From: an uncultured Pedosphaera sp.
GTDB lineage: Bacteria; Verrucomicrobiota; Verrucomicrobiia; Limisphaerales; Pedosphaeraceae
Assembly (NCBI GenBank): GCA_903918755.1
Contig: CAIXFN010000079.1
Span: 1 to 64,000, forward strand
Direction of reading: 5' to 3'
DNA length: 64,000 nt
Of the stretch, positions 1 to 64,000 are shown piece after piece; within the stretch, counting starts at the first letter, position 1, and each line of letters starts with the position of its first letter. Made by a program: the position numbers and the translations under genes. The notes under the pieces were generated by a model. That model did not search any database. It was not told the DNA's origin and saw only the letters and a list, made by a program, of their open reading frames with translations.

Positions 1-133
1 CCTCGGTGCGGAAGGAAAAGCGTTTGAACCGCATCACCTCCCGGCACTGCTCTTGCAGCCGGAGTTTCGGGTTGGGGATAAACCCCTCGGAAGGACGCTT
101 CAGCCTTTGCGGCTCATCGGATGATGGCAACAT
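1..133 (-). CDS. intI: Integron integrase IntI, N-terminal 44 residues (partial)
   Basis: Reading leftward from an ATG at 131-133, 44 codons stay open to the window edge. The peptide contains NPKLRLQEQCREVMRFKRFS followed by FRTE, which matches the start of integron tyrosine recombinases (typically PKLLxQVRxVxRxKHYSxRTE, the beginning of the SAM-like core-binding domain). The catalytic R-H-R-Y domain and the integron-specific helix lie beyond position 1. The gene points away from the cassettes and is separated from the attI core by about 115 bases, as in known integrons. It would insert and excise the cassettes to its right by recombining attI with attC. The product is only partly visible, but the family match together with the attC array makes the call strong. 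Confidence 0.88.
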   Translation of the reverse strand, partial: MLPSSDEPQRLKRPSEGFIPNPKLRLQEQCREVMRFKRFSFRTE

Positions 134-254
134 GGCGGTGTTTTAACGTTGACGGGGCCGCCGATTCAAGTTTATTCTCGATTGTCAAGAAAAGAAATAG
201 GCTGCAAATCAGCCGAGTTAGGCTGAATCCGATTCAGTCCAATTCTAGTTAGGC
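134..254 (+). other. attI recombination site region
   Basis: The stretch between intI and the first cassette ends in GTTAGGC at 248-254, the core where cassettes insert. A second GTTAGGC lies 31 bases upstream at 217-223 and may be one of the accessory integrase-binding repeats found in attI sites. There is no attC-like palindrome here, as expected for attI. The left limit is uncertain. Confidence 0.7.
149..178 (+). promoter_or_regulatory. Candidate cassette promoter (Pc)
   Basis: TTGACG at 149-154 and TATTCT at 173-178 are spaced by 18 bases (or TTTATT at 171-176 with 16). They lie between the intI start and attI and point into the array. This is where a Pc promoter would be expected to drive promoterless cassettes. 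The match is to the sigma-70 consensus only. Confidence 0.45.
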
Positions 255-268
255 AGCATGAACACGCG

Positions 269-601
269 ATGAAATCGTCAGACAAAATCGGGGTTGTGGC
301 GGCGGCTACGACGACAGTGGCGATTGCCTGTTTCGTTCTCTCCTTGTTGTCAGCAGGCGTCGGTCATGGTAGTTACTTGCCTTTCCCCATCTCCTTTCCG
401 TATGCGTTTCTTTCTGTTGAGCTGTTCGGCGGCGACATCGGTTTGATTGCTGGGACTCTGATGTTCGCTCAGTTTCTTATTTATGGCATCGTGGTGAGCC
501 GAGCATGGCTCGCAGACAGATTGTCCAAAGGCGCTGCTGCGGTCATGCTTACACATGGCGTCATTGCGTCGGTTTGCATAGTCATTTTTTATGCGAGTTG
601 A
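269..601 (+). CDS. Cassette 1: small three-helix membrane protein
   Basis: This 110-residue protein starts 15 bases after the attI core. It has three hydrophobic segments at about residues 7-29, 57-77 and 89-109, with a short basic stretch (RAWLADRLSK) between the second and third. I recognise no family. It stands alone in its cassette and would depend on the upstream Pc promoter. Being first in the array, it should be the best expressed cassette. A role in the membrane is all the sequence supports. Confidence 0.72.
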   Translation: MKSSDKIGVVAAATTTVAIACFVLSLLSAGVGHGSYLPFPISFPYAFLSVELFGGDIGLIAGTLMFAQFLIYGIVVSRAWLADRLSKGAAAVMLTHGVIASVCIVIFYAS

Positions 602-616
602 TTTGCAAAACATGCT

Positions 617-724
617 GCCTAACCAGTCGCCGGAGCCAACCGCCGTTATCGCTGTCAGTTGTCCGAGAAGTCGCAGGTTGTCGAGAGTCATAGATCGGCG
701 GTGGCTCAGCTTTTTTCGTTAGGC
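617..724 (+). other. attC site of cassette 1 (108 bp)
   Basis: GCCTAAC at 617-623 pairs with GTTAGGC at 718-724. Inside, GGAGCCAACCGCCG on the left pairs with CGGCGGTGGCTC on the right, leaving an unpaired base as in typical attC L''/L' arms. Confidence 0.88.
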
Positions 725-728
725 GACT

Positions 729-1064
729 ATGGCCGCCATCACACCAGGAATTATTAAGGTCGGCGGCACGGATTACCGCTGGAGTATATTTCGCCAGCCG
801 ACTTTTACTAGAGACGAGAACCAGCACCACAAACTTTTGGGATTGGCGATTCTCGTTGAGTCGCTAGTGCCGAGTCGCCGCGAGTTGATTTTACAGTTTG
901 ACGTTCACCCGACTGCACATCGAGACATGCGGAAGCATCAGCGCTTTCTTGTCACAGATGGTCGTTTGGTCGAGGCTATCGAGGGCGCGATGAGTGCCGG
1001 TTGGGAGCCTGAGTCGCGAGGTAAGCGGTTTGTTTATGAAGCAGGAGCTATACAGTTACATTGA
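729..1064 (+). CDS. Cassette 2: hypothetical protein
   Basis: This 111-residue soluble protein begins five bases after the preceding attC core, a normal position for a cassette gene. There is no signal peptide or membrane helix. It is a mixed alpha/beta sequence with an HPTAHRDMRKH segment around residues 60-70. I do not recognise a family. Its reading frame fills the cassette and stops four bases before the next attC (TGA at 1062-1064), which supports it being the real gene. Function unknown. Confidence 0.65.
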   Translation: MAAITPGIIKVGGTDYRWSIFRQPTFTRDENQHHKLLGLAILVESLVPSRRELILQFDVHPTAHRDMRKHQRFLVTDGRLVEAIEGAMSAGWEPESRGKRFVYEAGAIQLH

Positions 1065-1067
1065 GTC

Positions 1068-1160
1068 GCCTAACCAGGCGCTGCAGCGAACCCGGCATGA
1101 GCGTCGTGGTTGCAATCGAAGCGTCCCGCAGGCCGGGTCGCTGAGCTTGGGTCGTTAGGC
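1068..1160 (+). other. attC site of cassette 2 (93 bp)
   Basis: GCCTAAC at 1068-1074 and GTTAGGC at 1154-1160 enclose GCGCTGCAGCGAACCCGGC on the left and GCCGGGTCGCTGAGC on the right. It is nearly identical to the attC of cassette 3. Confidence 0.88.
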
Positions 1161-1173
1161 GGCTCGCACGCGT

Positions 1174-1644
1174 ATGCAATTGCTCACATCACTAGTTGCT
1201 ATTGGACTCCTGCTCGTCAGTGGGTGCGCACGTGAGACGGGCGAGAAGGAGATGCAGTTCACCAAAGGCACAGGTGACATGGGACAGTTCATCATCCAGC
1301 AGGCTCTCAAGCGAGATGCTCGCCCAGTGAGCACGAACGGCCTGCCAGCAGTTGCAGGTGATTGGAGCTACTCCGAGGATCAGTATGGCGTGGTGTTGCA
1401 TTTGTCTCGCGAGCGGTTTTCCGAAGTGGAGACGTTTCTCCAGCAGGCTTTCGGCGCTCCTGCACAGGCGGCCACAGACACCACTGATGGCGGCAAGTTG
1501 GGCTGGTATTCTCCCAAGGCGATTGGAGTCGCCCTCCAGTTTGGCTACGACGCCAAGCAGACGCAGGTCATTGTCTTGCGGCCACAGCCTGCCAGCGAGA
1601 TTATCAAGCGCATTCCAGAGGCGATGGAGAGGAGTGGTAAGTGA
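1174..1644 (+). CDS. Cassette 3: predicted lipoprotein of unknown function
   Basis: This 156-residue protein opens with a short signal peptide and a lipobox, LVSGC, with the lipidated cysteine at residue 18. After cleavage it would be anchored to a membrane on the periplasmic side. The mature part is soluble, rich in Gln and Gly, and shows no motif I can name. It lies alone between two almost identical attC sites, so the cassette looks mobile as a unit. Surface or periplasmic lipoproteins are common among chromosomal integron cassettes. The specific role is unknown. Confidence 0.72.
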   Translation: MQLLTSLVAIGLLLVSGCARETGEKEMQFTKGTGDMGQFIIQQALKRDARPVSTNGLPAVAGDWSYSEDQYGVVLHLSRERFSEVETFLQQAFGAPAQAATDTTDGGKLGWYSPKAIGVALQFGYDAKQTQVIVLRPQPASEIIKRIPEAMERSGK

Positions 1645-1653
1645 TATGACGCC

Positions 1654-1746
1654 GCCTAACCATGCGCTGCAGCGAACCCGGCCTGAGCGCCGCGGTTGCA
1701 ATCGTGGCGTCCCGCGGCCCGGGTCGCTGAGCTTGGGTCGTTAGGC
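1654..1746 (+). other. attC site of cassette 3 (93 bp)
   Basis: GCCTAAC at 1654-1660 and GTTAGGC at 1740-1746. It has the same length and nearly the same sequence as the attC at 1068-1160, the kind of homogeneity seen in arrays built by one integrase. Confidence 0.88.
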
Positions 1747-1750
1747 GCAC

Positions 1751-2266
1751 ATGGCCATACTTAATCCAATCGAGCGAGCCGTCAGACGAGATCAATGGAA
1801 AAAGGCGCGTCTTTTGATTCGGAATGCTTTGCGCAAGCGGCCAGACGATCATTGGCTTCTCACGCGCTTGTCTCTGACCTACTACGAAGAGTTTGATTAC
1901 AAGAGGTCACTGCGTTATTCCGAGCGGGCGCTGGCATTGGCTCCGCGCTGCCCTCTAGTCCTCTGGGATTACGCTGGCACGCTTGAGATGCTCGGTCAGT
2001 TTAAGAAGGCGGCCATTTACTATCGGCGTCTCGTTCGTCGCGGATTGCATTCCATCGCAAATGATGATTGCGGTGAGGGCATGGTGAGGGCACGCGGACT
2101 GTTGGCAGATTGTTGGTATCGTCTTGGCAATTGCGAGCGCGAGATGGGACGCAGATCGCGAGCTGTTCAGCATTTTAAGCGTCACCTTTCCATGCGAGGG
2201 CCGAGTTGCGGTTCGATTTACCCTGTGAGAACTGTAAAGCGAGAACTACATGAGCTGTGCGCCTAA
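1751..2266 (+). CDS. Cassette 4: tetratricopeptide-repeat protein
   Basis: This 171-residue soluble protein contains helix pairs typical of TPRs. One unit is near residues 32-65 (WLLTRLSLTYYEEFDYKRSL, then ERALALAP), a second near 68-100 (WDYAGTLEMLGQFKKAAIYY) and a third near 115-150 (ADCWYRLGNCEREMGRRSRA). TPRs form superhelical protein-binding surfaces, so it is probably an adaptor. The protein is very basic. The start codon sits four bases after the preceding attC core and the stop overlaps the next attC, both usual for cassettes. The partner is unknown. Confidence 0.75.
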   Translation: MAILNPIERAVRRDQWKKARLLIRNALRKRPDDHWLLTRLSLTYYEEFDYKRSLRYSERALALAPRCPLVLWDYAGTLEMLGQFKKAAIYYRRLVRRGLHSIANDDCGEGMVRARGLLADCWYRLGNCEREMGRRSRAVQHFKRHLSMRGPSCGSIYPVRTVKRELHELCA

Positions 2267-2359
2267 CAAATCGCTGCAGCCAACGCCGGTGGGCGTTGTC
2301 AGTTCCGCCTACGCGGGCCACGTCGTTGTTCCGGCGTGGCTCAGCTTTTTTCGTTAGGC
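2261..2359 (+). other. attC site of cassette 4 (99 bp)
   Basis: GCCTAAC at 2261-2267 and GTTAGGC at 2353-2359. Inner arms are GCAGCCAACGCCGG and CCGGCGTGGCTCAGC. It shares the CTCAGCTTTTTTCGTTAGGC right end with the attC of cassette 1. Confidence 0.88.
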
Positions 2360-2374
2360 CAAGAACCAGCGCCC

Positions 2375-3106
2375 ATGACACCGACCAAGAAGGATATTGC
2401 GATTCTTGAGGAGTTGCTGCCTCACATGATGCGAACCTTGGTTCTTCGAGGGATAGTCACCGAGAGGAGCCTCAAGAACGTCAAGCGCCTTCAGAGTCTC
2501 TTCCAGCGGCACACCCGCACAGCATCTGAAGACTTTTCGATTCTTATCGCTCTACACGACGGCTTCCTTGCGGACGCTTGCGAGCTGTGGAGCCGAGGCC
2601 GCCGTTATCAGGGCATCGTCCTTTTTGCCACTGCGGTCGAGCAATACCTAAACAGTCACTACCGACTTGCACTTTTAACCAGCGGGCTGTCGAACGAAGA
2701 GGTGACCGCAATCATTCGGAGTCAGTCGCTTGATGCCAAACTCACATGGTTACTCAAGATATCCAGTGGCGACAAGCTACCTGCTGGTTTGGCTGCGAGA
2801 TTGAGAATCGCCTTCGAGGTGCGAAACTCCATCGTCCACTACAAGGCTGTTCCCGGACACCCCGATAAGGGAGACGATAGCCACGACGCCATAGAGAGGC
2901 GCATTCGGGATCTGAAGCGAGTCAGCTTTCGTCGTGACTTCTCGAAGTTGCAGAGCTACCTCGACGCAGTTCTACTCCGTATTGATCCATCGTTCAGACT
3001 AGCCCATGATGCTGCCAACATACTCAAAAACTATTGGAGAGAGAGGAGACTCGCCAAGGCCGAACAAAGCGCTGGAGCCAACAGCGGGGGCTTGGGTGTC
3101 GGATAG
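2375..3106 (+). CDS. Cassette 5: HEPN-type protein with RN-x3-H motif
   Basis: This 243-residue helical protein carries R150-N151-S-I-V-H155 in the context EVRNSIVHYK. That is the Rx4-6H motif, with Asn after Arg, that marks HEPN ribonucleases and HEPN-like RNA-binding proteins. Upstream, residues 66-100 (ACELWSRGRRYQGIVLFATA) look like the first HEPN helices, giving the expected four-helix arrangement. An upstream in-frame ATG at 2336 lies inside the attC arm, so I place the start at 2375. HEPN proteins act as toxins, defence nucleases or RNA processors, but no antitoxin partner gene is present in this cassette. Family assignment by motif: moderate. Confidence 0.65.
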   Translation: MTPTKKDIAILEELLPHMMRTLVLRGIVTERSLKNVKRLQSLFQRHTRTASEDFSILIALHDGFLADACELWSRGRRYQGIVLFATAVEQYLNSHYRLALLTSGLSNEEVTAIIRSQSLDAKLTWLLKISSGDKLPAGLAARLRIAFEVRNSIVHYKAVPGHPDKGDDSHDAIERRIRDLKRVSFRRDFSKLQSYLDAVLLRIDPSFRLAHDAANILKNYWRERRLAKAEQSAGANSGGLGVG

Positions 3107-3248
3107 AGCTTTCCTTAGCCCGACCGCAGGTGTCATACATCCTGCTGCCAACCCCCTTCGCCCCTTGCAGGATGTGCGCCACCTGCTAGTCTTTCGCCGT
3201 CTCAACGCTTGCCGCCGCCCCCGCTGTGGCTCAGCTTAGACGTTGGCC
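3059..3248 (+). other. attC site of cassette 5 (about 190 bp, divergent)
   Basis: This is a longer, diverged site. R'' is GCCGAAC (3059-3065) and R' is GTTGGCC (3242-3248). The inner arms are well paired: AGCCAACAGCGGGGGC on the left and GCCCCCGCTGTGGCT on the right. The long variable loop also contains CATCCTGC/GCAGGATG. The cassette 5 gene ends inside it. Confidence 0.75.
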
Positions 3249-3256
3249 GAAGGCGT

Positions 3257-3787
3257 ATGCGTAACCCACTTGCGATTGTCCTCGCCATCGTCGCGGCTGG
3301 AGTTTGCGCTCAACCGCTGATGACGGGGCTACAGAGCCTCGTTCTCCCTCCTGGGCAGCATTTGAGCGTCCTGTCTGCAACAGAGCCATTTGCCGCGCTC
3401 GCCTTGTTCGCACTCTGGCTCTGCGCGTGTGCCGGATTGGCAGTGGCAGCGGCCTGCTACCTCCGGCACTACTCCTTAGCAGTGCGGTGGGTTGTTGTGC
3501 TTCTCCCGATGCTGGCTGCCGGCTTCGTGGCCGCGCTACTCAAGGCTGCTCAGTTACGCGACGCGCAATCCGCTGCTGCAGTCTTCGGAATGCCGCCAGC
3601 GGTTTCCCTGCGCCAGACTTCTTTTCACATGATTCCCGCAGCGGCACTTGTGGCGGGACTGCTGGCAGTTGCGGTTGCGATCTTTGTTCGAGCGAGGAAC
3701 GGCCAACTTGGCGCTTCACCGAATGGCGGCCCGGCTGAGCGGCTTGACAATTCGGGCGTCGGTGGCGGGCCGCCATCGGTGAGCTGA
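3257..3787 (+). CDS. Cassette 6: four-helix membrane protein
   Basis: This 176-residue protein has hydrophobic helices at roughly residues 4-22, 40-67, 72-95 and 122-145, and a polar, Gly/Pro-rich C-terminal tail encoded within the attC palindrome. The ATG at 3257 is chosen because the upstream in-frame codons from 3209 lie inside the previous attC. I recognise no family. It is a plausible integral inner-membrane protein of unknown role, dependent on readthrough from the cassette promoter. Confidence 0.68.
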   Translation: MRNPLAIVLAIVAAGVCAQPLMTGLQSLVLPPGQHLSVLSATEPFAALALFALWLCACAGLAVAAACYLRHYSLAVRWVVVLLPMLAAGFVAALLKAAQLRDAQSAAAVFGMPPAVSLRQTSFHMIPAAALVAGLLAVAVAIFVRARNGQLGASPNGGPAERLDNSGVGGGPPSVS

Positions 3788-3799
3788 GCGTTGTTAGGT
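3701..3799 (+). other. attC site of cassette 6 (about 99 bp, different family)
   Basis: R' is GTTAGGT at 3793-3799 and R'' is probably GGCCAAC at 3701-3707. The arms CACCGAATGGCGGCCCG and CGGGCCGCCATCGGTG pair with one bulged base. The arm sequences differ from the other sites, so this cassette probably came from a different source array. Confidence 0.75.
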
Positions 3800-3807
3800 A
3801 TCCTCGC

Positions 3808-4122
3808 ATGTTGCACTTATTTACAGTCGCTGATGTGTTTATGATTGAGGGACGCAGCTGCGTTCTGGTTCCTGGACTGTCCACAGAACCCGGCTCACCA
3901 AACGTCAAGAGAGATGCACGGATTCGGTTGAAGACGCCTGCCGGCAGAGTTATTGATACCACCGTCAGAGCGATTGAGATGATTTCGTATCGCAAGCGGC
4001 CAGAGAAGATTTGCCTGCCGATTTTGTTGCCGGATAGCATTGCAAAGAGTGATGTTCCGATTGGGACAGAGGTGCTTTTACTTGAAGACGAGCATGAGAT
4101 TGTCAAGACACCGGATGCCTAA
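3808..4122 (+). CDS. Cassette 7: small beta-rich protein, EF-Tu domain 2-like
   Basis: This 104-residue protein is predicted to be almost all beta strand. Its pattern (FTVADVFMIEGRSCVLVPGL, then a segment with DARIRLKTPAGRV, then PIGTEVLLLEDEHEIV) resembles the beta-barrel domain 2 of translation GTPases: a functional strand, R-GDxI-like turn, ExI-like strand and G-V-L-L. No GTPase domain is attached. Such stand-alone barrels are often annotated as hypothetical. The start lies eight bases after the attC core and the stop overlaps the next attC. The resemblance is by eye and the function is unknown. Confidence 0.6.
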   Translation: MLHLFTVADVFMIEGRSCVLVPGLSTEPGSPNVKRDARIRLKTPAGRVIDTTVRAIEMISYRKRPEKICLPILLPDSIAKSDVPIGTEVLLLEDEHEIVKTPDA

Positions 4123-4224
4123 CACAGCGCTGGAGCCAACGGCTTTTACGTGTTTCGGTTTGCGCTTCGGTCGCAGGTTGGCGGATGTTTTCCGGCGCCG
4201 TGGCTCAGCTTTTGGTCGTTAGGC
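4117..4224 (+). other. attC site of cassette 7 (108 bp)
   Basis: GCCTAAC at 4117-4123 and GTTAGGC at 4218-4224. Left arm GCGCTGGAGCCAACGGC; right arm GCCGTGGCTCAGC. Same group as the sites of cassettes 1 and 4. Confidence 0.88.
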
Positions 4225-4235
4225 GACTTCGCGCC

Positions 4236-4353
4236 ATGAGTAATCAGTTATTGTGTCCGTGGTTTCAAGGTTGAGCCGCCATACGAGGATTGGGAGCTTG
4301 AGTTGCACGACCCACCGCCATTGAAGGATTTGATGGTTCTTCCGGGGCCTAAC
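4236..4353 (+). pseudogene. Cassette 8: broken remnant ending in a half attC
   Basis: An ATG at 4236 opens 12 codons and stops at 4272-4274. The +1 frame from 4246 stays open and reads like protein (GFKVEPPYEDWELELHDPPP) through the attC to 4479. A single-base frameshift would join the two. The attC begins normally (GCCTAAC at 4347-4353, then GCGCTGGAGCCAAC) but no matching right half follows within several hundred bases. This looks like a truncated, decayed last cassette. Confidence 0.4.
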
Positions 4354-4499
4354 ACAGCGCTGGAGCCAACTCCGATTACGCCTGGCAGTTTCCGCTGCGG
4401 GTTTTTGGTTGCTACAATTTATTGGGCTGGCGCCGAGGCGGAAGCGGCAGTCCTGCTGAGGGCTTGCGGGTTGCGGTAGACGGTTGGTTCGGTTTGCTG

Positions 4500-4556
4500 G
4501 CTACCCACCTTCGCGACCTTCCTGCCCTGCGTAACTTTCAGCGAAGCAGGGGTAGC
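4500..4556. repeat. Imperfect palindrome next to the integron end
   Basis: GCTACCCACCTTCGC at 4500-4514 is matched, inverted and with a few mismatches, by GCGAAGCAGGGGTAGC at 4541-4556. It lies in the 295-base gap between the broken attC and rtcB, which otherwise holds nothing I can name. It resembles a small dispersed hairpin repeat, but no second copy is in the window. Confidence 0.4.
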
Positions 4557-4648
4557 GTGCTTCGTGTAAAAAGTTTCACTCTCTCGTTCCATTTCCAGGC
4601 TCCAGAGGGGGAATCCTTCGGGATTGTGGTTGCCGGAGATTTCTGAAT

Positions 4649-6061
4649 TTGAAACATTCGCTGGACGTGAACACCAAGGATTTTATCCGCCTCGGCGTGC
4701 CGTTGGGGGAAGCGACCCGGCGGGCGACCGATTTTGTTACCAAGTTTATTCTCCGTGGCGGGGACAAGACCCGTTTGGCGGAGGAAATTGCGGCGATTCT
4801 GGCCAATCCCGCCAGCTTCACCAAAGATCCCCTGCGCGGTGACTTTGCCCGGGTGTTGCTGACGGCTCCGCCGCCGCCGCGTGCCGAACCGGCGAAATAC
4901 CGGCAGTGGGGCGAAGGGTTGGAATCAGAGGCGGTGCTGCAAATGGAGAAGGCTTGTCTCCTGCCGGTGGCGGTTGCCGGTGCGCTCATGCCGGATGCGC
5001 ATGTGGGCTACGGCTTGCCGATTGGTGGTGTCCTGGCGACGGACAATGTTGTCATTCCCTACGCGGTGGGGGTGGATATTGCCTGCCGGATGAAGATGTC
5101 GGTGCTGGATTTGCCCGTGCGCCATTTGGAACACAAAACGGACCGGTTAACCCGGGCTATCGAGGCCGAAACCCGGTTTGGGGTGGGGGCTTTTTTCGAG
5201 GAGCGACGGGCGCATGCAGTGATGGACGCGGATTGGTCGGTCAGTCCCATTACGCAGGCAAACAAGGACCGGGCGTGGAGTCAGCTGGGCACCAGTGGCA
5301 GCGGCAATCATTTTGTGGAATTCGGTTTACTGACCACCCCGGGCAAGGTCGGGAATTTGGAGCCGGGAACTTATCTGGCGGTGCTTTCGCACAGCGGTAG
5401 TCGGGGGACCGGCGCGGCGGTTTGCGATCATTATAGTCAACTGGCGTTCCGGCAATTTCCGGACCTGCCCAGCGAATTGAAACGACTGGCCTGGCTGTCC
5501 CTGGATTCGCCGGAGGGGAACGAATATTGGGCCGCGATGGAATTGATGGGGCAGTATGCCGCCGCAAATCACGAGTGCATCCACCGGGAAGTGGCCGCGC
5601 ACCTGGGTGCCGAGGTGCTGCTGCAGGTGGAGAACCATCATAACTTCGCGTGGAAGGAACGCCACGTTATTGGTGGGGTCGAGCGCGAGGTCATTGTGCA
5701 TCGCAAAGGCGCGACGCCAGCCGGGCAGGGGGTGCTGGGTCTCATACCCGGGTCGATGGCGACGCCGGGGTTTCTGGTCAGCGGGCTGGGGAACCCGGAA
5801 TCCTTGCACTCCGCCTCCCATGGCGCGGGCCGGACCATGAGCCGGAAATCGGCGAACGAAAAATTCAAATGGAAGGACGTGCAGAGATTCCTGCGAGAGC
5901 GGGGAGTGACCTTGATTTCCGCCGGTCTGGATGAAGTGCCGATGGCCTACAAGGACATCCACGCCGTCATGGACGCGCAACGCGATCTGGTGACGGTGCT
6001 GGGGCAATTCGATCCGAAGCTGGTGAAGATGGCCCCGGCCGGCGAACGGGCGGAGGATTGA
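4649..6061 (+). CDS. rtcB: RtcB-family RNA-splicing ligase
   Basis: RtcB joins RNA 2',3'-cyclic phosphate or 3'-phosphate ends to 5'-OH ends using GTP and Mn2+, in tRNA repair or splicing. The 470 residues carry the family landmarks in order: DAHVGYGLPIGG (116-127), GVDIACRM with metal-binding Cys146, GSGNHFVE (217-224), LSHSGSRG (247-254), NHHNFAW (329-335), HRKGATPAG (351-359) and SHGAGR with His391, the residue expected to take GMP. Some details (SGLGNPESLHSAS before the His) differ from E. coli RtcB and fit the shorter RtcB subgroup. The best start is TTG at 4649, ten bases after GGAG. No RtcA, RtcR or archease gene adjoins. It is the first core gene after the integron. Confidence 0.93.
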   Translation: MKHSLDVNTKDFIRLGVPLGEATRRATDFVTKFILRGGDKTRLAEEIAAILANPASFTKDPLRGDFARVLLTAPPPPRAEPAKYRQWGEGLESEAVLQMEKACLLPVAVAGALMPDAHVGYGLPIGGVLATDNVVIPYAVGVDIACRMKMSVLDLPVRHLEHKTDRLTRAIEAETRFGVGAFFEERRAHAVMDADWSVSPITQANKDRAWSQLGTSGSGNHFVEFGLLTTPGKVGNLEPGTYLAVLSHSGSRGTGAAVCDHYSQLAFRQFPDLPSELKRLAWLSLDSPEGNEYWAAMELMGQYAAANHECIHREVAAHLGAEVLLQVENHHNFAWKERHVIGGVEREVIVHRKGATPAGQGVLGLIPGSMATPGFLVSGLGNPESLHSASHGAGRTMSRKSANEKFKWKDVQRFLRERGVTLISAGLDEVPMAYKDIHAVMDAQRDLVTVLGQFDPKLVKMAPAGERAED

Positions 6062-6224
6062 TCAGGCAGCCTGCTGATGGGTGAAATTCGAGGTGGTTCC
6101 GGCAACTCGGGAGTTTGGTGTTGTTTTTGGAAATCGGCCCACCCCATTATGCGCGCTGCACGGCAATGGACCCGCGAGCCGAACACCGCCGATTGGCTCC
6201 GGGACGTACTGTGACGAAGTTTCC

Positions 6225-9200
6225 ATGAAATGCTTTAAACAAAACCAGTTGGTAGTCGGATCGCAAATTCCGGCACGTTTTCCGTTGTGCAACCTGGGTG
6301 CGATCGTGAGCGGGAGTCGACTCTTGCCCCTCGTTTTATTGGCGTGGTTTGGCCTGACGTCGCTGGCCCAGGCGGCCGAACCGGCGAAGATTTTCGCGCT
6401 GTTTCTCGGTGATCCCCAGATCGGGCATCACGAACCGGCCAAACGCTACGCCTGGATCAAACCCAAGCTGGAACAGGCGGGAATCGCGGTGGCCTACACG
6501 GACAAAATGGCGGACCTCAACGCCGCCAACCTGGCGAAATATGACGTCCTGATGGTTTATGCGAACATCGCCACGATCACGGCCGACCAGGAAAAGGCGG
6601 TGCTGGATTTCGTCAATGCAGGCCACGGTTTTGTGCCGATTCATTGCGCCAGCGCCTGTTTCGGCAATTCGCCGGCGATGATCCGACTCATGGGGGGGCG
6701 TTTCGCCCGGCACGAAACCAAGGTGTTCGCCCCGGTGATTGTGAACCATGCGCACCCCATCATGGCCGGATTTCGCGGTTACGAGACGTGGGACGAGACC
6801 TACGTCCACGATCAACACAATACCGTGGGACGAACCGTTCTGGCCATCCGGGATGAGAACGGCAGCCAGGAACCCTGGACGTGGGTCCGGCAGCAGGGGC
6901 AGGGACGGGTGTTTTACACGGCCTCCGGTCATGACGAACGGACTTGGACCAACGCCAATTTCCAGGAATTGATTGTGCGCGGGGTGGCCTGGGCGGCGGC
7001 GGCCAAGGGGCAGGGATTGATGGAGGATGTGACGGGGCATCGCTTGAGCCTGAACACGCGCGCGCCCTTGCAATATGAGCCGCGTCCCACCGTGCAGAAT
7101 TACGAACACCGGCCGCAGCAGCCGCTCTACCAGTTGCCGCTGAGCCCCAAGGATTCGGCCAGCTACATCGAGGTCGAGTCGGATTTTAAGTTCCAACTTT
7201 TTGCAAGTGAACCGGAAATCGTCAAACCGATCGCCATTAATTGGGATCATCGTGGCCGGCTTTGGGTTCTCGAAACCGTGGATTATCCCTCGATCTTCAC
7301 CGAACCGTGGCAGGGCCATGACAAGCTGGTCATTTGCGAGGACACGGATGGGGATGGCAAGGCGGACAAATTCACCACTTTCTTTGAAGGGTTGAACATC
7401 CCCACCGGCTTCACCTTCGTGAACGGCGGAGTGCTGGTGGCGCAGGCCCCGAACCTGATCTTTTTGAAGGACACGGATGGGGATGACCGGGCGGATGTGA
7501 AGCAGGTCATCATGGGCGGCTGGAGCAAGGGCGACACCCATGCCGGACCTTCGAATCTGAAATACGGTTTCGACAATCAGATTTACGGATGCGTGGGCTA
7601 TTCCGGCTTCGTCGGCAATGTCGGGGGCGAGCACCTGGATTTCCGGATGGGGCCATGGCGACTGGCACGGGATTACAAGAAGATGGAATTTTTAGGACAA
7701 TACAACAACAACACCTGGGGCTTTGGGTTCAACGAAGCGGGTGAGTTGTTCGGTTCCACCGCGAATAACGCGCATCATTTTTACACCCCGATTCCGATAC
7801 CGCTCTTCAAATCAGTGCAGGGACTGGAAACGGACGAGAAAGCGCAACGCTCCGTCAAAATGGACGCGCACTACGCCGCGCATCCCATCACCGACAAGAT
7901 CCGGCAGGTGGATGTGCAGGGTGGTTATACCGCCGCCGCCGGGAACAATATCTATACCGCGCGCGATTATCCGGAGAAATACTGGAACGTCTGCGCGCTG
8001 GTCAACGAGCCGACGATGCATCTGGTGCACCAAGGCTTTCTCAAGCGGGATGGCTCGGGCTGGACGGAGGCAGGGGACGGCATGAATTTGTTCGCCGGCG
8101 AGGACGAATGGATCGCGCCCGTGCACGCGGAAGTTGGTCCCGATGGCGCGGTGTGGGTGGCGGACTGGTACAATTTCATCATTCAACACAACCCGACGCC
8201 TTCGCGCGAGCACGGCGGATTTGACACCACCACCGGAAAGGGCGGGGCGCATGTGAATCCTCTGCGCGATAGCGAACGCGGCCGGATTTACCGGGTCGTT
8301 TACAAAAACGCGGCCACGCATCCGCGGATCACGCTGGATCCCGCCGATGGCCAGCAACTGGTGGCGACCTTGAAAAATGACAATCTATTCTGGCGGCTCA
8401 CAGCGCAACGTCTGCTGGTGGAACGCGCCAAAACCGATGTGGTCCCCGCGTTGCTGGCGCTGGCCCGGGACCAAAGTGTGGATGCGGTCGGTATCAATGG
8501 CGGGGTCATTCATGCCCTCTGGACTTTGCAGGGATTGAACCAACTCGATGGCGCCAACGTGGAAGCCACAGCGGTTGCCGTCGCGGGCTTGCGCCATCCG
8601 TCGCCCGCCGTGCGGCGCAATGCCACCCAGGTCCTGGCTGCCAACGGCGATTCTGCAACCGCGCTCGCCGCTTCGGGCATCCTGCACGACAAGGATTTGA
8701 ATGTCCGACTCGCCGCCATTCTCGCGGCGGCCAAAATGCCGCCTTCCGATCAGATTGGGGCGCAGCTCTTCGCGCAAATCCACGAACCGGAAACGGTGGC
8801 CGACAAATATTTGCCCACGGCCATCAAGATCGCGGCCGCCCATCACGCCCAAGGCTTTTTGGCGGCGGAGATCAAGTCCGGGACCAAGTTTCAAACGCAT
8901 TCCGGGGAGGATTCCGCGCTGGATGCGGCCAACCTGGCTCCGAACCCCGGCTTTGAAAAAGTCACGGACGGCAAGCCCGAAGGTTGGGCATCGCACGTCT
9001 ATCAAGGCAAATCGGAGTTCAACATTGTGCCCGGTGGCCGCACTGGAAACTGTGCCGAAATCACCTCCACCGAGGGTGGCGACACCGGCTGGCTGACCCG
9101 GTTGCGAGTGAAGCCGCATTTCGCCTACCGGCTGACGGGTTGGATCAAGACCAAGAACCTCAAAGGGGCGACGGGCGCCCTCTTTAATCTGAACGCAAAC

Positions 9201-10133
9201 CCAGCCAAATCGCGCGCCGTTACGGGCACGACGGACTGGACCCGGATCACGATGGACTTTGACAGCGAGGATAGCTCGATGGTCGAAATCAACTGTCTTT
9301 ATGGCGGTTGGGGCACTTCCACCGGCACCGCCTGGTATGACGATGTGACCGTGGTGGAAGTGGGGCCGGCCGCGCGACAAGGCGGGGTGGGATCGGATGG
9401 GGAGTTTGAAACCTTGATTGCTCGCAATGCCGGGCACAAGTTAGCACTGGCCGACCAATTGCGACTGCTCGCGACCCTCGGGACGGCGGATCCCGGCTTG
9501 ACAGGGGCGATTTTGGACGGGTTGGCCTTTGCCTGGGCCGAGCAGCCCGCGCCGGCCAAAATGGACGAGGGCGCTCGCTCCGTCTTGCAGACACTGGCGC
9601 TGAAACTGACCCCCAACAATCAACGTCGTCTCGCCATCCTAGCCCAGAGTTGGTCGCTGCGCGAGGGACTTCCGGGCCTGGCCGGGCAACCGCCTGCGGT
9701 GCCGGTCTCCGTCAAATCCACCGCGAAGCCCTTGAGCGCGGAAGAGCAGGTGCGGTTCGATTCTGGCAAAGCGCGCTACATGCTGCTGTGCATCGCGTGC
9801 CATCAACCCAACGGCATGGGATTGGCGGCGCTCGCCCCACCGCTGGTTAACTCGGAGTGGGTCAATGGGTCCGAACAACGGCTGATCCGGATGACGCTGG
9901 ATGGTCTCAAAGGCCCGGTTACTGCGGCCGGGGTGACCTTTAACCTGAACATGCCGGCTTGGCGGGAAGCGTTGGATGACACGGCATTGGCGGAAATACT
10001 GACCTTCGTCCGGCATGAGTGGGGCAACGATTCCGCGCCGGTGCAGGCAGCGACGGTCGCTGCCGTCCGCGCCCGGGAAAAGGATCGCACCGATCCCTGG
10101 ACGGTGGACGAATTGCAGAGAATTGCGAAATAG
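6225..10133 (+). CDS. Secreted ThuA / PVC-type dehydrogenase / cytochrome c fusion
   Basis: This 1302-residue exported protein has a signal sequence ending near LTSLAQA (residues 31-50). The order is: a ThuA-like glutamine-amidotransferase-fold domain (about 55-270); the PVC-type membrane-bound dehydrogenase beta-propeller (about 320-720) with two Ca-binding-like repeats, DTDGDGKAD and DTDGDDRAD; HEAT-like repeats (about 710-885); a jelly-roll, carbohydrate-binding-like domain starting near NPGFEKVTDGKPEGW (about 905-1045); and a C-terminal cytochrome c with CIACH near 1188. Such fusions are characteristic of Planctomycetota and Verrucomicrobiota and are thought to oxidise sugars in the periplasm. 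The substrate is unknown. An alternative GTG start at 6306 would give a cleaner signal peptide. The gene stands alone. Confidence 0.87.
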   Translation: MKCFKQNQLVVGSQIPARFPLCNLGAIVSGSRLLPLVLLAWFGLTSLAQAAEPAKIFALFLGDPQIGHHEPAKRYAWIKPKLEQAGIAVAYTDKMADLNAANLAKYDVLMVYANIATITADQEKAVLDFVNAGHGFVPIHCASACFGNSPAMIRLMGGRFARHETKVFAPVIVNHAHPIMAGFRGYETWDETYVHDQHNTVGRTVLAIRDENGSQEPWTWVRQQGQGRVFYTASGHDERTWTNANFQELIVRGVAWAAAAKGQGLMEDVTGHRLSLNTRAPLQYEPRPTVQNYEHRPQQPLYQLPLSPKDSASYIEVESDFKFQLFASEPEIVKPIAINWDHRGRLWVLETVDYPSIFTEPWQGHDKLVICEDTDGDGKADKFTTFFEGLNIPTGFTFVNGGVLVAQAPNLIFLKDTDGDDRADVKQVIMGGWSKGDTHAGPSNLKYGFDNQIYGCVGYSGFVGNVGGEHLDFRMGPWRLARDYKKMEFLGQYNNNTWGFGFNEAGELFGSTANNAHHFYTPIPIPLFKSVQGLETDEKAQRSVKMDAHYAAHPITDKIRQVDVQGGYTAAAGNNIYTARDYPEKYWNVCALVNEPTMHLVHQGFLKRDGSGWTEAGDGMNLFAGEDEWIAPVHAEVGPDGAVWVADWYNFIIQHNPTPSREHGGFDTTTGKGGAHVNPLRDSERGRIYRVVYKNAATHPRITLDPADGQQLVATLKNDNLFWRLTAQRLLVERAKTDVVPALLALARDQSVDAVGINGGVIHALWTLQGLNQLDGANVEATAVAVAGLRHPSPAVRRNATQVLAANGDSATALAASGILHDKDLNVRLAAILAAAKMPPSDQIGAQLFAQIHEPETVADKYLPTAIKIAAAHHAQGFLAAEIKSGTKFQTHSGEDSALDAANLAPNPGFEKVTDGKPEGWASHVYQGKSEFNIVPGGRTGNCAEITSTEGGDTGWLTRLRVKPHFAYRLTGWIKTKNLKGATGALFNLNANPAKSRAVTGTTDWTRITMDFDSEDSSMVEINCLYGGWGTSTGTAWYDDVTVVEVGPAARQGGVGSDGEFETLIARNAGHKLALADQLRLLATLGTADPGLTGAILDGLAFAWAEQPAPAKMDEGARSVLQTLALKLTPNNQRRLAILAQSWSLREGLPGLAGQPPAVPVSVKSTAKPLSAEEQVRFDSGKARYMLLCIACHQPNGMGLAALAPPLVNSEWVNGSEQRLIRMTLDGLKGPVTAAGVTFNLNMPAWREALDDTALAEILTFVRHEWGNDSAPVQAATVAAVRAREKDRTDPWTVDELQRIAK

Positions 10134-10148
10134 GCGACGCAACCGCCA

Positions 10149-10958
10149 TCAGCTCAATTTGGGGAAGAACCGGTGGGCGGTGGCACAGGTGCTTTGGCTC
10201 AACTCCTCCAGGCTGCATCCGCGCACCCGGGCCAGCGCCTCAGCCGTGTGGGCCACGTAAGCCGGTTCGCAGCGCTTGCCACGAAACGGGATTGGGGCCA
10301 AATAGGGAGAGTCAGTTTCCACCATGAACTGCTCGGCGGGCACGGCGGCGGCAGTGGCGCGGACGGTTTCGGCGTTTTTGAAAGTCGCTATCCCCGTGAA
10401 ACTGACCAAGGAACCCATCGCCAGTACTCGTTGCATGGCGGTGGGATCATCGACGAAACAATGAAAGACGCCCCGGACCCGACCCACGAAGGGCTGCATT
10501 TGAGCCAGGGTATCGTCCAAGGCGCTCCGCTGATGGACCACGCAGTTGAGGCCTACTTCCGCGGCCACTTCGAGTTGCTGCCGGAAAATCAGCGCCTGCT
10601 TGCGCTTGTAGGCTTCATCGTCCGCCAAGGTGCCGCCGGGTGTTTGGCTGGGCAGACGATAGTAATCCAGTCCGGTTTCGCCGATGGCCACCGCTTTGGG
10701 ATGCCGGGCCAGTTCGCGGAGCGCGGGGCGGATTTCGTCCGGGGCTTCCATGACGTTGGTGGGATGCCAGCCCACCGCGGCGAAAACGCCCGGGAACTGT
10801 TCGCTGATCGCCAAGGCGCGAGCGCTGCTGGTCAGGTCGGTGCCAATGGCAATGATCCGGGTAATGCCGGCGGCCTCGGCGCGGGCGATGATTTCCGGAA
10901 GTTCGGCGGCGAAATCCGGGTAATCCAGATGGGCGTGCGTATCGTAAAATGTCGGCAT
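10149..10958 (-). CDS. TatD-family metal-dependent hydrolase (putative DNase)
   Basis: This 269-residue TIM-barrel hydrolase has the metal ligands of the family: THAHLD at residues 7-12, GETGLDYY near the centre (bridging Glu), VVHQRS and HCF (His ligands), and ETDSPYLAP near the C-terminus (Asp ligand). TatD enzymes are Mg/Mn-dependent nucleases with 3'-5' exonuclease activity, linked to DNA repair and fragment turnover. I place the start at the ATG at 10958, directly before PTFYDTHAHLD. A GTG eight codons upstream is possible. The gene converges with the PVC fusion gene, with only 15 bases between stops. Confidence 0.9.
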   Translation of the reverse strand: MPTFYDTHAHLDYPDFAAELPEIIARAEAAGITRIIAIGTDLTSSARALAISEQFPGVFAAVGWHPTNVMEAPDEIRPALRELARHPKAVAIGETGLDYYRLPSQTPGGTLADDEAYKRKQALIFRQQLEVAAEVGLNCVVHQRSALDDTLAQMQPFVGRVRGVFHCFVDDPTAMQRVLAMGSLVSFTGIATFKNAETVRATAAAVPAEQFMVETDSPYLAPIPFRGKRCEPAYVAHTAEALARVRGCSLEELSQSTCATAHRFFPKLS

Positions 10959-11157
10959 GCGTGTCGGGGCGGGAATGGCCACCGGGCATTAAGTTAGGCG
11001 ATTTGCCCGGACTAGGCGATGGGGATTATCGGTATTTGCCTTTGGCCGGGGCTTGACCCAAAACCTGCTCCTCGTTACCGTTTCGTAGCACAACCCGTTT
11101 GGGCCAGCTCACTGTTGTCTTCCGACACCGGCCTGCAGACGGAAACCTTAGCAACGA

Positions 11158-13209
11158 ATGAACATACCGAATCGCCTCATTCTGATCACGGCCACGGCCA
11201 CCTTCGCCCTGGGCCAACTCCATTCCGTCACGGCCGCCGATTCCCCGCCGAACGTGCCGCGTTTTTCCATCTCCTATATGGATAAGACCGTGGCGCCGGG
11301 CGCGGATTTTTACCGTTATGCCTGCGGCACCTGGCTGAAGGATAATCCGGTGCCGGCGGACAAGTCGCGCTGGGGTGGTTTTGGGGAGTTACAGGAGCGG
11401 AACTGGTATCTATTGCACCAGATTTTGGACGAATCCGCCGCGGACAAAACCGCGCCGGCCAAGTCCGTGGTGCGCGAAGTGGGGGATTTCTACGCCGCCG
11501 CGATGGATACGAACCGATTGGAGCAGCTCGGTTTCCAGCCGCTCGAACCGGCCTTCGCCCAGATCGCCGCGCTGCAATCCACCACCGAGATGTTTCAGCT
11601 GCTCGCGGAGTTGCATGGGCGCACCGTACGGTCGACGTTCAGCGCCGGAGTCTCCGCGGACGCGAAAAACAGCGCGGTCAATGCCTTTGAAATGGGGCAG
11701 GGTGGCCTGGGTCTCCCGGACCGGGAATATTATCTGGCGGACAGTTTTGCCGACAAGCTGAAGGAGTATGGCAAGCACATTGCCAAAATGTTGACCCTGG
11801 CCGGGGCCACCCCTGAAAGCGCCGCGGCCGATGCCAAAACGATCGTGAGCCTGGAAACCGCCCTGGCCAAGGCGAGCAAATCCCGGACGGATATGCGCGA
11901 TCCGATCGCCAATTACCACAAGTTCACCGTGGCGGAATTGGGCGGCAAATATCCGGACCTGGCGCTCAAGCAGTATCTCACTGCCTCGGGGTTGGGGGAG
12001 ATGCCGGACCTGATTATCGGGCAACCGGAATTTTTCGCCGCCCTCGATCAACTGGTCAAGGAACGCCCGCTGGGCGAATGGAAAACTTATCTGCGCTGGA
12101 ATGTGCTGCGGAGTGCCGCGCCATTTCTACACGCGGCGGCGGAACGGGAATCGTTCGCCTTTTATGGCACGGTTTTGAGCGGGCAACCGGCGCAGGAACC
12201 GCGCTGGCAACGGGCGGCCAAGGTGGTGGATGGCCGGTTGGGTGAGGCGCTGGGGCAGCTTTTTGTCACCCGCCATTTCCCGCCCGCCGCCCGGGTGCGC
12301 ATGACCGAACTCATCGGGAACCTCAAGGAGGTATTCCAGGATCGCTTGAAAAAGGTGGATTGGATGACCGAGGAAACCCGCGCGAAGGCGCTCGCCAAGT
12401 TCGACCGGTTCACGCAGAAAATCGGGCATCCCGCCCAATTCCGGGATTACACGAGCATTGAAATCCGCCCCGACGATTACCTGGGCAATGTGCAACGGGC
12501 CTCCCGGTTTGAAACGAAGCGCGAACTGGCCCAGGTGGGCAAGCCGGTGGACAAGACAGAATGGCACATGACACCGCCGACCGTGAACGCGTATTTCAAC
12601 CCTTCGCAAAACGAGATCGTGTTCCCGGCCGGGATTTTGCAACCGCCCTTCTTTGATGTGGAAATGGATGATGCCGTGAACTACGGGGCCATCGGGGTGG
12701 TGATTGGCCATGAAATCACCCACGGGTATGATGACGAAGGTCGCAAGTTCGACGCCGAAGGAAATTTAAAGGAATGGTGGACGGAAGCGGATGCCAAGGC
12801 CTTCGAGTCGCGGGCGCAAAAGGTGGTGGAGCAATATTCGGCTTACGAGGCCCTGCCCGGATTGTTCGTGAATGGCCGCCTGACGCTGGGCGAAAACCTG
12901 GCCGACCTCGGCGGCACCAGCATCGCCTACGAAGCGTTGCAACGGGCGCTGACCAAGGACCCCGCCAAGCGCAAGGCGATTGACGGCTTTACCCCGGAAC
13001 AGCGGTTTTTCCTGTCGCTCTCCCAACTTTGGCGCACCCAATGGCGCACCGCCGAATTGCGCAACCGGATCACCACGGATCCCCATTCTCCCGGTCAATT
13101 CCGCGCGGTGGGGCCGCATGTCAACATGGCGGAGTTTTACGAAGCCTTTGGGATCAAAGAAGGCGACGCGATGTGGCGGAAGCCGGAGCTGCGGGCCAAA
13201 GTTTGGTAA
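11158..13209 (+). CDS. Secreted M13-family zinc metallopeptidase (neprilysin/PepO type)
   Basis: This 683-residue protein has an N-terminal signal peptide (about residues 1-27, ending HSVTAA). It contains the full M13 signature: NAYFNPSQNEIVFPAGIL, then IGHEITHGYDDEG with the zinc-binding HExxH near residues 517-521, and ENLADLGG near 577 supplying the third ligand Glu. M13 peptidases cut short peptides on the amino side of hydrophobic residues. The N-terminal helical lobe (PGADFYRYACGTWL) is typical and limits access to the site. It is followed eight bases later by a C25-type peptidase gene on the same strand, so the two could form a secreted protease operon. Confidence 0.93.
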   Translation: MNIPNRLILITATATFALGQLHSVTAADSPPNVPRFSISYMDKTVAPGADFYRYACGTWLKDNPVPADKSRWGGFGELQERNWYLLHQILDESAADKTAPAKSVVREVGDFYAAAMDTNRLEQLGFQPLEPAFAQIAALQSTTEMFQLLAELHGRTVRSTFSAGVSADAKNSAVNAFEMGQGGLGLPDREYYLADSFADKLKEYGKHIAKMLTLAGATPESAAADAKTIVSLETALAKASKSRTDMRDPIANYHKFTVAELGGKYPDLALKQYLTASGLGEMPDLIIGQPEFFAALDQLVKERPLGEWKTYLRWNVLRSAAPFLHAAAERESFAFYGTVLSGQPAQEPRWQRAAKVVDGRLGEALGQLFVTRHFPPAARVRMTELIGNLKEVFQDRLKKVDWMTEETRAKALAKFDRFTQKIGHPAQFRDYTSIEIRPDDYLGNVQRASRFETKRELAQVGKPVDKTEWHMTPPTVNAYFNPSQNEIVFPAGILQPPFFDVEMDDAVNYGAIGVVIGHEITHGYDDEGRKFDAEGNLKEWWTEADAKAFESRAQKVVEQYSAYEALPGLFVNGRLTLGENLADLGGTSIAYEALQRALTKDPAKRKAIDGFTPEQRFFLSLSQLWRTQWRTAELRNRITTDPHSPGQFRAVGPHVNMAEFYEAFGIKEGDAMWRKPELRAKVW

Positions 13210-13217
13210 GCTGAATC

Positions 13218-14633
13218 ATGAGACTACTCCCGTCGGTCACCGCGGTGCTGTTGGGCCTGCTGGCCGGGTTCTGCCCCGCCAGCCAGGCCCAATTCGGCAC
13301 GCCGCCGGCACCGGTTTGTGTGGGCATGCCGTCCCGGCTCGTGGTGATCGCGCCGGAAGCGTTTCGGCCGGCGCTCCGGGCATTCCTGAGCCACAAGGCC
13401 AACCTGCTCCCCACCGAGTTCCAAGGCTTGGAGGAACTCCTGAAAACCCAGGCGGGCGCGGATGACGCAGAGAAGGTGAAGCGTTATCTTTACGACGAAT
13501 GGCACGAGCATGGGGTGGGGTTCGCATTGTTGGTCGGGGATGTCGATGTGTTTCCGGTGCGGTACATGGTGCTGGACCGGGTGACCCCGGCGGCGTTCGA
13601 TTACGCCTTTTACCCCAGCGACTTGTATTACAGCGATCTGGCCAAAGCCGACGGGTCGTTCGAGAGTTGGAATGCGCGCCACGATTCTTTTCATGCCGGT
13701 TACTTTGGCGAAGTGCGCGGCGAGAAGAACAAGAGCGATCCCATCAACTACGATTAGGTGGACTACCGGCCGGACATTGCCGTGGGGCGCTGGCCGGTCA
13801 GCACGCCGGAAGCGGTGGCCCGGATCGCCGCCAAGAGCATTGCCTATGAGCAGGGGGTGTTGACTAATGCCACCGCCGGTCCCCGGCGCGCGGCCTTTTT
13901 CGCCGTCGGCGGGTGGGTGGACAGCCGGCCGCTGCAGAACAGCCTGGCAGCCAAGTTGGGAACTTCCTGGCAGGTGGAGAAGCGCTTTTACACCAATTCC
14001 GGCCAGACTACCGCAACCCTACCGCCCGATCACCATCAGGTCGTGGACCTGTTCAATTCCGGACTGAGCCTGGCCATTCATGCGGGCCATGGCTCCGATG
14101 ATGCCTGGGACCGGTGCTTCTCGCTGGCTGATCTGGATCGAATGACTAATGTCGGTCAATTGCCGGTGGTGATGTCCGCAGGTTGCAGCACGGCCCATTT
14201 CGCAACCTTGCCGCCCTATGAACCCTATGTGGATGTGGAAGGCAGAGAGCACGCCGGCAGCGATCACGGCGAAGTCTTCACCGGGCCGCCGCCGCCGCCG
14301 GCGCTTTATCAGCGGGGTCGGTTCAATCCCACCTGTCTGGGTGAACAAATTCTGCTGCGGAACCAGGCCGGGGCGGTGGCGTATATCGGCTGTGACACCG
14401 GCAGCCAGCCGTGTGGGTTGACGCTGCTGGATGGCTTTGTCACTGCGCTTGCCCAGGCCAAAGAACCCCGGTTGGGCGAATGCTGGGCCGCCGCGATTCG
14501 GTATTATTACCAGCACGAGCATCTGGCGACGCTGAAGCCCAATGACGATTGGTATCCTCCGAGCATTTTCTTTCAAGGAATGAAGTTCATGCTGTTTGGC
14601 GATCCCAGCCTGCGGATGCCGGCCAACAAGTAG
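13218..14633 (+). pseudogene. Secreted C25 (gingipain-like) cysteine peptidase, interrupted by in-frame TAG
   Basis: One continuous frame of 471 codons is broken by TAG at 13755-13757. The first 179 codons encode a signal peptide (ending CPASQAQ) and the N-terminal subdomain. The part after the stop opens with VDYRPDIAVGRWPVS and carries the caspase-like catalytic pair: GHG with His291 and SAGCST with Cys323 (combined numbering). Frame, homology and spacing are intact on both sides and the stop could be CAG (Gln) with a single C-to-T change. Either the gene is recently dead, the base is an assembly error, or the amber codon is read through. As written, only a truncated non-catalytic product is made from the first start, and GTG at 13758 is a poor restart site. 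Confidence 0.8.
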
Positions 14634-14642
14634 GTGCGCGTT

Positions 14643-14674
14643 GCGCCCGTTTTCCCCGGACCGGGCGCGGCTTT
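14643..14674 (+). terminator. Possible terminator after the C25 peptidase frame
   Basis: GCGCCCG (14643-14649) and CGGGCGC (14662-14668) form a 7-bp GC-rich stem with a 12-base loop, followed by GGCTTTCC. The T-run is short, so this is a weak call. Confidence 0.35.
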
Positions 14675-14733
14675 CCTAACCCAAGTTGCGGGCTGGCCGG
14701 GAGGCGAGGACTTTTGCTAAGGTGGGCTACAAC

Positions 14734-15621
14734 ATGAGCTTTGGTTTGCTTGGCATTGGGGAAGTGTTGTGGGATTTGCTGCCTTCCGGCCCGCAATTAG
14801 GCGGAGCGCCGGCCAATTTTGCTTTCCATGCCCGGGCTCTGGGAGCGGCGGCGGGGGTTATTTCCCGGGTGGGGCGGGATCAAAATGGAGACCGGATCCG
14901 GGAGCGGTTTGCGGCGGCGGGATTTAGGCTGGGAGACTTGCAAGTCGATGACGCGGTGCCCACGGGCACAGTCACGGTGGCCTTGGGGGCGGCAGGCATT
15001 CCTGAATACACCATTCACGAAAACGTGGCGTGGGATCGGTTGGCGGTGACATCGGCCGCTCGGTCAGGAGTGGAAAATCTCGATGCCATTTGTTTCGGCA
15101 GCCTCGGCCAGCGCACCCCGGTAGCCCGCTTGGCGATTCAAACCCTGGTCGCTGCCACTTCGCTGCGCGCCTGGCGGATCTTCGACATCAATCTCCGGCA
15201 ACATTACTTCAGTCGCTCCGTAATCGAAGACTCCCTTAAGTTGGCGAATGTTTTGAAATTGAACGACGCCGAATTGCCCGTTTTGGCAGGGATGTTTCGA
15301 TTGGCGGGTTCCCCGGCGGAGCAAATCGCGACCCTGGGGCTCCAGTTTGACCTGCGGGTGGTGGCGTTGACGCGGGGGCCGGCGGGCAGCCTCTTGTGGC
15401 GGGAGGGAGAGTTTGCGGATTGTCCATCCGCTCCGGTGGAGGTGGTGGATACCGTGGGGGCAGGGGACGCGTTTACCGCGGCATTGGTCATGGGATTGCT
15501 GCGCAACCTGCAGCTCGCGGAGATTAATGCCGGAGCCAACGAGGTGGCGCGGTTCGTCTGCTCCCAGGCCGGGGCGACGCCCTCGCTGCCCTCCGCCCTG
15601 GCGCGGCGTTATGCCGATTAG
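14734..15621 (+). CDS. PfkB-family carbohydrate kinase (fructokinase-like)
   Basis: This 295-residue ribokinase-fold enzyme transfers phosphate from ATP to a sugar. The N-terminus has GIGEVLWDLLP and GGAPANFAFHARALG (the substrate-binding GGA-N signature), and DTVGAGDAFTAALVMG near residues 240-255 is the second PfkB signature with the catalytic Asp. The sequence is closest in pattern to bacterial fructokinases, but substrate cannot be fixed by eye. The ATG at 14734 is preferred over an in-frame start at 14686 because the homologous region begins there. It stands apart from the peptidase gene, behind a possible terminator. Confidence 0.88.
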   Translation: MSFGLLGIGEVLWDLLPSGPQLGGAPANFAFHARALGAAAGVISRVGRDQNGDRIRERFAAAGFRLGDLQVDDAVPTGTVTVALGAAGIPEYTIHENVAWDRLAVTSAARSGVENLDAICFGSLGQRTPVARLAIQTLVAATSLRAWRIFDINLRQHYFSRSVIEDSLKLANVLKLNDAELPVLAGMFRLAGSPAEQIATLGLQFDLRVVALTRGPAGSLLWREGEFADCPSAPVEVVDTVGAGDAFTAALVMGLLRNLQLAEINAGANEVARFVCSQAGATPSLPSALARRYAD

Positions 15622-15694
15622 TCCCCCGGGCGATTTGAAATCCACGGCCAAATTGTAATGGCCGATTTGTCCAAACGATTTACGATTCCGGTGA

Positions 15695-16429
15695 ATGAAC
15701 GCGCCCGGTATGAGTGATGAACCAATCCTATCCGCTCCGCTCCCCGTGGTCGTACGACCGGCCGGTATCATTGTTTGGGATTGCGCTCAGGAGGCATTTT
15801 GGAGCGCGTTCATGCTTTGGATTTTTGGCGGCATTGCCTTGAGCTTTGCCGGGGCTTTTACCGGTGACATGATTCCCACTCCGCCGCCCCTGTTGCGGGA
15901 CGCTTTCGCAGCACCCGGACCACATCCTGCCGCCGCCATCGCCTGGTGGTCGGTGGTCAAAGGGCACGCTTTTGCGGCTTTTTTCCTGCTCTTTTTCCTG
16001 CATTCGCTTTGGGCGGGATTTTTCGGTCAGGGTAAGTTGGCCGGAGATGACGATCAGGCGGGGCGCTTGGGAAAGGCGCTGAAAAACCTCCGCGAGAACT
16101 GGTTTGAAATCATCATCGGCAACGCAATCGGCGCCTGGGTGATCGCGGTGCTTTTGGCGGCGATACCTAATTTTTCGCTCTGGTCCATTTTGGGTCCCGA
16201 AATTCTGGGTTGGTTGCCGCCCCTGCCGACTTTGTGGGAAGGTCAAAGCGATTGGCTCAACTGGTATGGGCAGAACCAGCAGAAACTCAATTTTTGGCTG
16301 ATTTATTTCGCCGGGGCATGTGATGATTTAGGACTGCCCAACTTAAAGACCTGGGGGCGCTGGAGCTGGCGCCGCTGGCGTCGGCGGGAGCAGCGCAAAC
16401 TGGCGGCACCGGCATTGACAAATACTTAA
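15695..16429 (+). CDS. Integral membrane protein of unknown function
   Basis: This 244-residue protein has at least three long hydrophobic helices, at about residues 34-56, 81-105 and 135-160, a Trp-rich loop, and a very basic C-terminal tail (GRWSWRRWRRREQRK) that should stay in the cytoplasm. I recognise no family. It is followed after 49 bases by the S53 peptidase gene on the same strand, but a functional link is only a guess. The start at 15695 (MNAPGMSDEP) could also be the second Met, five codons later. Confidence 0.7.
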   Translation: MNAPGMSDEPILSAPLPVVVRPAGIIVWDCAQEAFWSAFMLWIFGGIALSFAGAFTGDMIPTPPPLLRDAFAAPGPHPAAAIAWWSVVKGHAFAAFFLLFFLHSLWAGFFGQGKLAGDDDQAGRLGKALKNLRENWFEIIIGNAIGAWVIAVLLAAIPNFSLWSILGPEILGWLPPLPTLWEGQSDWLNWYGQNQQKLNFWLIYFAGACDDLGLPNLKTWGRWSWRRWRRREQRKLAAPALTNT

Positions 16430-16478
16430 AGGGGTATATTTGCGTGAGCCGGCGGGCTGTGCTATTATCGTCCCAGTG

Positions 16479-19241
16479 ATGAAACAAATTGGTGCTCGCT
16501 TGCGCAGGAGCCCATGGGGATGGGTGATTCTGGTGCTGTCCCTCAGTCTGGCAGTGACCCTGACCTCCCGGGCGGCGGTGGGCGGCGAGCGGAAGAGTCT
16601 TTCCGGGCACCTTCCGCCGGGAGTTTCCAACCTTGTTGCCTTCGGCGATTTTCCGGCCACGAACCAACTTCGGCTGGCGATTGGTTTACCCTTGCGCGAT
16701 CCGCAGGGGGTGGAGACTTTCCTGGCCCAAGTTTACGATCCGGCGAGCCCGCTTTATCGGCAGTATCTGACCCCGGATGAGTTTACCTCCCGTTTTGGCC
16801 CCACCGCGGCAGATTACGATGCGGTGTCGGCTTTCGCGCGCGCGAATCAACTGGTGATCACCGCCACCCACAGCAATCGGATGGTGTTGGATGTGATGGG
16901 GTCGGTGGCCGCCATCCAGCAAGCGTTCAACCTGACCTTGCGTCATTATCATCATCCTACGGAAAACCGGGACTTCCATGCCCCGGACGTCGAGCCCAGC
17001 GTGCCCATATCATTAGCGATCGCGGATGTGAGTGGGTTGAATGATTTTGTGCGGCCACGCCCGCGCAGCTTGCATGTCCAACCCGCCGTCCAAGCGACAG
17101 CCAGTCCCCGGGTCGGTTCGGGTTCGGGGGGCAGTTATTTTGGCAAGGACTTCCGGGCGGCTTATTTGCCCGGGGTAACCTTGAATGGCGCGGGCCAGAT
17201 TGTGGGCCTCTTGGAATTTGATAGTTATTATCCAGCGGACATCGTCGCCTATGAAACGGCGGCCGGATTGTCGCAAGTGCCCTTGCAAAATATCCTCCTG
17301 GATGGCGCGAGTAGCACCCCCACGACGGGACCCAATAGCGGTGATTCCGAGGTCTCCCTGGATATTGAAATGGCGATTGCCATGGCGCCTGGTCTGGCCA
17401 AGGTCGTTATTTTCAACGCGGGACCCTACGGATTGCAGAATGACATCCTGGTCTCCATGGTGGCCAACCCGCAAATCAAGCAATTCAGTTGTTCCTGGGG
17501 TTGGCCCGGCGGGCCTTCCGCGACCACGGACGCCCATTTCCAGCAACTGGCCGCCCAAGGTCAGTCCTTTTTTTCTGCCTCCGGGGACAGCGATGCCTAC
17601 ACCACCGGGGCCACCTCCGTGAATGGGGTGGATAACACCAGCCTGGCGGGCGCCCCTTCCAGCAGCCCTTATATTACCGTGGTGGGGGGCACCACCTTGA
17701 CCACCAGCGGGCCGGGCGGAGCATGGGTTGCGGAAAAGGTTTGGAATTGGGGTAGCCAGAACGGCACCTATGTGGGGAGCAGTGGCGGTGTCAGTTCCTA
17801 CTACGGTTTGCCGACCTGGCAGAGCGGAATCAGCATGGCCGCCAATGGCGGTTCCACGGCGCACCGCAATCTTCCGGATGTCGCCCTGACCGCGGATAAT
17901 ATCCTGGTTTATTACGGCAATGGCAGCTCCGGCACGCTGGGCGGAACCAGTTGCGCGGCGCCGCTTTGGGCAGCGGTCACGGCGCTCATGAATCAACAAG
18001 CTTTGGCGGCGGGCCGGTCCACCATGGGTTTTTTGAACCCGGCGCTCTATGCCCTGGCAAAAGGTAGTTCGTACCCGGCCACCTTTCATGACATCACCAC
18101 GGGCAACAATTTCTCCTCCAGCAGTCCCGCTGCGTTCGCCGCCGTGGCGGGCTACGATCTGGCCACGGGCTGGGGCACTCCGGCGGGTGCGGCCTTGATC
18201 AATGCGCTGACGGGACCACCGGATCCGCTGGGGGTTTCGCCCACCGTGGGGTTTGTCGCGACTGGTCCTGTGGGTGGTCCGTTCAACTCCACGAACACGA
18301 GCGTCCTATTGACCAACCGTGGTTCCGGTAATCTGCCTTGGGCTGTGTTCAATCCGGCGGTTTGGCTGGCTGCTTCACCCTCGGCCGGCGTTTTGGCTCC
18401 CGGGGCCACCACTAACGTAAGCGTGTGGTTGGCGGCGACCGCCACGGCGCTGCCCGCGGCGATTTATGCCACCAACTTGATCTTCACGAATGGGAATACG
18501 CATGTTACCGCGTCCGTGGCTTTTTCGCTGCAAAGCGGACAATCCGTCGTGCAAAACGGCGGTTTTGAAGCGGGCGACTTCTCCAATTGGTCACTGGTGG
18601 GCAACACGGTCGTGGTGGGTCGGCACAATAAGGTGACCATCTATAACGCGGTCGAGTCGTCCGCGAATTATCCGGCGGTGGTCCACAGCGGAAGCTACGG
18701 CGCGTTCCTGGCGGACGTGCAATTGGCAACGCTATCCCAAACCGTTTCCACGGTGGCCGGGCGGAATTATCTCCTCTCCTTCTGGGTTGCCAATCCCACG
18801 GCGGGCGCGACCCAAATTTTCCGGGTGAACTGGAGTGCCAGCGGCGGTCCGACGAACGGCCTTCTGGCTTGGACCAGCCCGCCCGCCTTGGGCTGGACTA
18901 ATCTCCAGTTTTTCGTCCAAGCCAACTCGGCCAGTTCTATTTTACAGTTTGTTGCGGAAAACACACCGGCCGAATTTGGGTTGGATGATGTCAGCCTCCT
19001 CGAATTGCCCACGGTCCAGTTGCAAGGATCGACCCTGCCGTCCGGCAACCTCCAACTTTCGTGGAACTCTTTTGCCGGACTGGTTTATCAAGTGCAGTAT
19101 AAATCGGATTGGAACCAGGCAGTCTGGAATAATCTGGGTCTGCCGCTCAACGCGACCGGAGCGCCCCTGGCGGTTACCGACCCGGCCATGCAAAATCCGT
19201 CCACCCAGCGCTTTTATCGCCTCCTGGTCCAACCGAAATAG
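16479..19241 (+). CDS. Secreted S53 peptidase (sedolisin/kumamolisin type)
   Basis: This 920-residue exported protein consists of: signal segment (about 10-35); pro-kumamolisin activation domain (about 45-190, containing YRQYLTPDEFTSRFGP); catalytic S53 domain (about 205-580) with Glu291 and Asp295 in SEVSLDIEMA, the oxyanion Asp in SASGDSDA (about 370), and nucleophile Ser491 in GGTSCAAPLW; an Ig-like segment; and a jelly-roll domain starting NGGFEAGDFSNW (about 690). Sedolisins are acid-active serine-carboxyl endopeptidases, so this enzyme probably digests extracellular protein at low pH. All catalytic residues are present. The start at 16479 gives the cleanest signal peptide. Confidence 0.92.
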   Translation: MKQIGARLRRSPWGWVILVLSLSLAVTLTSRAAVGGERKSLSGHLPPGVSNLVAFGDFPATNQLRLAIGLPLRDPQGVETFLAQVYDPASPLYRQYLTPDEFTSRFGPTAADYDAVSAFARANQLVITATHSNRMVLDVMGSVAAIQQAFNLTLRHYHHPTENRDFHAPDVEPSVPISLAIADVSGLNDFVRPRPRSLHVQPAVQATASPRVGSGSGGSYFGKDFRAAYLPGVTLNGAGQIVGLLEFDSYYPADIVAYETAAGLSQVPLQNILLDGASSTPTTGPNSGDSEVSLDIEMAIAMAPGLAKVVIFNAGPYGLQNDILVSMVANPQIKQFSCSWGWPGGPSATTDAHFQQLAAQGQSFFSASGDSDAYTTGATSVNGVDNTSLAGAPSSSPYITVVGGTTLTTSGPGGAWVAEKVWNWGSQNGTYVGSSGGVSSYYGLPTWQSGISMAANGGSTAHRNLPDVALTADNILVYYGNGSSGTLGGTSCAAPLWAAVTALMNQQALAAGRSTMGFLNPALYALAKGSSYPATFHDITTGNNFSSSSPAAFAAVAGYDLATGWGTPAGAALINALTGPPDPLGVSPTVGFVATGPVGGPFNSTNTSVLLTNRGSGNLPWAVFNPAVWLAASPSAGVLAPGATTNVSVWLAATATALPAAIYATNLIFTNGNTHVTASVAFSLQSGQSVVQNGGFEAGDFSNWSLVGNTVVVGRHNKVTIYNAVESSANYPAVVHSGSYGAFLADVQLATLSQTVSTVAGRNYLLSFWVANPTAGATQIFRVNWSASGGPTNGLLAWTSPPALGWTNLQFFVQANSASSILQFVAENTPAEFGLDDVSLLELPTVQLQGSTLPSGNLQLSWNSFAGLVYQVQYKSDWNQAVWNNLGLPLNATGAPLAVTDPAMQNPSTQRFYRLLVQPK

Positions 19242-19262
19242 TTAACCCGGGAGATGCTGCAA

Positions 19263-20078
19263 TCATCCCCTCCGAAAATTCCGCCATTCGCGTACCAGGA
19301 GCCGTAAGAAACCCAGCTTGGGCCAGGGGCGATTTTCCGTCCAGGCGTGGTAGCCCAACTGGCCATAATAGGTCAGGTTTTCGTCGAGGGTTTCCCGGCG
19401 TTTCCCCGGCAAGGAAGTGGAGAAGCGGGCCTCGTGAATGTTGAAATGACAGAGGGGTTCGGCCAGTCCCAGCACGCCGAAACGGGCCGCCAATTTGCAA
19501 AACAGCACGCTGTCCGCACAAATTGGTAGCGTGGTGGGATAACCACCCAGGAGGACAAAGGCCTCGCGCGCAAACGCCGCCGCACTGGGAGGACCGAATT
19601 GCATTCCATGGGTCAGCACGCGGTCCCGCATGACGGTGGCCGGGTGATAGCCGCCCGCCCAGGGGCTTGCGGAGGTCTCCGGCGGTTTGCCAACCCGATG
19701 GAGCACGAAGTTGGTGAAGGCATAGCGGCAATCCGCGTGCGCGGCCGTCCCGGCGCGCAATTGGCGCACGTAACCGGGCGCCAGCCAGTCTCCGGCGAAA
19801 ATCGGTTTGACCCAGGCCGCCGTCGCCTCGAGATGCGCCCAATTCCAGTGCTCCACCCGCCCCAGTTCCAACGGCGGGCGAACCACCCGCACGGGAATAC
19901 CGGCCCCACGCAATTGGCTCACCGCGGTGTCCAGGTGTTCGCGGCCGGTGCGGGAATAATTGTCACTCAGGAGGACCTGGAAATCCCGGTCGTCCTGCGC
20001 CAGCAACGAAGCCACCGTCTGCAGGAATTCCGCCGGGGGATTCCGCAGGGGCAGAATGACTTCTAGGCTGGTGAGCAT
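19263..20078 (-). CDS. Family 2 glycosyltransferase
   Basis: This 271-residue GT-A protein starts with SLEVILPLRNPPAEFLQTVA, the usual GT2 nucleotide-sugar binding strand and helix, with LSDNYS where GT2 enzymes have their first Asp. HWNWAH lies near residue 78, and IFAGDW, which resembles the xDD/DxD metal motif, lies near 93-98. It overlaps the upstream nucleotidyltransferase stop codon by ATGA, so the two are translationally coupled, suggesting one makes an activated sugar and the other transfers it to a cell-surface glycan. The acceptor is unknown. Confidence 0.83.
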   Translation of the reverse strand: MLTSLEVILPLRNPPAEFLQTVASLLAQDDRDFQVLLSDNYSRTGREHLDTAVSQLRGAGIPVRVVRPPLELGRVEHWNWAHLEATAAWVKPIFAGDWLAPGYVRQLRAGTAAHADCRYAFTNFVLHRVGKPPETSASPWAGGYHPATVMRDRVLTHGMQFGPPSAAAFAREAFVLLGGYPTTLPICADSVLFCKLAARFGVLGLAEPLCHFNIHEARFSTSLPGKRRETLDENLTYYGQLGYHAWTENRPWPKLGFLRLLVREWRNFRRG

Positions 20079-20842
20079 CAGGCCGCGGACCGGCGTTGGG
20101 CAAAAAAGTCCGTTTTGAGGAACAGGTCCAGATCCTCGGGCGTGCCGACGCCATACATTCCCTGCAGTTCCCGGCCAGTTTTCATCGTGACGATTTTGGC
20201 GCCCTCGGCAATGAGTTGATTATAGGTGGGGGCCACGTAAAACTCATTGTTCACCCGCAAATTTGCCGCGATCATGGCGTCCGCCGCGCGCACGAAGTCC
20301 CGACCTTCGGCGAAATTGTAGATGCCCACCGTCGCCTCGTTGCTGACGACCTTTTTTTCCACGACTTCGGTGACCAGTTCGTCCGGCCCCAACCGGCAGT
20401 AGGACCACTTGGGATGATCGGACCAAAAGGTCATGATCAGTCCGCGGACCCCGGGGGCGTCTTGCGCGGCGAGGTATTGATTGATGTCCAATTCCACCAA
20501 TTGATCACTGTTGGCAATCATGAGCGGGTCATTGGAATCAATAAATTGCCGGGCGAGCAACACGGTGCAGGCCGCGCCTTCCGTGACGGCGTTAACGGGG
20601 ATGATTTCACAGCCGGGGCACAGCCGCCGGAGCTCCGCCGGCACTTCGGGATAGGTCTGCAAATGCTCGGCGAGACAGAGGAAAATGAAGCGGTGGGGGC
20701 GGGTTGGCCGAATGTTGTCAATCACCCACTGGATCATGGGGCGGGCGCCGACCGGAATAAGCGGCTTGGGCGTCTGATACCCGGCCTGGGCAAACCGGGA
20801 GCCGCGACCCGCCATGGGAATGACAATCTGCAAAGTCTTCAT
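20078..20842 (-). CDS. Sugar-phosphate nucleotidyltransferase
   Basis: This 254-residue protein opens with QIVIPMAGRGSRFAQAGYQT and PKPLIPV, the signature G-x-G-x-R and PKP loops of NTP-sugar pyrophosphorylases. IANSDQLVELD in the middle supplies the metal-binding Asp. It would activate a sugar phosphate with an NTP. Glucose, mannose or heptose cannot be told apart by eye. The start at 20842 (MKTLQIV) is preferred over a Met six codons upstream. Its stop overlaps the GT2 start (ATGA), which marks a two-gene operon. It is divergent from the helicase gene, with about 125 bases between starts. Confidence 0.87.
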   Translation of the reverse strand: MKTLQIVIPMAGRGSRFAQAGYQTPKPLIPVGARPMIQWVIDNIRPTRPHRFIFLCLAEHLQTYPEVPAELRRLCPGCEIIPVNAVTEGAACTVLLARQFIDSNDPLMIANSDQLVELDINQYLAAQDAPGVRGLIMTFWSDHPKWSYCRLGPDELVTEVVEKKVVSNEATVGIYNFAEGRDFVRAADAMIAANLRVNNEFYVAPTYNQLIAEGAKIVTMKTGRELQGMYGVGTPEDLDLFLKTDFFAQRRSAA

Positions 20843-20967
20843 TTTTTTATGCGCGGCCATCCTTGGTCATCGGGGAATTCAAGGCAAGAGCGAAAATCCG
20901 GGGCCGGCTCGAAAGTCCAATGGGGGAGGTTGTATCGCCGGGGAAAGGACCTTAGAGTCAAAGGACT

Positions 20968-23532
20968 GTGTCGAAAACGCTTTATGATTTGCTGCCCCGG
21001 GATGGCGGGGCGGATAATGACGGTTTGCTCGGGCGATTCCTGGAATATGTGGAAGGGCGCCGACTGCAATTGTACCCCGCGCAAGAGGCGGCGATTTTGG
21101 AATTATTTGAGGAGAAGAATGTCATCCTGAACACCCCCACGGGATCCGGCAAATCCCTGGTCGCCGCCGCGCTGCATTTCAAGGCTTTGGCCCAGGGGAA
21201 GCGCTCAATTTACACGTGCCCGATCAAGGCGTTGGTGAATGAAAAGTGGCTCGCCTTGTGCCGGGATTTTGGGCCGGACAATGTGGGATTGAGCACGGGC
21301 GACGCCACGGTGAACCGGGACGCCCCCATTCTTTGCTGCACCGCGGAGATTCTGGCCAATATCGCCTTGCGGGAAGGAGCGCTGGCGGACGTGCGGGACG
21401 TGATCATGGACGAGTTTCATTATTACGCGGACCGGGAGCGGGGAGTGGCCTGGCAGGTGCCGCTGCTGACCCTGCCGCAGGCGCGGTTCCTCCTCATGTC
21501 GGCCACGTTGGGAGAAACGGCCTTTTTTGAGGAGGAATTGACCCGGTTGAATGGCCGGACAACGGTCACCGTTAGTTCGAAGGACCGGCCTGTGCCGCTG
21601 GAGCATGCCTATTCCGAGTTGGCCCTGGCGCAAACGGTGGAAAGTCTCGTGGCGGATGGCAAGAGTCCGGTGTATGTGGTGCATTTCACCCAACTGGACG
21701 CGGCGCGCAGCGCGCAGGATTTCACGAGTATCAATGTCTCCACCCGGGAGGAAAAGGAGGCCATCGCCCGCGCTTTGGACGGTTTCAAGTTTTCCAGCCC
21801 ATATGGTCCGGACCTCAAGAAGTGGCTGCGCCACGGCGTGGGCTTGCATCATGCCGGGTTGCTCCCCAAGTATCGGGTTTTGGTGGAACAACTGGCGCAA
21901 CAGGGACTGCTCAAGATCATCTGTGGCACCGATACCCTGGGGGTGGGGATCAATGTGCCGATCCGCACGGTGCTCTTCACGCAGTTGTGCAAATTCGACG
22001 GGCAAAAGACCGGCATTTTGAGCGCCCGGGATTTCCACCAAATCAGTGGTCGGGCCGGGCGGAAAGGTTTCGATGACAAGGGGTGGGTGGTGGTGCAGGC
22101 GCCCGAACATGTCATTGAAAACCTCCGACTCGAGGAAAAGTCCGCCAAGAGCGGAAAGAATGTGGTGAAGCGCAAACCACCGGAGAAGAACTACGTCAGT
22201 TGGGACAAGCAAACCTTCGTCCGACTCATCGCCGCGGTGCCGGAACGCTTGCAATCCCGCTTTCAGGTCACCCATGGAATGTTGCTCAATGTGCTGAGCC
22301 GCCAAAGCGATGGTTGTGTGGCGATGCGGGAACTCATCTCCCGCTCCCACGAAACACCGAAGTCGAAGAAGGCGCACGTCAAGCGGGCCTGGCAATTGTT
22401 CCGTTCCCTCGTGGATCGCAAAATCATTGAATTCATTCCCCAGACTGCGGAGGGGGCGAAGCTGCGGGTCAACATGGATTTGCAGGATGATTTTTCCATG
22501 GATCAGGAACTATCCCTTTACCTTCTGGAAACGGCTCCCTTGCTCGATCCCGCCGCCCTGGACTATGCCCTTGATCTGATCACCCTCGTGGAAGCGATTC
22601 TGGAGAATCCGGAAATCATCCTCCGGAAGCAACTGGACCGGGTCAAGGACCAGAAAATGGCCGAGATGAAACGCGAAGGCATCGAGTATGACCAACGCAT
22701 GGAGGAACTGGAAAAGCTGGAGTATCCGAAGCCCAAGCGCGAGTTCATTTACGCCACCTTTAATGCGTTTGCCGAACGTCACCCGTGGGTGGGGCAGGAG
22801 AACATCCGGCCCAAATCCATCGCCCGGGAGATGTTTGAGCAGTTCCGCTCCTTCGCGGATTATATCAAGGACTACGAATTGCAACGGGCCGAGGGTTTGC
22901 TCCTGCGCCATCTTTCGAGTGTTCACAAAGTGTTGACCCAGACGGTGCCTGACGCGGTCAAGAATGATGCCGTGCGGGAGATGGAACTTTACCTGGGGAC
23001 AATGATCCGCGAAGTGGATTCCAGTCTGTTGGATCAATGGGAGAAGATGCGCGATCCGGGGTTCCAAGCCTCGGGTGGCACCACCGAAACCCGACCACCG
23101 GGGGCGGCCGAGGCGGCGGCGGATGTGACGCGCGACGTCAAAGCCTTTACAGCGGCCATCCGCACGCGGATCTTCATGTTCCTGCGCGGATTGGTGAATG
23201 CGGATTTTGAAGCCGCCCTGGCCATCATCGGCCCGGCCGCCATTCCGGGTGAGGAGATCTGGTCAGCAGATCGGTTGCGGACGGCGATGGCCGATTACCA
23301 TGGGGATCATCCATACCTGTCGCTGGATCCCAATGCCCGCAATGTGCGTCACACCTATGTGATTCCGGCGCCGGACAAGGCCTCCTGGCGGGTGCAGCAA
23401 ATGCTGGTGGATCCCGACGAAGCAAATGATTGGGTGGCGGAATTCACCATCGATCTGCCGGCGTCCCGCGCGGCCGGTGAACCAAAAATCAGTCTCCTGC
23501 GTGTGGGGCCGCTGACCGCGGCGGCAGCCTGA
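20968..23532 (+). CDS. Ski2-like DEAD/DEAH-box helicase with DUF3516-type C-terminus
   Basis: This 854-residue superfamily 2 helicase has a Q-motif-like LYPAQEAAI (36-44), Walker A TPTGSGKS (56-63), a DEFH box near 150, SAT in LLMSATLG, and the helicase C-terminal motif [13 protein letters not shown] near 360-375. Beyond residue 450 is a long helical domain of the kind annotated DUF3516, found in actinobacterial and PVC RNA helicases. It is expected to unwind RNA in an ATP-dependent way. The GTG start at 20968 begins the conserved region without extra residues. The gene stands alone between divergent and convergent neighbours. Confidence 0.88.
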
Positions 23533-23556
23533 GCCGTCCATTGGGGGCAGGGCGCT

Positions 23557-23982
23557 TCAGCCTTGGTGGGCCGGGGGAGGGGATTTCGCTCCCTTTTCCT
23601 TGAATTTCTCCGTGTACGTGATGACTCCGGCGCCCAGCATAATGAGGAGGACCCCGGCCCAGCGAAGCCAGGAAACGTGCTCCCCGAGGATGAATTTGGC
23701 GGCGGCGGTGGTGAACACAAATCCCAACGCCGTCAGGGGCCACACAAAGCTCACATCGCCACCGCGCGACATCAGAATCAGGAGCGTAACAAAAAAGAGG
23801 GTTTCGAAGAACATGCCCAGAATCATGTGCCGGTTGGTGAAGGCGTTCTTGGCGATCCGCAGGATTTCCGCCACAGAAACTTGCTGGAGGTCCCCGATCT
23901 GGCGCAAGCCCTGGTTGAGATACACCACGCCAACGGCCTCACAGAGCAATCCGGCCAATAATAATAGCAAAAGTTTGGTCAC
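23557..23982 (-). CDS. Small DMT/EmrE-like membrane transporter
   Basis: This 141-residue protein has four hydrophobic helices (about 1-22, 50-72, 76-96 and 102-122), the pattern of half-size drug/metabolite transporters. The segment VWPLTALGFVFTTAAAKFIL and the GEHVSWLRWAGVLLIMLGAG end match EamA-type C-terminal halves. It follows hpnK by six bases on the same strand. Similar small DMT proteins are found beside hopanoid or polysaccharide-lipid genes, so it may move a lipid-linked sugar or a cation, but the substrate is not determinable here. Confidence 0.8.
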   Translation of the reverse strand: MTKLLLLLLAGLLCEAVGVVYLNQGLRQIGDLQQVSVAEILRIAKNAFTNRHMILGMFFETLFFVTLLILMSRGGDVSFVWPLTALGFVFTTAAAKFILGEHVSWLRWAGVLLIMLGAGVITYTEKFKEKGAKSPPPAHQG

Positions 23983-23988
23983 GTCGAT

Positions 23989-24822
23989 TTACAGGTCTTG
24001 ATAGCGAATGAGGGCGATGCGCTGTTCCCGCACCAGCGCGACCACGCGCGGGCTGATCAGGGCCTCGTACTCAGGTTTAAATTCGTCCAGGGAGGGATGG
24101 GAGTAAAGCTCGGAATCACCGGGCGGCAGGGCCTGGAGCAATCGGATCGTATAAGCTTCATCCACGCGGGCGTTCTGCAGCAGCCCAAAGACGTGCTCGG
24201 TGTGGCGGATTGCGTGGCGGCGCAAATGGGGTCGCGCCCGCCGCGAAAGAATGGTGTAGATGAAGGCGTGACTCATCCGGTAAAGCCATTGCCCACGGGC
24301 CAGGCGCGTGTTGAACCAGAAGGGATCCCGAGTGAGACGGAAATGACGGATTCCCAATTCCCGCACCTCCGCCATCAGGAGGCGAAAAACCGTGGGATGC
24401 AAGTGCATGTGCAGGTGGCCATTCACGTGATCCAACGGCAGGCCGGTGGCGCGGAAGCGGGCGAATTGGGCCTGGATCTCCGCGCGTAATTGCGCGCGCA
24501 GGGCGGGTTGGCTGAAGTAGCGAAAACCGGTCGCGGCCGGATTGTTGCTGAATTCCCCCGCGGCATTGACCAAGTCCGGAATCTTGGCGGGAGGCAGGGC
24601 GGAGCGACCGCAAAGGAGGGAAAGATGCAATCCCACCCCGAGACGGGGGTGAGCCCGGGCCAGGGCCACGGCCTCCGTCAGGCCCGGTTCGTTGACCATG
24701 AGGCTCGCCGTGGTCAGGATGCCGTCGCGATGCGCCTGGATGACAGCTTGATTGATGGACGCCGACCTTCCGTAGTCGTCGGCATTTACAATCAGGCGGC
24801 GCGCCGACTCAGGGCGTGCCAT
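23989..24822 (-). CDS. hpnK: HpnK-like YdjC/ChbG-family deacetylase
   Basis: This 277-residue protein has LIVNADDYGRSASINQAV at its start (metal-binding DD), DHVNGHLHMHLHP in the middle (His ligands) and LYSHPSLDEF near the end. These are the landmarks of the YdjC/ChbG carbohydrate deacetylase fold. In hopanoid clusters this branch is called HpnK. The start at 24822 overlaps the end of hpnD by 14 bases, so the two are coupled. The biochemical role of HpnK is not established. A deacetylase acting on a glycolipid is the usual guess. Confidence 0.84.
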   Translation of the reverse strand: MARPESARRLIVNADDYGRSASINQAVIQAHRDGILTTASLMVNEPGLTEAVALARAHPRLGVGLHLSLLCGRSALPPAKIPDLVNAAGEFSNNPAATGFRYFSQPALRAQLRAEIQAQFARFRATGLPLDHVNGHLHMHLHPTVFRLLMAEVRELGIRHFRLTRDPFWFNTRLARGQWLYRMSHAFIYTILSRRARPHLRRHAIRHTEHVFGLLQNARVDEAYTIRLLQALPPGDSELYSHPSLDEFKPEYEALISPRVVALVREQRIALIRYQDL

Positions 24823-25678
24823 AGCTAGGCGAGAGCAGGCCGGCGGCAAACCGGATTCCGGCGCGGGCAACCAGAAACAATTTCTGGCCCTTATTCAACC
24901 GGGTGGGGCGGGGGCCAAAAACGTCGAACTGCGAACGTTCCAATTTTCGCAAAAGCCGCCAATAAACGGAACCCATCAACTCCGCCGCCACCATGGCCCG
25001 CCGGTCGCCATCGGGCAGGGTGATGCGGGCCTGTTGATAAAAATGCCGGGCGCGTCCGGCGACATTTTCCGCCAGCGCCAAAAACCGCGACGAATATTGA
25101 AACCGGAGGATTTCCTCCGCGGTGACCCCAAATTTGGCCAATTCGTCCAGCGGCAGGTAAATCCGGCCCCGTTCAGCGTCGGCGCGAACATCCCGCAAAA
25201 TGTTGGTTAATTGCAGGGCTTTGCCGAGATAAACGGCATATTCCCGGCAGGCAGGGCTTTGGTAACCGAAGATTTCAATGCTCAGCAGGCCGACGACGGA
25301 GGCAACCCGGTAGCAATAAACCTCCAGCTCCGCGTGGGTTTGAAACCGGGTGGTTTCCAAATCCATCTCACAGCCTTTGATCAGTTCATCAAACAAGGCA
25401 AACGGCAGGTGGTGTGCGAGAATGGCGGGTTGGAATTCCCGGTTGACCGCAAATTGGGGCGTACCCCCGGAGCAGGCGCGGTGGATGTCCTCCCGCCAGG
25501 CGGCGAGGCGTTCCCGCCGCTGGGCCACCGGGGCGGCGTCCTCATCGGCAACATCGTCCACTTCCCGGCAAAAAGCATACAGGGCCGCCATCGCCTCCCG
25601 TTTCGGCTTCGGCAGAAGCACAAAGGCAAGGGCCAGGTTGGAGGCGCTCTTCTTGGTGATGTTTTGGCACTCTTGCAT
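24809..25678 (-). CDS. hpnD: Presqualene diphosphate synthase HpnD
   Basis: This 289-residue all-helical prenyl synthase has the two Asp-rich motifs of squalene/phytoene synthases: FCREVDDVADE near residue 40 and NILRDVRADAERGRIYLP near 170-187. HpnD condenses two farnesyl diphosphates to presqualene diphosphate on the route to squalene and hopanoids. The hpnK overlap supports hopanoid rather than carotenoid use. HpnC, HpnE and squalene-hopene cyclase are not in the window. The start at 25678 is chosen because the family homology begins at MQECQNITKKSASN. Confidence 0.87.
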   Translation of the reverse strand: MQECQNITKKSASNLALAFVLLPKPKREAMAALYAFCREVDDVADEDAAPVAQRRERLAAWREDIHRACSGGTPQFAVNREFQPAILAHHLPFALFDELIKGCEMDLETTRFQTHAELEVYCYRVASVVGLLSIEIFGYQSPACREYAVYLGKALQLTNILRDVRADAERGRIYLPLDELAKFGVTAEEILRFQYSSRFLALAENVAGRARHFYQQARITLPDGDRRAMVAAELMGSVYWRLLRKLERSQFDVFGPRPTRLNKGQKLFLVARAGIRFAAGLLSPSYGTP

Positions 25679-25682
25679 GAGC

Positions 25683-26066
25683 TTAGGTACCGCGCGGTAA
25701 TTCGCCTTCGGGTCGGACCGGCGGCAGACCGCCGGTTTCGGCAAGCGTGGGGTTTCGGCGGCGGTGTTCGCGACGCCGTTTCCGCTTGCGCGTCACCCCG
25801 GGCTCGGAACTGGCCGCGAGCTGCTCGGAATTCGCGGGCGCGGCTGGATCCAGTCGGGGCGCGGCCGATTTGCGATGGTGTTGGCGGTGCTTCCGCTCGC
25901 GCTTGGGCTTGTGAAAGTAACGAACGTAGGCCACCACCAATAGGATCACCACACTCAAGGAGCCGACCACGTAAAAGCTGTCGCGCCAGACATCCTTGCT
26001 GATAAAAAAGGATTGGGTCTGGATGGCGGCGGAACGATCGTCGATTTGTTCGGTGGTCTGGTTCAT
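25683..26066 (-). CDS. Small basic single-pass membrane protein
   Basis: This 127-residue protein has a short polar N-terminus, one transmembrane helix near residues 33-50 (FYVVGSLSVVILLVVAYV) and a very basic, disordered tail rich in Arg, Lys and His. I recognise no family. It lies between the NtrC-type regulator (16 bases upstream) and hpnD (4 bases downstream), so it is cotranscribed, but nothing in the sequence defines a role. The start is uncertain: an in-frame Met 22 codons upstream would overlap the regulator gene. Confidence 0.6.
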   Translation of the reverse strand: MNQTTEQIDDRSAAIQTQSFFISKDVWRDSFYVVGSLSVVILLVVAYVRYFHKPKRERKHRQHHRKSAAPRLDPAAPANSEQLAASSEPGVTRKRKRRREHRRRNPTLAETGGLPPVRPEGELPRGT

Positions 26067-26082
26067 GCGGGATTTGAGCTCA

Positions 26083-27510
26083 TCAAGCGCGTTCGCGGTT
26101 GACGGCGGTCGCCGTATCCTCCTCGGTGTCACCGCCGGAGCCGATATTGAGCCGTTGCATGCGGTAGCGCAGGGCGTGGCGGCTGATCTTCAAATGTTCG
26201 GCCGTCCGAGTCAGGCTGAAATGATGCTGCTCCAGGACGGAGGCAATCAAATCTTTTTCAAACGAGCCCACGATTTCCTCGAGGGACTGTTGTCCGTTCG
26301 CCTTGGGGCCGGTGGGTTTCCGCAGGCCGGTTTCGATCTGAAAATCAGGCAGGCTTCCCGGTTGGATTTCATCGGAATTCTCCAGAATCAGCGCCCGCTC
26401 GATGACATTACGGAGTTCCCGGACATTGCCGGGCCAATGATGCCCCAGCAATTTTTGTTGAGCCGCACGGGTAAACCGCCGGGCGGGCTTTTTCACGGTC
26501 GGGGCGAAGTGCCGGAGAAAATGTTCCGCCAACAGCAGGACATCCTGCTGGCGCTCGCGGAGGGGCGGCAGCCGGAATTGCACCACATTGAGGCGGTGGA
26601 ACAAATCCTCGCGAAATTCATTTTGCTGGATCGCCTCGATGATATTCCGGTTCGTCGCGGCGATCAGGCGGACGTCCACCCGCAGTTCCTGCACCCCCCC
26701 GACCCGCGTGAAGGTGCCATCCTCCAGAAAGCGCAACAACTTGGCCTGCAAGGGACGACTCATATCGGCAATTTCGTCCAGGAAAATGCTGCCCCCGTCC
26801 GCCTCCTCCACCCGGCCGGCTTTTTGCCGTAAGGCACCCGTGAAGGCCCCGCGCTCGTGACCGAACAACTCACTTTCCAGGAGGGTTTCCGGAATCGCGG
26901 CGCAATTAATCCGAACGTAATTGGCGTTACGGCGGTTGCTGAGGCAGTGCAACGCTCCCGCCACCAATTCCTTGCCGGTGCCGCTTTCACCGAGGATGAG
27001 CACCCGGGCGTCGGTCGGAGCCACGGTTTGGATCATTTGCCGCAAATCCCGCACCGAATTGGACTCGCCCACAATGTGCTCCAGGCGGTACGTCTCATTC
27101 GCGCGCGCGCGTAAGGAGGCATTTTGGTGGAGCAGTTGATGCCGTTCCGCGCAACGCCCCACCGCGTGGAGCAATTCCTCCGGCGCGAAAGGCTTGGAGA
27201 GATAGTCAAAGGCCCCGGCCTTGATGGCATCGACCGCCAGTTTGGGGGTGGCGTAAGCGGTGATCATCAGGATCGGCAAATCCGGCCAGCGGGCATGGGT
27301 TTTGGTGATCAACTCATAACCGCTCATGCCGCCGAGCCGGGCGTCCGTGATGACCATGAGGAATTCCTCCTGCGCCAGCAACGTGAGCGCTTCCTCCGCG
27401 GATTCGATTGCCCGCACCGCGTAGCCGTCGTCCGTCAGGATGGTCCGGACCGACAGCCGCATATTCTTTTCGTCGTCAACGACGAGTACTGGTGCCAATG
27501 GGCGGGTCAT
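26083..27510 (-). CDS. Sigma-54-dependent response regulator (NtrC type)
   Basis: This 475-residue regulator has three domains: receiver (about 7-120) with phospho-acceptor Asp56 in VITDARLG and Lys in YLSKPF; AAA+ sigma-54 activator (about 145-375) with Walker A GESGTGKE (174-181) and the sigma-54 contact loop GAFTGA (221-226); and a C-terminal Fis-type helix-turn-helix (about 430-455, TRTAEHLKISRHALRYRMQR). It is transcribed seven bases after the histidine kinase gene, so the two form one two-component system. Targets are unknown, but the genes directly downstream (membrane protein, hpnD, hpnK) are candidates. Confidence 0.93.
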   Translation of the reverse strand: MTRPLAPVLVVDDEKNMRLSVRTILTDDGYAVRAIESAEEALTLLAQEEFLMVITDARLGGMSGYELITKTHARWPDLPILMITAYATPKLAVDAIKAGAFDYLSKPFAPEELLHAVGRCAERHQLLHQNASLRARANETYRLEHIVGESNSVRDLRQMIQTVAPTDARVLILGESGTGKELVAGALHCLSNRRNANYVRINCAAIPETLLESELFGHERGAFTGALRQKAGRVEEADGGSIFLDEIADMSRPLQAKLLRFLEDGTFTRVGGVQELRVDVRLIAATNRNIIEAIQQNEFREDLFHRLNVVQFRLPPLRERQQDVLLLAEHFLRHFAPTVKKPARRFTRAAQQKLLGHHWPGNVRELRNVIERALILENSDEIQPGSLPDFQIETGLRKPTGPKANGQQSLEEIVGSFEKDLIASVLEQHHFSLTRTAEHLKISRHALRYRMQRLNIGSGGDTEEDTATAVNRERA

Positions 27511-27517
27511 GGTTTGG

Positions 27518-28930
27518 TTACTTTACAAATATTCTGGCCGGAAACAATAATATGAAGCGGGCGCCATTTCCAAGCTTAGATTCCGCCCGGATGGAGCCGC
27601 CGTATAATTCAACATTGTGTTTCACGATGGCGAGGCCCAGCCCGGTCCCTTTTTCCTTGCGCGTAAAATAGGCTTCGAACACCTGGTTGAGGTTTTCCGG
27701 AGGAATTCCCGGGCCATTGTCGCCAATGATGATTTCCACGGAGTTGTCGCCTTGTGGACGGGCGCTGACGCTGATTTTTCCCGGTTGCGGAACCGCCTCC
27801 CGCGCATTCTGCAGCAAGTTGACCAGGACCGCGCCCAAGTGGCTGCGGTGCATCATCAGGGCCGGGAGGGCGTCCGCATAGTCCCGCTCCACCGTGATGG
27901 CATAATTGGCAGCGGCGGGCAGGACTTCGGCGATCGCCCGGTCAATTTCTTCCACCACCGTGAGTTTTTCCACCCGGCCTTCGCTCAGTTGGGCGTAACC
28001 CATCAATTGCGTGATGATTCGATCGGAACGCTCCACTTCCTCGCGAATGATGTCCAACTGCTCGCCGAGGTCTCGCCGGCCTTCGCGCAGTCCGCGTTGC
28101 AAGGAAAAGGCGGCATTGTTGATGATCCCGAGCGGATTTTTCAGCTGGTGGGCGATTTCCGCAGCCAGCCGACCGGCCGTTTGCAACTCGCTGTTGCGCG
28201 CCGCCGCCTCCCGCGCGTCCTGCTCGGCTTGCCGGTCCCGAAACGACAGCAACTGGACCCCATAACACGACGCGGTCAGGAGCCAGAGGATGATGAGCCG
28301 GAGCATGAACGGTTCGGTGTTGACATCCACCGGTTCCTGGGGCGGCTTTTTGTAAGTATGGGAATTGACCGCATAGCGGATGGGCAACGGCAGCAACGGG
28401 GGATCCCCGCCGCGCACGTAAACGTCCGCCACCCCGGCGCCGAGATAAAAACCGCTAAGGGCCAGGTTCAAAACAATCTGCGGTGTGGCCAGCGGAATGC
28501 TGAGAGCATTGAGCACGATCAATCCCGGAAACACCCAAAAAAGATCACTGCCGAATCCTCCGGTCTCGATGGTCAAGCCCGTGAGCAGCACCCCATCAAA
28601 TAAGCCCATGACGAATACCACCCATTGCACCAAACGACTGGGAAACCGGCGCAAGGTGAGCAAGATGGCCGCCGCGGCGCTCACAATCATGTAGCCGATA
28701 AAAAAACCCTGCAACATTTCGAAGGCAAGCTTCCGGGGCGTGTCGGCCTCTCCCAGCCAGTGGGAATAGTAGAGGTAATAGAAGACCACCCCGGTAACCA
28801 TTCCTCGGGCGGGCAGCACGATATGGCGTTGCACGCCGAGAATGCGGGCCGCCTGTTCCAGCGGTTCCGGCATCGGCATCGCCAGCAGCCGGGGCATCCA
28901 TTTTGGTGATTCCCAAAAGAGAAGCTTCAT
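27518..28930 (-). CDS. Membrane-bound sensor histidine kinase
   Basis: This 470-residue protein has about six hydrophobic helices in residues 38-225, with a periplasmic or polar loop around 172-208. It then has a short coiled linker and a HisKA domain with phospho-acceptor His261 in EIAHQLKNPLG. The C-terminal HATPase has the N box NLLQNAREA, G1 box DNGPGIP and G2 box GTGLGLAIVKH. It should phosphorylate the NtrC-type regulator encoded seven bases downstream. The HQLKNPL form of the H box fits NtrB/AtoS-like kinases. The signal is unknown. Confidence 0.92.
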   Translation of the reverse strand: MKLLFWESPKWMPRLLAMPMPEPLEQAARILGVQRHIVLPARGMVTGVVFYYLYYSHWLGEADTPRKLAFEMLQGFFIGYMIVSAAAAILLTLRRFPSRLVQWVVFVMGLFDGVLLTGLTIETGGFGSDLFWVFPGLIVLNALSIPLATPQIVLNLALSGFYLGAGVADVYVRGGDPPLLPLPIRYAVNSHTYKKPPQEPVDVNTEPFMLRLIILWLLTASCYGVQLLSFRDRQAEQDAREAAARNSELQTAGRLAAEIAHQLKNPLGIINNAAFSLQRGLREGRRDLGEQLDIIREEVERSDRIITQLMGYAQLSEGRVEKLTVVEEIDRAIAEVLPAAANYAITVERDYADALPALMMHRSHLGAVLVNLLQNAREAVPQPGKISVSARPQGDNSVEIIIGDNGPGIPPENLNQVFEAYFTRKEKGTGLGLAIVKHNVELYGGSIRAESKLGNGARFILLFPARIFVK

Positions 28931-28951
28931 GGGGCGGGAGGGGGAATTGCC

Positions 28952-29500
28952 TTAGGCGACCAATTCAGCAGCGCGCCGGGCAATTTCAGTGACGGGCCAA
29001 AGTCGACCGATTCCCTCGTAGCCACAGGCGAGCATCCCCGCTTCCGGGCCGATGAATTCCACGCCCCGTTGTTTGAGGGTCGCCACATTGGCCTGCGTGG
29101 CGGCGTGCAGCCACATTTTGCCATTCATGGCGGGCGCGACCAATACCCGGGCCTTCGGGTTTAACGCCAGGGCGATGCAACTCAAGGCGTCGTCCGCCAG
29201 TCCATGCGCGAGTTTGGCCAGGACGTTGGCCGTGGCGGGCGCAATCAACAACAAATCAGCCTCGTCCGCCAGGCGAATATGGGTGGGTTGCCAGCCCTCC
29301 TCCTCATCATAAAGGTCCGTCACAACCGGATGCCGGGTCACGGTCTTGAAGGGAAGCGCCGTGATAAAGCGCTTGGCGTCGGCGGTCAGGACGGTGTGCA
29401 CGGAGCAGCCCTGCTTGGTCAAAAGACTCGCCAGATCCGCCGCTTTGTAAGCGGCGATCGAGCCGGTCACCCCGAGGACAATATTCCGTGCTGCGCTCAT
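28952..29500 (-). CDS. coaC: Phosphopantothenoylcysteine decarboxylase (CoaC domain only)
   Basis: This 182-residue flavoprotein starts with NIVLGVTGSIAAYKAADLAS (FMN-binding G-S-I-A-A-Y-K). It has PTHIRLADEADLLLIAPATAN, including the catalytic His and the family's A-P-A-T-A-N segment, and PAMNGKMW, the substrate-recognition PxMNxxMW motif. It decarboxylates 4'-phosphopantothenoylcysteine in coenzyme A synthesis. Most bacteria fuse this to the synthetase CoaB. Here the gene stops after the flavoprotein half and no coaB follows, so CoaB must be encoded elsewhere. It follows gmk by 57 bases on the same strand. Confidence 0.88.
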   Translation of the reverse strand: MSAARNIVLGVTGSIAAYKAADLASLLTKQGCSVHTVLTADAKRFITALPFKTVTRHPVVTDLYDEEEGWQPTHIRLADEADLLLIAPATANVLAKLAHGLADDALSCIALALNPKARVLVAPAMNGKMWLHAATQANVATLKQRGVEFIGPEAGMLACGYEGIGRLWPVTEIARRAAELVA

Positions 29501-29557
29501 CTCAGTTGGCCTGGCCCGTTCCTCCATGTAGGACTGAACCAACCTGGTGCCAAGTGG

Positions 29558-30181
29558 TCATACGTCAGGAATCTGGGAGCGGGTCGTGCGCCGGCTTTCC
29601 GCCTCCAGAATCGCCTGCATCTGGCGCAGATCCTCCTCAATCGAGGTGCTCAATATCAAATAGTCAAAATGCCGCCATTGGGCGATTTCCTGGCGGGCCA
29701 CCCCCAACCGCTTTTGAATGACGGCGGCGGAATCCGTTCCCCGCTTTTCCAGTCGGGCCCGCAGGATGTCCAGTGAAGCGGGCGTCAGGAACACCTGGAC
29801 CAGCGCCGACTTCAATTCCTCCTCGTCCTCGGCCTGGGCCCGAATGGCGGCCGCACCCTGGACATCGACGTTCAACAGCACGTCCTTGCCTTGCCGCAAT
29901 TTACCCAGCACTTCCGATTTGAGCGTGCCATAGCTGTTGCCAAAGACCGTGGCATGTTCGAGGAAATTTCCCGCCTGCACCCGCTTCAAAAAAGAGGCGG
30001 CATCCAGAAAATAATAGTCCACCCCATCCCGCTCCCCTTCGCGGGGGGCCCGGGTCGTGCAGGTGACCGCCCGGGTCATGGTGGGATTTGTCCGCAGAAG
30101 TTCCCGGACCAGCGTGGTCTTGCCACCACCAGACGGGGCGGAGATCACGATCAACATCGGTTTGCTTTTGGAGTCAGGCAC
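29558..30181 (-). CDS. gmk: Guanylate kinase
   Basis: This 207-residue enzyme phosphorylates GMP to GDP with ATP. It has P-loop SAPSGGGKTTL (about 14-24), the GMP-binding TCTTRAPREGERDGVDYYF segment, FLEHATVFGNSYGT, and LNVDVQGA. Length is normal for the family. The start is a GTG at 30181. It sits between yicC and coaC, the order seen in many bacteria (yicC-gmk-rpoZ-coaBC), but no rpoZ fits in the 57 bases between gmk and coaC. Confidence 0.95.
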   Translation of the reverse strand: MPDSKSKPMLIVISAPSGGGKTTLVRELLRTNPTMTRAVTCTTRAPREGERDGVDYYFLDAASFLKRVQAGNFLEHATVFGNSYGTLKSEVLGKLRQGKDVLLNVDVQGAAAIRAQAEDEEELKSALVQVFLTPASLDILRARLEKRGTDSAAVIQKRLGVARQEIAQWRHFDYLILSTSIEEDLRQMQAILEAESRRTTRSQIPDV

Positions 30182-30223
30182 GGTGTCTGGAGGGCTGGTG
30201 GCGGGTGGAAGGGTGGGGGAGGT

Positions 30224-31105
30224 TCATTCGACGTTCTGCGCCTGTTCACGGAATTTTTCGAGTTCCGTTTTGAGGGTGACCACTGCCCGGGAGATTTCGC
30301 TGTCGTTGGCTTTGGAACCGATGGTGTTAATCTCCCGGTTCATTTCCTGGGCCAGAAAATCGAGGGTCCGCCCCACGGGTTCGGTGGACTTCAGACAATC
30401 GGCAAACTGCTGGAAATGACTCTGGAGCCGGGTCAATTCCTCCGAGATGTCGGAGCGATCCGCAAAATAAACAATCTCCTTGAGCATCCGCTCGTCTTCA
30501 ATCGCGGGGGCTTCCACCCCGGCGCTTTTCAGACGCTGCACTAGTTGCTCCCGGTAACGCTTTTGGACCTGAGGGGCATGCTTCTGGATTTTGCTGGCGC
30601 ATTTGCGCATGATTTCGATTCGGGCAGTTAAATCTTTCGCGAGATGGGCGCCTTCGCGCTCCCGCATTTTGACCAGAACCGCCAGCGCCTGCAGGAGCGC
30701 TTTCTCGACCGTGGGCCAGTAATCTTCGGCGTCATTTCCCGCTTCGGTGGTTTCGAACACTCCGGGCGCCTTGGCCAACAAGTCCAGGGTGACCTCCCCG
30801 GCCACTTTCAAATCCTTCGCCAGGCGGTTGAATTCGCGGATATATGCCTTCGCGAGGGGCAGGTTGAGCCGGACTCGGTCAGCCGAGCGCCCTTCCGCCG
30901 CGTGCAAAGCGATCCGGGCGGTGAGCCGCCCGCGGGCAATCGAGCGGTTGATGAGATCGCGGACTTGCGCTTCCAGCACCTCGAGTTCGCGGGGAAGAGC
31001 CAGCGCAACCTCGCTTTGCTTGCGGTTGACGGAACTCAATTCCACCGTGACCTTGCCGCCGGCCCGCGCGCATTCGCCACGCCCATAGCCCGTCATCGAT
31101 TTCAT
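30224..31105 (-). CDS. YicC-family endoribonuclease
   Basis: This 293-residue protein begins MKSMTGYGRGE and ends with a conserved segment containing DRSDISEELTRLQSHFQQF and DFLAQEMNREINTIGSKAND, the two best-known YicC signatures. YicC proteins are RNases associated with small-RNA turnover and stationary-phase survival. The ATG at 31105 begins the family consensus, and longer in-frame options add unrelated Arg-rich residues. It lies 42 bases upstream of gmk, a widely conserved pairing. Confidence 0.92.
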   Translation of the reverse strand: MKSMTGYGRGECARAGGKVTVELSSVNRKQSEVALALPRELEVLEAQVRDLINRSIARGRLTARIALHAAEGRSADRVRLNLPLAKAYIREFNRLAKDLKVAGEVTLDLLAKAPGVFETTEAGNDAEDYWPTVEKALLQALAVLVKMREREGAHLAKDLTARIEIMRKCASKIQKHAPQVQKRYREQLVQRLKSAGVEAPAIEDERMLKEIVYFADRSDISEELTRLQSHFQQFADCLKSTEPVGRTLDFLAQEMNREINTIGSKANDSEISRAVVTLKTELEKFREQAQNVE

Positions 31106-31160
31106 GTGGCGGTGACTATGCGCCAATTCCGGTGGCCTAGCGAACCTTTTTTGCTCCCGC

Positions 31161-32375
<1,215 letters not shown>

Positions 32376-32567
32376 CCGAAAACCATAGCACCGGCACCAA
32401 TTTCGGGCGAGGGGATTTTCCCCGGCTGTTCGCCGCCGGGTGAACCACGCCAGTAGTTCCCTCGGTCAGGGACCCGGCTAATAAATCGCGTGCAAAATGG
32501 CAAATGGCAGGGCACACTTATCCCGCTGTGTGCAGACGCCACGGCACCTTGATTTCGATTCAAAGCT

Positions 32568-34094
32568 ATGAGTGATACGATGGCTCCCGTTCTGGTCGCC
32601 GGCCAATGGCGCAACAGCAACTCGGTTGGTTCCTTTCCGGCGGAAAACCCCTCCCTCGGCGAAGCGTTGCCGGGGTTATACCCCGTGTCCTCGCCCACGG
32701 AAGTGGAGGAATGCATTGTCGCGGGCGCGCAGGCGGCGGAAGCCTTGCGGAACGCCAGCGGAGCGGCGATCGCGGATTTCCTGGAGGGCTATGCCCAACG
32801 CATTGAAGGTCGCGCGCTGGAATTTGTCGAATTGGCGCACGCCGAAAGCGGCCTGCCGAAGGCACCCCGGCTGAAGGATGGCGAATTGCCACGCACCACG
32901 GATCAATTACGACAGGCAGCCAAGGCCGCGCGGGACGGCTCGTGGCGCCGCCCGATTCGGGATGAGGCCCGCAATATATATTCTATTCTCGCGCCCCTGG
33001 GTGGCCCGGTAGTGGTCATTGGACCCAACAATTTTCCGTTCGCGTTCAACTCCGCCGCCGGCGGGGATTTTGCCGCGGCCATTGCGGCGCACAACCCGGT
33101 CATCGCGAAAGCCAATACCGCGCATCCGGGCACGACCCGCCTTTTTGCCGAGTTGGCACTCGAAGCGGCCATGGCCGCCGGACTGCCGCCGGCCACCGTG
33201 CAGATGATTTACCGGACCCCGCGCGAGGTCGGGTTGAAGTTGGTGGCCGATCCCCGGATCGGGGCGACGGCTTTCACCGGTAGCAAGGTGGCCGGGATGC
33301 AGTTGAAAGAGGCGGCGGATCGCGCCGGGAAGCCCATTTACCTGGAAATGTCGAGCGTGAACCCGATTGTCATCCTGGAAGGCGCTTTGACGGAGCGCGG
33401 CGAGGCGGTGGCGACGGAGTTTTTCGCGTCCTGCACGATGGGAGCAGGCCAATTTTGCACCAATCCCGGTTTTATCATCGTCCCGGACTCCGCCGCCAGT
33501 AAGGCGTTTGCGGCCGCTGCGCAAGCCAAGTTTGTGGCCGCCACCCCGGGAGTCTTGCTGGGAAAAAGCGGTCAGGCCAATCTTACGGCCGCCGTGGCCA
33601 CGCTCCAACAGCACGGCGCCAAGCTCGTCTGTGGTGGGGCAGCCCTCCCGGGGCCGGCGTATCGGTTTGCCAATACCTTGCTCAGCGTCACCGGAGCCGA
33701 ATTCCTCCAGCACCCGGAAGCGCTGCAGACGGAGGCTTTTGGTCCCGTCGCCTTGCTTGTTTGGTCCCGTGATACGGGGGAAACCGTGCGGATTCTCCAG
33801 CAGCTGGAAGGGAATCTGACCGGCACGATCTACTCCGATACCACCGGCCGGGATGACGCGGATTATGCTGTCATCGAACCGCATCTGCGCCAGCGGGTCG
33901 GCCGGCTGATCAATGACCGAATGCCCACGGGCGTCACCGTGAGTGCCGCCATGAATCACGGCGGGCCTTTTCCGGCCACGGGACATCCCGGCTTTACCGC
34001 CGTCGGATTGCCCACGAGCATTGCCCGCTTCACCGCGTTGCAGTGTTACGACAATGTCCGCCCGAACCGGTTGCCGGCCGGACTGCGACTTTGA
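32568..34094 (+). CDS. Alpha-ketoglutaric semialdehyde (2,5-dioxovalerate) dehydrogenase
   Basis: This 508-residue aldehyde dehydrogenase has the catalytic Cys near 297 (GAGQFCTNPG), the general-base Glu near 261 (YLEMSSVNP) and the cofactor-binding segment PNNFPFAFNSAAGGDFAAA. The MSSVNP and TNPGF context is typical of the KGSADH subgroup, which oxidises 2,5-dioxopentanoate to 2-oxoglutarate with NAD(P)+. That is the last step of hydroxyproline, L-arabinose and glucarate pathways. As first gene of a five-gene operon with hydroxyproline epimerase, D-amino acid dehydrogenase and a DapA-like deaminase, hydroxyproline is the likely source. The next gene starts 22 bases on. Confidence 0.9.
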   Translation: MSDTMAPVLVAGQWRNSNSVGSFPAENPSLGEALPGLYPVSSPTEVEECIVAGAQAAEALRNASGAAIADFLEGYAQRIEGRALEFVELAHAESGLPKAPRLKDGELPRTTDQLRQAAKAARDGSWRRPIRDEARNIYSILAPLGGPVVVIGPNNFPFAFNSAAGGDFAAAIAAHNPVIAKANTAHPGTTRLFAELALEAAMAAGLPPATVQMIYRTPREVGLKLVADPRIGATAFTGSKVAGMQLKEAADRAGKPIYLEMSSVNPIVILEGALTERGEAVATEFFASCTMGAGQFCTNPGFIIVPDSAASKAFAAAAQAKFVAATPGVLLGKSGQANLTAAVATLQQHGAKLVCGGAALPGPAYRFANTLLSVTGAEFLQHPEALQTEAFGPVALLVWSRDTGETVRILQQLEGNLTGTIYSDTTGRDDADYAVIEPHLRQRVGRLINDRMPTGVTVSAAMNHGGPFPATGHPGFTAVGLPTSIARFTALQCYDNVRPNRLPAGLRL

Positions 34095-34116
34095 TTTTTA
34101 ACTACTCCCCAACCAA

Positions 34117-35409
34117 ATGAGATACGCCCCCATACCGTCCGGGATGTTCACCGGCCACCGCAATCGCCTGGTGAGCTTGTTGCAACCCAATTCGCTGGCC
34201 ATCGTCAATACCAACGATATCCTGCCGACCAATTCCGATGCCACGCTGTTGCTGAAGGCCAGCTCGGATTTGTTCTACCTCACGGGTATTGAGCAGGAAG
34301 AAAGCATCCTGCTCCTCTATCCGGAGGCGCACGACGAGAAGTTCCGCGAAATTCTGTTTCTCCGGGAACCCAACGCCCTGCTCGAAACCTGGGAAGGGCA
34401 CAAGCTGACGAAGGAAGAAGCCAAAAAAATTTCCGGCGTCGCGCGCGTGGAATGGCTCTCGGAATTCAATTCGTTCCTCCACCGGCTGATCCTTGAGGCG
34501 GATCATGTTTACTTGAACTCGAACGAACACAAACGCGCCAACATCGTCGTGGAAACGCGGGAAGCGCGGTTTGTGAAATCGGTCATGGAACGTTACCCGC
34601 TCCATGATTACCAACGGCTGGCCCGCTTGATGCACCGGTTGCGCGCGGTGAAGTCCGAGCCGGAATTGGCCTTGTTGCAGGAGGCCTGCAACATTACCGA
34701 CGCCGGGTTCCAACGCGTTTGCCGCATGCTCAAGCCCGGGGTTTCAGAGATGGAGGTGGAAGCCGAGTTTGCTCATGAATTCATCCGGCGCGGCGGGCAA
34801 TTCGCCTACAACCCCATCATCGCCACCGGGGCCAATGCCTGTGTGCTGCACTACGTCGAAAACGACAAGGTGTGCCGCAAGGGGGAACTCCTGCTTCTGG
34901 ATGTCGCGGCGAGCTATGCCAATTACAACTCGGATCTCACGCGCACGATTCCCGTCAGCGGCCGTTACACGCGGCGGCAAAAGCAGGTTTATAACGCGGT
35001 ATTGCGGGTCATGCGCGCCGTGAGTGCGGCCGCGGTTCCCGGGAAGCTGCCGAAGGATTGGCAGAAAGAGGCGGAATCGTTCATGGAAAAGGAACTGGTG
35101 GATCTGGGCCTGCTCAAGCTGTCTGATATCAAGAAGCAGAACTCGGACAGTCCGGCGTTGAAAAAGTATTTCATGCATGGCGTCGGTCACCCGCTGGGTC
35201 TGGACGTCCACGATGTCGGTCTGACCGTCGAACCCATGCAGGCCGGCTGGGTCCTGACCGTCGAACCGGGCATCTACCTGAAAGAGGAAGGCTTCGCGGT
35301 GCGGCTGGAAAACGACATCGTGGTGCAGGAAGGCGGCAATGTGGATTTGATGGCCGGAATTCCCATTGAAACGGACGAGATCGAGGCCCTGATGAACGCA
35401 GCTTCTTGA
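34117..35409 (+). CDS. Xaa-Pro aminopeptidase (M24B)
   Basis: This 430-residue pita-bread metallopeptidase has an N-terminal creatinase-like domain (1-170). Its catalytic domain carries the five metal ligands: Asp in LLLDVAASY and Asp in NSDLTRT, His in MHGVGHPLGLDVHD, Glu in TVEPGIYL and Glu in RLENDIVV. Such enzymes release an N-terminal residue preceding proline and could also act before hydroxyproline. Its position inside the hydroxyproline operon, ten bases before the deaminase gene, suggests it frees imino acids from collagen- or extensin-like peptides for catabolism. Confidence 0.93.
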   Translation: MRYAPIPSGMFTGHRNRLVSLLQPNSLAIVNTNDILPTNSDATLLLKASSDLFYLTGIEQEESILLLYPEAHDEKFREILFLREPNALLETWEGHKLTKEEAKKISGVARVEWLSEFNSFLHRLILEADHVYLNSNEHKRANIVVETREARFVKSVMERYPLHDYQRLARLMHRLRAVKSEPELALLQEACNITDAGFQRVCRMLKPGVSEMEVEAEFAHEFIRRGGQFAYNPIIATGANACVLHYVENDKVCRKGELLLLDVAASYANYNSDLTRTIPVSGRYTRRQKQVYNAVLRVMRAVSAAAVPGKLPKDWQKEAESFMEKELVDLGLLKLSDIKKQNSDSPALKKYFMHGVGHPLGLDVHDVGLTVEPMQAGWVLTVEPGIYLKEEGFAVRLENDIVVQEGGNVDLMAGIPIETDEIEALMNAAS

Positions 35410-35419
35410 TAATTAATTT

Positions 35420-36340
35420 ATGAGCAAACCTTACTGGCAGGGAGTGTTTCCCGCCATCACCACGCAACTGAAGAAAGATCAATCGCTGGATTTTGACGCC
35501 ACCGCGCGGCACGTGGAGGCCCTGCTGGCTTCCGGTGTCACCGGCATCGTTTTTCTGGGGTCTCTCGGGGAAAACCAGCCCTTGCGGGGCGATGAAAAAC
35601 GCCAACTCATGGAAGCCATGGTGGGCGTCGTCAATGGCCGGGTGCCTGTCCTCAGCGGCGTGGCGGAAACCAGCACGGCGGAAGCCTGCCGTTACGTGCG
35701 GGACGTCGAAGCCCTCGGGGCCGATGGTTTCATGCTGATGCCCGCGATGCTTTACAAGGGGGATCCGCGGGAAACCATGGTGCATTTTCGGACGACCGCC
35801 AAGGCGACCGGGCTGCCGATCATGCTCTACAACAACCCGCTCTCCTACGCGAACGACATCACCCCGGCCATGTTTGCCGAAATGGCGGACGTGAAGAATT
35901 TCGTGGCCTTGAAGGAAAGCTCGGGCGACGTCCGCCGCATCACGGATTTGCACAACGCCGTCGGCGACCGTTATGCCTTGTTCACCGGCGTGGACAACCT
36001 GGTGCTCGAAAGTGCCGTGCTCGGCATCGACGGCTGGGTGGCCGGCAGCGGGATCGCGTTCCCGGCGGAGAATCAATATTTCTGGGAATTGACGCGCGCC
36101 GGCGAATGGGTGAAGGCGCGGGAGATGTACCGCTGGTTCAAGCCCTTGCTGGATCTGGATGTCAGCACCAAGTTTGTTCAGTATATCAAACTGGCGGTGC
36201 AGGAATGCGGTCTCGGCAGCGAAGTGGTCCGGGCCCCGCGCCTCACGATCACCGGCGCGGAGCGCAAACACGTCCTGAAGGTGATCCATGACGGGATTGC
36301 CGCCCGCCCCAAATTGCCCAAGCTGGCCAAGCGGAAATGA
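35420..36340 (+). CDS. DapA-family lyase/deaminase, probably 1-pyrroline-4-hydroxy-2-carboxylate deaminase
   Basis: This 306-residue TIM barrel has the Schiff-base lysine at Lys165 (FVALKESSG) and the general-acid Tyr137 (MLYNNP). The second-strand motif GSLGEN replaces the GTTGE of true dihydrodipicolinate synthases, so it is not DapA itself. In hydroxyproline operons a DapA-like protein deaminates 1-pyrroline-4-hydroxy-2-carboxylate to 2,5-dioxopentanoate, and the neighbours supply the steps on both sides. The stop overlaps the epimerase start (ATGA). Substrate is inferred from context. Confidence 0.85.
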
Positions 36341-37266
36341 ACGTGCTGAAAAAGGTTGGCATCATTGATTCCCACACCGGGGGCGAACCCACCCGGGTGG
36401 TCGTCTCCGGGCTGCCGAACCTCGGCGGTGGCCCCGTGGCGGAGCAGTTGCGGGTCTTCCGGGAGCAACACGATGGCTTCCGTTCGGCCGTAGTAAATGA
36501 ACCACGTGGTTCCGACGTCCTGGTCGGTGCGTTGCTGCTCCCGCCCCAGGATCCCACCTGCGTGGCGGGCGTCATCTTTTTCAACAACGTCGGCTGTCTC
36601 GGCATGTGCGGCCACGGCACGATCGGGTTGGTGAAGACCCTGGAGTATCTGGGCCGAATCCAGCCGGGCACGCATCGCATCGAGACCTGTGTGGGCATTG
36701 TATCCGCCCTTCTGGCGGCGGATGGCAGTGTTTCCGTGACCAACGTGCCCAGCTACCGCAAAGTCAAAGCGGCGACGGTCCAGGTGCCCGGGATTGGTCC
36801 CGTGAGCGGCGACCTGGCCTGGAGCGGCAACTGGTTCTATTTGATCGAACAGCATGGCCAGGTTTTGGAACTGGCCAATGTCGAAAAGCTGACGGATTAC
36901 ACCTGGCGGGTGCGTCAGGCGGTCAATTCCCAGGGCTACCCGGAAGTGGACCATATTGAATTGTTCACTCCCTCGCCCAGCCCCGGTGCGCACAGTCGCA
37001 ATTTTGTGTTGTGCCCCGGCAAAGCCTACGATCGTTCGCCCTGCGGCACGGGAACCAGCGCCAAACTGGCCTGTCTCGCCGCGGATGGCAAACTCGCGGA
37101 AGGCGATACCTGGGTCCAGGAAAGCATTATTGGCAGTCGGTTCACCGGCAGCTACCGGCGGGCTGGGGAGCAGATTATTCCCACGATCACCGGCACCGCC
37201 TTCGTCAATGCCGAAGCAACGCTGTTACTCGACGATCAGGATCCGTTCTGTTGGGGCATCCGTTAA
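36337..37266 (+). CDS. 4-hydroxyproline 2-epimerase (proline racemase family)
   Basis: This 309-residue two-lobe enzyme has both catalytic cysteines: Cys91 in GMCGHGTIG and Cys236 in SPCGTGTSA. Two cysteines mean epimerase or racemase. The related trans-3-hydroxyproline dehydratases replace the first with Ser or Thr. It would convert trans-4-hydroxy-L-proline to cis-4-hydroxy-D-proline, the substrate of the FAD enzyme encoded six bases downstream. The start overlaps the upstream deaminase stop, so the operon is translationally coupled here. Confidence 0.92.
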
Positions 37267-37272
37267 GCAATC

Positions 37273-38526
37273 ATGTCGAAAGAGATTATTATTGTCGGCG
37301 GGGGCGTCATCGGCTTGTCCACCGCCTATTACGCGGCGCGCAAAGGCTGCCGGGTGACCGTGGTAGACCGGAACCCGGAGCAGCGCGAGGGTTGCTCCTT
37401 CGGCAACGCGGGCATGATCGTTCCCAGCCATTTCATCCCGCTGGCCGCGCCCGGCATGGTCGCCTTGGGTTTGAAGTGGATGTGGAATCCGGAATCGCCG
37501 TTTTACATCAAGCCGCGACTGAACCTGGACTTGTTCCGGTGGGGCTGGAAGTTCTGGCAGGCGGCCACGCCTGAGCACGTGCGCCGCTCCGCGCCGTTGA
37601 TCCGCGATCTGAGCCTGGCCAGCCGGGCCTGTTTCGAGGAACTGGCCAAATTGCCCGGCAACGATTTCGGCCTGGTCCAGAAGGGCTTGGTCATGCTCTG
37701 CAAGACCGAAGCCGCCTGGGAGGAAGAAGCCCACACCGCGGCGCAGGCCCAAGCCTTGGGCATTCCGGCAGAGGTTCTGGATGCCCGGCAGACGGCCAAG
37801 TTGGATCCCAAAGTGACCATGGATGTGCACGGCTCCGTGTACTTCCCCAAAGACTGCCACCTGACCCCGCAGCGTTTCATGGCTGGGTTGAAGCAACAGT
37901 TGGATTGGCATGGCGTGAAATTTTTGTGGCACACGGAAGTCACCGGATGGCGGACCGAGGCTGGCAAGATCGCCGCGCTGCAAACTTCCAAGGGCGATCT
38001 CACCGGTGACGAATTTGTGATCTGTGGCGGTTCGTGGTCGCCTTCGGTGGCCCGGGATCTGCGGTTGAATATTCCCCTCCAGGCGGGCAAGGGTTACAGC
38101 CTGACGCTGTCGGAACCCCGCCAATTGCCGGATATCTGCGCCATTTTCTGCGAAGCCCGCGTGGCCGTGACGCCCATGGGGAAAACCTTGCGGATTGGCG
38201 GCACGATGGAAATTGCCGGCCTGAACGAGGACATCAATCCGGCGCGCATCCGCGGCATTACCAACGCCGTACCCAAATACTATCCGGAATTCAAAACCAC
38301 GGATTTTGCCGGCATCAAACCGTGGCGCGGTCTTCGTCCCTGTTCCCCGGACGGCATGCCCTACATGGGCCGCACCTCCCGCTATACCAATCTGGTGGTG
38401 GCCACCGGACATTCCATGATGGGTCTGAGCCTGGGCCCCATCACCGGACAATTGATGGCCGAAGTCCTGACCGGCGGCACCCCCGCGATCGATCTCCAGT
38501 TGCTGAGCCCGGATCGTTACGCCTGA
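37273..38526 (+). CDS. D-amino acid dehydrogenase, probably cis-4-hydroxy-D-proline dehydrogenase
   Basis: This 417-residue DAO/DadA-type flavoprotein has the FAD Rossmann motif IIIVGGGVIGLSTAYYAA (residues 5-22), DRNPE at the end of strand 2, and the C-terminal ATGHSMMGLSLGPITG nucleotide/substrate segment. It would oxidise cis-4-hydroxy-D-proline to 1-pyrroline-4-hydroxy-2-carboxylate, handing electrons to the respiratory chain. It is the last gene of the operon. The assignment to hydroxyproline rests on the epimerase and deaminase next to it. It converges with the GH39 gene 25 bases away. Confidence 0.9.
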   Translation: MSKEIIIVGGGVIGLSTAYYAARKGCRVTVVDRNPEQREGCSFGNAGMIVPSHFIPLAAPGMVALGLKWMWNPESPFYIKPRLNLDLFRWGWKFWQAATPEHVRRSAPLIRDLSLASRACFEELAKLPGNDFGLVQKGLVMLCKTEAAWEEEAHTAAQAQALGIPAEVLDARQTAKLDPKVTMDVHGSVYFPKDCHLTPQRFMAGLKQQLDWHGVKFLWHTEVTGWRTEAGKIAALQTSKGDLTGDEFVICGGSWSPSVARDLRLNIPLQAGKGYSLTLSEPRQLPDICAIFCEARVAVTPMGKTLRIGGTMEIAGLNEDINPARIRGITNAVPKYYPEFKTTDFAGIKPWRGLRPCSPDGMPYMGRTSRYTNLVVATGHSMMGLSLGPITGQLMAEVLTGGTPAIDLQLLSPDRYA

Positions 38527-38551
38527 GTCCGACGCTCGGAACGGGCGCGGC

Positions 38552-40303
38552 TTACCACGTCAATTCCAGCAGCGATACGCCCTGTCGCGGCAGCTCAAAC
38601 GTAAGCGTCGCCGCTCCCTGACTGACGTTGACGGGCGATTCGGGCGTCAATTCCGCCAATCCACCGGCTTTTTCCAATTGTTCAAATTGTGTTGGGGTGG
38701 GGGATTGGGGCGACCCCAGCCGTTTCCAGGCCCCGAACGCGTTGCTGTGCTCTTCATCGATTCGATAGTGCTGAAGCTTCGCCTTCCCGGTGGGAATCGG
38801 GAGATCGGCAAGTTGCACGGTCACGGCCGCCGCCGGCCCCGAAACATCGTCATCATGGTAATGCCAGACGAGCACGCACAACTGGTGATCGGCCAGGCTG
38901 GCGAGAGCTGCCACATCGGCTTCCCCGCGGACGCCCTCGCGCAGGAGCGCATCCAGTTTGACCGCATGATCACTGTCCACCGGTAAACGCTCACCACTCA
39001 TTTTGCTGAACATCCGGAACACATTGAGCACCGGCTTGTCCAGACCGTTGCTGGCCAGCGACCGAAACCCTGCGAAATACGGCTGGTCCTCGAACTCGAA
39101 GGCCCACGTCAGTGCGCCTTCCAGATTCACACCGTGACGCTCCATCAACTCGTGCTTCCGGGCAAACGCGGCCGCCGTGTAACTGGAATACATGGTGCCG
39201 TTCCGATACGCCAGCGACGCTCCCTGGCAGGCGGCGCACCCTTCCGGATCGGATTCGCCGATCACGATGGGCTTGCTTTTCAACTCCGGGAACGAGGCGA
39301 TCAGTCGGAACCCATCGTCCACGTTACGGAGTTGATTGGCCATTCCCATGCGCACATGCCCATTCGTGGAAACCGGCGAGCCTTTGGCATGAAAGGAAAT
39401 GAAGTCCAGCGGCGTGCCCACCTGGCCGGTGGCGTAATTGGTGCCCCGCAGGCAGTGCTCCAGAAAATCCCGCGAGAATTTCCCGCCTGGACCCGCCGAA
39501 TCCGGCCCGCCGACCCGCGCCGTGGGCAACGCCCGCCGCACGCCTTCAATCGCGTAATCGTGCAGTTTGAGGAATTCCGCAGGGCTCCCATGCCAATACC
39601 CGATGTTCGGTTCGTTCCAGACTTCCCAATACCAGGATTCCACCTCCGCCCGGCCGTATTTCTCCACGCAGTGCTTCGTCCATTGGTAAACCAGCTCGCC
39701 CCACTTCGCATAATCCTTGGGCGGATACGACCAACCGGTGTAGATGTCGTTGTACTTGGCGGTGGGGTTCCAGTGATGTTGGTAGGGCTCGGGCTTCGCC
39801 GAGAGCGCCTCGGGCATAAACCCGATCTCCGCGTAGGGCCGTACGCCGCGCTGGAGGTAGGTGTCGAAAATCCCGTCCAGGATGGTCCAATTGTAAACCG
39901 GGGTGCCCGGAGGATTTTCGGTGTACGCCCCCGTCGATCCCCATTTCAAGGCGGCCGTGCCATCCCCGGACGTGAGTAGATTATGCGCGCGGAAATAAAC
40001 GTTGCGCGGTTGCAAAGCACCCAGTTCCCCGATGAGTTTGCGACCGTGCTTCATCGTCGCATAATTCGGCTCATCCGCGCCGAAAAACCGCCAGATCGGA
40101 TGCAGCGGAGGGTGCGCGCCGCCTGCCGTCACCCGGATGTTTACGGCGAATGCGTTCGTGTCCGCCGCGCCGACGGTGAGCGAGCCTCCGGCGCCGCCCA
40201 GGAGCAGCCCCAGCAAAAGCTGGCGCCAAGGGATGGCCAAAAAGATATGTTTGCCCCGCGTACGGTCATGCGCGGTGCCGGGAATTTTGCGCCAGGGATT
40301 CAC
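38552..40303 (-). CDS. Secreted GH39-like glycoside hydrolase (beta-xylosidase type)
   Basis: This 583-residue protein, read from the GTG at 40303, has a hydrophobic signal segment (about 32-52). A TIM barrel follows, with the acid/base Glu231 in EVWNEPNIGYW and the probable nucleophile Glu350 in IGESDPEG, the clan A arrangement of GH39. A C-terminal beta domain follows (about 440-583). GH39 enzymes release xylose, arabinose or uronic acids from glycan side chains. Longer in-frame starts up to 40573 lack coding character. The next genes, rhamnose mutarotase and GH127, suggest action on plant cell-wall polymers. The true start is uncertain. Confidence 0.82.
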   Translation of the reverse strand: MNPWRKIPGTAHDRTRGKHIFLAIPWRQLLLGLLLGGAGGSLTVGAADTNAFAVNIRVTAGGAHPPLHPIWRFFGADEPNYATMKHGRKLIGELGALQPRNVYFRAHNLLTSGDGTAALKWGSTGAYTENPPGTPVYNWTILDGIFDTYLQRGVRPYAEIGFMPEALSAKPEPYQHHWNPTAKYNDIYTGWSYPPKDYAKWGELVYQWTKHCVEKYGRAEVESWYWEVWNEPNIGYWHGSPAEFLKLHDYAIEGVRRALPTARVGGPDSAGPGGKFSRDFLEHCLRGTNYATGQVGTPLDFISFHAKGSPVSTNGHVRMGMANQLRNVDDGFRLIASFPELKSKPIVIGESDPEGCAACQGASLAYRNGTMYSSYTAAAFARKHELMERHGVNLEGALTWAFEFEDQPYFAGFRSLASNGLDKPVLNVFRMFSKMSGERLPVDSDHAVKLDALLREGVRGEADVAALASLADHQLCVLVWHYHDDDVSGPAAAVTVQLADLPIPTGKAKLQHYRIDEEHSNAFGAWKRLGSPQSPTPTQFEQLEKAGGLAELTPESPVNVSQGAATLTFELPRQGVSLLELTW

Positions 40304-40467
40304 ACGTAATGAGTGGTCGGGAATGCGAATGAAGTCAAACAAATAGGCGGGATTCCGCCCTCCCAAAGCGTCATCCCGCCTGGCCGGCCACTGTCCAGAA
40401 GCCGACAAATGATTATTGACCCGCAGCAAAATTAATCTGGAAAACCTGGCTGTCAACCGAGGTGGAA

Positions 40468-40483
40468 TACTACTTTGGTAGTA
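40468..40483. promoter_or_regulatory. Candidate operator TACTAC-N4-GTAGTA
   Basis: TACTAC, TTTG, GTAGTA form a perfect 6+4+6 inverted repeat. The arms and spacing are those of the BlaI/MecI-type operator (TACTAC-N4-GTAGTA). It lies about 165 bases before the GH39 start and 300 before rhaM. No BlaI-type repressor is encoded in the window. Confidence 0.5.
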
Positions 40484-40525
40484 GTCCGGTGGAGCAGGGG
40501 GGGCACTCTCCTCCGGCACCATCCC

Positions 40526-40600
40526 TTTCCCCAACGCCAACGGCGTTGCGCCATCTAGCCCAGCGGTTGGCACGAGTGCCTACCCTGGGTTATGGGAAGT
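40526..40600. repeat. Hairpin-rich dispersed repeat candidate
   Basis: AACGCC-AAC-GGCGTT at 40533-40547 is followed by an imperfect hairpin from AGCCCAGCGGTTGGC (40557-40571) to GCCTACCCTGGGTT (40578-40591). Sequences of this style are scattered in intergenic gaps of PVC-group genomes, but no second copy of this one is in the window. Confidence 0.45.
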
Positions 40601-40786
40601 TAATTCCGCAACCCTGAATTGGGTAGTGGCAATTTCGTCCCGGAGACCCTGTGATGAACCAAATCCGGCGCTTGCGAATCCGGTTACACAATTGGTCACC
40701 CCCTCTGGATCGCCTCGCCTGCAATCGGCTCGCCTTTTCACCGAATCGCTCCCATCCTCCCTCCCGGCCCCCTGAGCCCTGAAATT

Positions 40787-41122
40787 ATGATTCGCAAAGC
40801 CTTTGTCATGACCGTCCACCCCGGCACCGAGGCGGAATACGCCCGCCGACATAACCCGATCTGGCCGGAACTGGAGGCGGTGCTCCGCGCGCACGGTGTC
40901 CACACCTACTCCATCTTCCTGCATCCGGAAACGCGCCAATTGTTTGCCTATGCCGAAACCGCGGATGAGGAACGCTGGCAGACCATCGCGCAAACCCCGG
41001 TTTGCCGCCGTTGGTGGGCGCACATGCGGGAACTCATGCCCACGCATCCGGATGACAGTCCGGAATCCGTGGCCTTGCGCGAGGTCTTCCACCTGCCGTC
41101 GCCCGGGATCACTGATCCTTGA
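40787..41122 (+). CDS. rhaM: L-rhamnose mutarotase
   Basis: This 111-residue dimeric alpha/beta-barrel protein interconverts the alpha and beta anomers of L-rhamnose so that it can enter catabolism. The family landmarks are present: [20 protein letters not shown] with catalytic His22, [12 protein letters not shown], and [13 protein letters not shown] near the C-terminus. Length is typical. It lies between GH39 and GH127 genes and overlaps the 3' end of the GH127 gene by 14 bases tail to tail. This fits use of rhamnose-containing plant pectin or glycoprotein side chains, though rhaA, rhaB and rhaD are absent here. Confidence 0.92.
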
Positions 41123-43994
41123 GCCAGACGATGGATTGATAACCGTTCAGGCGCGCCCGCCCGCGACCCCGTCGGCCCGCTCCCGCGGCGGGGGCAGGGG
41201 CCGGCCGGTTCGTGCTGCCTGCCGCTCCCGCGGAGAGCGAAGCCCCGGAATAATCGATCCCGGAATCCCCGCCAGCCGGGTTCGCCGCGGCCGCCGCCAG
41301 GTCGCGTCGATTGTCACGGGCGTAATTGGGAATGGCGAGTAGGGGCGAGCCATTCGTGTAGGCCCCGCGGATCACCAGGACCCCACCCAGCAGGTTGGAC
41401 CGCCACTCGGTGGTCAACGGCGCGGAGGGGCTGAGCACCTGGTCCACGTTTTGATCCGGGCTTTCGACATTATACACGAGCGGACCGTATCGCAGCGCCA
41501 CCCGGCCGCGATCCGCGGCCACCTGGTCCACCGCCTTGACCCGCTGCACGGCCAGCGGCAGGGTCAGTTCAATCTTGTCCCCTGCCTTCCAAGTGCGCGT
41601 GAAGACGGCATAGCCACGGTCAATGACCGGGGTCACCGGCACACCATTCAACGCCAGCGCCGTCACACCCTTGACCTCCGGCGACGCGGAATACAGGCTG
41701 CTCACCTGCCGGTTCGGCAGTCGCACTTTCAGTGTGAACGCGCTTTCCTTGGCCGGATTGACCGTGATGGCCACACGATTGTCCCACGGATAATCCGTGG
41801 CCTGCACCATCTCCACTTCCGTGCCGGCAATGTCCTCCAGCCGGACAGTGCTGCCGATGAACAGGTTCACGTAAATGCTGTCCGCTCCCCGCGCATACAT
41901 CCAAGTGGGCAGCATCAGTAGCGTGCGGGGGATGTTGCCCACACAACACGGGCAAACGTGCCAGGGCGTACGGGCTTCGCCCACTTCCAGCGGGTTGGTG
42001 TAGTCAAAATTGTTCCCCGCCAGGTCCACGGAGCCCAGCAGGGCGTTATACAGCGTTTCCTCATACAAATCCGCATACTTGGCATCCTGATAGGCCAGGT
42101 TCATTTTGTATTGGAAAAAGACCTCTCCGCAACTCGAGCACGCCTCGCAATAGGAATTGTTGCGCAGGGAAAAATTCGGTCCAAATCCCTCCGAAGTCTC
42201 GCCGCTGCCCACGCCCCCAGTCAGGTAATACTTCTTGTTCACGATGTTGTCCCACAGGGACATCACCGCGCTTTGGTAGTCGATGTCGTGGGTCTCCACC
42301 GCCACATCCGCCATCCCGGAGTAGGTGTACACCGCCCGCACCGCATGGCCCACCGCCTCATATTGCTGCACCACCGGCAGGTGGCTCTGGTCGTATTCGC
42401 TGCCGCCCGTGCGGCTATCTAGCAGGAACTTGGCGAGTGTAATGTACTTCTGCCCATGACCCGGACCTTCCATGTCGTTGACGAACCGGCCAAATCGGAC
42501 GAGGGCCTGCTCCATTTCCTGGTGCCCGTCAAACCACGTCTGCTTGGGCGCCGGCCCGATGTGCTCGCACCAGCAATCCGCGAGCTTCTTGGCCGCGTTG
42601 TACATCCGCGCATCCTTCCGTCCGGTCAGCATGTAATGATTGATTGCGGATTCGAGGAAATAGCCCGCCACATAACCCTCGTGCTCCGTGCGGTATTGCG
42701 GCGACCAATGCCGCGCGCCCCGGCTGTCCAGCGTGAACCGCGTCTGCAAATACCCATCCGGCTCCTGCGCCGACAGAATTTTGGGAATCCAATCCTCCAG
42801 CGTCGCCCGCATCCGGTCCTGCGCCGCGAGCGTTTCCGCATCCCCTTGCGCGTCCAGCATCAGGGCGATACAGATGGCCTCCACCGTTTGATGCACCCAC
42901 GCGTTGGAGAACGGATACCCTTTGTGTCGACCGTGCGGCTGCCCCGCCAGCGCCTTGCCCGCCTCGATGAAATTGTCGATCCCGCCCTGAGTCAGGTTCG
43001 TGTTGTTGATCTCGTCAATGCAATGTGGGATCCAATGGGTGATCAGCGCCTTTGTCCGCCCGTTCCACAGCGGGCTGTTGAGTTTGAAATTCTTGGTGTT
43101 CACCGCGTCCAGTTGCGTCGCCGGCGGCGCGGCCACCACCCGCACCTGCAGAGTGGATTGACTCTCCAAACCGCCCTCCCGACCGGTCAGCGCCAGGACA
43201 TAATCCCCGGGCGCGGCAAAAGTCGCCGTGGTGACCGCCGCATGCGCGTCCGCAAAAGCCACTTCCCCCGGCCCGGAAACCCGGCTCCACGTCAGTGTCG
43301 CCGCGGCATTCGTCAACGCCGTGGACGCCAGCGATTTCACAGTCCCGTTCAAATACGTCTTCCCACCCACGATCACATCCCGATCCACCCCCGCCACCAC
43401 CTTGGGTGGAAATGCGGGCGATTTTCCGGTATCGATGACCCGCCATTCCAAGAGCCCCGTAGCGATCTGCGGCGGCCCTTCGGAATCGATTTCCAGCCGG
43501 AGTTTGGCCGTCTCCACCGGATCAAACGTGGTTACATTGAACTGGTTCCCGGACACTCCGAGCCCCTGCGCATTGGCCACCGGGACGAAAGCCGTCCCAT
43601 TCCAGTACAGCACGCGATACCCCTTCGGCGCATGAATCCCCTGGCCATCGAGCCACCAGTAAAGTTCGATCTGCGCCGTGCTGATCGGCTGGGACCAATC
43701 GTATTCGACCCATTCTGTGCCATTGCGCGGCCAATTCCCGTACGACCCATGACGATCATCCCGCGAATTGCGCGGTGTGAACCCGTCATTGAGCGCCACG
43801 AGGGAAGTATCCCCCGAAACATAAGAACTGCTCGCCACCGCGACCAGCGCCAGATTGGCCCCGGCCGGCCGGTTGGGAGCGGATTGCGGAGCCGGCGTTG
43901 GTAAAGGTGACGGCAACGGTAAGGGCGTCGGCGCCGCCCCGGTCGAAAAGCCCAGTAATACCAGCCAGCCCAGAAAAGCGATTTTGGGATTCAT
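41109..43994 (-). CDS. Secreted GH127 beta-L-arabinofuranosidase with discoidin-like domain
   Basis: This 961-residue protein has a signal peptide (1-20) and a Pro-rich linker, a discoidin/F5-8-type domain (about 45-190), an Ig-like domain (about 205-290) and the GH127 (DUF1680) catalytic domain (about 300-870). The zinc-thiolate site is visible: Glu617 and Cys619 in YCEAC, and Cys683-Cys684 in CPCC. The matching Cys in characterised GH127 enzymes is the nucleophile. The founding enzyme removes beta-L-arabinofuranose from hydroxyproline-linked chains of extensin, which is notable beside the hydroxyproline operon. The C-terminal tail is Ala/Gly-rich. Confidence 0.9.
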
Positions 43995-44391
43995 ACGCAG
44001 TGAAAATATTATTTAGGAATCTTAAGGAAGCAAGCCCATTGCTGCAAAAGAGCAGGGGAATTACCCGAATTTTTAGCCGCCAAAATGCGCATAAATCACA
44101 AAATGGAACGAGGCAACGGGATTTTTTCACAGAAGCACGCGAAGGTCCCGAAGTGGAATTCAAATCCAATTTTGTTCTTTCCTCCTCCGCGACTCCGCGT
44201 GAACCAGATTCTTTGCTCCCCGGCTCTCTCCTCCATTTTGTAGCTGACGACGTAAGGAGGCGGCTGAAATCTCCCCCGCCGCTGAATTTTTGGCCACGAA
44301 AGGTCACAACACCCTCAAAAAGGAGCAGGAGATTCTCACGCGGAGCGCGCGGAGGCGCGGAGCGGCGAGGGGTTTTCCCGGGGCGATGCCC

Positions 44392-44421
44392 GAAACTGGA
44401 TTAACCGTCCGTAACCTGGAC
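44392..44421 (+). repeat. 30-base direct repeat, copy 1
   Basis: It starts GAAACTGGATTAAC and ends CCTGGAC. It matches copy 2 at 44615-44644 at 26 of 30 positions. It could be the remains of insertion-sequence ends, but no transposase is present. Confidence 0.55.
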
Positions 44422-44474
44422 ACCTCAAATGCAGCAGCCGACGGGCCGCCATGGCAGCCACCGGCAACAACTCA

Positions 44475-44504
44475 GACAGGATTTACAGGATTGAGCATGA
44501 TGGA
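44475..44504 (+). repeat. 30-base island-flanking inverted repeat, left copy
   Basis: GACAGGATTTACAGGATTG plus AGCATGATGGA. The reverse complement occurs at 62188-62217 with one mismatch. The two copies bracket the whole BREX operon. Confidence 0.8.
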
Positions 44505-44614
44505 CCCAAGCAACCGAAAGCCAGCTCAGCCGACATCAGCCCCCCTGCTGCCTGCCCTGCATAGCTGCCAGCGACGCACAGGGCGGAAATACGGATATTG
44601 CGATCAACCATCGG

Positions 44615-44644
44615 GAAACTGGATTAAGTGTCCGGAAACTGGAC
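44615..44644 (+). repeat. 30-base direct repeat, copy 2
   Basis: It starts GAAACTGGATTAAG and ends GGAAACTGGAC. It lies 223 bases after copy 1, in the same orientation. Confidence 0.55.
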
Positions 44645-45029
44645 TCGGTTCGACGGGCTCACCGACCGCGGTGGTGCATTGGCGGTTCGGAGTGAAGAAA
44701 CCTGACTGATTTAGTCGGGATTGTTCACGGATTCGTCACCGAGGGCTCCGTTGGATTTGGAACAAAGGCGGAGCGGATGGCGGGATGCCGCGCACGCTGC
44801 CAGTGGGAGACAGGGCAGGGGGTGCACGGCAGTCTGCGCCATCCGCAGCCGATTTGCCGGATGGTTGCCGGGCGATCCATATTAATATGTCAAAGAGCGA
44901 GTCCCCCGGAGCCAGGAACAGGCTGCCGGGCGGGCAAAAGCCGTTGGAGGCCGATGTTGTGGGGTGCGTTTGTCGCGGCGGGCAGGCCCGGCCCCGGTTC
45001 AGGTTTTAGCACAGGATTCTGGATTTCGT

Positions 45030-45046
45030 ATTCCTATCGTAGGAAT
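45030..45046. promoter_or_regulatory. Perfect palindrome ATTCCTA-TCG-TAGGAAT
   Basis: The 7-bp arms with a 3-base centre form a perfect inverted repeat in an AT-rich stretch, about 500 bases upstream of brxF. It is a plausible repressor site for the BREX operon, but the regulator is unknown and the distance is long. Confidence 0.4.
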
Positions 45047-45543
45047 TTAGCCGGGAATTTCGGAGGATTTCACAGAGCCTGCGGTGGTGGAGGCCAAAAG
45101 ACTGGCGCTGCATCTCCGATTGCAAACCGCCCGCCGATTCCCCTTCCTTTTAATTGGTTTTTTTGGGGCGAGCCGTTAAATTCGCGGCCAGAAACGTAAT
45201 CTTCCATCAATCTGGCCATTTGGGGTCAGAGTTGGGGTGGAGGAGGAAGTAATTGCGACACAAGAAAACGCTGGTTGGCCATGGAAAAGCCCGCAACCGA
45301 ACTAGGGGAAAATCTGGAATCGATCTCCCGATGGATCATCCAGAACTACCTGCCTGTGCCCAAATTCAGAGCTTATTGGGCAACCTTTGCCACCTTGGTA
45401 TCCCTTTGCCGCCAAGGCAGTTGCGCAGCAAACGGTGCCGCCACGCCCGCGTTCGTGAGGGGCCGATGTGCGTCCGTCCCGTCTCACAAACTTGGCACGA
45501 ATCGCTCGAGGATGCCTTTACTTTTCTACGAAAGTCGGAGGCC

Positions 45544-46041
45544 ATGACCCCTATAGCCTTCCCTCAACTGCTCGACACCATCCGGGCCAGGCAAAGCTCG
45601 TATCACAAGCTCACGGTCCTGGCCGGTGAAGCGGGGTCCGGCAAGACCAGGTTAATCCGGCAGGTCGCGGCGGAACTCGATTTTCCGCTCATCAACCTCA
45701 GCTTGCTGCTCAGTCAGCGTTTGCTCAGCCAAAACCAACGCCAACGCTCCCTCAACGCCGAATCGGTTGCCATCGACGTGATTGACGAGCACTTCAAATC
45801 TGGCCTTTGCCTCGACGACACAGAGTTGCTTTTCGACAAAACGCTCCGCACCAACCCGCTGGTGTTTCTCCAGAACATTTCCCGCAACCGCCACATCGTG
45901 GCGACTTGGAACGGCGGCGTCACCGGTGGCGAACTGCGTTTCGGCTACCCCGGCCACCCGGATTATTTCAACCAAAATTTCAATGGCTACCCCGTCGTTT
46001 CTGTCGCCGAGGACAGATTCCAAGTCCATCTGACCACATGA
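45544..46041 (+). CDS. brxF: BREX type 3 P-loop protein BrxF
   Basis: This 165-residue ATPase has Walker A GEAGSGKT at residues 28-35. ALCLDDTELLF-like text near 90-100 (LCLDDTELLFD) fits Walker B, and a conserved Asn-rich stretch with HIVATWNG lies near 120. BrxF is the small AAA-like protein specific to BREX type 3, and its job in the defence cycle is not known. The ATG at 45544 is the start that matches family length. The in-frame extension to 45253 is not protein-like. The stop overlaps the brxC start (ATGA at 46038-46041). Confidence 0.88.
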   Translation: MTPIAFPQLLDTIRARQSSYHKLTVLAGEAGSGKTRLIRQVAAELDFPLINLSLLLSQRLLSQNQRQRSLNAESVAIDVIDEHFKSGLCLDDTELLFDKTLRTNPLVFLQNISRNRHIVATWNGGVTGGELRFGYPGHPDYFNQNFNGYPVVSVAEDRFQVHLTT

Positions 46042-49000
46042 ATTACAGCGAACTGATCCATTTTCAACCCATCGAGTCGGTCATTGAGCTCCGCCAGGCC
46101 AACAGGAGCGACAAGGCGAAGGACCTGGTCCGCACCTACGCCATTTCCGCTGACATGGCCGAGCGCCTCTGTGGTCTGGTCTTCCCGCAGCTTCAATACG
46201 CCAAGCCCCAGGACAACCGCGGCCTGCTCATCGTCGGCAACTACGGCACCGGCAAATCGCATTTGATGTCCGTCCTCTCCGCGGTCGCCGAAAGTGAGGA
46301 AATGGGGGCGCTGCTCTCGAACGAAAAGGTCCGCCAAGCCGCACCGTCCATCGCTGGCAAATTCAAGGTCATCCGGCTGGAAATCGGCTCCACGGAAATG
46401 TCCTTGCGCGCCATCATCACCGGCCACGTTGAGCAGGCGCTGGCCGAGTGGGGCATAAACTATCAGTTCCCCGCGGCGGACAAAGTTCGTGAAAATAAGA
46501 CTTCGCTGGAGGCCATGATGGATGCCTTCCACCAGAAGTTTCCCCATCATGGCCTGCTCCTCGTGGTGGATGAATTGCTGGATTACCTCCGCAGCCGCAA
46601 GGACCAGGCGCTCATTCTGGACCTCGGTTTCCTCCGCGAAGTCGGCGAGGTTTGCAAGGATCTGCGTTTTCGCTTCCTGGCCGGCGTGCAGGAAGCCATT
46701 TTCGATAGCACCCGATTTGCGCATGTGGCCGACAGTTTGGGCCGCGTCAAAGACCGCTTCCAGCAGGTGAAAATTGCCACGACGGACGTGAAGTTCGTCG
46801 TGTCGCATCGGCTCCTGGAGAAATCCCCCGCGCAACTGGTCGCCATCCGCGAATATCTCACCCCCTTTGCGAAGTATTACGGCAATATGACCGAGCGGTT
46901 GGACGATTACGCCGCCCTTTTCCCCATTCATCCCGACTACGTTGAGACGTTCGAGCGCATACCAATCGTCGAAAAGCGGGGCGTGCTGCAAATCATTTCC
47001 TTTGCGATAAAACAACTCGTTGGCCAACCCGTGCCCACCGACCGACCCGGCATCGTTGCCTTTGACAGCTATTGGAAGGCGCTCAAGGATAACGCCGCCC
47101 ACCGGTCGCTGCCGGAAGTCAAAGCCATCATCGAATGCAGCACCACTCTGGAGGACAAGGTGCAAAGCGCTTTCCCGAAAAAGACCTATAAACCAATGGC
47201 GGTCCGGATCATCGAAGGGCTTTCCGTCCACCGCCTCACCACCGGCGACGCGCCGATCGGTCTGACGCCGGAGGAGCTCCGCGACAAGCTTTGCCTCTTT
47301 CACTCCGGCGTGGCAGAAATGGGCGGAGACCCGGCCGATGATCTCCTCTCCGTCATCGAGAACACCCTGCGCGAAATCCACAAGACTGTCAGCGGCCAGT
47401 TCATTTCAACCAACAAGGACAATCGCCAGTATTTTCTCGATCTCAAAAAGACCGACGACTACGACGCCCTGGTCGAGAAACGCAGCGAAACGCTCAGCGA
47501 CGATGTCCTCGACCGCTATTATTACGACGCGCTCAAGCAGGTGCTGGAATGCACCGACATCCCGACACACATCACCGGCTTCCAAATCTGGCAGCACGAA
47601 ATCGAATGGTCGGACCGCAAGGCGGGCCGGCTTGGCTACCTGTTTTTCGGCGCCCCGAACGAGCGCTCGACGGCAGTGCCCACGCGGGAGTTCTACCTGT
47701 ATTTTATCCAGCCGTTCGACAAGCCCGATTACACGGACGAAAAACGCGCGGATGAGGTCTTTTTTCGGCTCACCGGCAAAGACGATGAATTCACCCTGAG
47801 CTTGAAGCTCTACGCCGCAGCGCTCGAACTCGGCTCCATTTCATCCGGTCTCAAAAAGCAGACCTATGAGAAAAAGGCGTTGGAGCATCTCGGGAACCTG
47901 ACCAAATGGCTGCGCGACCGCATTTTTCAGGCCGTTGAAGTCACCTATCAGGGTTCGCGAAAGAAGTTTGTGGAATGGCTCAAGGTGGCTGGCGGGGGTG
48001 GCACGTTAAACATCCGCGATGCCGTGAATGCCGTCGCGTCCAAATGCCTGGGCGAACACTTCACCAACTGCGCCCCGGAGTATCCGCATTTCTCCACCCT
48101 GTTGACTTACGGCCAAGGCGGCAACGCACCCCAGGCCGCCCAGGAAGCCTTGCGCGGAATCGCGCAGCCTACTCGCACCAAGCAGGCGAATGCCATGCTT
48201 GATGCCTTGGAACTCCTCGACGCCGAAAAGATTGATCCTACGAAATCCCCCTATGCCCGGCACATTCTCGCCCTCCTGAAAGCCAAGGGCCAGGGGCAAG
48301 TCGTCAACCGGCCGGAAATCATCACAACGATGGAACCGGGCATTGAGTTCATGCTACCGGACAAGTTCCGCCTGGAACCGCTGTGGGTTTGCGTCACGCT
48401 CGCCGCGCTCGTTCATTCCGGCGATGCCGTGCTGGCCATTCCCGGTGCGAAGTTCGACGCTACCAGCCTCGGTACACTCGCCACCACGCCGGTGGCCGAC
48501 CTGCTGAATTTCAAACATGTCGAGCGGCCCAAGGATTGGAACATCCCTAGTCTCAAAGCCCTGTTCGAATTGATGGAGCTGTCGCCCGGCCAGGCCGTGA
48601 TGGTCACGCAGGGAAGCGTTGAGGACGTCCAACAGCTTCACAAGGTCATCAACGAGCGGGTCGAAAAACTGGTCCGAGCCAACCAGCAGTTGGCCAGCGG
48701 CATCCCGTTTTGGGGGCAAAACATTTTCACCGACGCCGAGGTGGAGAACTTTTCCTCCCTGCTCGTAAGAGCCAAGGAGTTCCTCGAGAGTCTTCAAGCC
48801 TACAACACGCCCGGCAAACTCAAGAATTTCAAATACGACGCCGAGGACATCAAAGGCTATGCGACCACGTTCGCCCGGTTGAGAGAGGTCGAGCAGTTGC
48901 AGTCGTATTGCGCCGAGCTCGCGCAGTTCACGCAATATCTCTCCGCCGCTGAAGGCATACTGCCCGAAGGCCATCCGTGGGTGGCTGAAAGCAAACAGAA

Positions 49001-49748
49001 GCGGACCGAGTTGCTAACGGAAATCCGCAGGCCCGCCCAGCGCGAATCCGCAACCTTCAAAGCCGACGCCTTGAAACAGTTGAAAAAACTCAAGACAGGT
49101 TACGTCAGGACGTATCTGGGGCTTTACCAGAGAGCCCGCCTCAGCCTCGCCCAGGACAAGGAAAAGAAAGACCTGCTCGGCGATTACCGCCTCAAGCAGC
49201 TGCGCCGGCTCGCCACGATCACGTCCATCAATTCCGTCCAGTTAACCGAGTTCGATATTCAAGTCGGCAAACTCCGCACCGGCACGGTGCTCACAGATAA
49301 AGACTTGGATAACGACCCAAAATCTCCAGACGGATTCTTACCCGGCATGGAGGACACGAGCGTATCCGCCGACATGCGTCTCGCAGGGCTCAAAACCGAA
49401 CTCGAAAAGATTCACAAAAGCTGGACGAAAAGCCTGCTCAACGATCTTGCCGACCCGGTCATCCAGGCGAATCTTGAGTTGCTAAAAGCCCCGCAGAAAA
49501 AGCTGCTCCAGGATTTCGCGGCGGCCAAAGAACTGCCCGATGAAATATCCGCGGATTTTCTCACTGCCATCCAGCAGGCGCTGTCGGGTTTGGCGAAACT
49601 GCCCGTGCGCCTCGAAGATTTGAAAAAAGCACTGTTCCCTGACGGCAGCCCGGCCACTCCCGCCGAATTCAAGGAAAGGTTCACGGCTTATCTCGACCAG
49701 ATTCTAAAGGGCCGCGAGGCCGCCAAGATTCGGCTGGTCATTGAATAA
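46038..49748 (+). CDS. brxC: BREX ATPase BrxC (DUF6079-type)
   Basis: This 1236-residue ATPase has Walker A GNYGTGKS at residues 67-74 and Walker B LLLVVDELLDYL near 172-183. Long helical stretches follow, through residue 1200. Large P-loop proteins of this kind (BrxC/PglY) are core to all BREX types and probably assemble with PglZ and the methyltransferase on DNA. The ATG at 46038 is fixed by its overlap with brxF and by the family start (ELIHFQPIESVIELRQA). Base composition (about 58% GC in a hand-counted 60-base stretch at 48001) matches the host, unlike the next gene. Confidence 0.92.
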   Translation: MNYSELIHFQPIESVIELRQANRSDKAKDLVRTYAISADMAERLCGLVFPQLQYAKPQDNRGLLIVGNYGTGKSHLMSVLSAVAESEEMGALLSNEKVRQAAPSIAGKFKVIRLEIGSTEMSLRAIITGHVEQALAEWGINYQFPAADKVRENKTSLEAMMDAFHQKFPHHGLLLVVDELLDYLRSRKDQALILDLGFLREVGEVCKDLRFRFLAGVQEAIFDSTRFAHVADSLGRVKDRFQQVKIATTDVKFVVSHRLLEKSPAQLVAIREYLTPFAKYYGNMTERLDDYAALFPIHPDYVETFERIPIVEKRGVLQIISFAIKQLVGQPVPTDRPGIVAFDSYWKALKDNAAHRSLPEVKAIIECSTTLEDKVQSAFPKKTYKPMAVRIIEGLSVHRLTTGDAPIGLTPEELRDKLCLFHSGVAEMGGDPADDLLSVIENTLREIHKTVSGQFISTNKDNRQYFLDLKKTDDYDALVEKRSETLSDDVLDRYYYDALKQVLECTDIPTHITGFQIWQHEIEWSDRKAGRLGYLFFGAPNERSTAVPTREFYLYFIQPFDKPDYTDEKRADEVFFRLTGKDDEFTLSLKLYAAALELGSISSGLKKQTYEKKALEHLGNLTKWLRDRIFQAVEVTYQGSRKKFVEWLKVAGGGGTLNIRDAVNAVASKCLGEHFTNCAPEYPHFSTLLTYGQGGNAPQAAQEALRGIAQPTRTKQANAMLDALELLDAEKIDPTKSPYARHILALLKAKGQGQVVNRPEIITTMEPGIEFMLPDKFRLEPLWVCVTLAALVHSGDAVLAIPGAKFDATSLGTLATTPVADLLNFKHVERPKDWNIPSLKALFELMELSPGQAVMVTQGSVEDVQQLHKVINERVEKLVRANQQLASGIPFWGQNIFTDAEVENFSSLLVRAKEFLESLQAYNTPGKLKNFKYDAEDIKGYATTFARLREVEQLQSYCAELAQFTQYLSAAEGILPEGHPWVAESKQKRTELLTEIRRPAQRESATFKADALKQLKKLKTGYVRTYLGLYQRARLSLAQDKEKKDLLGDYRLKQLRRLATITSINSVQLTEFDIQVGKLRTGTVLTDKDLDNDPKSPDGFLPGMEDTSVSADMRLAGLKTELEKIHKSWTKSLLNDLADPVIQANLELLKAPQKKLLQDFAAAKELPDEISADFLTAIQQALSGLAKLPVRLEDLKKALFPDGSPATPAEFKERFTAYLDQILKGREAAKIRLVIE

Positions 49749-49765
49749 TACCTATTCCAAACAAT

Positions 49766-50644
49766 ATGACAAATCCCGCATTAGTAGCATCGAAGCAGAT
49801 CTCCCAGCTTGTTTGGCAGGTCTTCGATCTTGTCTCAGATATTTCTGAGATTGCTGAACCAACTGGCGTCGTGAACGAAGACAGGATTACCTATGAAATT
49901 CAACTTCGCAATGCCCTTGAGCGCGAGTTCCGGCTGATTTCTGCGACACTCGAGCATTTTGGGCTTAGAGACCAACTGGCTGAGTTGAGAGTAGGATTTG
50001 AAAAACTGACAGACAAAATTATTGCCTACGAATACGATGGTGAATCTGGGTATTGGTTCTCAACGACGCAGACATTCCTGAATGATTATCTCGATGTTAT
50101 CCGGCTTTTTCTGCCCGTTAATGATTCTAACACCCAAATGGCAGCGCTGGAAATTCTTGAGAATATGCTTCGCAGCACAGCAGTGTTGATGTCAAAGCAC
50201 GATTTGGTGCCCAAAAATGAGACCGAGGTAAATCGTTTCATGGAAACTTTTATCAAAGCCGCATTCCCCAAGGCTTTATATAATCCATCAGTTCCATCTG
50301 TCTTAAAATCATATCATCCAGAATTTGGCATACCTGAGCTCCAAGTTCTGATTGAATACAAATTTGCCGAAGACGAAGTCGAACTAAAAGCAGCCGTTGA
50401 CGGTGTATTAACAGATACCCGCGGATATTCGGGGGACGCACAGTGGAGATTTTTCTTCGCAGTTTTTTACTTAACAGATGCCTTCAGCACGGAGACGAGG
50501 GTGCGGGCGCATTTTGAGCAGTGTGGCGTACCTGATTCGTGGAGAATTATCGTTTTGAATGGAGCGGGCGGCCGAAAAAAGAAAAACATACCGCCTGTTG
50601 CTGCAGAAGTCCCAACCACTACGGTTACACCAATTGTCGCTTAA
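49766..50644 (+). CDS. Accessory PD-(D/E)xK nuclease-like protein inside BREX
   Basis: This 292-residue protein has a helical N-terminal half (1-170). Its C-terminal domain contains P190-E191, five residues, then E197-Y-K199 (IPELQVLIEYKF), the spacing of a PD-(D/E)xK nuclease core. The following QWRFFFAVFYLTDAF strand resembles the end of DpnII/MboI-like nuclease domains. The tail is polar. The gene is AT-rich (about 42% GC in a hand-counted stretch at 50221) against roughly 58-63% in core BREX genes, so it was added from elsewhere. It is not one of the six core BREX type 3 genes. It lies 17 bases after brxC and 6 before pglXI. Nuclease activity is inferred from motif only. Confidence 0.62.
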   Translation: MTNPALVASKQISQLVWQVFDLVSDISEIAEPTGVVNEDRITYEIQLRNALEREFRLISATLEHFGLRDQLAELRVGFEKLTDKIIAYEYDGESGYWFSTTQTFLNDYLDVIRLFLPVNDSNTQMAALEILENMLRSTAVLMSKHDLVPKNETEVNRFMETFIKAAFPKALYNPSVPSVLKSYHPEFGIPELQVLIEYKFAEDEVELKAAVDGVLTDTRGYSGDAQWRFFFAVFYLTDAFSTETRVRAHFEQCGVPDSWRIIVLNGAGGRKKKNIPPVAAEVPTTTVTPIVA

Positions 50645-50650
50645 GTTCCA

Positions 50651-53506
50651 ATGAGTCAATCCAACCTCAATCTCGCCGGCAAGTCCACCGGGCCGGTGGA
50701 ATGTCTCGGCCAGAAGTTTCCCAGCGAGGAAGCGCGGCGCGAACACTTTCTGAAATTGCTCGCGCAGAAGTTGAAAGACCCCACGTTCCGCAAGATTGAA
50801 GGCTTCCCCAACGGCAAGGACGAGGACATTCTCGCGCTGTCCGATCCACCCTACTACACCGCCTGCCCAAATCCGTGGTTGGGCGAGTTCATCAAAAGTT
50901 ACGGTAAGCCCTACGACCCGAAACAAGCCTACCACCGGGAACCATTTGCGGCGGACGTCAGCGAAGGCAAGGGGAATCCGATTTACAACGCCCACACATA
51001 CCACACCAAGGTCCCGCATCGCGCCATCATGCGCTACATCCTGCACTACACCGAGCCGGGCGATGTTTTGCTAGATGGCTTTTGCGGCACGGGCATGACT
51101 GGCGTGGCAGCCGAACTCTGCGGCAGCCGGACCGAGGTGCAAGAACTCGGGTATCGAGTTCTGGACGATGGAACAATTCTTAACGAGGAAGGGAAAGCTT
51201 TTTCCAAAATCGGGACTCGATGGACTGCGTTGAATGATTTATCCCCAGCCGCATCATTCATTGCTTACAACTACACCACTCCTGCAGACCTTGATGCATT
51301 TGAACGCGAGGCGAAACTTATCCTTAACGAAATTGAGGCTGAGCTTGGTTGGATGTATGAAACAAAGCACACAGATGGGAAAACAAAGGGGAGGATCAAC
51401 TTCACGGTTTGGAGCGATGTTTTCTCCTGTCCGGAATGTTCTAGCGAAGTCGTATTTTGGGACGAGGCTGTCGAAGAAGGCGAAGTGAAAGAGCAAATTC
51501 AATGCCCACAATGCCATGCACTTCTCAGGAAAAGGAATCTTGAACGGAAAACTGTTGCAATATTTGACACGCATAGCAAAACAACCATTTCACGCGCCAC
51601 ACGAACGCCGGTGCTCATTAACTACAACGTTGGCGGCGAGCGTTACGAAAAGAAGCCTGACGCGTCAGATTTGCTGTTGATCGATCGGATTGAGAAAACT
51701 CCATGCCATTATTGGTATCCAACGACCAAGCTTGAGCGCGACACGGATCTTTGGCTAGAGCGCGACTACTCAAGTCTTGGGATTTTTTCAATTGATGCAT
51801 TCTACACAAAACGAAGCCTTTTCATGTCGGCTTTCTGTCGACATACTATCATGCGACGTGAGGGTCGTTTACGCGGCATCCTTTGGTTCTGGTTTCAGGC
51901 CGTTTTAATGGGTTTCGCACTTGTTAACCGCTATCTCAAGAACGCCTTTTCGCAAGTTAATCGAATCCTAAGCGGAACGCTCTACGTGGGTGCAATGCAG
52001 TCCGAAGTGAGCCCATGGTACTCTCTAAGTGGGAAAATCAAACGTTTGGCTGTTCTTAACTCGATCCGAAACCACAGCTCAATTGTTGCCACCAGTTCGG
52101 CGGCAAAAGTGGACTGTCCTGCAAATTCCCTCGATTACATTTTCATAGATCCACCTTTCGGAAGCAACATTATTTACTCTGACTTGAGCCTCATCTGGGA
52201 GGCTTGGCTGAAACTCGGAACGAAGCTCGGCGAGGAAGCCGTGGTTCACAGGCGAAAGCAGGTTGGGGCGCTAAGCCTATCAGGTTATGCGGAACTGATG
52301 CGTCAGTGTTTCGAGGAATACCACCGCATCCTAAAGCCCGGGCGGTGGATTACTATTGAATTTTCTAACACCAAGGCCAGCGTCTGGAATGCAATCCAAA
52401 CCGCTTTGCAAGAGGCCGGTTTCGTTGTTGCCAATGTGGCGGCGCTAGACAAACAGGTCGGCAGCTTCAAAGCTGTCACAACTACTACTGCCGTCAAACA
52501 AGACCTGGTCATTTCAGCCTATAAGCCGAACGGCGGCTTGGAGGAGCGCTTTGCCAAGCGCGGCGGGACCGAGGAGGGCGTTTGGGATTTCACTCGCACG
52601 CATTTGAAGAATCTGCCGGTCGTCAAAGCTAAAGGCGGGCAGATTGAAATCATTGCCGAGCGGGATCCACGGATTCTCTATGACCGGATGGTTGCGTTTT
52701 ACGTTGGGCATTCCACGCCAGTACCGCTCAGTTCGGCTGAGTTTCAGGCTGGTTTGGCGGAGAAATTCCCGGAACGTGACGGGATGTTTTTCCTCGCTGA
52801 CCAGGTCAACGAATACGATAAAAAGCGAGCCCAGGTAGAAAGCATCGGCCAGTTGTCCATCTTCGTCGAAGACGAGCGTAGCGCCATCAACTGGCTGCGC
52901 AGTTTCCTCAAAGACCGCCCGTCCACTTCGCAGGACATTCAGCCGGAGTTCATGCAGCAGCTGGGCGCAAGTTGGAAAAAATGGGAGGCCCGGCCCGAAA
53001 TGAGCGCATTGCTTGATCAGAATTTTCTGTGCTTTGACGGTGCCGGGGACGTGCCCAGTCAAATTCACAGCTACCTGTCCACGCAATTCAAAGAGTTGCG
53101 CAACCTCGCCAAAGATTCCGCGCAGTTGAAGGCCAAAGCCAAAAACCGCTGGTACGTCCCGGATCCGAAGAAGAACGTTGACGTGGAGACTCTCCGCAAC
53201 AAACGGTTGCTCGAAGAGTTTTGGTCATACCTGCCCGATGGCTACACGCCACCCGCGCTCACGGCCACCAAGGGCCAGACCCTGCCCGGCCTGACCGTCC
53301 CGCGTCCCAAAATTCCCAAAGGCAAAAAGCTCAAGGAAATCCGCACCGAAGCCGTACGCGTCGGCTTCAAGCACTGCTACCAGCAAAAGGATTACACCAC
53401 CATCCTCGTCGTCGCCGAGATGATTCCCGACAGCGTCCTGAACGAGGACGAACAATTGCAGATGATTTATGATACCGCTGTCACACGAAGCGGCGGTGCG
53501 GAATAA
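50651..53506 (+). CDS. pglX: BREX type 3 adenine-specific DNA methyltransferase PglXI
   Basis: This 951-residue methyltransferase has catalytic motif IV DPPY at residues 65-68, the SAM-binding motif DGFCGTGMTG near 141-150, and a zinc ribbon with two CxxC pairs (CPEC, CPQC) at about 260-292. A second DPPFGSN lies near 500 and a C-terminal domain runs past 650. In BREX type 3 the pglXI product methylates host DNA at one site and so marks self. The middle of the gene (about 51150-52500) is markedly AT-richer than its ends, as expected if the target-recognition part was exchanged. The six-base gap from the nuclease-like gene implies cotranslation. Confidence 0.9.
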   Translation: MSQSNLNLAGKSTGPVECLGQKFPSEEARREHFLKLLAQKLKDPTFRKIEGFPNGKDEDILALSDPPYYTACPNPWLGEFIKSYGKPYDPKQAYHREPFAADVSEGKGNPIYNAHTYHTKVPHRAIMRYILHYTEPGDVLLDGFCGTGMTGVAAELCGSRTEVQELGYRVLDDGTILNEEGKAFSKIGTRWTALNDLSPAASFIAYNYTTPADLDAFEREAKLILNEIEAELGWMYETKHTDGKTKGRINFTVWSDVFSCPECSSEVVFWDEAVEEGEVKEQIQCPQCHALLRKRNLERKTVAIFDTHSKTTISRATRTPVLINYNVGGERYEKKPDASDLLLIDRIEKTPCHYWYPTTKLERDTDLWLERDYSSLGIFSIDAFYTKRSLFMSAFCRHTIMRREGRLRGILWFWFQAVLMGFALVNRYLKNAFSQVNRILSGTLYVGAMQSEVSPWYSLSGKIKRLAVLNSIRNHSSIVATSSAAKVDCPANSLDYIFIDPPFGSNIIYSDLSLIWEAWLKLGTKLGEEAVVHRRKQVGALSLSGYAELMRQCFEEYHRILKPGRWITIEFSNTKASVWNAIQTALQEAGFVVANVAALDKQVGSFKAVTTTTAVKQDLVISAYKPNGGLEERFAKRGGTEEGVWDFTRTHLKNLPVVKAKGGQIEIIAERDPRILYDRMVAFYVGHSTPVPLSSAEFQAGLAEKFPERDGMFFLADQVNEYDKKRAQVESIGQLSIFVEDERSAINWLRSFLKDRPSTSQDIQPEFMQQLGASWKKWEARPEMSALLDQNFLCFDGAGDVPSQIHSYLSTQFKELRNLAKDSAQLKAKAKNRWYVPDPKKNVDVETLRNKRLLEEFWSYLPDGYTPPALTATKGQTLPGLTVPRPKIPKGKKLKEIRTEAVRVGFKHCYQQKDYTTILVVAEMIPDSVLNEDEQLQMIYDTAVTRSGGAE

Positions 53507-53521
53507 TTTCGTATAGATAAT

Positions 53522-54913
53522 ATGATAACTCAATTGGGATTCAATAATTTCAAAGCCTGGGAGAAGTTTGGCCCGGCGCGATTTGCACCGCTCACTGTGT
53601 TATTTGGCTCTAATAGTTCAGGAAAGAGCAGCGTGGCGCAGTTTTTATTGATGTTGAAGCAAACTGTGGAATCGCAAGACAAGAAAATGGTTTTCAACAT
53701 TGGCAGTACAAAAACCGCTGTCGACTTGGGTAATTTTTACGAAATGGTTTTTGAGCATGATGAGGCACGCAAGATTTCCGTTAATCTCACGTGGACACTG
53801 CCCACTGCGCTTAAACTTTCTGATACATATGCCAGGAGGATTTATGCGGGCGAAACAGTATCGTTTAATGCCGAGACGGGGTTAAACGTTTCTAAAAGTC
53901 CTGTTCTTGGCGTTGATTATATGAATTACACCTTGGGAAATCCCGAGACGGATGGAATGGCGGTCGGAATGAAAAGAACTGACAGTCCCAAGCTGCCTTT
54001 TGAGCTAACCGCCAGAAATTACGATTTTGTGCGGAATCCAGGCCGAGTATGGCCGATCACCGCGCCGATTAAGTGTTACGGTTTTCCTGATGAGGTGGTA
54101 AATTATTTTCAAAATGCGGATGTTGTCAAAGCGCTTGGTTTCAATTTCGAAAAGCTTTTCCAAAATCTCTTCTATCTTGGCCCATTGCGCGAAAGATTTA
54201 TCCGCCAATATACCTGGACAGGGGAGGCCCCTGAGCATGTGGGATGGAAGGGGGAACAGGCCATCCCGGCAATTCTCGCCGCTCGCGAGCGCAAATTAAA
54301 CGGGGGCAAGAGGAAACGGAACCGGCTTTTTGCTGAAATGATTGCCCACTGGCTGAAACAGATGGGACTGATTGAGGAATTCGAGGTAAAGCAAATTGCC
54401 CCAAAGCGCCGTGAATATGAAGTGCTCGTAAAGACCCGGGGGGCTGAAAAGTGGGTGAACATTACCGACGTGGGCTTTGGCATTTCACAATTCCTGCCGG
54501 TTTTAGTTCAGTGTTTTCACGCGCCCCCAGGCTCAATAATTATCATGGAACAACCTGAAATTCATCTTCATCCCCTGGCTCAGGCGTGGTTGGCCGATCT
54601 GTTCATTGAGGTCATTCATTCATGGGAAAATGGCGCGCCTCGTGGGATTCAATTGATCATTGAAAGCCATTCGGAGCATTTTCTTCGTCGACTCCAGCGC
54701 AGGATTGCTGAGAAATTAGTGACAAAAGACGAAATTGCCGCCTACTTCTGCGAACCAGTGACACGCGGCAGTCGTTTGATCCCACTGGATGTGGATTTAT
54801 TCGGCAATATAAGAAATTGGCCCGATAAGTTTTTTGGCGACACGATGGAGGACGCAGTGGCCATGACCGATGCGCAGGCGCAACGGATGCAAGTAGGGGA
54901 GCGCCCGCAATGA
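53522..54913 (+). CDS. AAA-family ATPase with DUF3696-type C-terminus (accessory)
   Basis: This 463-residue SMC/OLD-like ATPase has Walker A GSNSSGKSS at residues 29-37 and Walker B IIIMEQPEIHLHP near 339-351. The signature-like segment IESHSEHFLRRLQRR follows near 380, and a short C-terminal part resembles DUF3696. Such ATPases act as sensors in two-gene defence modules with a nuclease partner. The stop overlaps the PIN gene start (ATGA at 54910-54913), so the pair is coupled. GC is low (35% in a hand-counted stretch at 53881), unlike core BREX genes, which points to separate origin. It is absent from the canonical BREX type 3 set. Confidence 0.85.
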   Translation: MITQLGFNNFKAWEKFGPARFAPLTVLFGSNSSGKSSVAQFLLMLKQTVESQDKKMVFNIGSTKTAVDLGNFYEMVFEHDEARKISVNLTWTLPTALKLSDTYARRIYAGETVSFNAETGLNVSKSPVLGVDYMNYTLGNPETDGMAVGMKRTDSPKLPFELTARNYDFVRNPGRVWPITAPIKCYGFPDEVVNYFQNADVVKALGFNFEKLFQNLFYLGPLRERFIRQYTWTGEAPEHVGWKGEQAIPAILAARERKLNGGKRKRNRLFAEMIAHWLKQMGLIEEFEVKQIAPKRREYEVLVKTRGAEKWVNITDVGFGISQFLPVLVQCFHAPPGSIIIMEQPEIHLHPLAQAWLADLFIEVIHSWENGAPRGIQLIIESHSEHFLRRLQRRIAEKLVTKDEIAAYFCEPVTRGSRLIPLDVDLFGNIRNWPDKFFGDTMEDAVAMTDAQAQRMQVGERPQ

Positions 54914-55440
54914 GTAACCGCCCTTCTCCTTGTGTCGTTGACACAAATGTCGTTCTCGTCGCCAACAGGTTGTCCAACGATGCTTCTGTTGAGTGTATTC
55001 AGACTTGTGCGCGCCGGTTGCGCGAGATTTGTAATGGCGGCCACGTTGTCGTGGATGACCTGATGCGTATCTTCAACGAGTACCGGAGCAAGACTCTCAG
55101 AAAGAAAGGGCAACGAGAGGCGGGAGATGAATTTGTGCTTTGGGTAATTACCAATCTTTGGAATCCAGATCGATGCACTCAAGTCAAACTCAACCCGAAG
55201 CAAACCGACGAGCAGGATTTTGATGAGTTTCCAGATCACGTCCATTTGAAAAGCTTTGACCGTTCCGACCGGGTCTTCGTCGCTGTGGCGAATGCGCACC
55301 CCAAACATCCAAAGATCCTTGCCGCCTGCGACACGGATCATTGGTTTCACCGAGAGGCATTGGCAGAGAGTGGCATCACTGTTGATTTTCTGTGCGAGGC
55401 CGATGTTCGCCGGCTTGCAAAGCAAAAGGGCTATGAGTGA
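54910..55440 (+). CDS. PIN-domain ribonuclease (accessory, probable toxin/effector)
   Basis: This 176-residue protein has the acidic residues expected of a PIN fold: Asp11 in VVDTNVVL, Glu57 in IFNEY, Asp120 in SDRVFVAVA and Asp141 in AACDTDHW. PIN proteins are Mg-dependent RNases and frequent toxins. No small VapB-like antitoxin is adjacent. Instead it is bracketed by an ATPase (ATGA overlap upstream) and an RNA ligase (8-base overlap downstream), an arrangement I do not recognise. The ATPase would be the likely controller and RNA the likely target (inference). Confidence 0.82.
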   Translation: MSNRPSPCVVDTNVVLVANRLSNDASVECIQTCARRLREICNGGHVVVDDLMRIFNEYRSKTLRKKGQREAGDEFVLWVITNLWNPDRCTQVKLNPKQTDEQDFDEFPDHVHLKSFDRSDRVFVAVANAHPKHPKILAACDTDHWFHREALAESGITVDFLCEADVRRLAKQKGYE

Positions 55441-56119
55441 TTTCCACAAATTCCCTCATACCCCCCACCTGTTTTGGCTCGGTACCGGTGCGCCCCGCGA
55501 CGATAAAATTCTGCATCCGCCTCAGGTCGCTGAGTTTTTTTCCAGTGAAGTGATCATCGAAGAAAAGGTGGACGGCGCAAACATGGGCTTGTCTCTCGGC
55601 CCGGACGGTCGCGTGCGCGCCCAAAGTCGCGGGAACTACTTAGCTCCCGGTCGCAGTCATTCCCAATGGAATCCACTCTGGCCCTGGCTCGCCGAACGCC
55701 GGGACCGCTTGGAGGATGGCCTGCAAGGTGGCCTGATGCTGTTTGGCGAATGGTGCTACGCGCGCCATACCGTTCCGTATGACTCGTTGCCGGATTGGTT
55801 TCTCGGCTTTGACATTTTTGAAATGTCGGCGCGTCGATTTTGGTCGGTGGCTCGTCGTAATTTTTGGTTGCAGGAGCGGGGCCTGAGCTCGGTCCCGGAA
55901 GTGAAACGCGGCAAATTTCGGCTGAATCAAATTCAGCCTCTCATCACAAGTTCAGCAGTTGGCCATGTTCCCATGGAAGGTATTTACCTGCGCCGCGATA
56001 GCGCCAACTGGCTGGAGTCACGCGCCAAGGTTGTCAGCGCCGTATTCAAGCAGCAGATCGAAGAGCACTGGACCCGCAGGCCGGTGATTCCAAACCACCT
56101 CGCGTTGGCTCATGTTTGA
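55433..56119 (+). CDS. Rnl2-type ATP-dependent RNA ligase (accessory)
   Basis: This 228-residue ligase shows the nucleotidyltransferase motifs: I, EKVDGAN (44-50) with adenylated Lys45; Ia, QSRG (64-67); III, LFGEW with Glu106; IIIa, FDIFE (126-130); IV, EGIYLR (182-187); V, RAKVV with Lys199. The LPDWF segment is typical of the T4 Rnl2/PF09414 group, which seals 3'-OH/5'-phosphate RNA nicks. The ATG at 55433 overlaps the PIN stop by 8 bases, and its own stop overlaps the brxHII start by 8. Composition is closer to the host than that of the ATPase and PIN genes. A nuclease and a ligase in one coupled unit suggests controlled RNA damage and repair. Confidence 0.85.
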   Translation: MSDFHKFPHTPHLFWLGTGAPRDDKILHPPQVAEFFSSEVIIEEKVDGANMGLSLGPDGRVRAQSRGNYLAPGRSHSQWNPLWPWLAERRDRLEDGLQGGLMLFGEWCYARHTVPYDSLPDWFLGFDIFEMSARRFWSVARRNFWLQERGLSSVPEVKRGKFRLNQIQPLITSSAVGHVPMEGIYLRRDSANWLESRAKVVSAVFKQQIEEHWTRRPVIPNHLALAHV

Positions 56120-58889
56120 AACCGGCCAATGGCTTTGGTGCATCGAACACCGGCAACCCTGCAAGGTGGTCGAAGTCTCGCTCCTTTGGGATGACGCCAC
56201 CTATCAAGTCTGGCTGCCCGCAACCGAGAGTGTCGTTCGCGTCACCCCTGACCGGCTCAAGCCGTTGGACGGCGCTGAATTCGGCCATCCGGCTCGCATC
56301 CGCTACGTCCTTTACGCCGCCCGCATCGCCAATCTCTTGAGCGAAGACGTCCTGCTCGCGCCGGCGAGCGCATCGGTCATTCCGCTGCCCCACCAGATTA
56401 AGGCGCTGCGTCGCGCGGTCTCACAGGATCGCGTCCGTTTCCTGCTCGCCGATGAAGTCGGCCTGGGCAAAACCATCGAGGCCGGACTCATCATGCGGGA
56501 ACTCAAGTTGCGCGGGTTGGTGCGGCGCATCCTCGTCATCGCGCCCAAGGGTCTCGTAACGCAATGGATGGCGGAAATGCAAACGCACTTCGGCGAGGAA
56601 TTTCGCTTCTTTTCGCCCGCCGATTTCTCCGGCTATCGCCGCATTGCCCCCAGCGAGAATGTCTGGCGGTCCTTCGACCAGGTCATTTGCTCGCTCGATT
56701 CTGTGAAGCCGCTGGAGTCCCGGCAAGGCTGGTCGCGCGAAGAGGTCAAGGAGTTCAACCAGGAACGATTCGGGGATTTGGTCACCGCCGGCTGGGATTT
56801 GATCGTCGTGGACGAAGCGCATCGCATTGGCGGCAGTTCTGATCAGGTGGCTCGACACCAATTGGGGCGCGGCTTGGCGGAAGCCAGCCCGTATTTCCTG
56901 CTACTTTCGGCGACCCCGCACCAGGGCAAAAGGGACGCCTTTCACCGGCTTGTGTCGTTGCTGGACAAAAACGCCTTCCCCGAACCTGGTAGCGTCACGC
57001 GTGAGCGCGTGCATCCCTACGTCATCCGCACCGAAAAACGGCAGGCGATGGATGGCGATGGCAATCCGCTGTTCAAGCCGCGCATCACCAAACTGGTCGG
57101 CGTAGTGTGGGAGGGCCACAACGACCAGAAGCAGCTTTACGACGCCGTCACCGAATACGTCCGTGCCGGCTACAACAAGGCCGTCCGCGAGAAAAAGACG
57201 TACGTCGGATTCCTCATGATTCTCATGCAACGGTTGGTCACCAGTTCCACCCGCGCCATTATTACCACGCTGGATAAGCGTCTGACGGCACTGCAAGAAC
57301 CGGGTGAGCAACTCACGATGTTGCCGCTGCTGGTCGAGGATGATTGGAACGAACTCGACGGCCAGGATCAGCTCGAATCGTTCCTAAAGACCCGACTGGC
57401 GGCATTGAAGAACGAACGTGCCGAAGTCGAATTGCTGCTCACCGCCGCGCGCAAGGTGGAGGCCCGCGGCCCGGACGCCAAAGCCGAGACGCTGCTGAAA
57501 TGGATTTACCAGTTCCAGCAGGAGGAAGGCGACCCCGACATAAAGCTCCTCGTGTTCACCGAGTTCGTGCCCACTCAGCAAATGCTGGCGGAGTTCCTCG
57601 GGCAGCGTGGCATTTCCGTCGCCTGCCTCAATGGGAGCATGAGCATGGACGAACGCCAGCAGGTGCAGATCGCGTTCGCCAACGATGTTCGCATCCTGAT
57701 TTCCACCGATGCCGGTGGCGAAGGCTTGAACCTGCAGTTCTGCCATATCATCGTGAATTTTGACATCCCCTGGAATCCCATGCGGATCGAGCAGCGAATT
57801 GGCCGCGTTGATCGGATCGGCCAGAAGGCGGTGGTTCGCGCCATCAATTTCCTGTTTGCCGACAGCGTGGAATTTCGTGTGCGCGAAGTGCTGGAGGACA
57901 AGCTCGCCGTCATCCTGGAGGAGTTTGGCGTGGACAAGACCAGCGACGTGCTCGACTCCGCTGAGGCGGCCAACCTGTTCGATCATCTCTATGTGGATGC
58001 CTTGTTGCACCCTGACCGCATCCCGCAATCCGTCCAGCAGGTCACGGAAACCATCAAAGCCCGCGCTGGGCAGGCGCATTCCAAGAACACCATGTTGGCC
58101 AATGGCGACGCGCTGTCGCCGGATGAAGCCCGAGATTGTTTGAATCAACCCTTGGGGGAGTGGGTTGAACGTATGACGGAAAATTATCTGGATGCTTACG
58201 GCGGGAAGTATGAAGCGGAGTTGGATTGTCTGCGCATTCAATGGCCCGGGGAAACGCAGATGCAGCGCTACGCGCTGCCGACCCGCAACGGCACACCGCC
58301 ACCCAAGACCGAATTGCTCCGGCTGGATCATCCCCGGGTGCGGGGAATCCTGTCGCGCCTGCCGCGGTTTGTGCCGGAAATGCCGGTTCCGACAATCCAT
58401 TTTCCTTCATTGCCGGCCGGAATCAGCGGTCTATGGTCGCTTTGGGAAATCGGCATCATCAACCAGGATCGACCGCGACGGCGAATGCTTCCGTTGTTCG
58501 TCCATACCGATGGCCGAACGCTGGCGCTTACGGCGCGGTTTTTGTGGGACCAACTTTGCCTTGAACCGTGGCGGATCGATGAAAGTCCCGCTGCGCCGCT
58601 GGACGAAAAAGCGTTTGCCGTGATCGAAACCTTGGCGGCCGGGCAATGCCGCGATCTTTATTTGGAAATGCGCCAGCGCCATTTGCGCCAGATTCAGCTG
58701 GAGAAGGACAAGGCCGAATACAGTTTTCGCACCCGGCGCAAATTGTTGCAAGCCATCGGCTTGCCCGAAGTCCGCGACTACCGGCTACGCCAACTCGCGC
58801 AGGAGGAATCCCAATGCGCGGAGGACTGGCGTCGGCAAAGCCAAGTCTTGCCGCAATTGACACCCTTGCTCATGCTCCGGATCGCATGA
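56112..58889 (+). CDS. brxHII: BREX helicase BrxHII (SNF2-like)
   Basis: This 925-residue SF2/SNF2 helicase has ADEVGLGKT at residues 113-121 (motif I), DEAH at 234-237, SATPHQGKRD (motif III) and the C-terminal STDAGGEGLNLQ and QRIGRVDRIGQ motifs near 535-575. It belongs with the helicases of BREX type 3 and DISARM (DrmD). The pglXI/pglZ/brxA neighbours decide for BREX. It is thought to move along DNA or remodel the BREX complex. The start overlaps the ligase stop by 8 bases and the next gene starts 18 bases downstream. GC is high (63% in a hand-counted stretch at 57601), as for the other core genes. Confidence 0.92.
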   Translation: MFETGQWLWCIEHRQPCKVVEVSLLWDDATYQVWLPATESVVRVTPDRLKPLDGAEFGHPARIRYVLYAARIANLLSEDVLLAPASASVIPLPHQIKALRRAVSQDRVRFLLADEVGLGKTIEAGLIMRELKLRGLVRRILVIAPKGLVTQWMAEMQTHFGEEFRFFSPADFSGYRRIAPSENVWRSFDQVICSLDSVKPLESRQGWSREEVKEFNQERFGDLVTAGWDLIVVDEAHRIGGSSDQVARHQLGRGLAEASPYFLLLSATPHQGKRDAFHRLVSLLDKNAFPEPGSVTRERVHPYVIRTEKRQAMDGDGNPLFKPRITKLVGVVWEGHNDQKQLYDAVTEYVRAGYNKAVREKKTYVGFLMILMQRLVTSSTRAIITTLDKRLTALQEPGEQLTMLPLLVEDDWNELDGQDQLESFLKTRLAALKNERAEVELLLTAARKVEARGPDAKAETLLKWIYQFQQEEGDPDIKLLVFTEFVPTQQMLAEFLGQRGISVACLNGSMSMDERQQVQIAFANDVRILISTDAGGEGLNLQFCHIIVNFDIPWNPMRIEQRIGRVDRIGQKAVVRAINFLFADSVEFRVREVLEDKLAVILEEFGVDKTSDVLDSAEAANLFDHLYVDALLHPDRIPQSVQQVTETIKARAGQAHSKNTMLANGDALSPDEARDCLNQPLGEWVERMTENYLDAYGGKYEAELDCLRIQWPGETQMQRYALPTRNGTPPPKTELLRLDHPRVRGILSRLPRFVPEMPVPTIHFPSLPAGISGLWSLWEIGIINQDRPRRRMLPLFVHTDGRTLALTARFLWDQLCLEPWRIDESPAAPLDEKAFAVIETLAAGQCRDLYLEMRQRHLRQIQLEKDKAEYSFRTRRKLLQAIGLPEVRDYRLRQLAQEESQCAEDWRRQSQVLPQLTPLLMLRIA

Positions 58890-58907
58890 TCCTTTTTGGA
58901 GAAAAAT

Positions 58908-59348
58908 GTGAGAAAGATTTCTAGTTCCTCCGGGGCGGGGCCGAAAGCAGCCCGGCAAACAAAAGAAGCCCAATGGCCGACGATTAGTCGAGTCTTGTTC
59001 CAAAACGGCTATACCGTCGTCCGCCTGCACTCGCCGGAGGCTGGCGCTGATTTTGAGGCGCAATCGGGTCATGATCACCCGAGGATTCTTGTGCGCATCC
59101 AAACACGCCTTTATTTTGCCAAACAATTCCAGCGCCAAGGGTTGTGGCTTTGCTTTGTCGGCGACGGCGAGGTTTATCTTTATCCGCACGATCAGGTTTT
59201 GGAGTTTATCCAGAAAGATGGGCGGATTCTGGTAGGCACCCGGTCTTGGGAGGACCAAGGCATTTACCACTTCCCACGCATTCCCCAGTGGTTGCGGCCA
59301 GCTTTGTCACCCTATCGCATTTCGCCAAAATCTCAATCCAATGTCTGA
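58908..59348 (+). CDS. Small PD-(D/E)xK-like protein with degenerate active site (accessory)
   Basis: This 146-residue protein has a nuclease-like alpha/beta pattern: a helix with LFQNGYTVVRLH, strand GADFEA with Asp48, strand ILVRIQTR where active enzymes have (E/Q)xK but here read Q65-T-R67, then WLCFVGDGEVYLYPHDQVLEF. The fold resembles DUF4365/HJC-type nucleases, but the missing Lys suggests no cutting, perhaps DNA binding. I choose GTG at 58908, which follows TTGGAG at a good distance. A TTG at 58896 is the alternative. Its stop overlaps pglZ by 8 bases, so it is coupled to it. Family is a guess. Confidence 0.6.
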   Translation: MRKISSSSGAGPKAARQTKEAQWPTISRVLFQNGYTVVRLHSPEAGADFEAQSGHDHPRILVRIQTRLYFAKQFQRQGLWLCFVGDGEVYLYPHDQVLEFIQKDGRILVGTRSWEDQGIYHFPRIPQWLRPALSPYRISPKSQSNV

Positions 59349-61350
59349 ATGGCGTGAACAAATTGTGCGACGGCTGGTGCCCCAGACGGCCCGGGTGACT
59401 GCGGTATCCGATTGCGATGGGCTGTTTCGCGATCCGGGGGTGTTCCAAGCCGTCCAGGCCAAGGGCTTCAACATCGTCCAGTTCGAGGATTCAATTTCCT
59501 TTCGCTTTGATTATGAAAGCCGGTTTCGGTCCAAATGGGACGCGGGCGAGCATGCGGAGTTGGTGGTGGTGTTCCAACCGGGGGAATACGATTTTGACAC
59601 TTTGCCCGCCGATGTGTTGGCGAACGCCCAACGCCTGTCCTTTTCGCTGAAGGACATTTTCCCCAAAATGTCCTTTGCCGTGGTATCGAAGTTGGAGACG
59701 ATCTATTTCGATGCGCTTTTCCGCGCCCAGCAGCAGTATGCCACGTCACCCCATGATGAGTCGCAAACTCTCAGCTTCGTCCTTCGGCACGTCTTTCAGA
59801 TCGAACCGGCGGTGATCAAGAGCATTCCCGACCTGGTCAAAATGCTGTGCGAGCGGCACTATCGCAAGCTGAGCATCCCAGCGATGCTCGACGAATACCT
59901 CGTCGCGGCGTTGCGCCAGAGTTCCTATTTCGAGGCTTGGCCATTGGCGACCATCGTTCCCAATGCCGCCGCTTTTTGGGAGTTTCTTGATGAGCGCTGG
60001 CCGATCTACGTTCGCCAATCGCGCGGTGGGACAGTCAAGATTCAGGAGCAACCTACCAAATTAAAGTACCCCGGCCAGGAATTGTTGCCCTTCGGCCATG
60101 ACTCGGTCCGCGTCCTGGTCGATAACCTGTTTGAAGACGGGTTGCTTACGCCGATCGAGTGGGACTGGAATCAGGCCCTGGACAAAACTTGGATCCGTGT
60201 CGGCTTGCTGGGCAACCGGGTGGAGAACACAGAACTGCGGTTCGACGAGTTGGGCAAGAATCTGCTGAAAGATTGCCCGGACAAATCAGCGTCGCCCCAA
60301 ACCTGGCTGGCATTCGCGTTTCGTTACGCGCAGGCCCGGTTGCTGTGGTCCCAGCTCAGCGTGGCGAAGCGCACCGAGTATCAGAAACAATACCCAGAGC
60401 TATGCGGCTATGCCAACGAGCAGTTCTATGCCTGGCTGACAGCCAAATACGGCGGCATCTTTAATTACCCGGCGATCAGCCCGCTGATGGTTCATCACAT
60501 CCCGGGCTACCTTTCGCACCAGCTCAAAACCCGGCAGTGTCGGCGTGCGGCGTTTATCCTCGTGGATGGTCTCGCCATTGACCAGTGGTTGATTCTCAAG
60601 GATGTCCTGAAAACTCAGGGACTGAATGCGCCCGTCGAGGAAAATGCCCTGTTCGCCTGGTTGCCCAGCATCACGCCCATCTCCCGGCAGGCGGCCTATT
60701 CCGGCAAAGTCCCACGTTATTTTGCCGAAACCCTGGATCGCACGGACAAAGATGAATCCGGATGGCGTCAATTTTGGACGGACCACTCCCTGTCACCGGC
60801 GGAAATCGCCTTCGCCGCCGTGCCTGGCGATGCCCAAGATCTGGCCCGGATTGACGATAATGTCACCTCGCAAACTCGGGCGTTGGGCATTACGTTGTTC
60901 AAGGTGGACAAGATCATGCACGGAATGCAACTGGGTGTGGTGGGCATGGCCGGGCAGGTAAAAACCTGGGGTGAGGAAGGGTTTCTGATCGCTTTGCTCA
61001 ACCTCCTGCGTCCCCTTGGTTTTGACATATTTATTTCCGCCGACCACGGCAACACCGAGGCGATCGGCATCGGCAATCCGAGAGAGGGTGTCCTCAGCGA
61101 CAAGGGCGGGGAGCGATGCCGCATCTACTCCGATCCCGCCTTGACCAAAGCCTGTCTTGATAAATTCCCCGATGCGCTCAAGTGGGCCAACGATGGCTTG
61201 CCGGAGAATCTGACGACGCTGCTCGCGCCTCCGGGCAAGGCGTTCGGACTGAAGGACGCCGCCTTGATTTGTCATGGCGGGCCGTCGCTCGAGGAAGTTT
61301 GCGTCCCCTTTATCCGCATCAAAGCCAGCCCGGCCGGACCCCCATTTTAA
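59341..61350 (+). CDS. pglZ: BREX phosphatase-like protein PglZ
   Basis: This 669-residue protein has a helical N-terminal part. From about residue 400 it has the alkaline-phosphatase-like PglZ domain: ILVDGLAIDQW (metal Asp), TPISRQAAYSGK, and FISADHGNTEAIGIG (Asp-His ligands), ending near GKAFGL and CHGGPSLEE. PglZ is the hallmark of BREX and Pgl systems and is thought to hydrolyse a phosphate or nucleotide bond during defence. The ATG at 59341 overlaps the small upstream gene by 8 bases. The stop is directly followed by the brxA ATG with no gap. Confidence 0.93.
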   Translation: MSEWREQIVRRLVPQTARVTAVSDCDGLFRDPGVFQAVQAKGFNIVQFEDSISFRFDYESRFRSKWDAGEHAELVVVFQPGEYDFDTLPADVLANAQRLSFSLKDIFPKMSFAVVSKLETIYFDALFRAQQQYATSPHDESQTLSFVLRHVFQIEPAVIKSIPDLVKMLCERHYRKLSIPAMLDEYLVAALRQSSYFEAWPLATIVPNAAAFWEFLDERWPIYVRQSRGGTVKIQEQPTKLKYPGQELLPFGHDSVRVLVDNLFEDGLLTPIEWDWNQALDKTWIRVGLLGNRVENTELRFDELGKNLLKDCPDKSASPQTWLAFAFRYAQARLLWSQLSVAKRTEYQKQYPELCGYANEQFYAWLTAKYGGIFNYPAISPLMVHHIPGYLSHQLKTRQCRRAAFILVDGLAIDQWLILKDVLKTQGLNAPVEENALFAWLPSITPISRQAAYSGKVPRYFAETLDRTDKDESGWRQFWTDHSLSPAEIAFAAVPGDAQDLARIDDNVTSQTRALGITLFKVDKIMHGMQLGVVGMAGQVKTWGEEGFLIALLNLLRPLGFDIFISADHGNTEAIGIGNPREGVLSDKGGERCRIYSDPALTKACLDKFPDALKWANDGLPENLTTLLAPPGKAFGLKDAALICHGGPSLEEVCVPFIRIKASPAGPPF

Positions 61351-62109
61351 ATGCAATCGAAGGCTGACATCGGTTTTGGAAAAAAGATTCGCGCCGTTTG
61401 GCTCGACTCCTCGCTCGATTTTGCCGCCGCCGGCCAGTCGTTCGCGGAGTCCAAGGACGCGCTGGCGAAGGAAATCGCCGCCAACAATCCCGGTCCGGAA
61501 GCCATCCGCAAGATTCAGACGGCATTGAAGCGGGTCTGGTTTGCGCCACCCGATTACTGCCGAGCTCTCCACGCCGACGCGCTTCGTCTCTATCGCAAAA
61601 ATGATTCGCCCGCCACGCGCCTGCTCTTGCATTGGGGAATGAGCCTGGCCGCTTATCCGTTTGTCGGCACGGTTGCGGAGACGCTCGGGCGATTGCTCAA
61701 ACTCCAAAAGGAAGCTCACATCAGTGACGTGGAACGGCGCGTCCGCGAGCAGCATGGTGACCGGGCGTTTGTCAAACGCATCGTTCACTACAACATCAGC
61801 AGCTTTCTGGATTGGGGAATTGTGACCGAGACGAAAGGGAGCGGCGTCTACCAGGGCGCGAAGCAAATAAATCTCCCCAGCGGCGAGTACCTCGCCTGGC
61901 TGGTCGAAGCGGTGCTGATCTCGCGTGACAAGCCCCAAATCTCCTATTCGGAAATCGGCAACCACCCCGCCTTGTTCCCCATCGCCCTGGACACCCTGAG
62001 CATTACCCACCTTCAAGCCAACCCCCGTCTGCGGCTTGAACGTCAAAGCCTGAATCAGGAAATCGTTTTCCTGGAGGAATTGACCCGAAAAGCTAACACC
62101 GCAGCCTAA
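61351..62109 (+). CDS. brxA: BREX protein BrxA (DUF1819)
   Basis: This 252-residue protein is mostly helical, with two winged-helix-like segments: one near 55-115 (RKIQTALKRVWFAPPDYCRA) and one near 125-180 (ERRVREQHGDRAFVKRIVHY). It has HWGMSLAAYPFVGTVAE in the middle, as in DUF1819/BrxA proteins. BrxA resembles the NusB-type RNA antitermination fold and may bind nucleic acid. It is the last core gene. Its ATG touches the pglZ stop codon, so the two are coupled. A possible terminator hairpin lies about 325 bases downstream. Confidence 0.88.
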   Translation: MQSKADIGFGKKIRAVWLDSSLDFAAAGQSFAESKDALAKEIAANNPGPEAIRKIQTALKRVWFAPPDYCRALHADALRLYRKNDSPATRLLLHWGMSLAAYPFVGTVAETLGRLLKLQKEAHISDVERRVREQHGDRAFVKRIVHYNISSFLDWGIVTETKGSGVYQGAKQINLPSGEYLAWLVEAVLISRDKPQISYSEIGNHPALFPIALDTLSITHLQANPRLRLERQSLNQEIVFLEELTRKANTAA

Positions 62110-62187
62110 CCTCCCGACGTTTGTGCTGGCGTTGCACATTCGGCGAGGATTCGTGCATTTGGAGCCAGCCCGGCCACGCTATCCGGC

Positions 62188-62217
62188 TCCATCATGCTCC
62201 ATCCTGTAAATCCTGTC
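62188..62217 (-). repeat. 30-base island-flanking inverted repeat, right copy
   Basis: Read on the minus strand it is GACAGGATTTACAGGATGG plus AGCATGATGGA, which is 29 of 30 identical to 44475-44504. It lies 78 bases after brxA. Confidence 0.8.
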
Positions 62218-62396
62218 TCAATTCCGGATTTCATGGTTTGGGCTTCGTGACCTCGGCCCGCTTCGTGTGAACCGGTTCGTTTGCTTCGACCAGGTTTGTG
62301 AATTATGAGCTTCTTTGCGGCAAAAAGTCGAGCTTGTAGACGGGGGATTGGAGCATGCTGGTGTGTCGTCCCTTCAGGACTTGGCGGAATATGGCG

Positions 62397-62450
62397 CGGG
62401 TTCCCAGGGCGATGCCCTGGGCTGTCTTAGGGCGCCCCCTTGGGGCTTTT
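62397..62450 (+). repeat. Hairpin repeat with terminator-like end
   Basis: CCCAGGGC-GAT-GCCCTGGG (62403-62421) is a perfect 8-bp stem. It is followed by GCCCC-CTT-GGGGC and TTTT (62434-62450), which has the form of an intrinsic terminator. The composite resembles a dispersed intergenic repeat of PVC genomes and could end BREX transcription. Confidence 0.45.
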
Positions 62451-62638
62451 GCCTGGAGGACGAAAGGACAGGGAAAGGAGGTGTCAGAGCCTCCCTGCGT
62501 CGCCCGAGGCCTCCGTCTTCGCCAGGGCTTCTCCGGACAGGATGCGGGGCAGGCCGTTACCTCGCGCCGTCACCTACACCGGTCGATTGTTCGGATCCGG
62601 CTCGACTTGGGCGGGCAGGCTGGGATAGCGTCGTTGGC

Positions 62639-64000
62639 GTGAGCGAATCAAACCCTGCGGCATCACCGGCGACCGGAAAAGCCAAACCGGAGCCATCGGC
62701 TTCGACGCAGATGGGGCGCGCTTTTTGCAAGGCTTTGATTGTGCCCATTCTGGTGCTCGCCTTATTCCTCGTCGCGCCGCACTGGTTGAATCAGCATATC
62801 CGGGAGGCCATCCGGAAGAGCCTGGAGGCGAGGCAGACGCTCACTCCGCAAGCCAGCGACCGGCTGGCGAAGATGGATTTTGTGCGGGTTTGCTTTGATC
62901 CGCAGCCCGGAGAGGAAGAGCTCAAGGCTAATTTTGAACGGGCCGGGGTGGCCGGGCAGGCTCGCCGACTGTGGTGGTCGCTGGAAGCGTCGTGGTTGCT
63001 GCTGGGCATTTTGGTGGGTACGGGCGCGGCAATCTGGTTCCTGAACCAACGAGGGAAGCGTTCTGCGGCGGACTTCATGCGCAGTTATTATTGGGGGTGG
63101 CGGCTGGCCATCTTTGCCGCGCTGGCGCAATTGTTTCTCCTGACTCCGCTGATGGCCTACGGTTGTTTTGAGGCCACGGTGTTACTCTCCAACTCGTATT
63201 ATCCCAAGATGATTATTGTGATCGTCCTGGCGGGAGTGGTCGGGATCGTTCGCGGGGTGCAGATTCTGTGCCGCTCTTTGCCGCTGGAATTTACGGAAGC
63301 CATGGCGCGGGATGTTACTCCGGAACAGGCGCCCGCTTTGTGGTCGGCGACACGCGCGGCGGCCGCGCAACTGGGGACCGCGCCGCCGGATCATATTGTC
63401 ATCGGGATGCAGCTGAATTTTTACGTGACCGAATTGGCGGTGAAGCACGGCACGGGGCGCACCACCGGCCGGACGTTGTATTTGTCCTATCCCACGCTCA
63501 AGCAACTGACCAGTGCGGAAGTGCTCGCGATCATTGGCCATGAGTTGGGGCATTTCATCGGGGAAGACACCCGCATGACCCGGGAGTTTTATCCATTGCG
63601 ACTCAAGGTGCACGGCACGATGGTGGCACTGACCCAGGCTACGTTTGTGGGTTGGACGAGCCTGCAGCTGATGAATTTCTTTGCGTGGTGCTTTGGCGTG
63701 ACCGAGCGGGCCTTGTCCCGGCAGCGGGAGTTGCTGGCCGATCAGTGGGCGGCGCGGTTGACTTCGGCGGCGACTTCGGCGCGCGCGCTGGTCAAGTTTC
63801 AGGTGCTCGCAGGGGCCTTTCAGCATGGCCTGAATTCCGCCGTGCGCGAGTCCGGCGGCAACCCGCTGGATTTGCAACTCCAGAAGTACGTGGCAGAACA
63901 TTTTCCCGCCGAATCGCCATTCTGGGGGCAATTGTTTGAGAAAACCATGCCGCATCCGTTGGACACGCATCCGCCCCTGCGCGAGCGACTTGCCGCGCTG
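62639..64000 (+). CDS. M48-family membrane zinc metallopeptidase (partial, runs off the window)
   Basis: From the GTG at 62639, 454 codons stay open to the window edge. There are transmembrane segments near residues 30-50, 120-140, 160-180 and 190-210. The zinc motif IGHELGHFIGEDTRM places His301 and His305, and RQRELLADQWAA about 65 residues later supplies the third ligand Glu. This is the HtpX/Ste24-like M48 arrangement, membrane proteases that degrade or mature membrane proteins. An ATG at 62711 is an alternative start that trims a polar leader. The C-terminus is outside the window. Confidence 0.85.
   Translation, partial: MSESNPAASPATGKAKPEPSASTQMGRAFCKALIVPILVLALFLVAPHWLNQHIREAIRKSLEARQTLTPQASDRLAKMDFVRVCFDPQPGEEELKANFERAGVAGQARRLWWSLEASWLLLGILVGTGAAIWFLNQRGKRSAADFMRSYYWGWRLAIFAALAQLFLLTPLMAYGCFEATVLLSNSYYPKMIIVIVLAGVVGIVRGVQILCRSLPLEFTEAMARDVTPEQAPALWSATRAAAAQLGTAPPDHIVIGMQLNFYVTELAVKHGTGRTTGRTLYLSYPTLKQLTSAEVLAIIGHELGHFIGEDTRMTREFYPLRLKVHGTMVALTQATFVGWTSLQLMNFFAWCFGVTERALSRQRELLADQWAARLTSAATSARALVKFQVLAGAFQHGLNSAVRESGGNPLDLQLQKYVAEHFPAESPFWGQLFEKTMPHPLDTHPPLRERLAAL

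Follow-up and report, generated by a model that had tools for sequence, protein, structure and literature searches.

A GH127 glycosidase gene adjoining a hydroxyproline operon in a Verrucomicrobia bacterium: a possible reduced cluster for the use of hydroxyproline-rich glycoproteins

Hydroxyproline (Hyp)-rich glycoproteins are abundant in the walls of plants and algae. Operons of the Pseudomonas/Sinorhizobium type for trans-4-Hyp encode an epimerase, a D-Hyp dehydrogenase, a deaminase and a semialdehyde dehydrogenase. We are not aware of any single locus that is known to encode a complete bacterial route leading from the glycan of a Hyp-rich glycoprotein to Hyp carbon, and our literature search found no paper describing a joint GH127-Hyp locus or peptidases of the DPP-IV type with a VHL domain. 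According to the accessible parts of the sources, the HypBA1/HypBA2 cluster of Bifidobacterium longum provides a GH127 beta-L-arabinofuranosidase for Hyp-linked arabino-oligosaccharides (PMC7263609, PMC10850190), the GH127 BT3674 of Bacteroides thetaiotaomicron is linked with larch arabinogalactan rather than extensin (PMC10850190), and a Latescibacteria genome reconstruction proposed the use of extensin and arabinogalactan protein via GH127 (PMC4454575).

The window, by which we mean the whole stretch of 64,000 nucleotides analysed here, belongs to a Verrucomicrobia bacterium. An initial annotation had placed a GH127 gene, a rhamnose mutarotase gene, a GH39 gene and a Hyp operon side by side in it, and all of them were indeed found at these positions. 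The Hyp operon is made of five plus-strand genes (32568-38526), separated by 22, 10, -4 and 6 bases in that order. Its aldehyde dehydrogenase (ALDH, 32568-34094, PF00171 169 bits), 77% identical to the ALDH in the same operon of G001, the only genus-mate sampled, is probably the alpha-ketoglutarate semialdehyde dehydrogenase of the last step in Hyp catabolism; the top NCBIfam model is 2,5-dioxovalerate dehydrogenase, with a score far under its cut-off. It is followed by an M24 Xaa-Pro aminopeptidase, aminopeptidase P-like (34117-35409; PF00557, PF05195; 266 bits on the NCBIfam Xaa-Pro aminopeptidase model, whose cut-off is 465), in which no signal peptide was seen, and by a DHDPS-family protein (35420-36340, PF00701 183 bits), probably the pyrroline-4-hydroxy-2-carboxylate deaminase, whose gene holds the same operon position in G001. 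The probable trans-4-Hyp epimerase (36337-37266) matches the NCBIfam 4-hydroxyproline epimerase model and PDB 4j9w (418 bits). It falls just under both NCBIfam equivalog cut-offs (426 bits versus 442, and 414 versus 450), and the models for proline racemase and trans-3-Hyp dehydratase give it much lower scores, 206 and 179. The last gene encodes a probable FAD-dependent D-Hyp dehydrogenase of the DAO type (37273-38526, PF01266 242 bits). The DAO, DHDPS-family and ALDH genes are of the right families and in the right operon layout, and none reaches an NCBIfam equivalog cut-off; we infer the exact steps of enzymes placed at family level.

Convergent with the operon, on the minus strand, lies a GH39 glycoside hydrolase gene (38552-40573, stop at 38552, PF01229 192 bits) of uncertain start codon, whose product has a signal-peptide-like stretch and whose closest solved structures are beta-xylosidases (127 bits). 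The L-rhamnose mutarotase gene rhaM (40787-41122, plus strand; PF05336; TIGR02625 148 bits, above the cut-off of 99.6) sits between this gene and the GH127 gene, both on the minus strand, and runs at its end into the stop of GH127. With genes on both strands, convergently arranged, the block from GH127 to Hyp operon is not a single transcription unit; by strand, the proposed locus consists of several. A PAS-AraC regulator, present at 17/79 other Hyp loci, was not found as a shared regulator in window positions 30001-56000. GH39 and rhaM were seen at 0/97 other GH127 loci and 0/83 other Hyp loci, the flanks of which are often cut by contig ends. We therefore rejected them as core members of the locus for lack of recurrence at the loci read, and each is probably a local accessory.

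The GH127 cysteine glycosidase (41109-43994, minus strand) matches PF07944 with 229 bits for a cut-off of 24.9, and its middle and C-terminal domains also exceed theirs. The nearest NCBIfam model, aceric acid hydrolase, scores far under its cut-off. All nine catalytic, zinc and sugar-binding residues of HypBA1 are kept (9/9), namely the Cys nucleophile, the Glu acid/base, the Cys3-Glu zinc site and the His/Tyr/His/Arg sugar pocket, and they are invariant in 8 aligned sequences, the window's included. Four of these active-site residues, H142, Y145, H194 and R273, were taken from the accessible part of PMC10850190. We propose that the protein is a putative beta-L-arabinofuranosidase with an intact active site, judging from its sequence. 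The closest GH127 of solved structure is 6ex6 (345 bits). The enzyme had been described as secreted and as carrying a carbohydrate-binding-like domain: its start is signal-peptide-like, while the F5/8C-like and PKD-like stretches are both weak and the F5/8C match lies below its cut-off. A similarity to HypBA2 at residues 150-287 was taken, by inference, as the PKD-like stretch.

We then surveyed 320 genomes of the order to see how often the two blocks are neighbours. The GH127 orthologue occurs in 38/320, the Hyp epimerase in 173/320 and both in 23/320; this co-occurrence at genome level is not enriched (23/38, Fisher P 0.49). Among the 22 relatives with both genes, the window aside, the distance between them is at most 10 kb in 3 (expected 0.109, Poisson P 2.0e-4) and at most 20 kb in 4 (expected 0.201, P 5.7e-5), where expectations under chance placement were computed from genome sizes and P values take genomes as independent. 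Neighbouring in relatives, the check suggested for the locus, is thus found in a minority, above chance placement and in two phyla (see below), but 18 of the 22 relatives carry the genes on different contigs of fragmented assemblies. A first test on nearest relatives, covering 58 genomes, had seemed to refute the joint locus, since G002, G019 and G057 each had the blocks on different contigs; these wider scans changed that picture. In the genus-mate G001 the Hyp operon is present, on a contig that ends within DAO, and the GH127 orthologue was not found. The tightest arrangement is operon-like: in G268, two GH127 genes and those for epimerase, DAO, a FAD protein, DHDPS and ALDH all share a strand, and 64 bp separate GH127 from the epimerase gene. 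One contig of G207 carries M24, a metallopeptidase-like protein (so named from a motif read by eye; these "HExxH535" proteins match no Pfam family), GH51, two GH127s and Hyp genes, on one strand except for a regulator. The clusters of G123 and L127 resemble it, and one GH127 of G123 forms a fusion protein with a prolyl isomerase of the cyclophilin type.

In Sphingomonas, GH127 is present in 12/201 genomes, and the 4-Hyp epimerase in 12/12 of these versus 89/201 overall (hypergeometric P 3.7e-5). The two genes are within 10 kb in 3/12, and 14.6 kb apart in a fourth; two of these four have alpha-galactosidases alongside in the stretches read. As two of the three closest cases had prompted the Sphingomonas search, we also counted without them, which left 1/10 within 10 kb (P 0.10) and 2/10 within 20 kb (P 0.017). 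In Asticcacaulis the distance is 18.6 and 17.5 kb in 2/3 genomes with both genes. Neighbouring of GH127 and Hyp operon recurs above chance placement in independent genomes of two phyla, in a minority of them.

Seen from the Hyp side, the 79 loci not chosen for GH127 hold M24 within the flank retrieved in 10 cases, the GH127 orthologue in none and another GH127-family gene in 2. Any GH127-family gene is thus found at 6/84 Hyp loci (the window, three chosen for GH127 and the 2/79). For genes of any clade, nearness to Hyp operons is not clearly above chance, because the 25 genomes counted hold 3-22 each. The fuller clusters of relatives also contain further GH127s, GH51, GH43, prolyl peptidases and alpha-galactosidases, a set consistent with arabinosylated Hyp-rich glycoproteins as substrate.

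Some of the peptidases at relatives' Hyp operons, of the DPP-IV type and absent from the window's genome, carry a VHL beta domain, VHL being the Hyp reader of animal oxygen sensing. Their Hyp pocket is largely conserved: over 17 aligned sequences, Trp88, Tyr98 and Trp117 are found in 17/17, Thr replaces Ser111 in 17/17, His115 is kept in 15/17 and His110 in 12/17. The two that lack His115, L303 and L084, are not S9 peptidases. This alignment left out L260, which is identical in sequence to L208, another and short hit in L303, and L303:5828-7738 and L084:2311-4512, matched by the second query only; the count of VHL-epimerase distances covered the 82 genomes with both positions among the matches listed. 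A full-length AlphaFold model of a VHL-peptidase was discarded as too weak (pLDDT 60.6). We regard the domain, from its pocket residues, as a candidate Hyp binder and as a lead.

On balance, we lean towards the view that the genes in the window are a reduced form of a cluster for the use of Hyp-rich glycoproteins. The extracellular GH127 would remove beta-L-arabinofuranose from Hyp-linked arabino-oligosaccharides, and the deglycosylated peptide would be cut and imported by steps not recognised in the window. The peptide cutting claimed for the locus would thus fall, if to any gene here, to the M24 aminopeptidase of the operon, which we propose releases Hyp from X-Hyp peptides, supposing that it accepts Hyp. 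The epimerase would convert Hyp to D-Hyp, and the DAO-type dehydrogenase, DHDPS-type deaminase and aldehyde dehydrogenase would turn this into alpha-ketoglutarate. The data show which genes are present and how they are arranged, that the active site of GH127 is intact, and that other genomes also have GH127 together with the Hyp operon; the view further supposes secretion, co-expression, such a substrate and a link valid for this genome in particular. The substrate may be extensin, arabinogalactan protein or an algal Hyp-glycoprotein, which these data do not distinguish. The joint extensin-utilisation reading of the initial annotation is partly supported: the two blocks are neighbours in a minority of relatives, above chance placement and with additional arabinosidases and prolyl peptidases in the fuller clusters, but most order relatives with both genes have them on different contigs, and GH39 and rhaM recur at no other locus read.

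Alternatively, the two blocks may be neighbours by chance here, with the operon and its aminopeptidase using free Hyp or collagen-type peptides, GH127 (with GH39 and rhaM) trimming pectin or arabinogalactan, and the link of the other genomes failing in this one. The separate transcription units, the singular GH39 and rhaM, the different contigs in most relatives, the epimerase being far commoner than GH127 and the 78/84 Hyp loci without a GH127-family gene all speak for it. The recurrence beyond chance placement in Verrucomicrobiota and Sphingomonas, in one case operon-like, makes it rather unlikely in our opinion. We find it quite improbable that GH127, rhaM and GH39 form a small side-chain set releasing arabinose and rhamnose from pectin or arabinogalactan, unrelated to the Hyp operon: the mutarotase does score above its family cut-off, 6ex6, which we take to be BT3674, works with exo-galactanases on larch arabinogalactan and a Bifidobacterium GH39 acts on gum arabic (both from partly accessible sources), but the annotated window genes include no recognisable rhamnosidase and no recognisable gene of a rhamnose pathway. 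This reading also overlaps in part with that of Hyp-rich glycoprotein use, arabinogalactan proteins being rich in Hyp as well.

Taken together, the results suggest that plant or algal cell-wall Hyp-rich proteins are eaten by a dedicated route, fuller in some relatives; the clusters being compact and the enzymes named, the route is testable. More tentatively, and with slightly more doubt than confidence, at least two phyla may run such a system, in which the arabinosidases GH127, GH51 and GH43 remove the glycan together with alpha-galactosidases, prolyl peptidases cleave the protein backbone and the Hyp operon burns the product, with many DPP-IV-type peptidases of Verrucomicrobiota reading peptide Hyp via the VHL beta domain, and the window having GH127 and operon without such a peptidase. 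If so, the animal oxygen-sensing reader would also serve bacterial feeding. This lead, if true, would bear on the origin of the oxygen-sensing VHL fold and offer bacterial Hyp readers as possible affinity tools for Hyp-proteins.

Compared to operons of the Pseudomonas/Sinorhizobium type, that of the window has, as far as the family assignments go, the same four kinds of enzymes and a built-in M24 aminopeptidase, and those of some relatives include the DPP-IV-type peptidase with its VHL domain. With HypBA1 of B. longum the window GH127 shares all nine active-site residues; GH121 was not recognised among the window genes searched. In the accessible parts of the papers (PMC7263609, PMC10850190), the B. 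longum cluster serves to take the sugar, with no mention of Hyp catabolism alongside. The Latescibacteria work is, in its accessible part, a gene inventory that describes no joint locus with Hyp catabolism (PMC4454575). Finally, relative to BT3674, the window GH127 adds the F5/8C-like and PKD-like stretches and adjoins a Hyp operon.

The genes from which the initial annotation had pieced together a possible single extensin-utilisation locus, a secreted GH127, rhaM, a GH39 and a hydroxyproline (Hyp) operon, are all present in the window, as confirmed by gene reading and family profile matches. The Hyp operon (32568-38526) reads ALDH, M24 aminopeptidase P-like protein, DHDPS-family protein, Hyp epimerase and DAO-family dehydrogenase, all on the + strand, and the spacing of 22, 10, -4 and 6 bases is that of an operon. 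GH39 (38552-40573, - strand) is convergent with it, with 25 bases from the operon end to the GH39 stop, and the end of rhaM (40787-41122, + strand) overlaps the stop of GH127 (41109-43994, - strand). A pro-kumamolisin activation domain protein (16440-19241) and an M13 peptidase (11158-13209) lie 13 and 19 kb off the operon. What is probably a phage-defence island (45807-61350) encodes a DUF6079 P-loop protein that matches BrxC weakly, a DNA methylase, an AAA ATPase, a helicase and a PglZ domain; GC goes down to 0.49-0.52 near 50-56 kb.

In a first sample of 58 relatives, the GH127 and Hyp blocks seemed unlinked. A GTDB contig scan, in which the best 80 of 572 GH127 relatives were kept with 10 kb flanks each, gave a Hyp-epimerase homologue in the flanks of 5 of these 80 (loci L092 and L095, on contigs of genomes G207 and G123, and L127, L115 and L144). 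The order was scanned over 320 genomes, with E <= 1e-230 for the GH127 orthologue and E <= 1e-70 for the epimerase: the former was found in 38 genomes, the latter in 173 and both in 23, their presence being uncorrelated (Fisher P 0.49, the 320 genomes taken as independent). The distance between the two genes is 3.8 kb in the window, which belongs to a 7.2 Mb genome, and 0.07, 3.5, 8.7 and 19.1 kb in G268, G207, G123 and G211. With the window excluded and genomes taken as independent, they lie within 10 kb in 3 of 22 genomes for 0.109 expected (P 2.0e-4), and within 20 kb in 4 of 22 for 0.201 expected (P 5.7e-5).

The genus to which Sphingomonas jinjuensis belongs was covered by 201 genomes. 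Twelve have GH127, and each of these also has the epimerase, which occurs in 89 of the 201; by match coordinates the two genes are 5.4 kb (G449), 5.9 kb (G320), 9.0 kb (G321) and 14.6 kb (G384) apart in four of the twelve. This search was prompted by G320 and G321; without them, and taking genomes as independent, proximity within 10 kb is found in 1/10 (P 0.10) and within 20 kb in 2/10 (P 0.017). Two Sphingomonas epimerases tested scored 517 and 508, both above the 4-Hyp epimerase cut-off of 376. Eight further genomes were picked for GH127 (seven Alphaproteobacteria and one Massilia); five had both genes, on separate contigs in three and 18.6 and 17.5 kb apart in two Asticcacaulis.

We conclude that GH127 and the Hyp operon are genuinely linked, in the sense that the arrangement recurs, and that in the window's own genome the link is somewhat more probable than not. 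The joint locus proposed initially stands in part: GH127 near the Hyp epimerase recurs in relatives, but in 18 of 22 relatives of the order the two are on separate contigs, in assemblies that are often fragmented. The 84 Hyp loci examined comprise the window (30001-56000), 79 (19 + 60) unselected for GH127 and four selected for it. Neither GH39 nor rhaM, nor the GH127 orthologue, was found at any of the 79 unselected loci, whose flanks were often ended by contig ends, and GH39 and rhaM are likely passengers. A GH127-family gene was near 2 of these 79, M24 near 10, a PAS-AraC regulator near 17 and an S9 peptidase near 11 (7 high-scoring). Conversely, 98 non-redundant GH127 loci (97 scored as orthologue, window counted) carried another GH127-family gene in 29 cases, GH51 in 16, S9 in 12, the Pfam-unmatched, metallopeptidase-like family HExxH535 in 10 and the epimerase in 6, window included, G123 being a seventh once the remainder of its contig (L247) is taken in.

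The window GH127 combines a signal-peptide-like start, an F5/8C-like stretch scoring under the family cut-off, a weak PKD-like stretch and three GH127 domains. Among solved chains 6ex6 (345 bits) comes closest, followed by 4qjy (297), 5mqo (180) and 3wkw (166), the last being HypBA1 of Bifidobacterium longum. All nine HypBA1 positions compared (H142, Y145, H194, R273, E322, E338, C340, C417, C418) are retained, and are invariant across an alignment of 8 sequences that includes the window GH127; we take the last five to be catalytic and zinc residues. From this retention, the protein is probably an active cysteine glycosidase, with beta-L-arabinofuranosides as candidate substrates. The first four form the sugar pocket in the available text of PMC10850190.

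The fuller clusters are richer. In G268 (L218), a second GH127, the GH127 orthologue, epimerase, DAO, an FAD protein, DHDPS and ALDH are all on the + strand. G207 (L217) carries, on the - strand, M24, an M90/ATLF-like HExxH protein, GH51, the GH127 orthologue and a second GH127 interrupted by one stop codon, together with epimerase, DAO, FAD protein, ALDH and DHDPS; a PAS-AraC regulator is on the + strand. G123 (L247, L219) has two GH127 orthologues, DPP-IV, GH51, a GH127-cyclophilin fusion, epimerase, DAO and FAD protein, and L127 has GH51, two GH127, GH43, a weak M90-like protein, epimerase, DHDPS and ALDH. In Sphingomonas, L144 holds one alpha-galactosidase (Melibiase_2), DUF5695, Ldh_2 and another GH127, and L115 two alpha-galactosidases (Melibiase_2) and a TonB receptor. 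Extensin Hyp carries beta-linked arabinoses with an alpha-arabinose cap, and extensin serines carry alpha-galactose; the alpha- and beta-arabinosidases, alpha-galactosidase and prolyl peptidases of these clusters therefore fit extensin well.

Other genes were seen at such loci. The G123 fusion (L219:265-4059, - strand), which adjoins the Hyp operon, is a 1265 aa GH127-family protein joined to a cyclophilin-type peptidyl-prolyl isomerase. DUF5695 proteins recur at GH127/Hyp loci of two phyla (L248:6714-9722, -; L085:5855-8794, -; L144:18194-20950, +). A family with an HExxH-like motif and no Pfam match adjoins GH127, S9 or Hyp genes (L064:11494-13101, +, motif read by eye; L248:5076-6710, -; L219:4481-5662, -). 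In several relatives the PAS-AraC regulator (L247:9502-10248, +; L127:3108-3854, +) and the Hyp epimerase form a divergent pair; the regulator was not found in window positions 30001-56000.

A DPP-IV protein adjoining the Hyp operon of G055 (L085:1535-5854, -) contains a VHL beta domain (PF01847) matching human pVHL at E 3e-8. Searching by phmmer revealed the domain at other loci too, 17 sequences were aligned, and several such DPP-IV-type S9 proteins sit at Hyp operons (other examples of the type: L299:10320-13328, +; L260:4960-7341, -; L106:14316-16847, +). Frames of 16 of the 17 domains (all but L204) were compared with S9/DPP-IV seeds: 14 matched, and those of L303 and L084 did not. The Hyp pocket of pVHL consists of Trp88, Tyr98, His110, Ser111, His115 and Trp117 (PMC9528729, in the text available). 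Equivalents of Trp88, Tyr98 and Trp117 are present in 17/17, Thr replaces Ser111 in 17/17, His115 is kept in 15/17 (missing in L303 and L084) and His110 in 12/17, so that the pocket appears, by alignment, largely conserved. A weak AlphaFold model from three sequences (pLDDT 62.7) gave 50 listed PDB matches, all of them pVHL-complex entries, the best among those listed at E 2.1e-6.

PF01847, counted irrespective of peptidase and with some frames short (~290 residues), occurs in 156/320 genomes of the order versus 0/14 control genomes. Ignoring phylogeny, it is associated with the epimerase (107/173 with versus 49/147 without; odds ratio 3.2, P 4e-7) and likewise with the GH127 orthologue (33/38; odds ratio 8.5, P 4e-7); in family f2, VHL matches are present and the epimerase is nearly absent. 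A VHL stretch and the epimerase are less than 10 kb apart in 13 of the 82 genomes with both places listed, for ~0.3 expected; for a VHL stretch and the GH127 orthologue this holds in at least 4 of the 33 genomes that carry both (G057, G099, G227, G211). G116 and G245 each have a VHL-S9 gene flanked by epimerase and DAO, all three on one strand. The profile search did not find PF01847 in the window's genome or its kin G001 and G002, and for this reason the association bears on the system, not directly on the window.

The interpretation of the joint locus as a whole is partly supported, with extensin as one candidate substrate. In the literature searched, with subscription journals and preprints outside its scope, one relevant paper on bacterial VHL was found, whose accessible portion mentions the domain in a marine bacterium and interprets it as tumour suppressor (PMC9002001). 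Within the same scope, and from partial texts, we recognised no description of a joint GH127 and Hyp catabolism locus; extensin use in Latescibacteria, according to the part of PMC4454575 available, had already been inferred from GH127.
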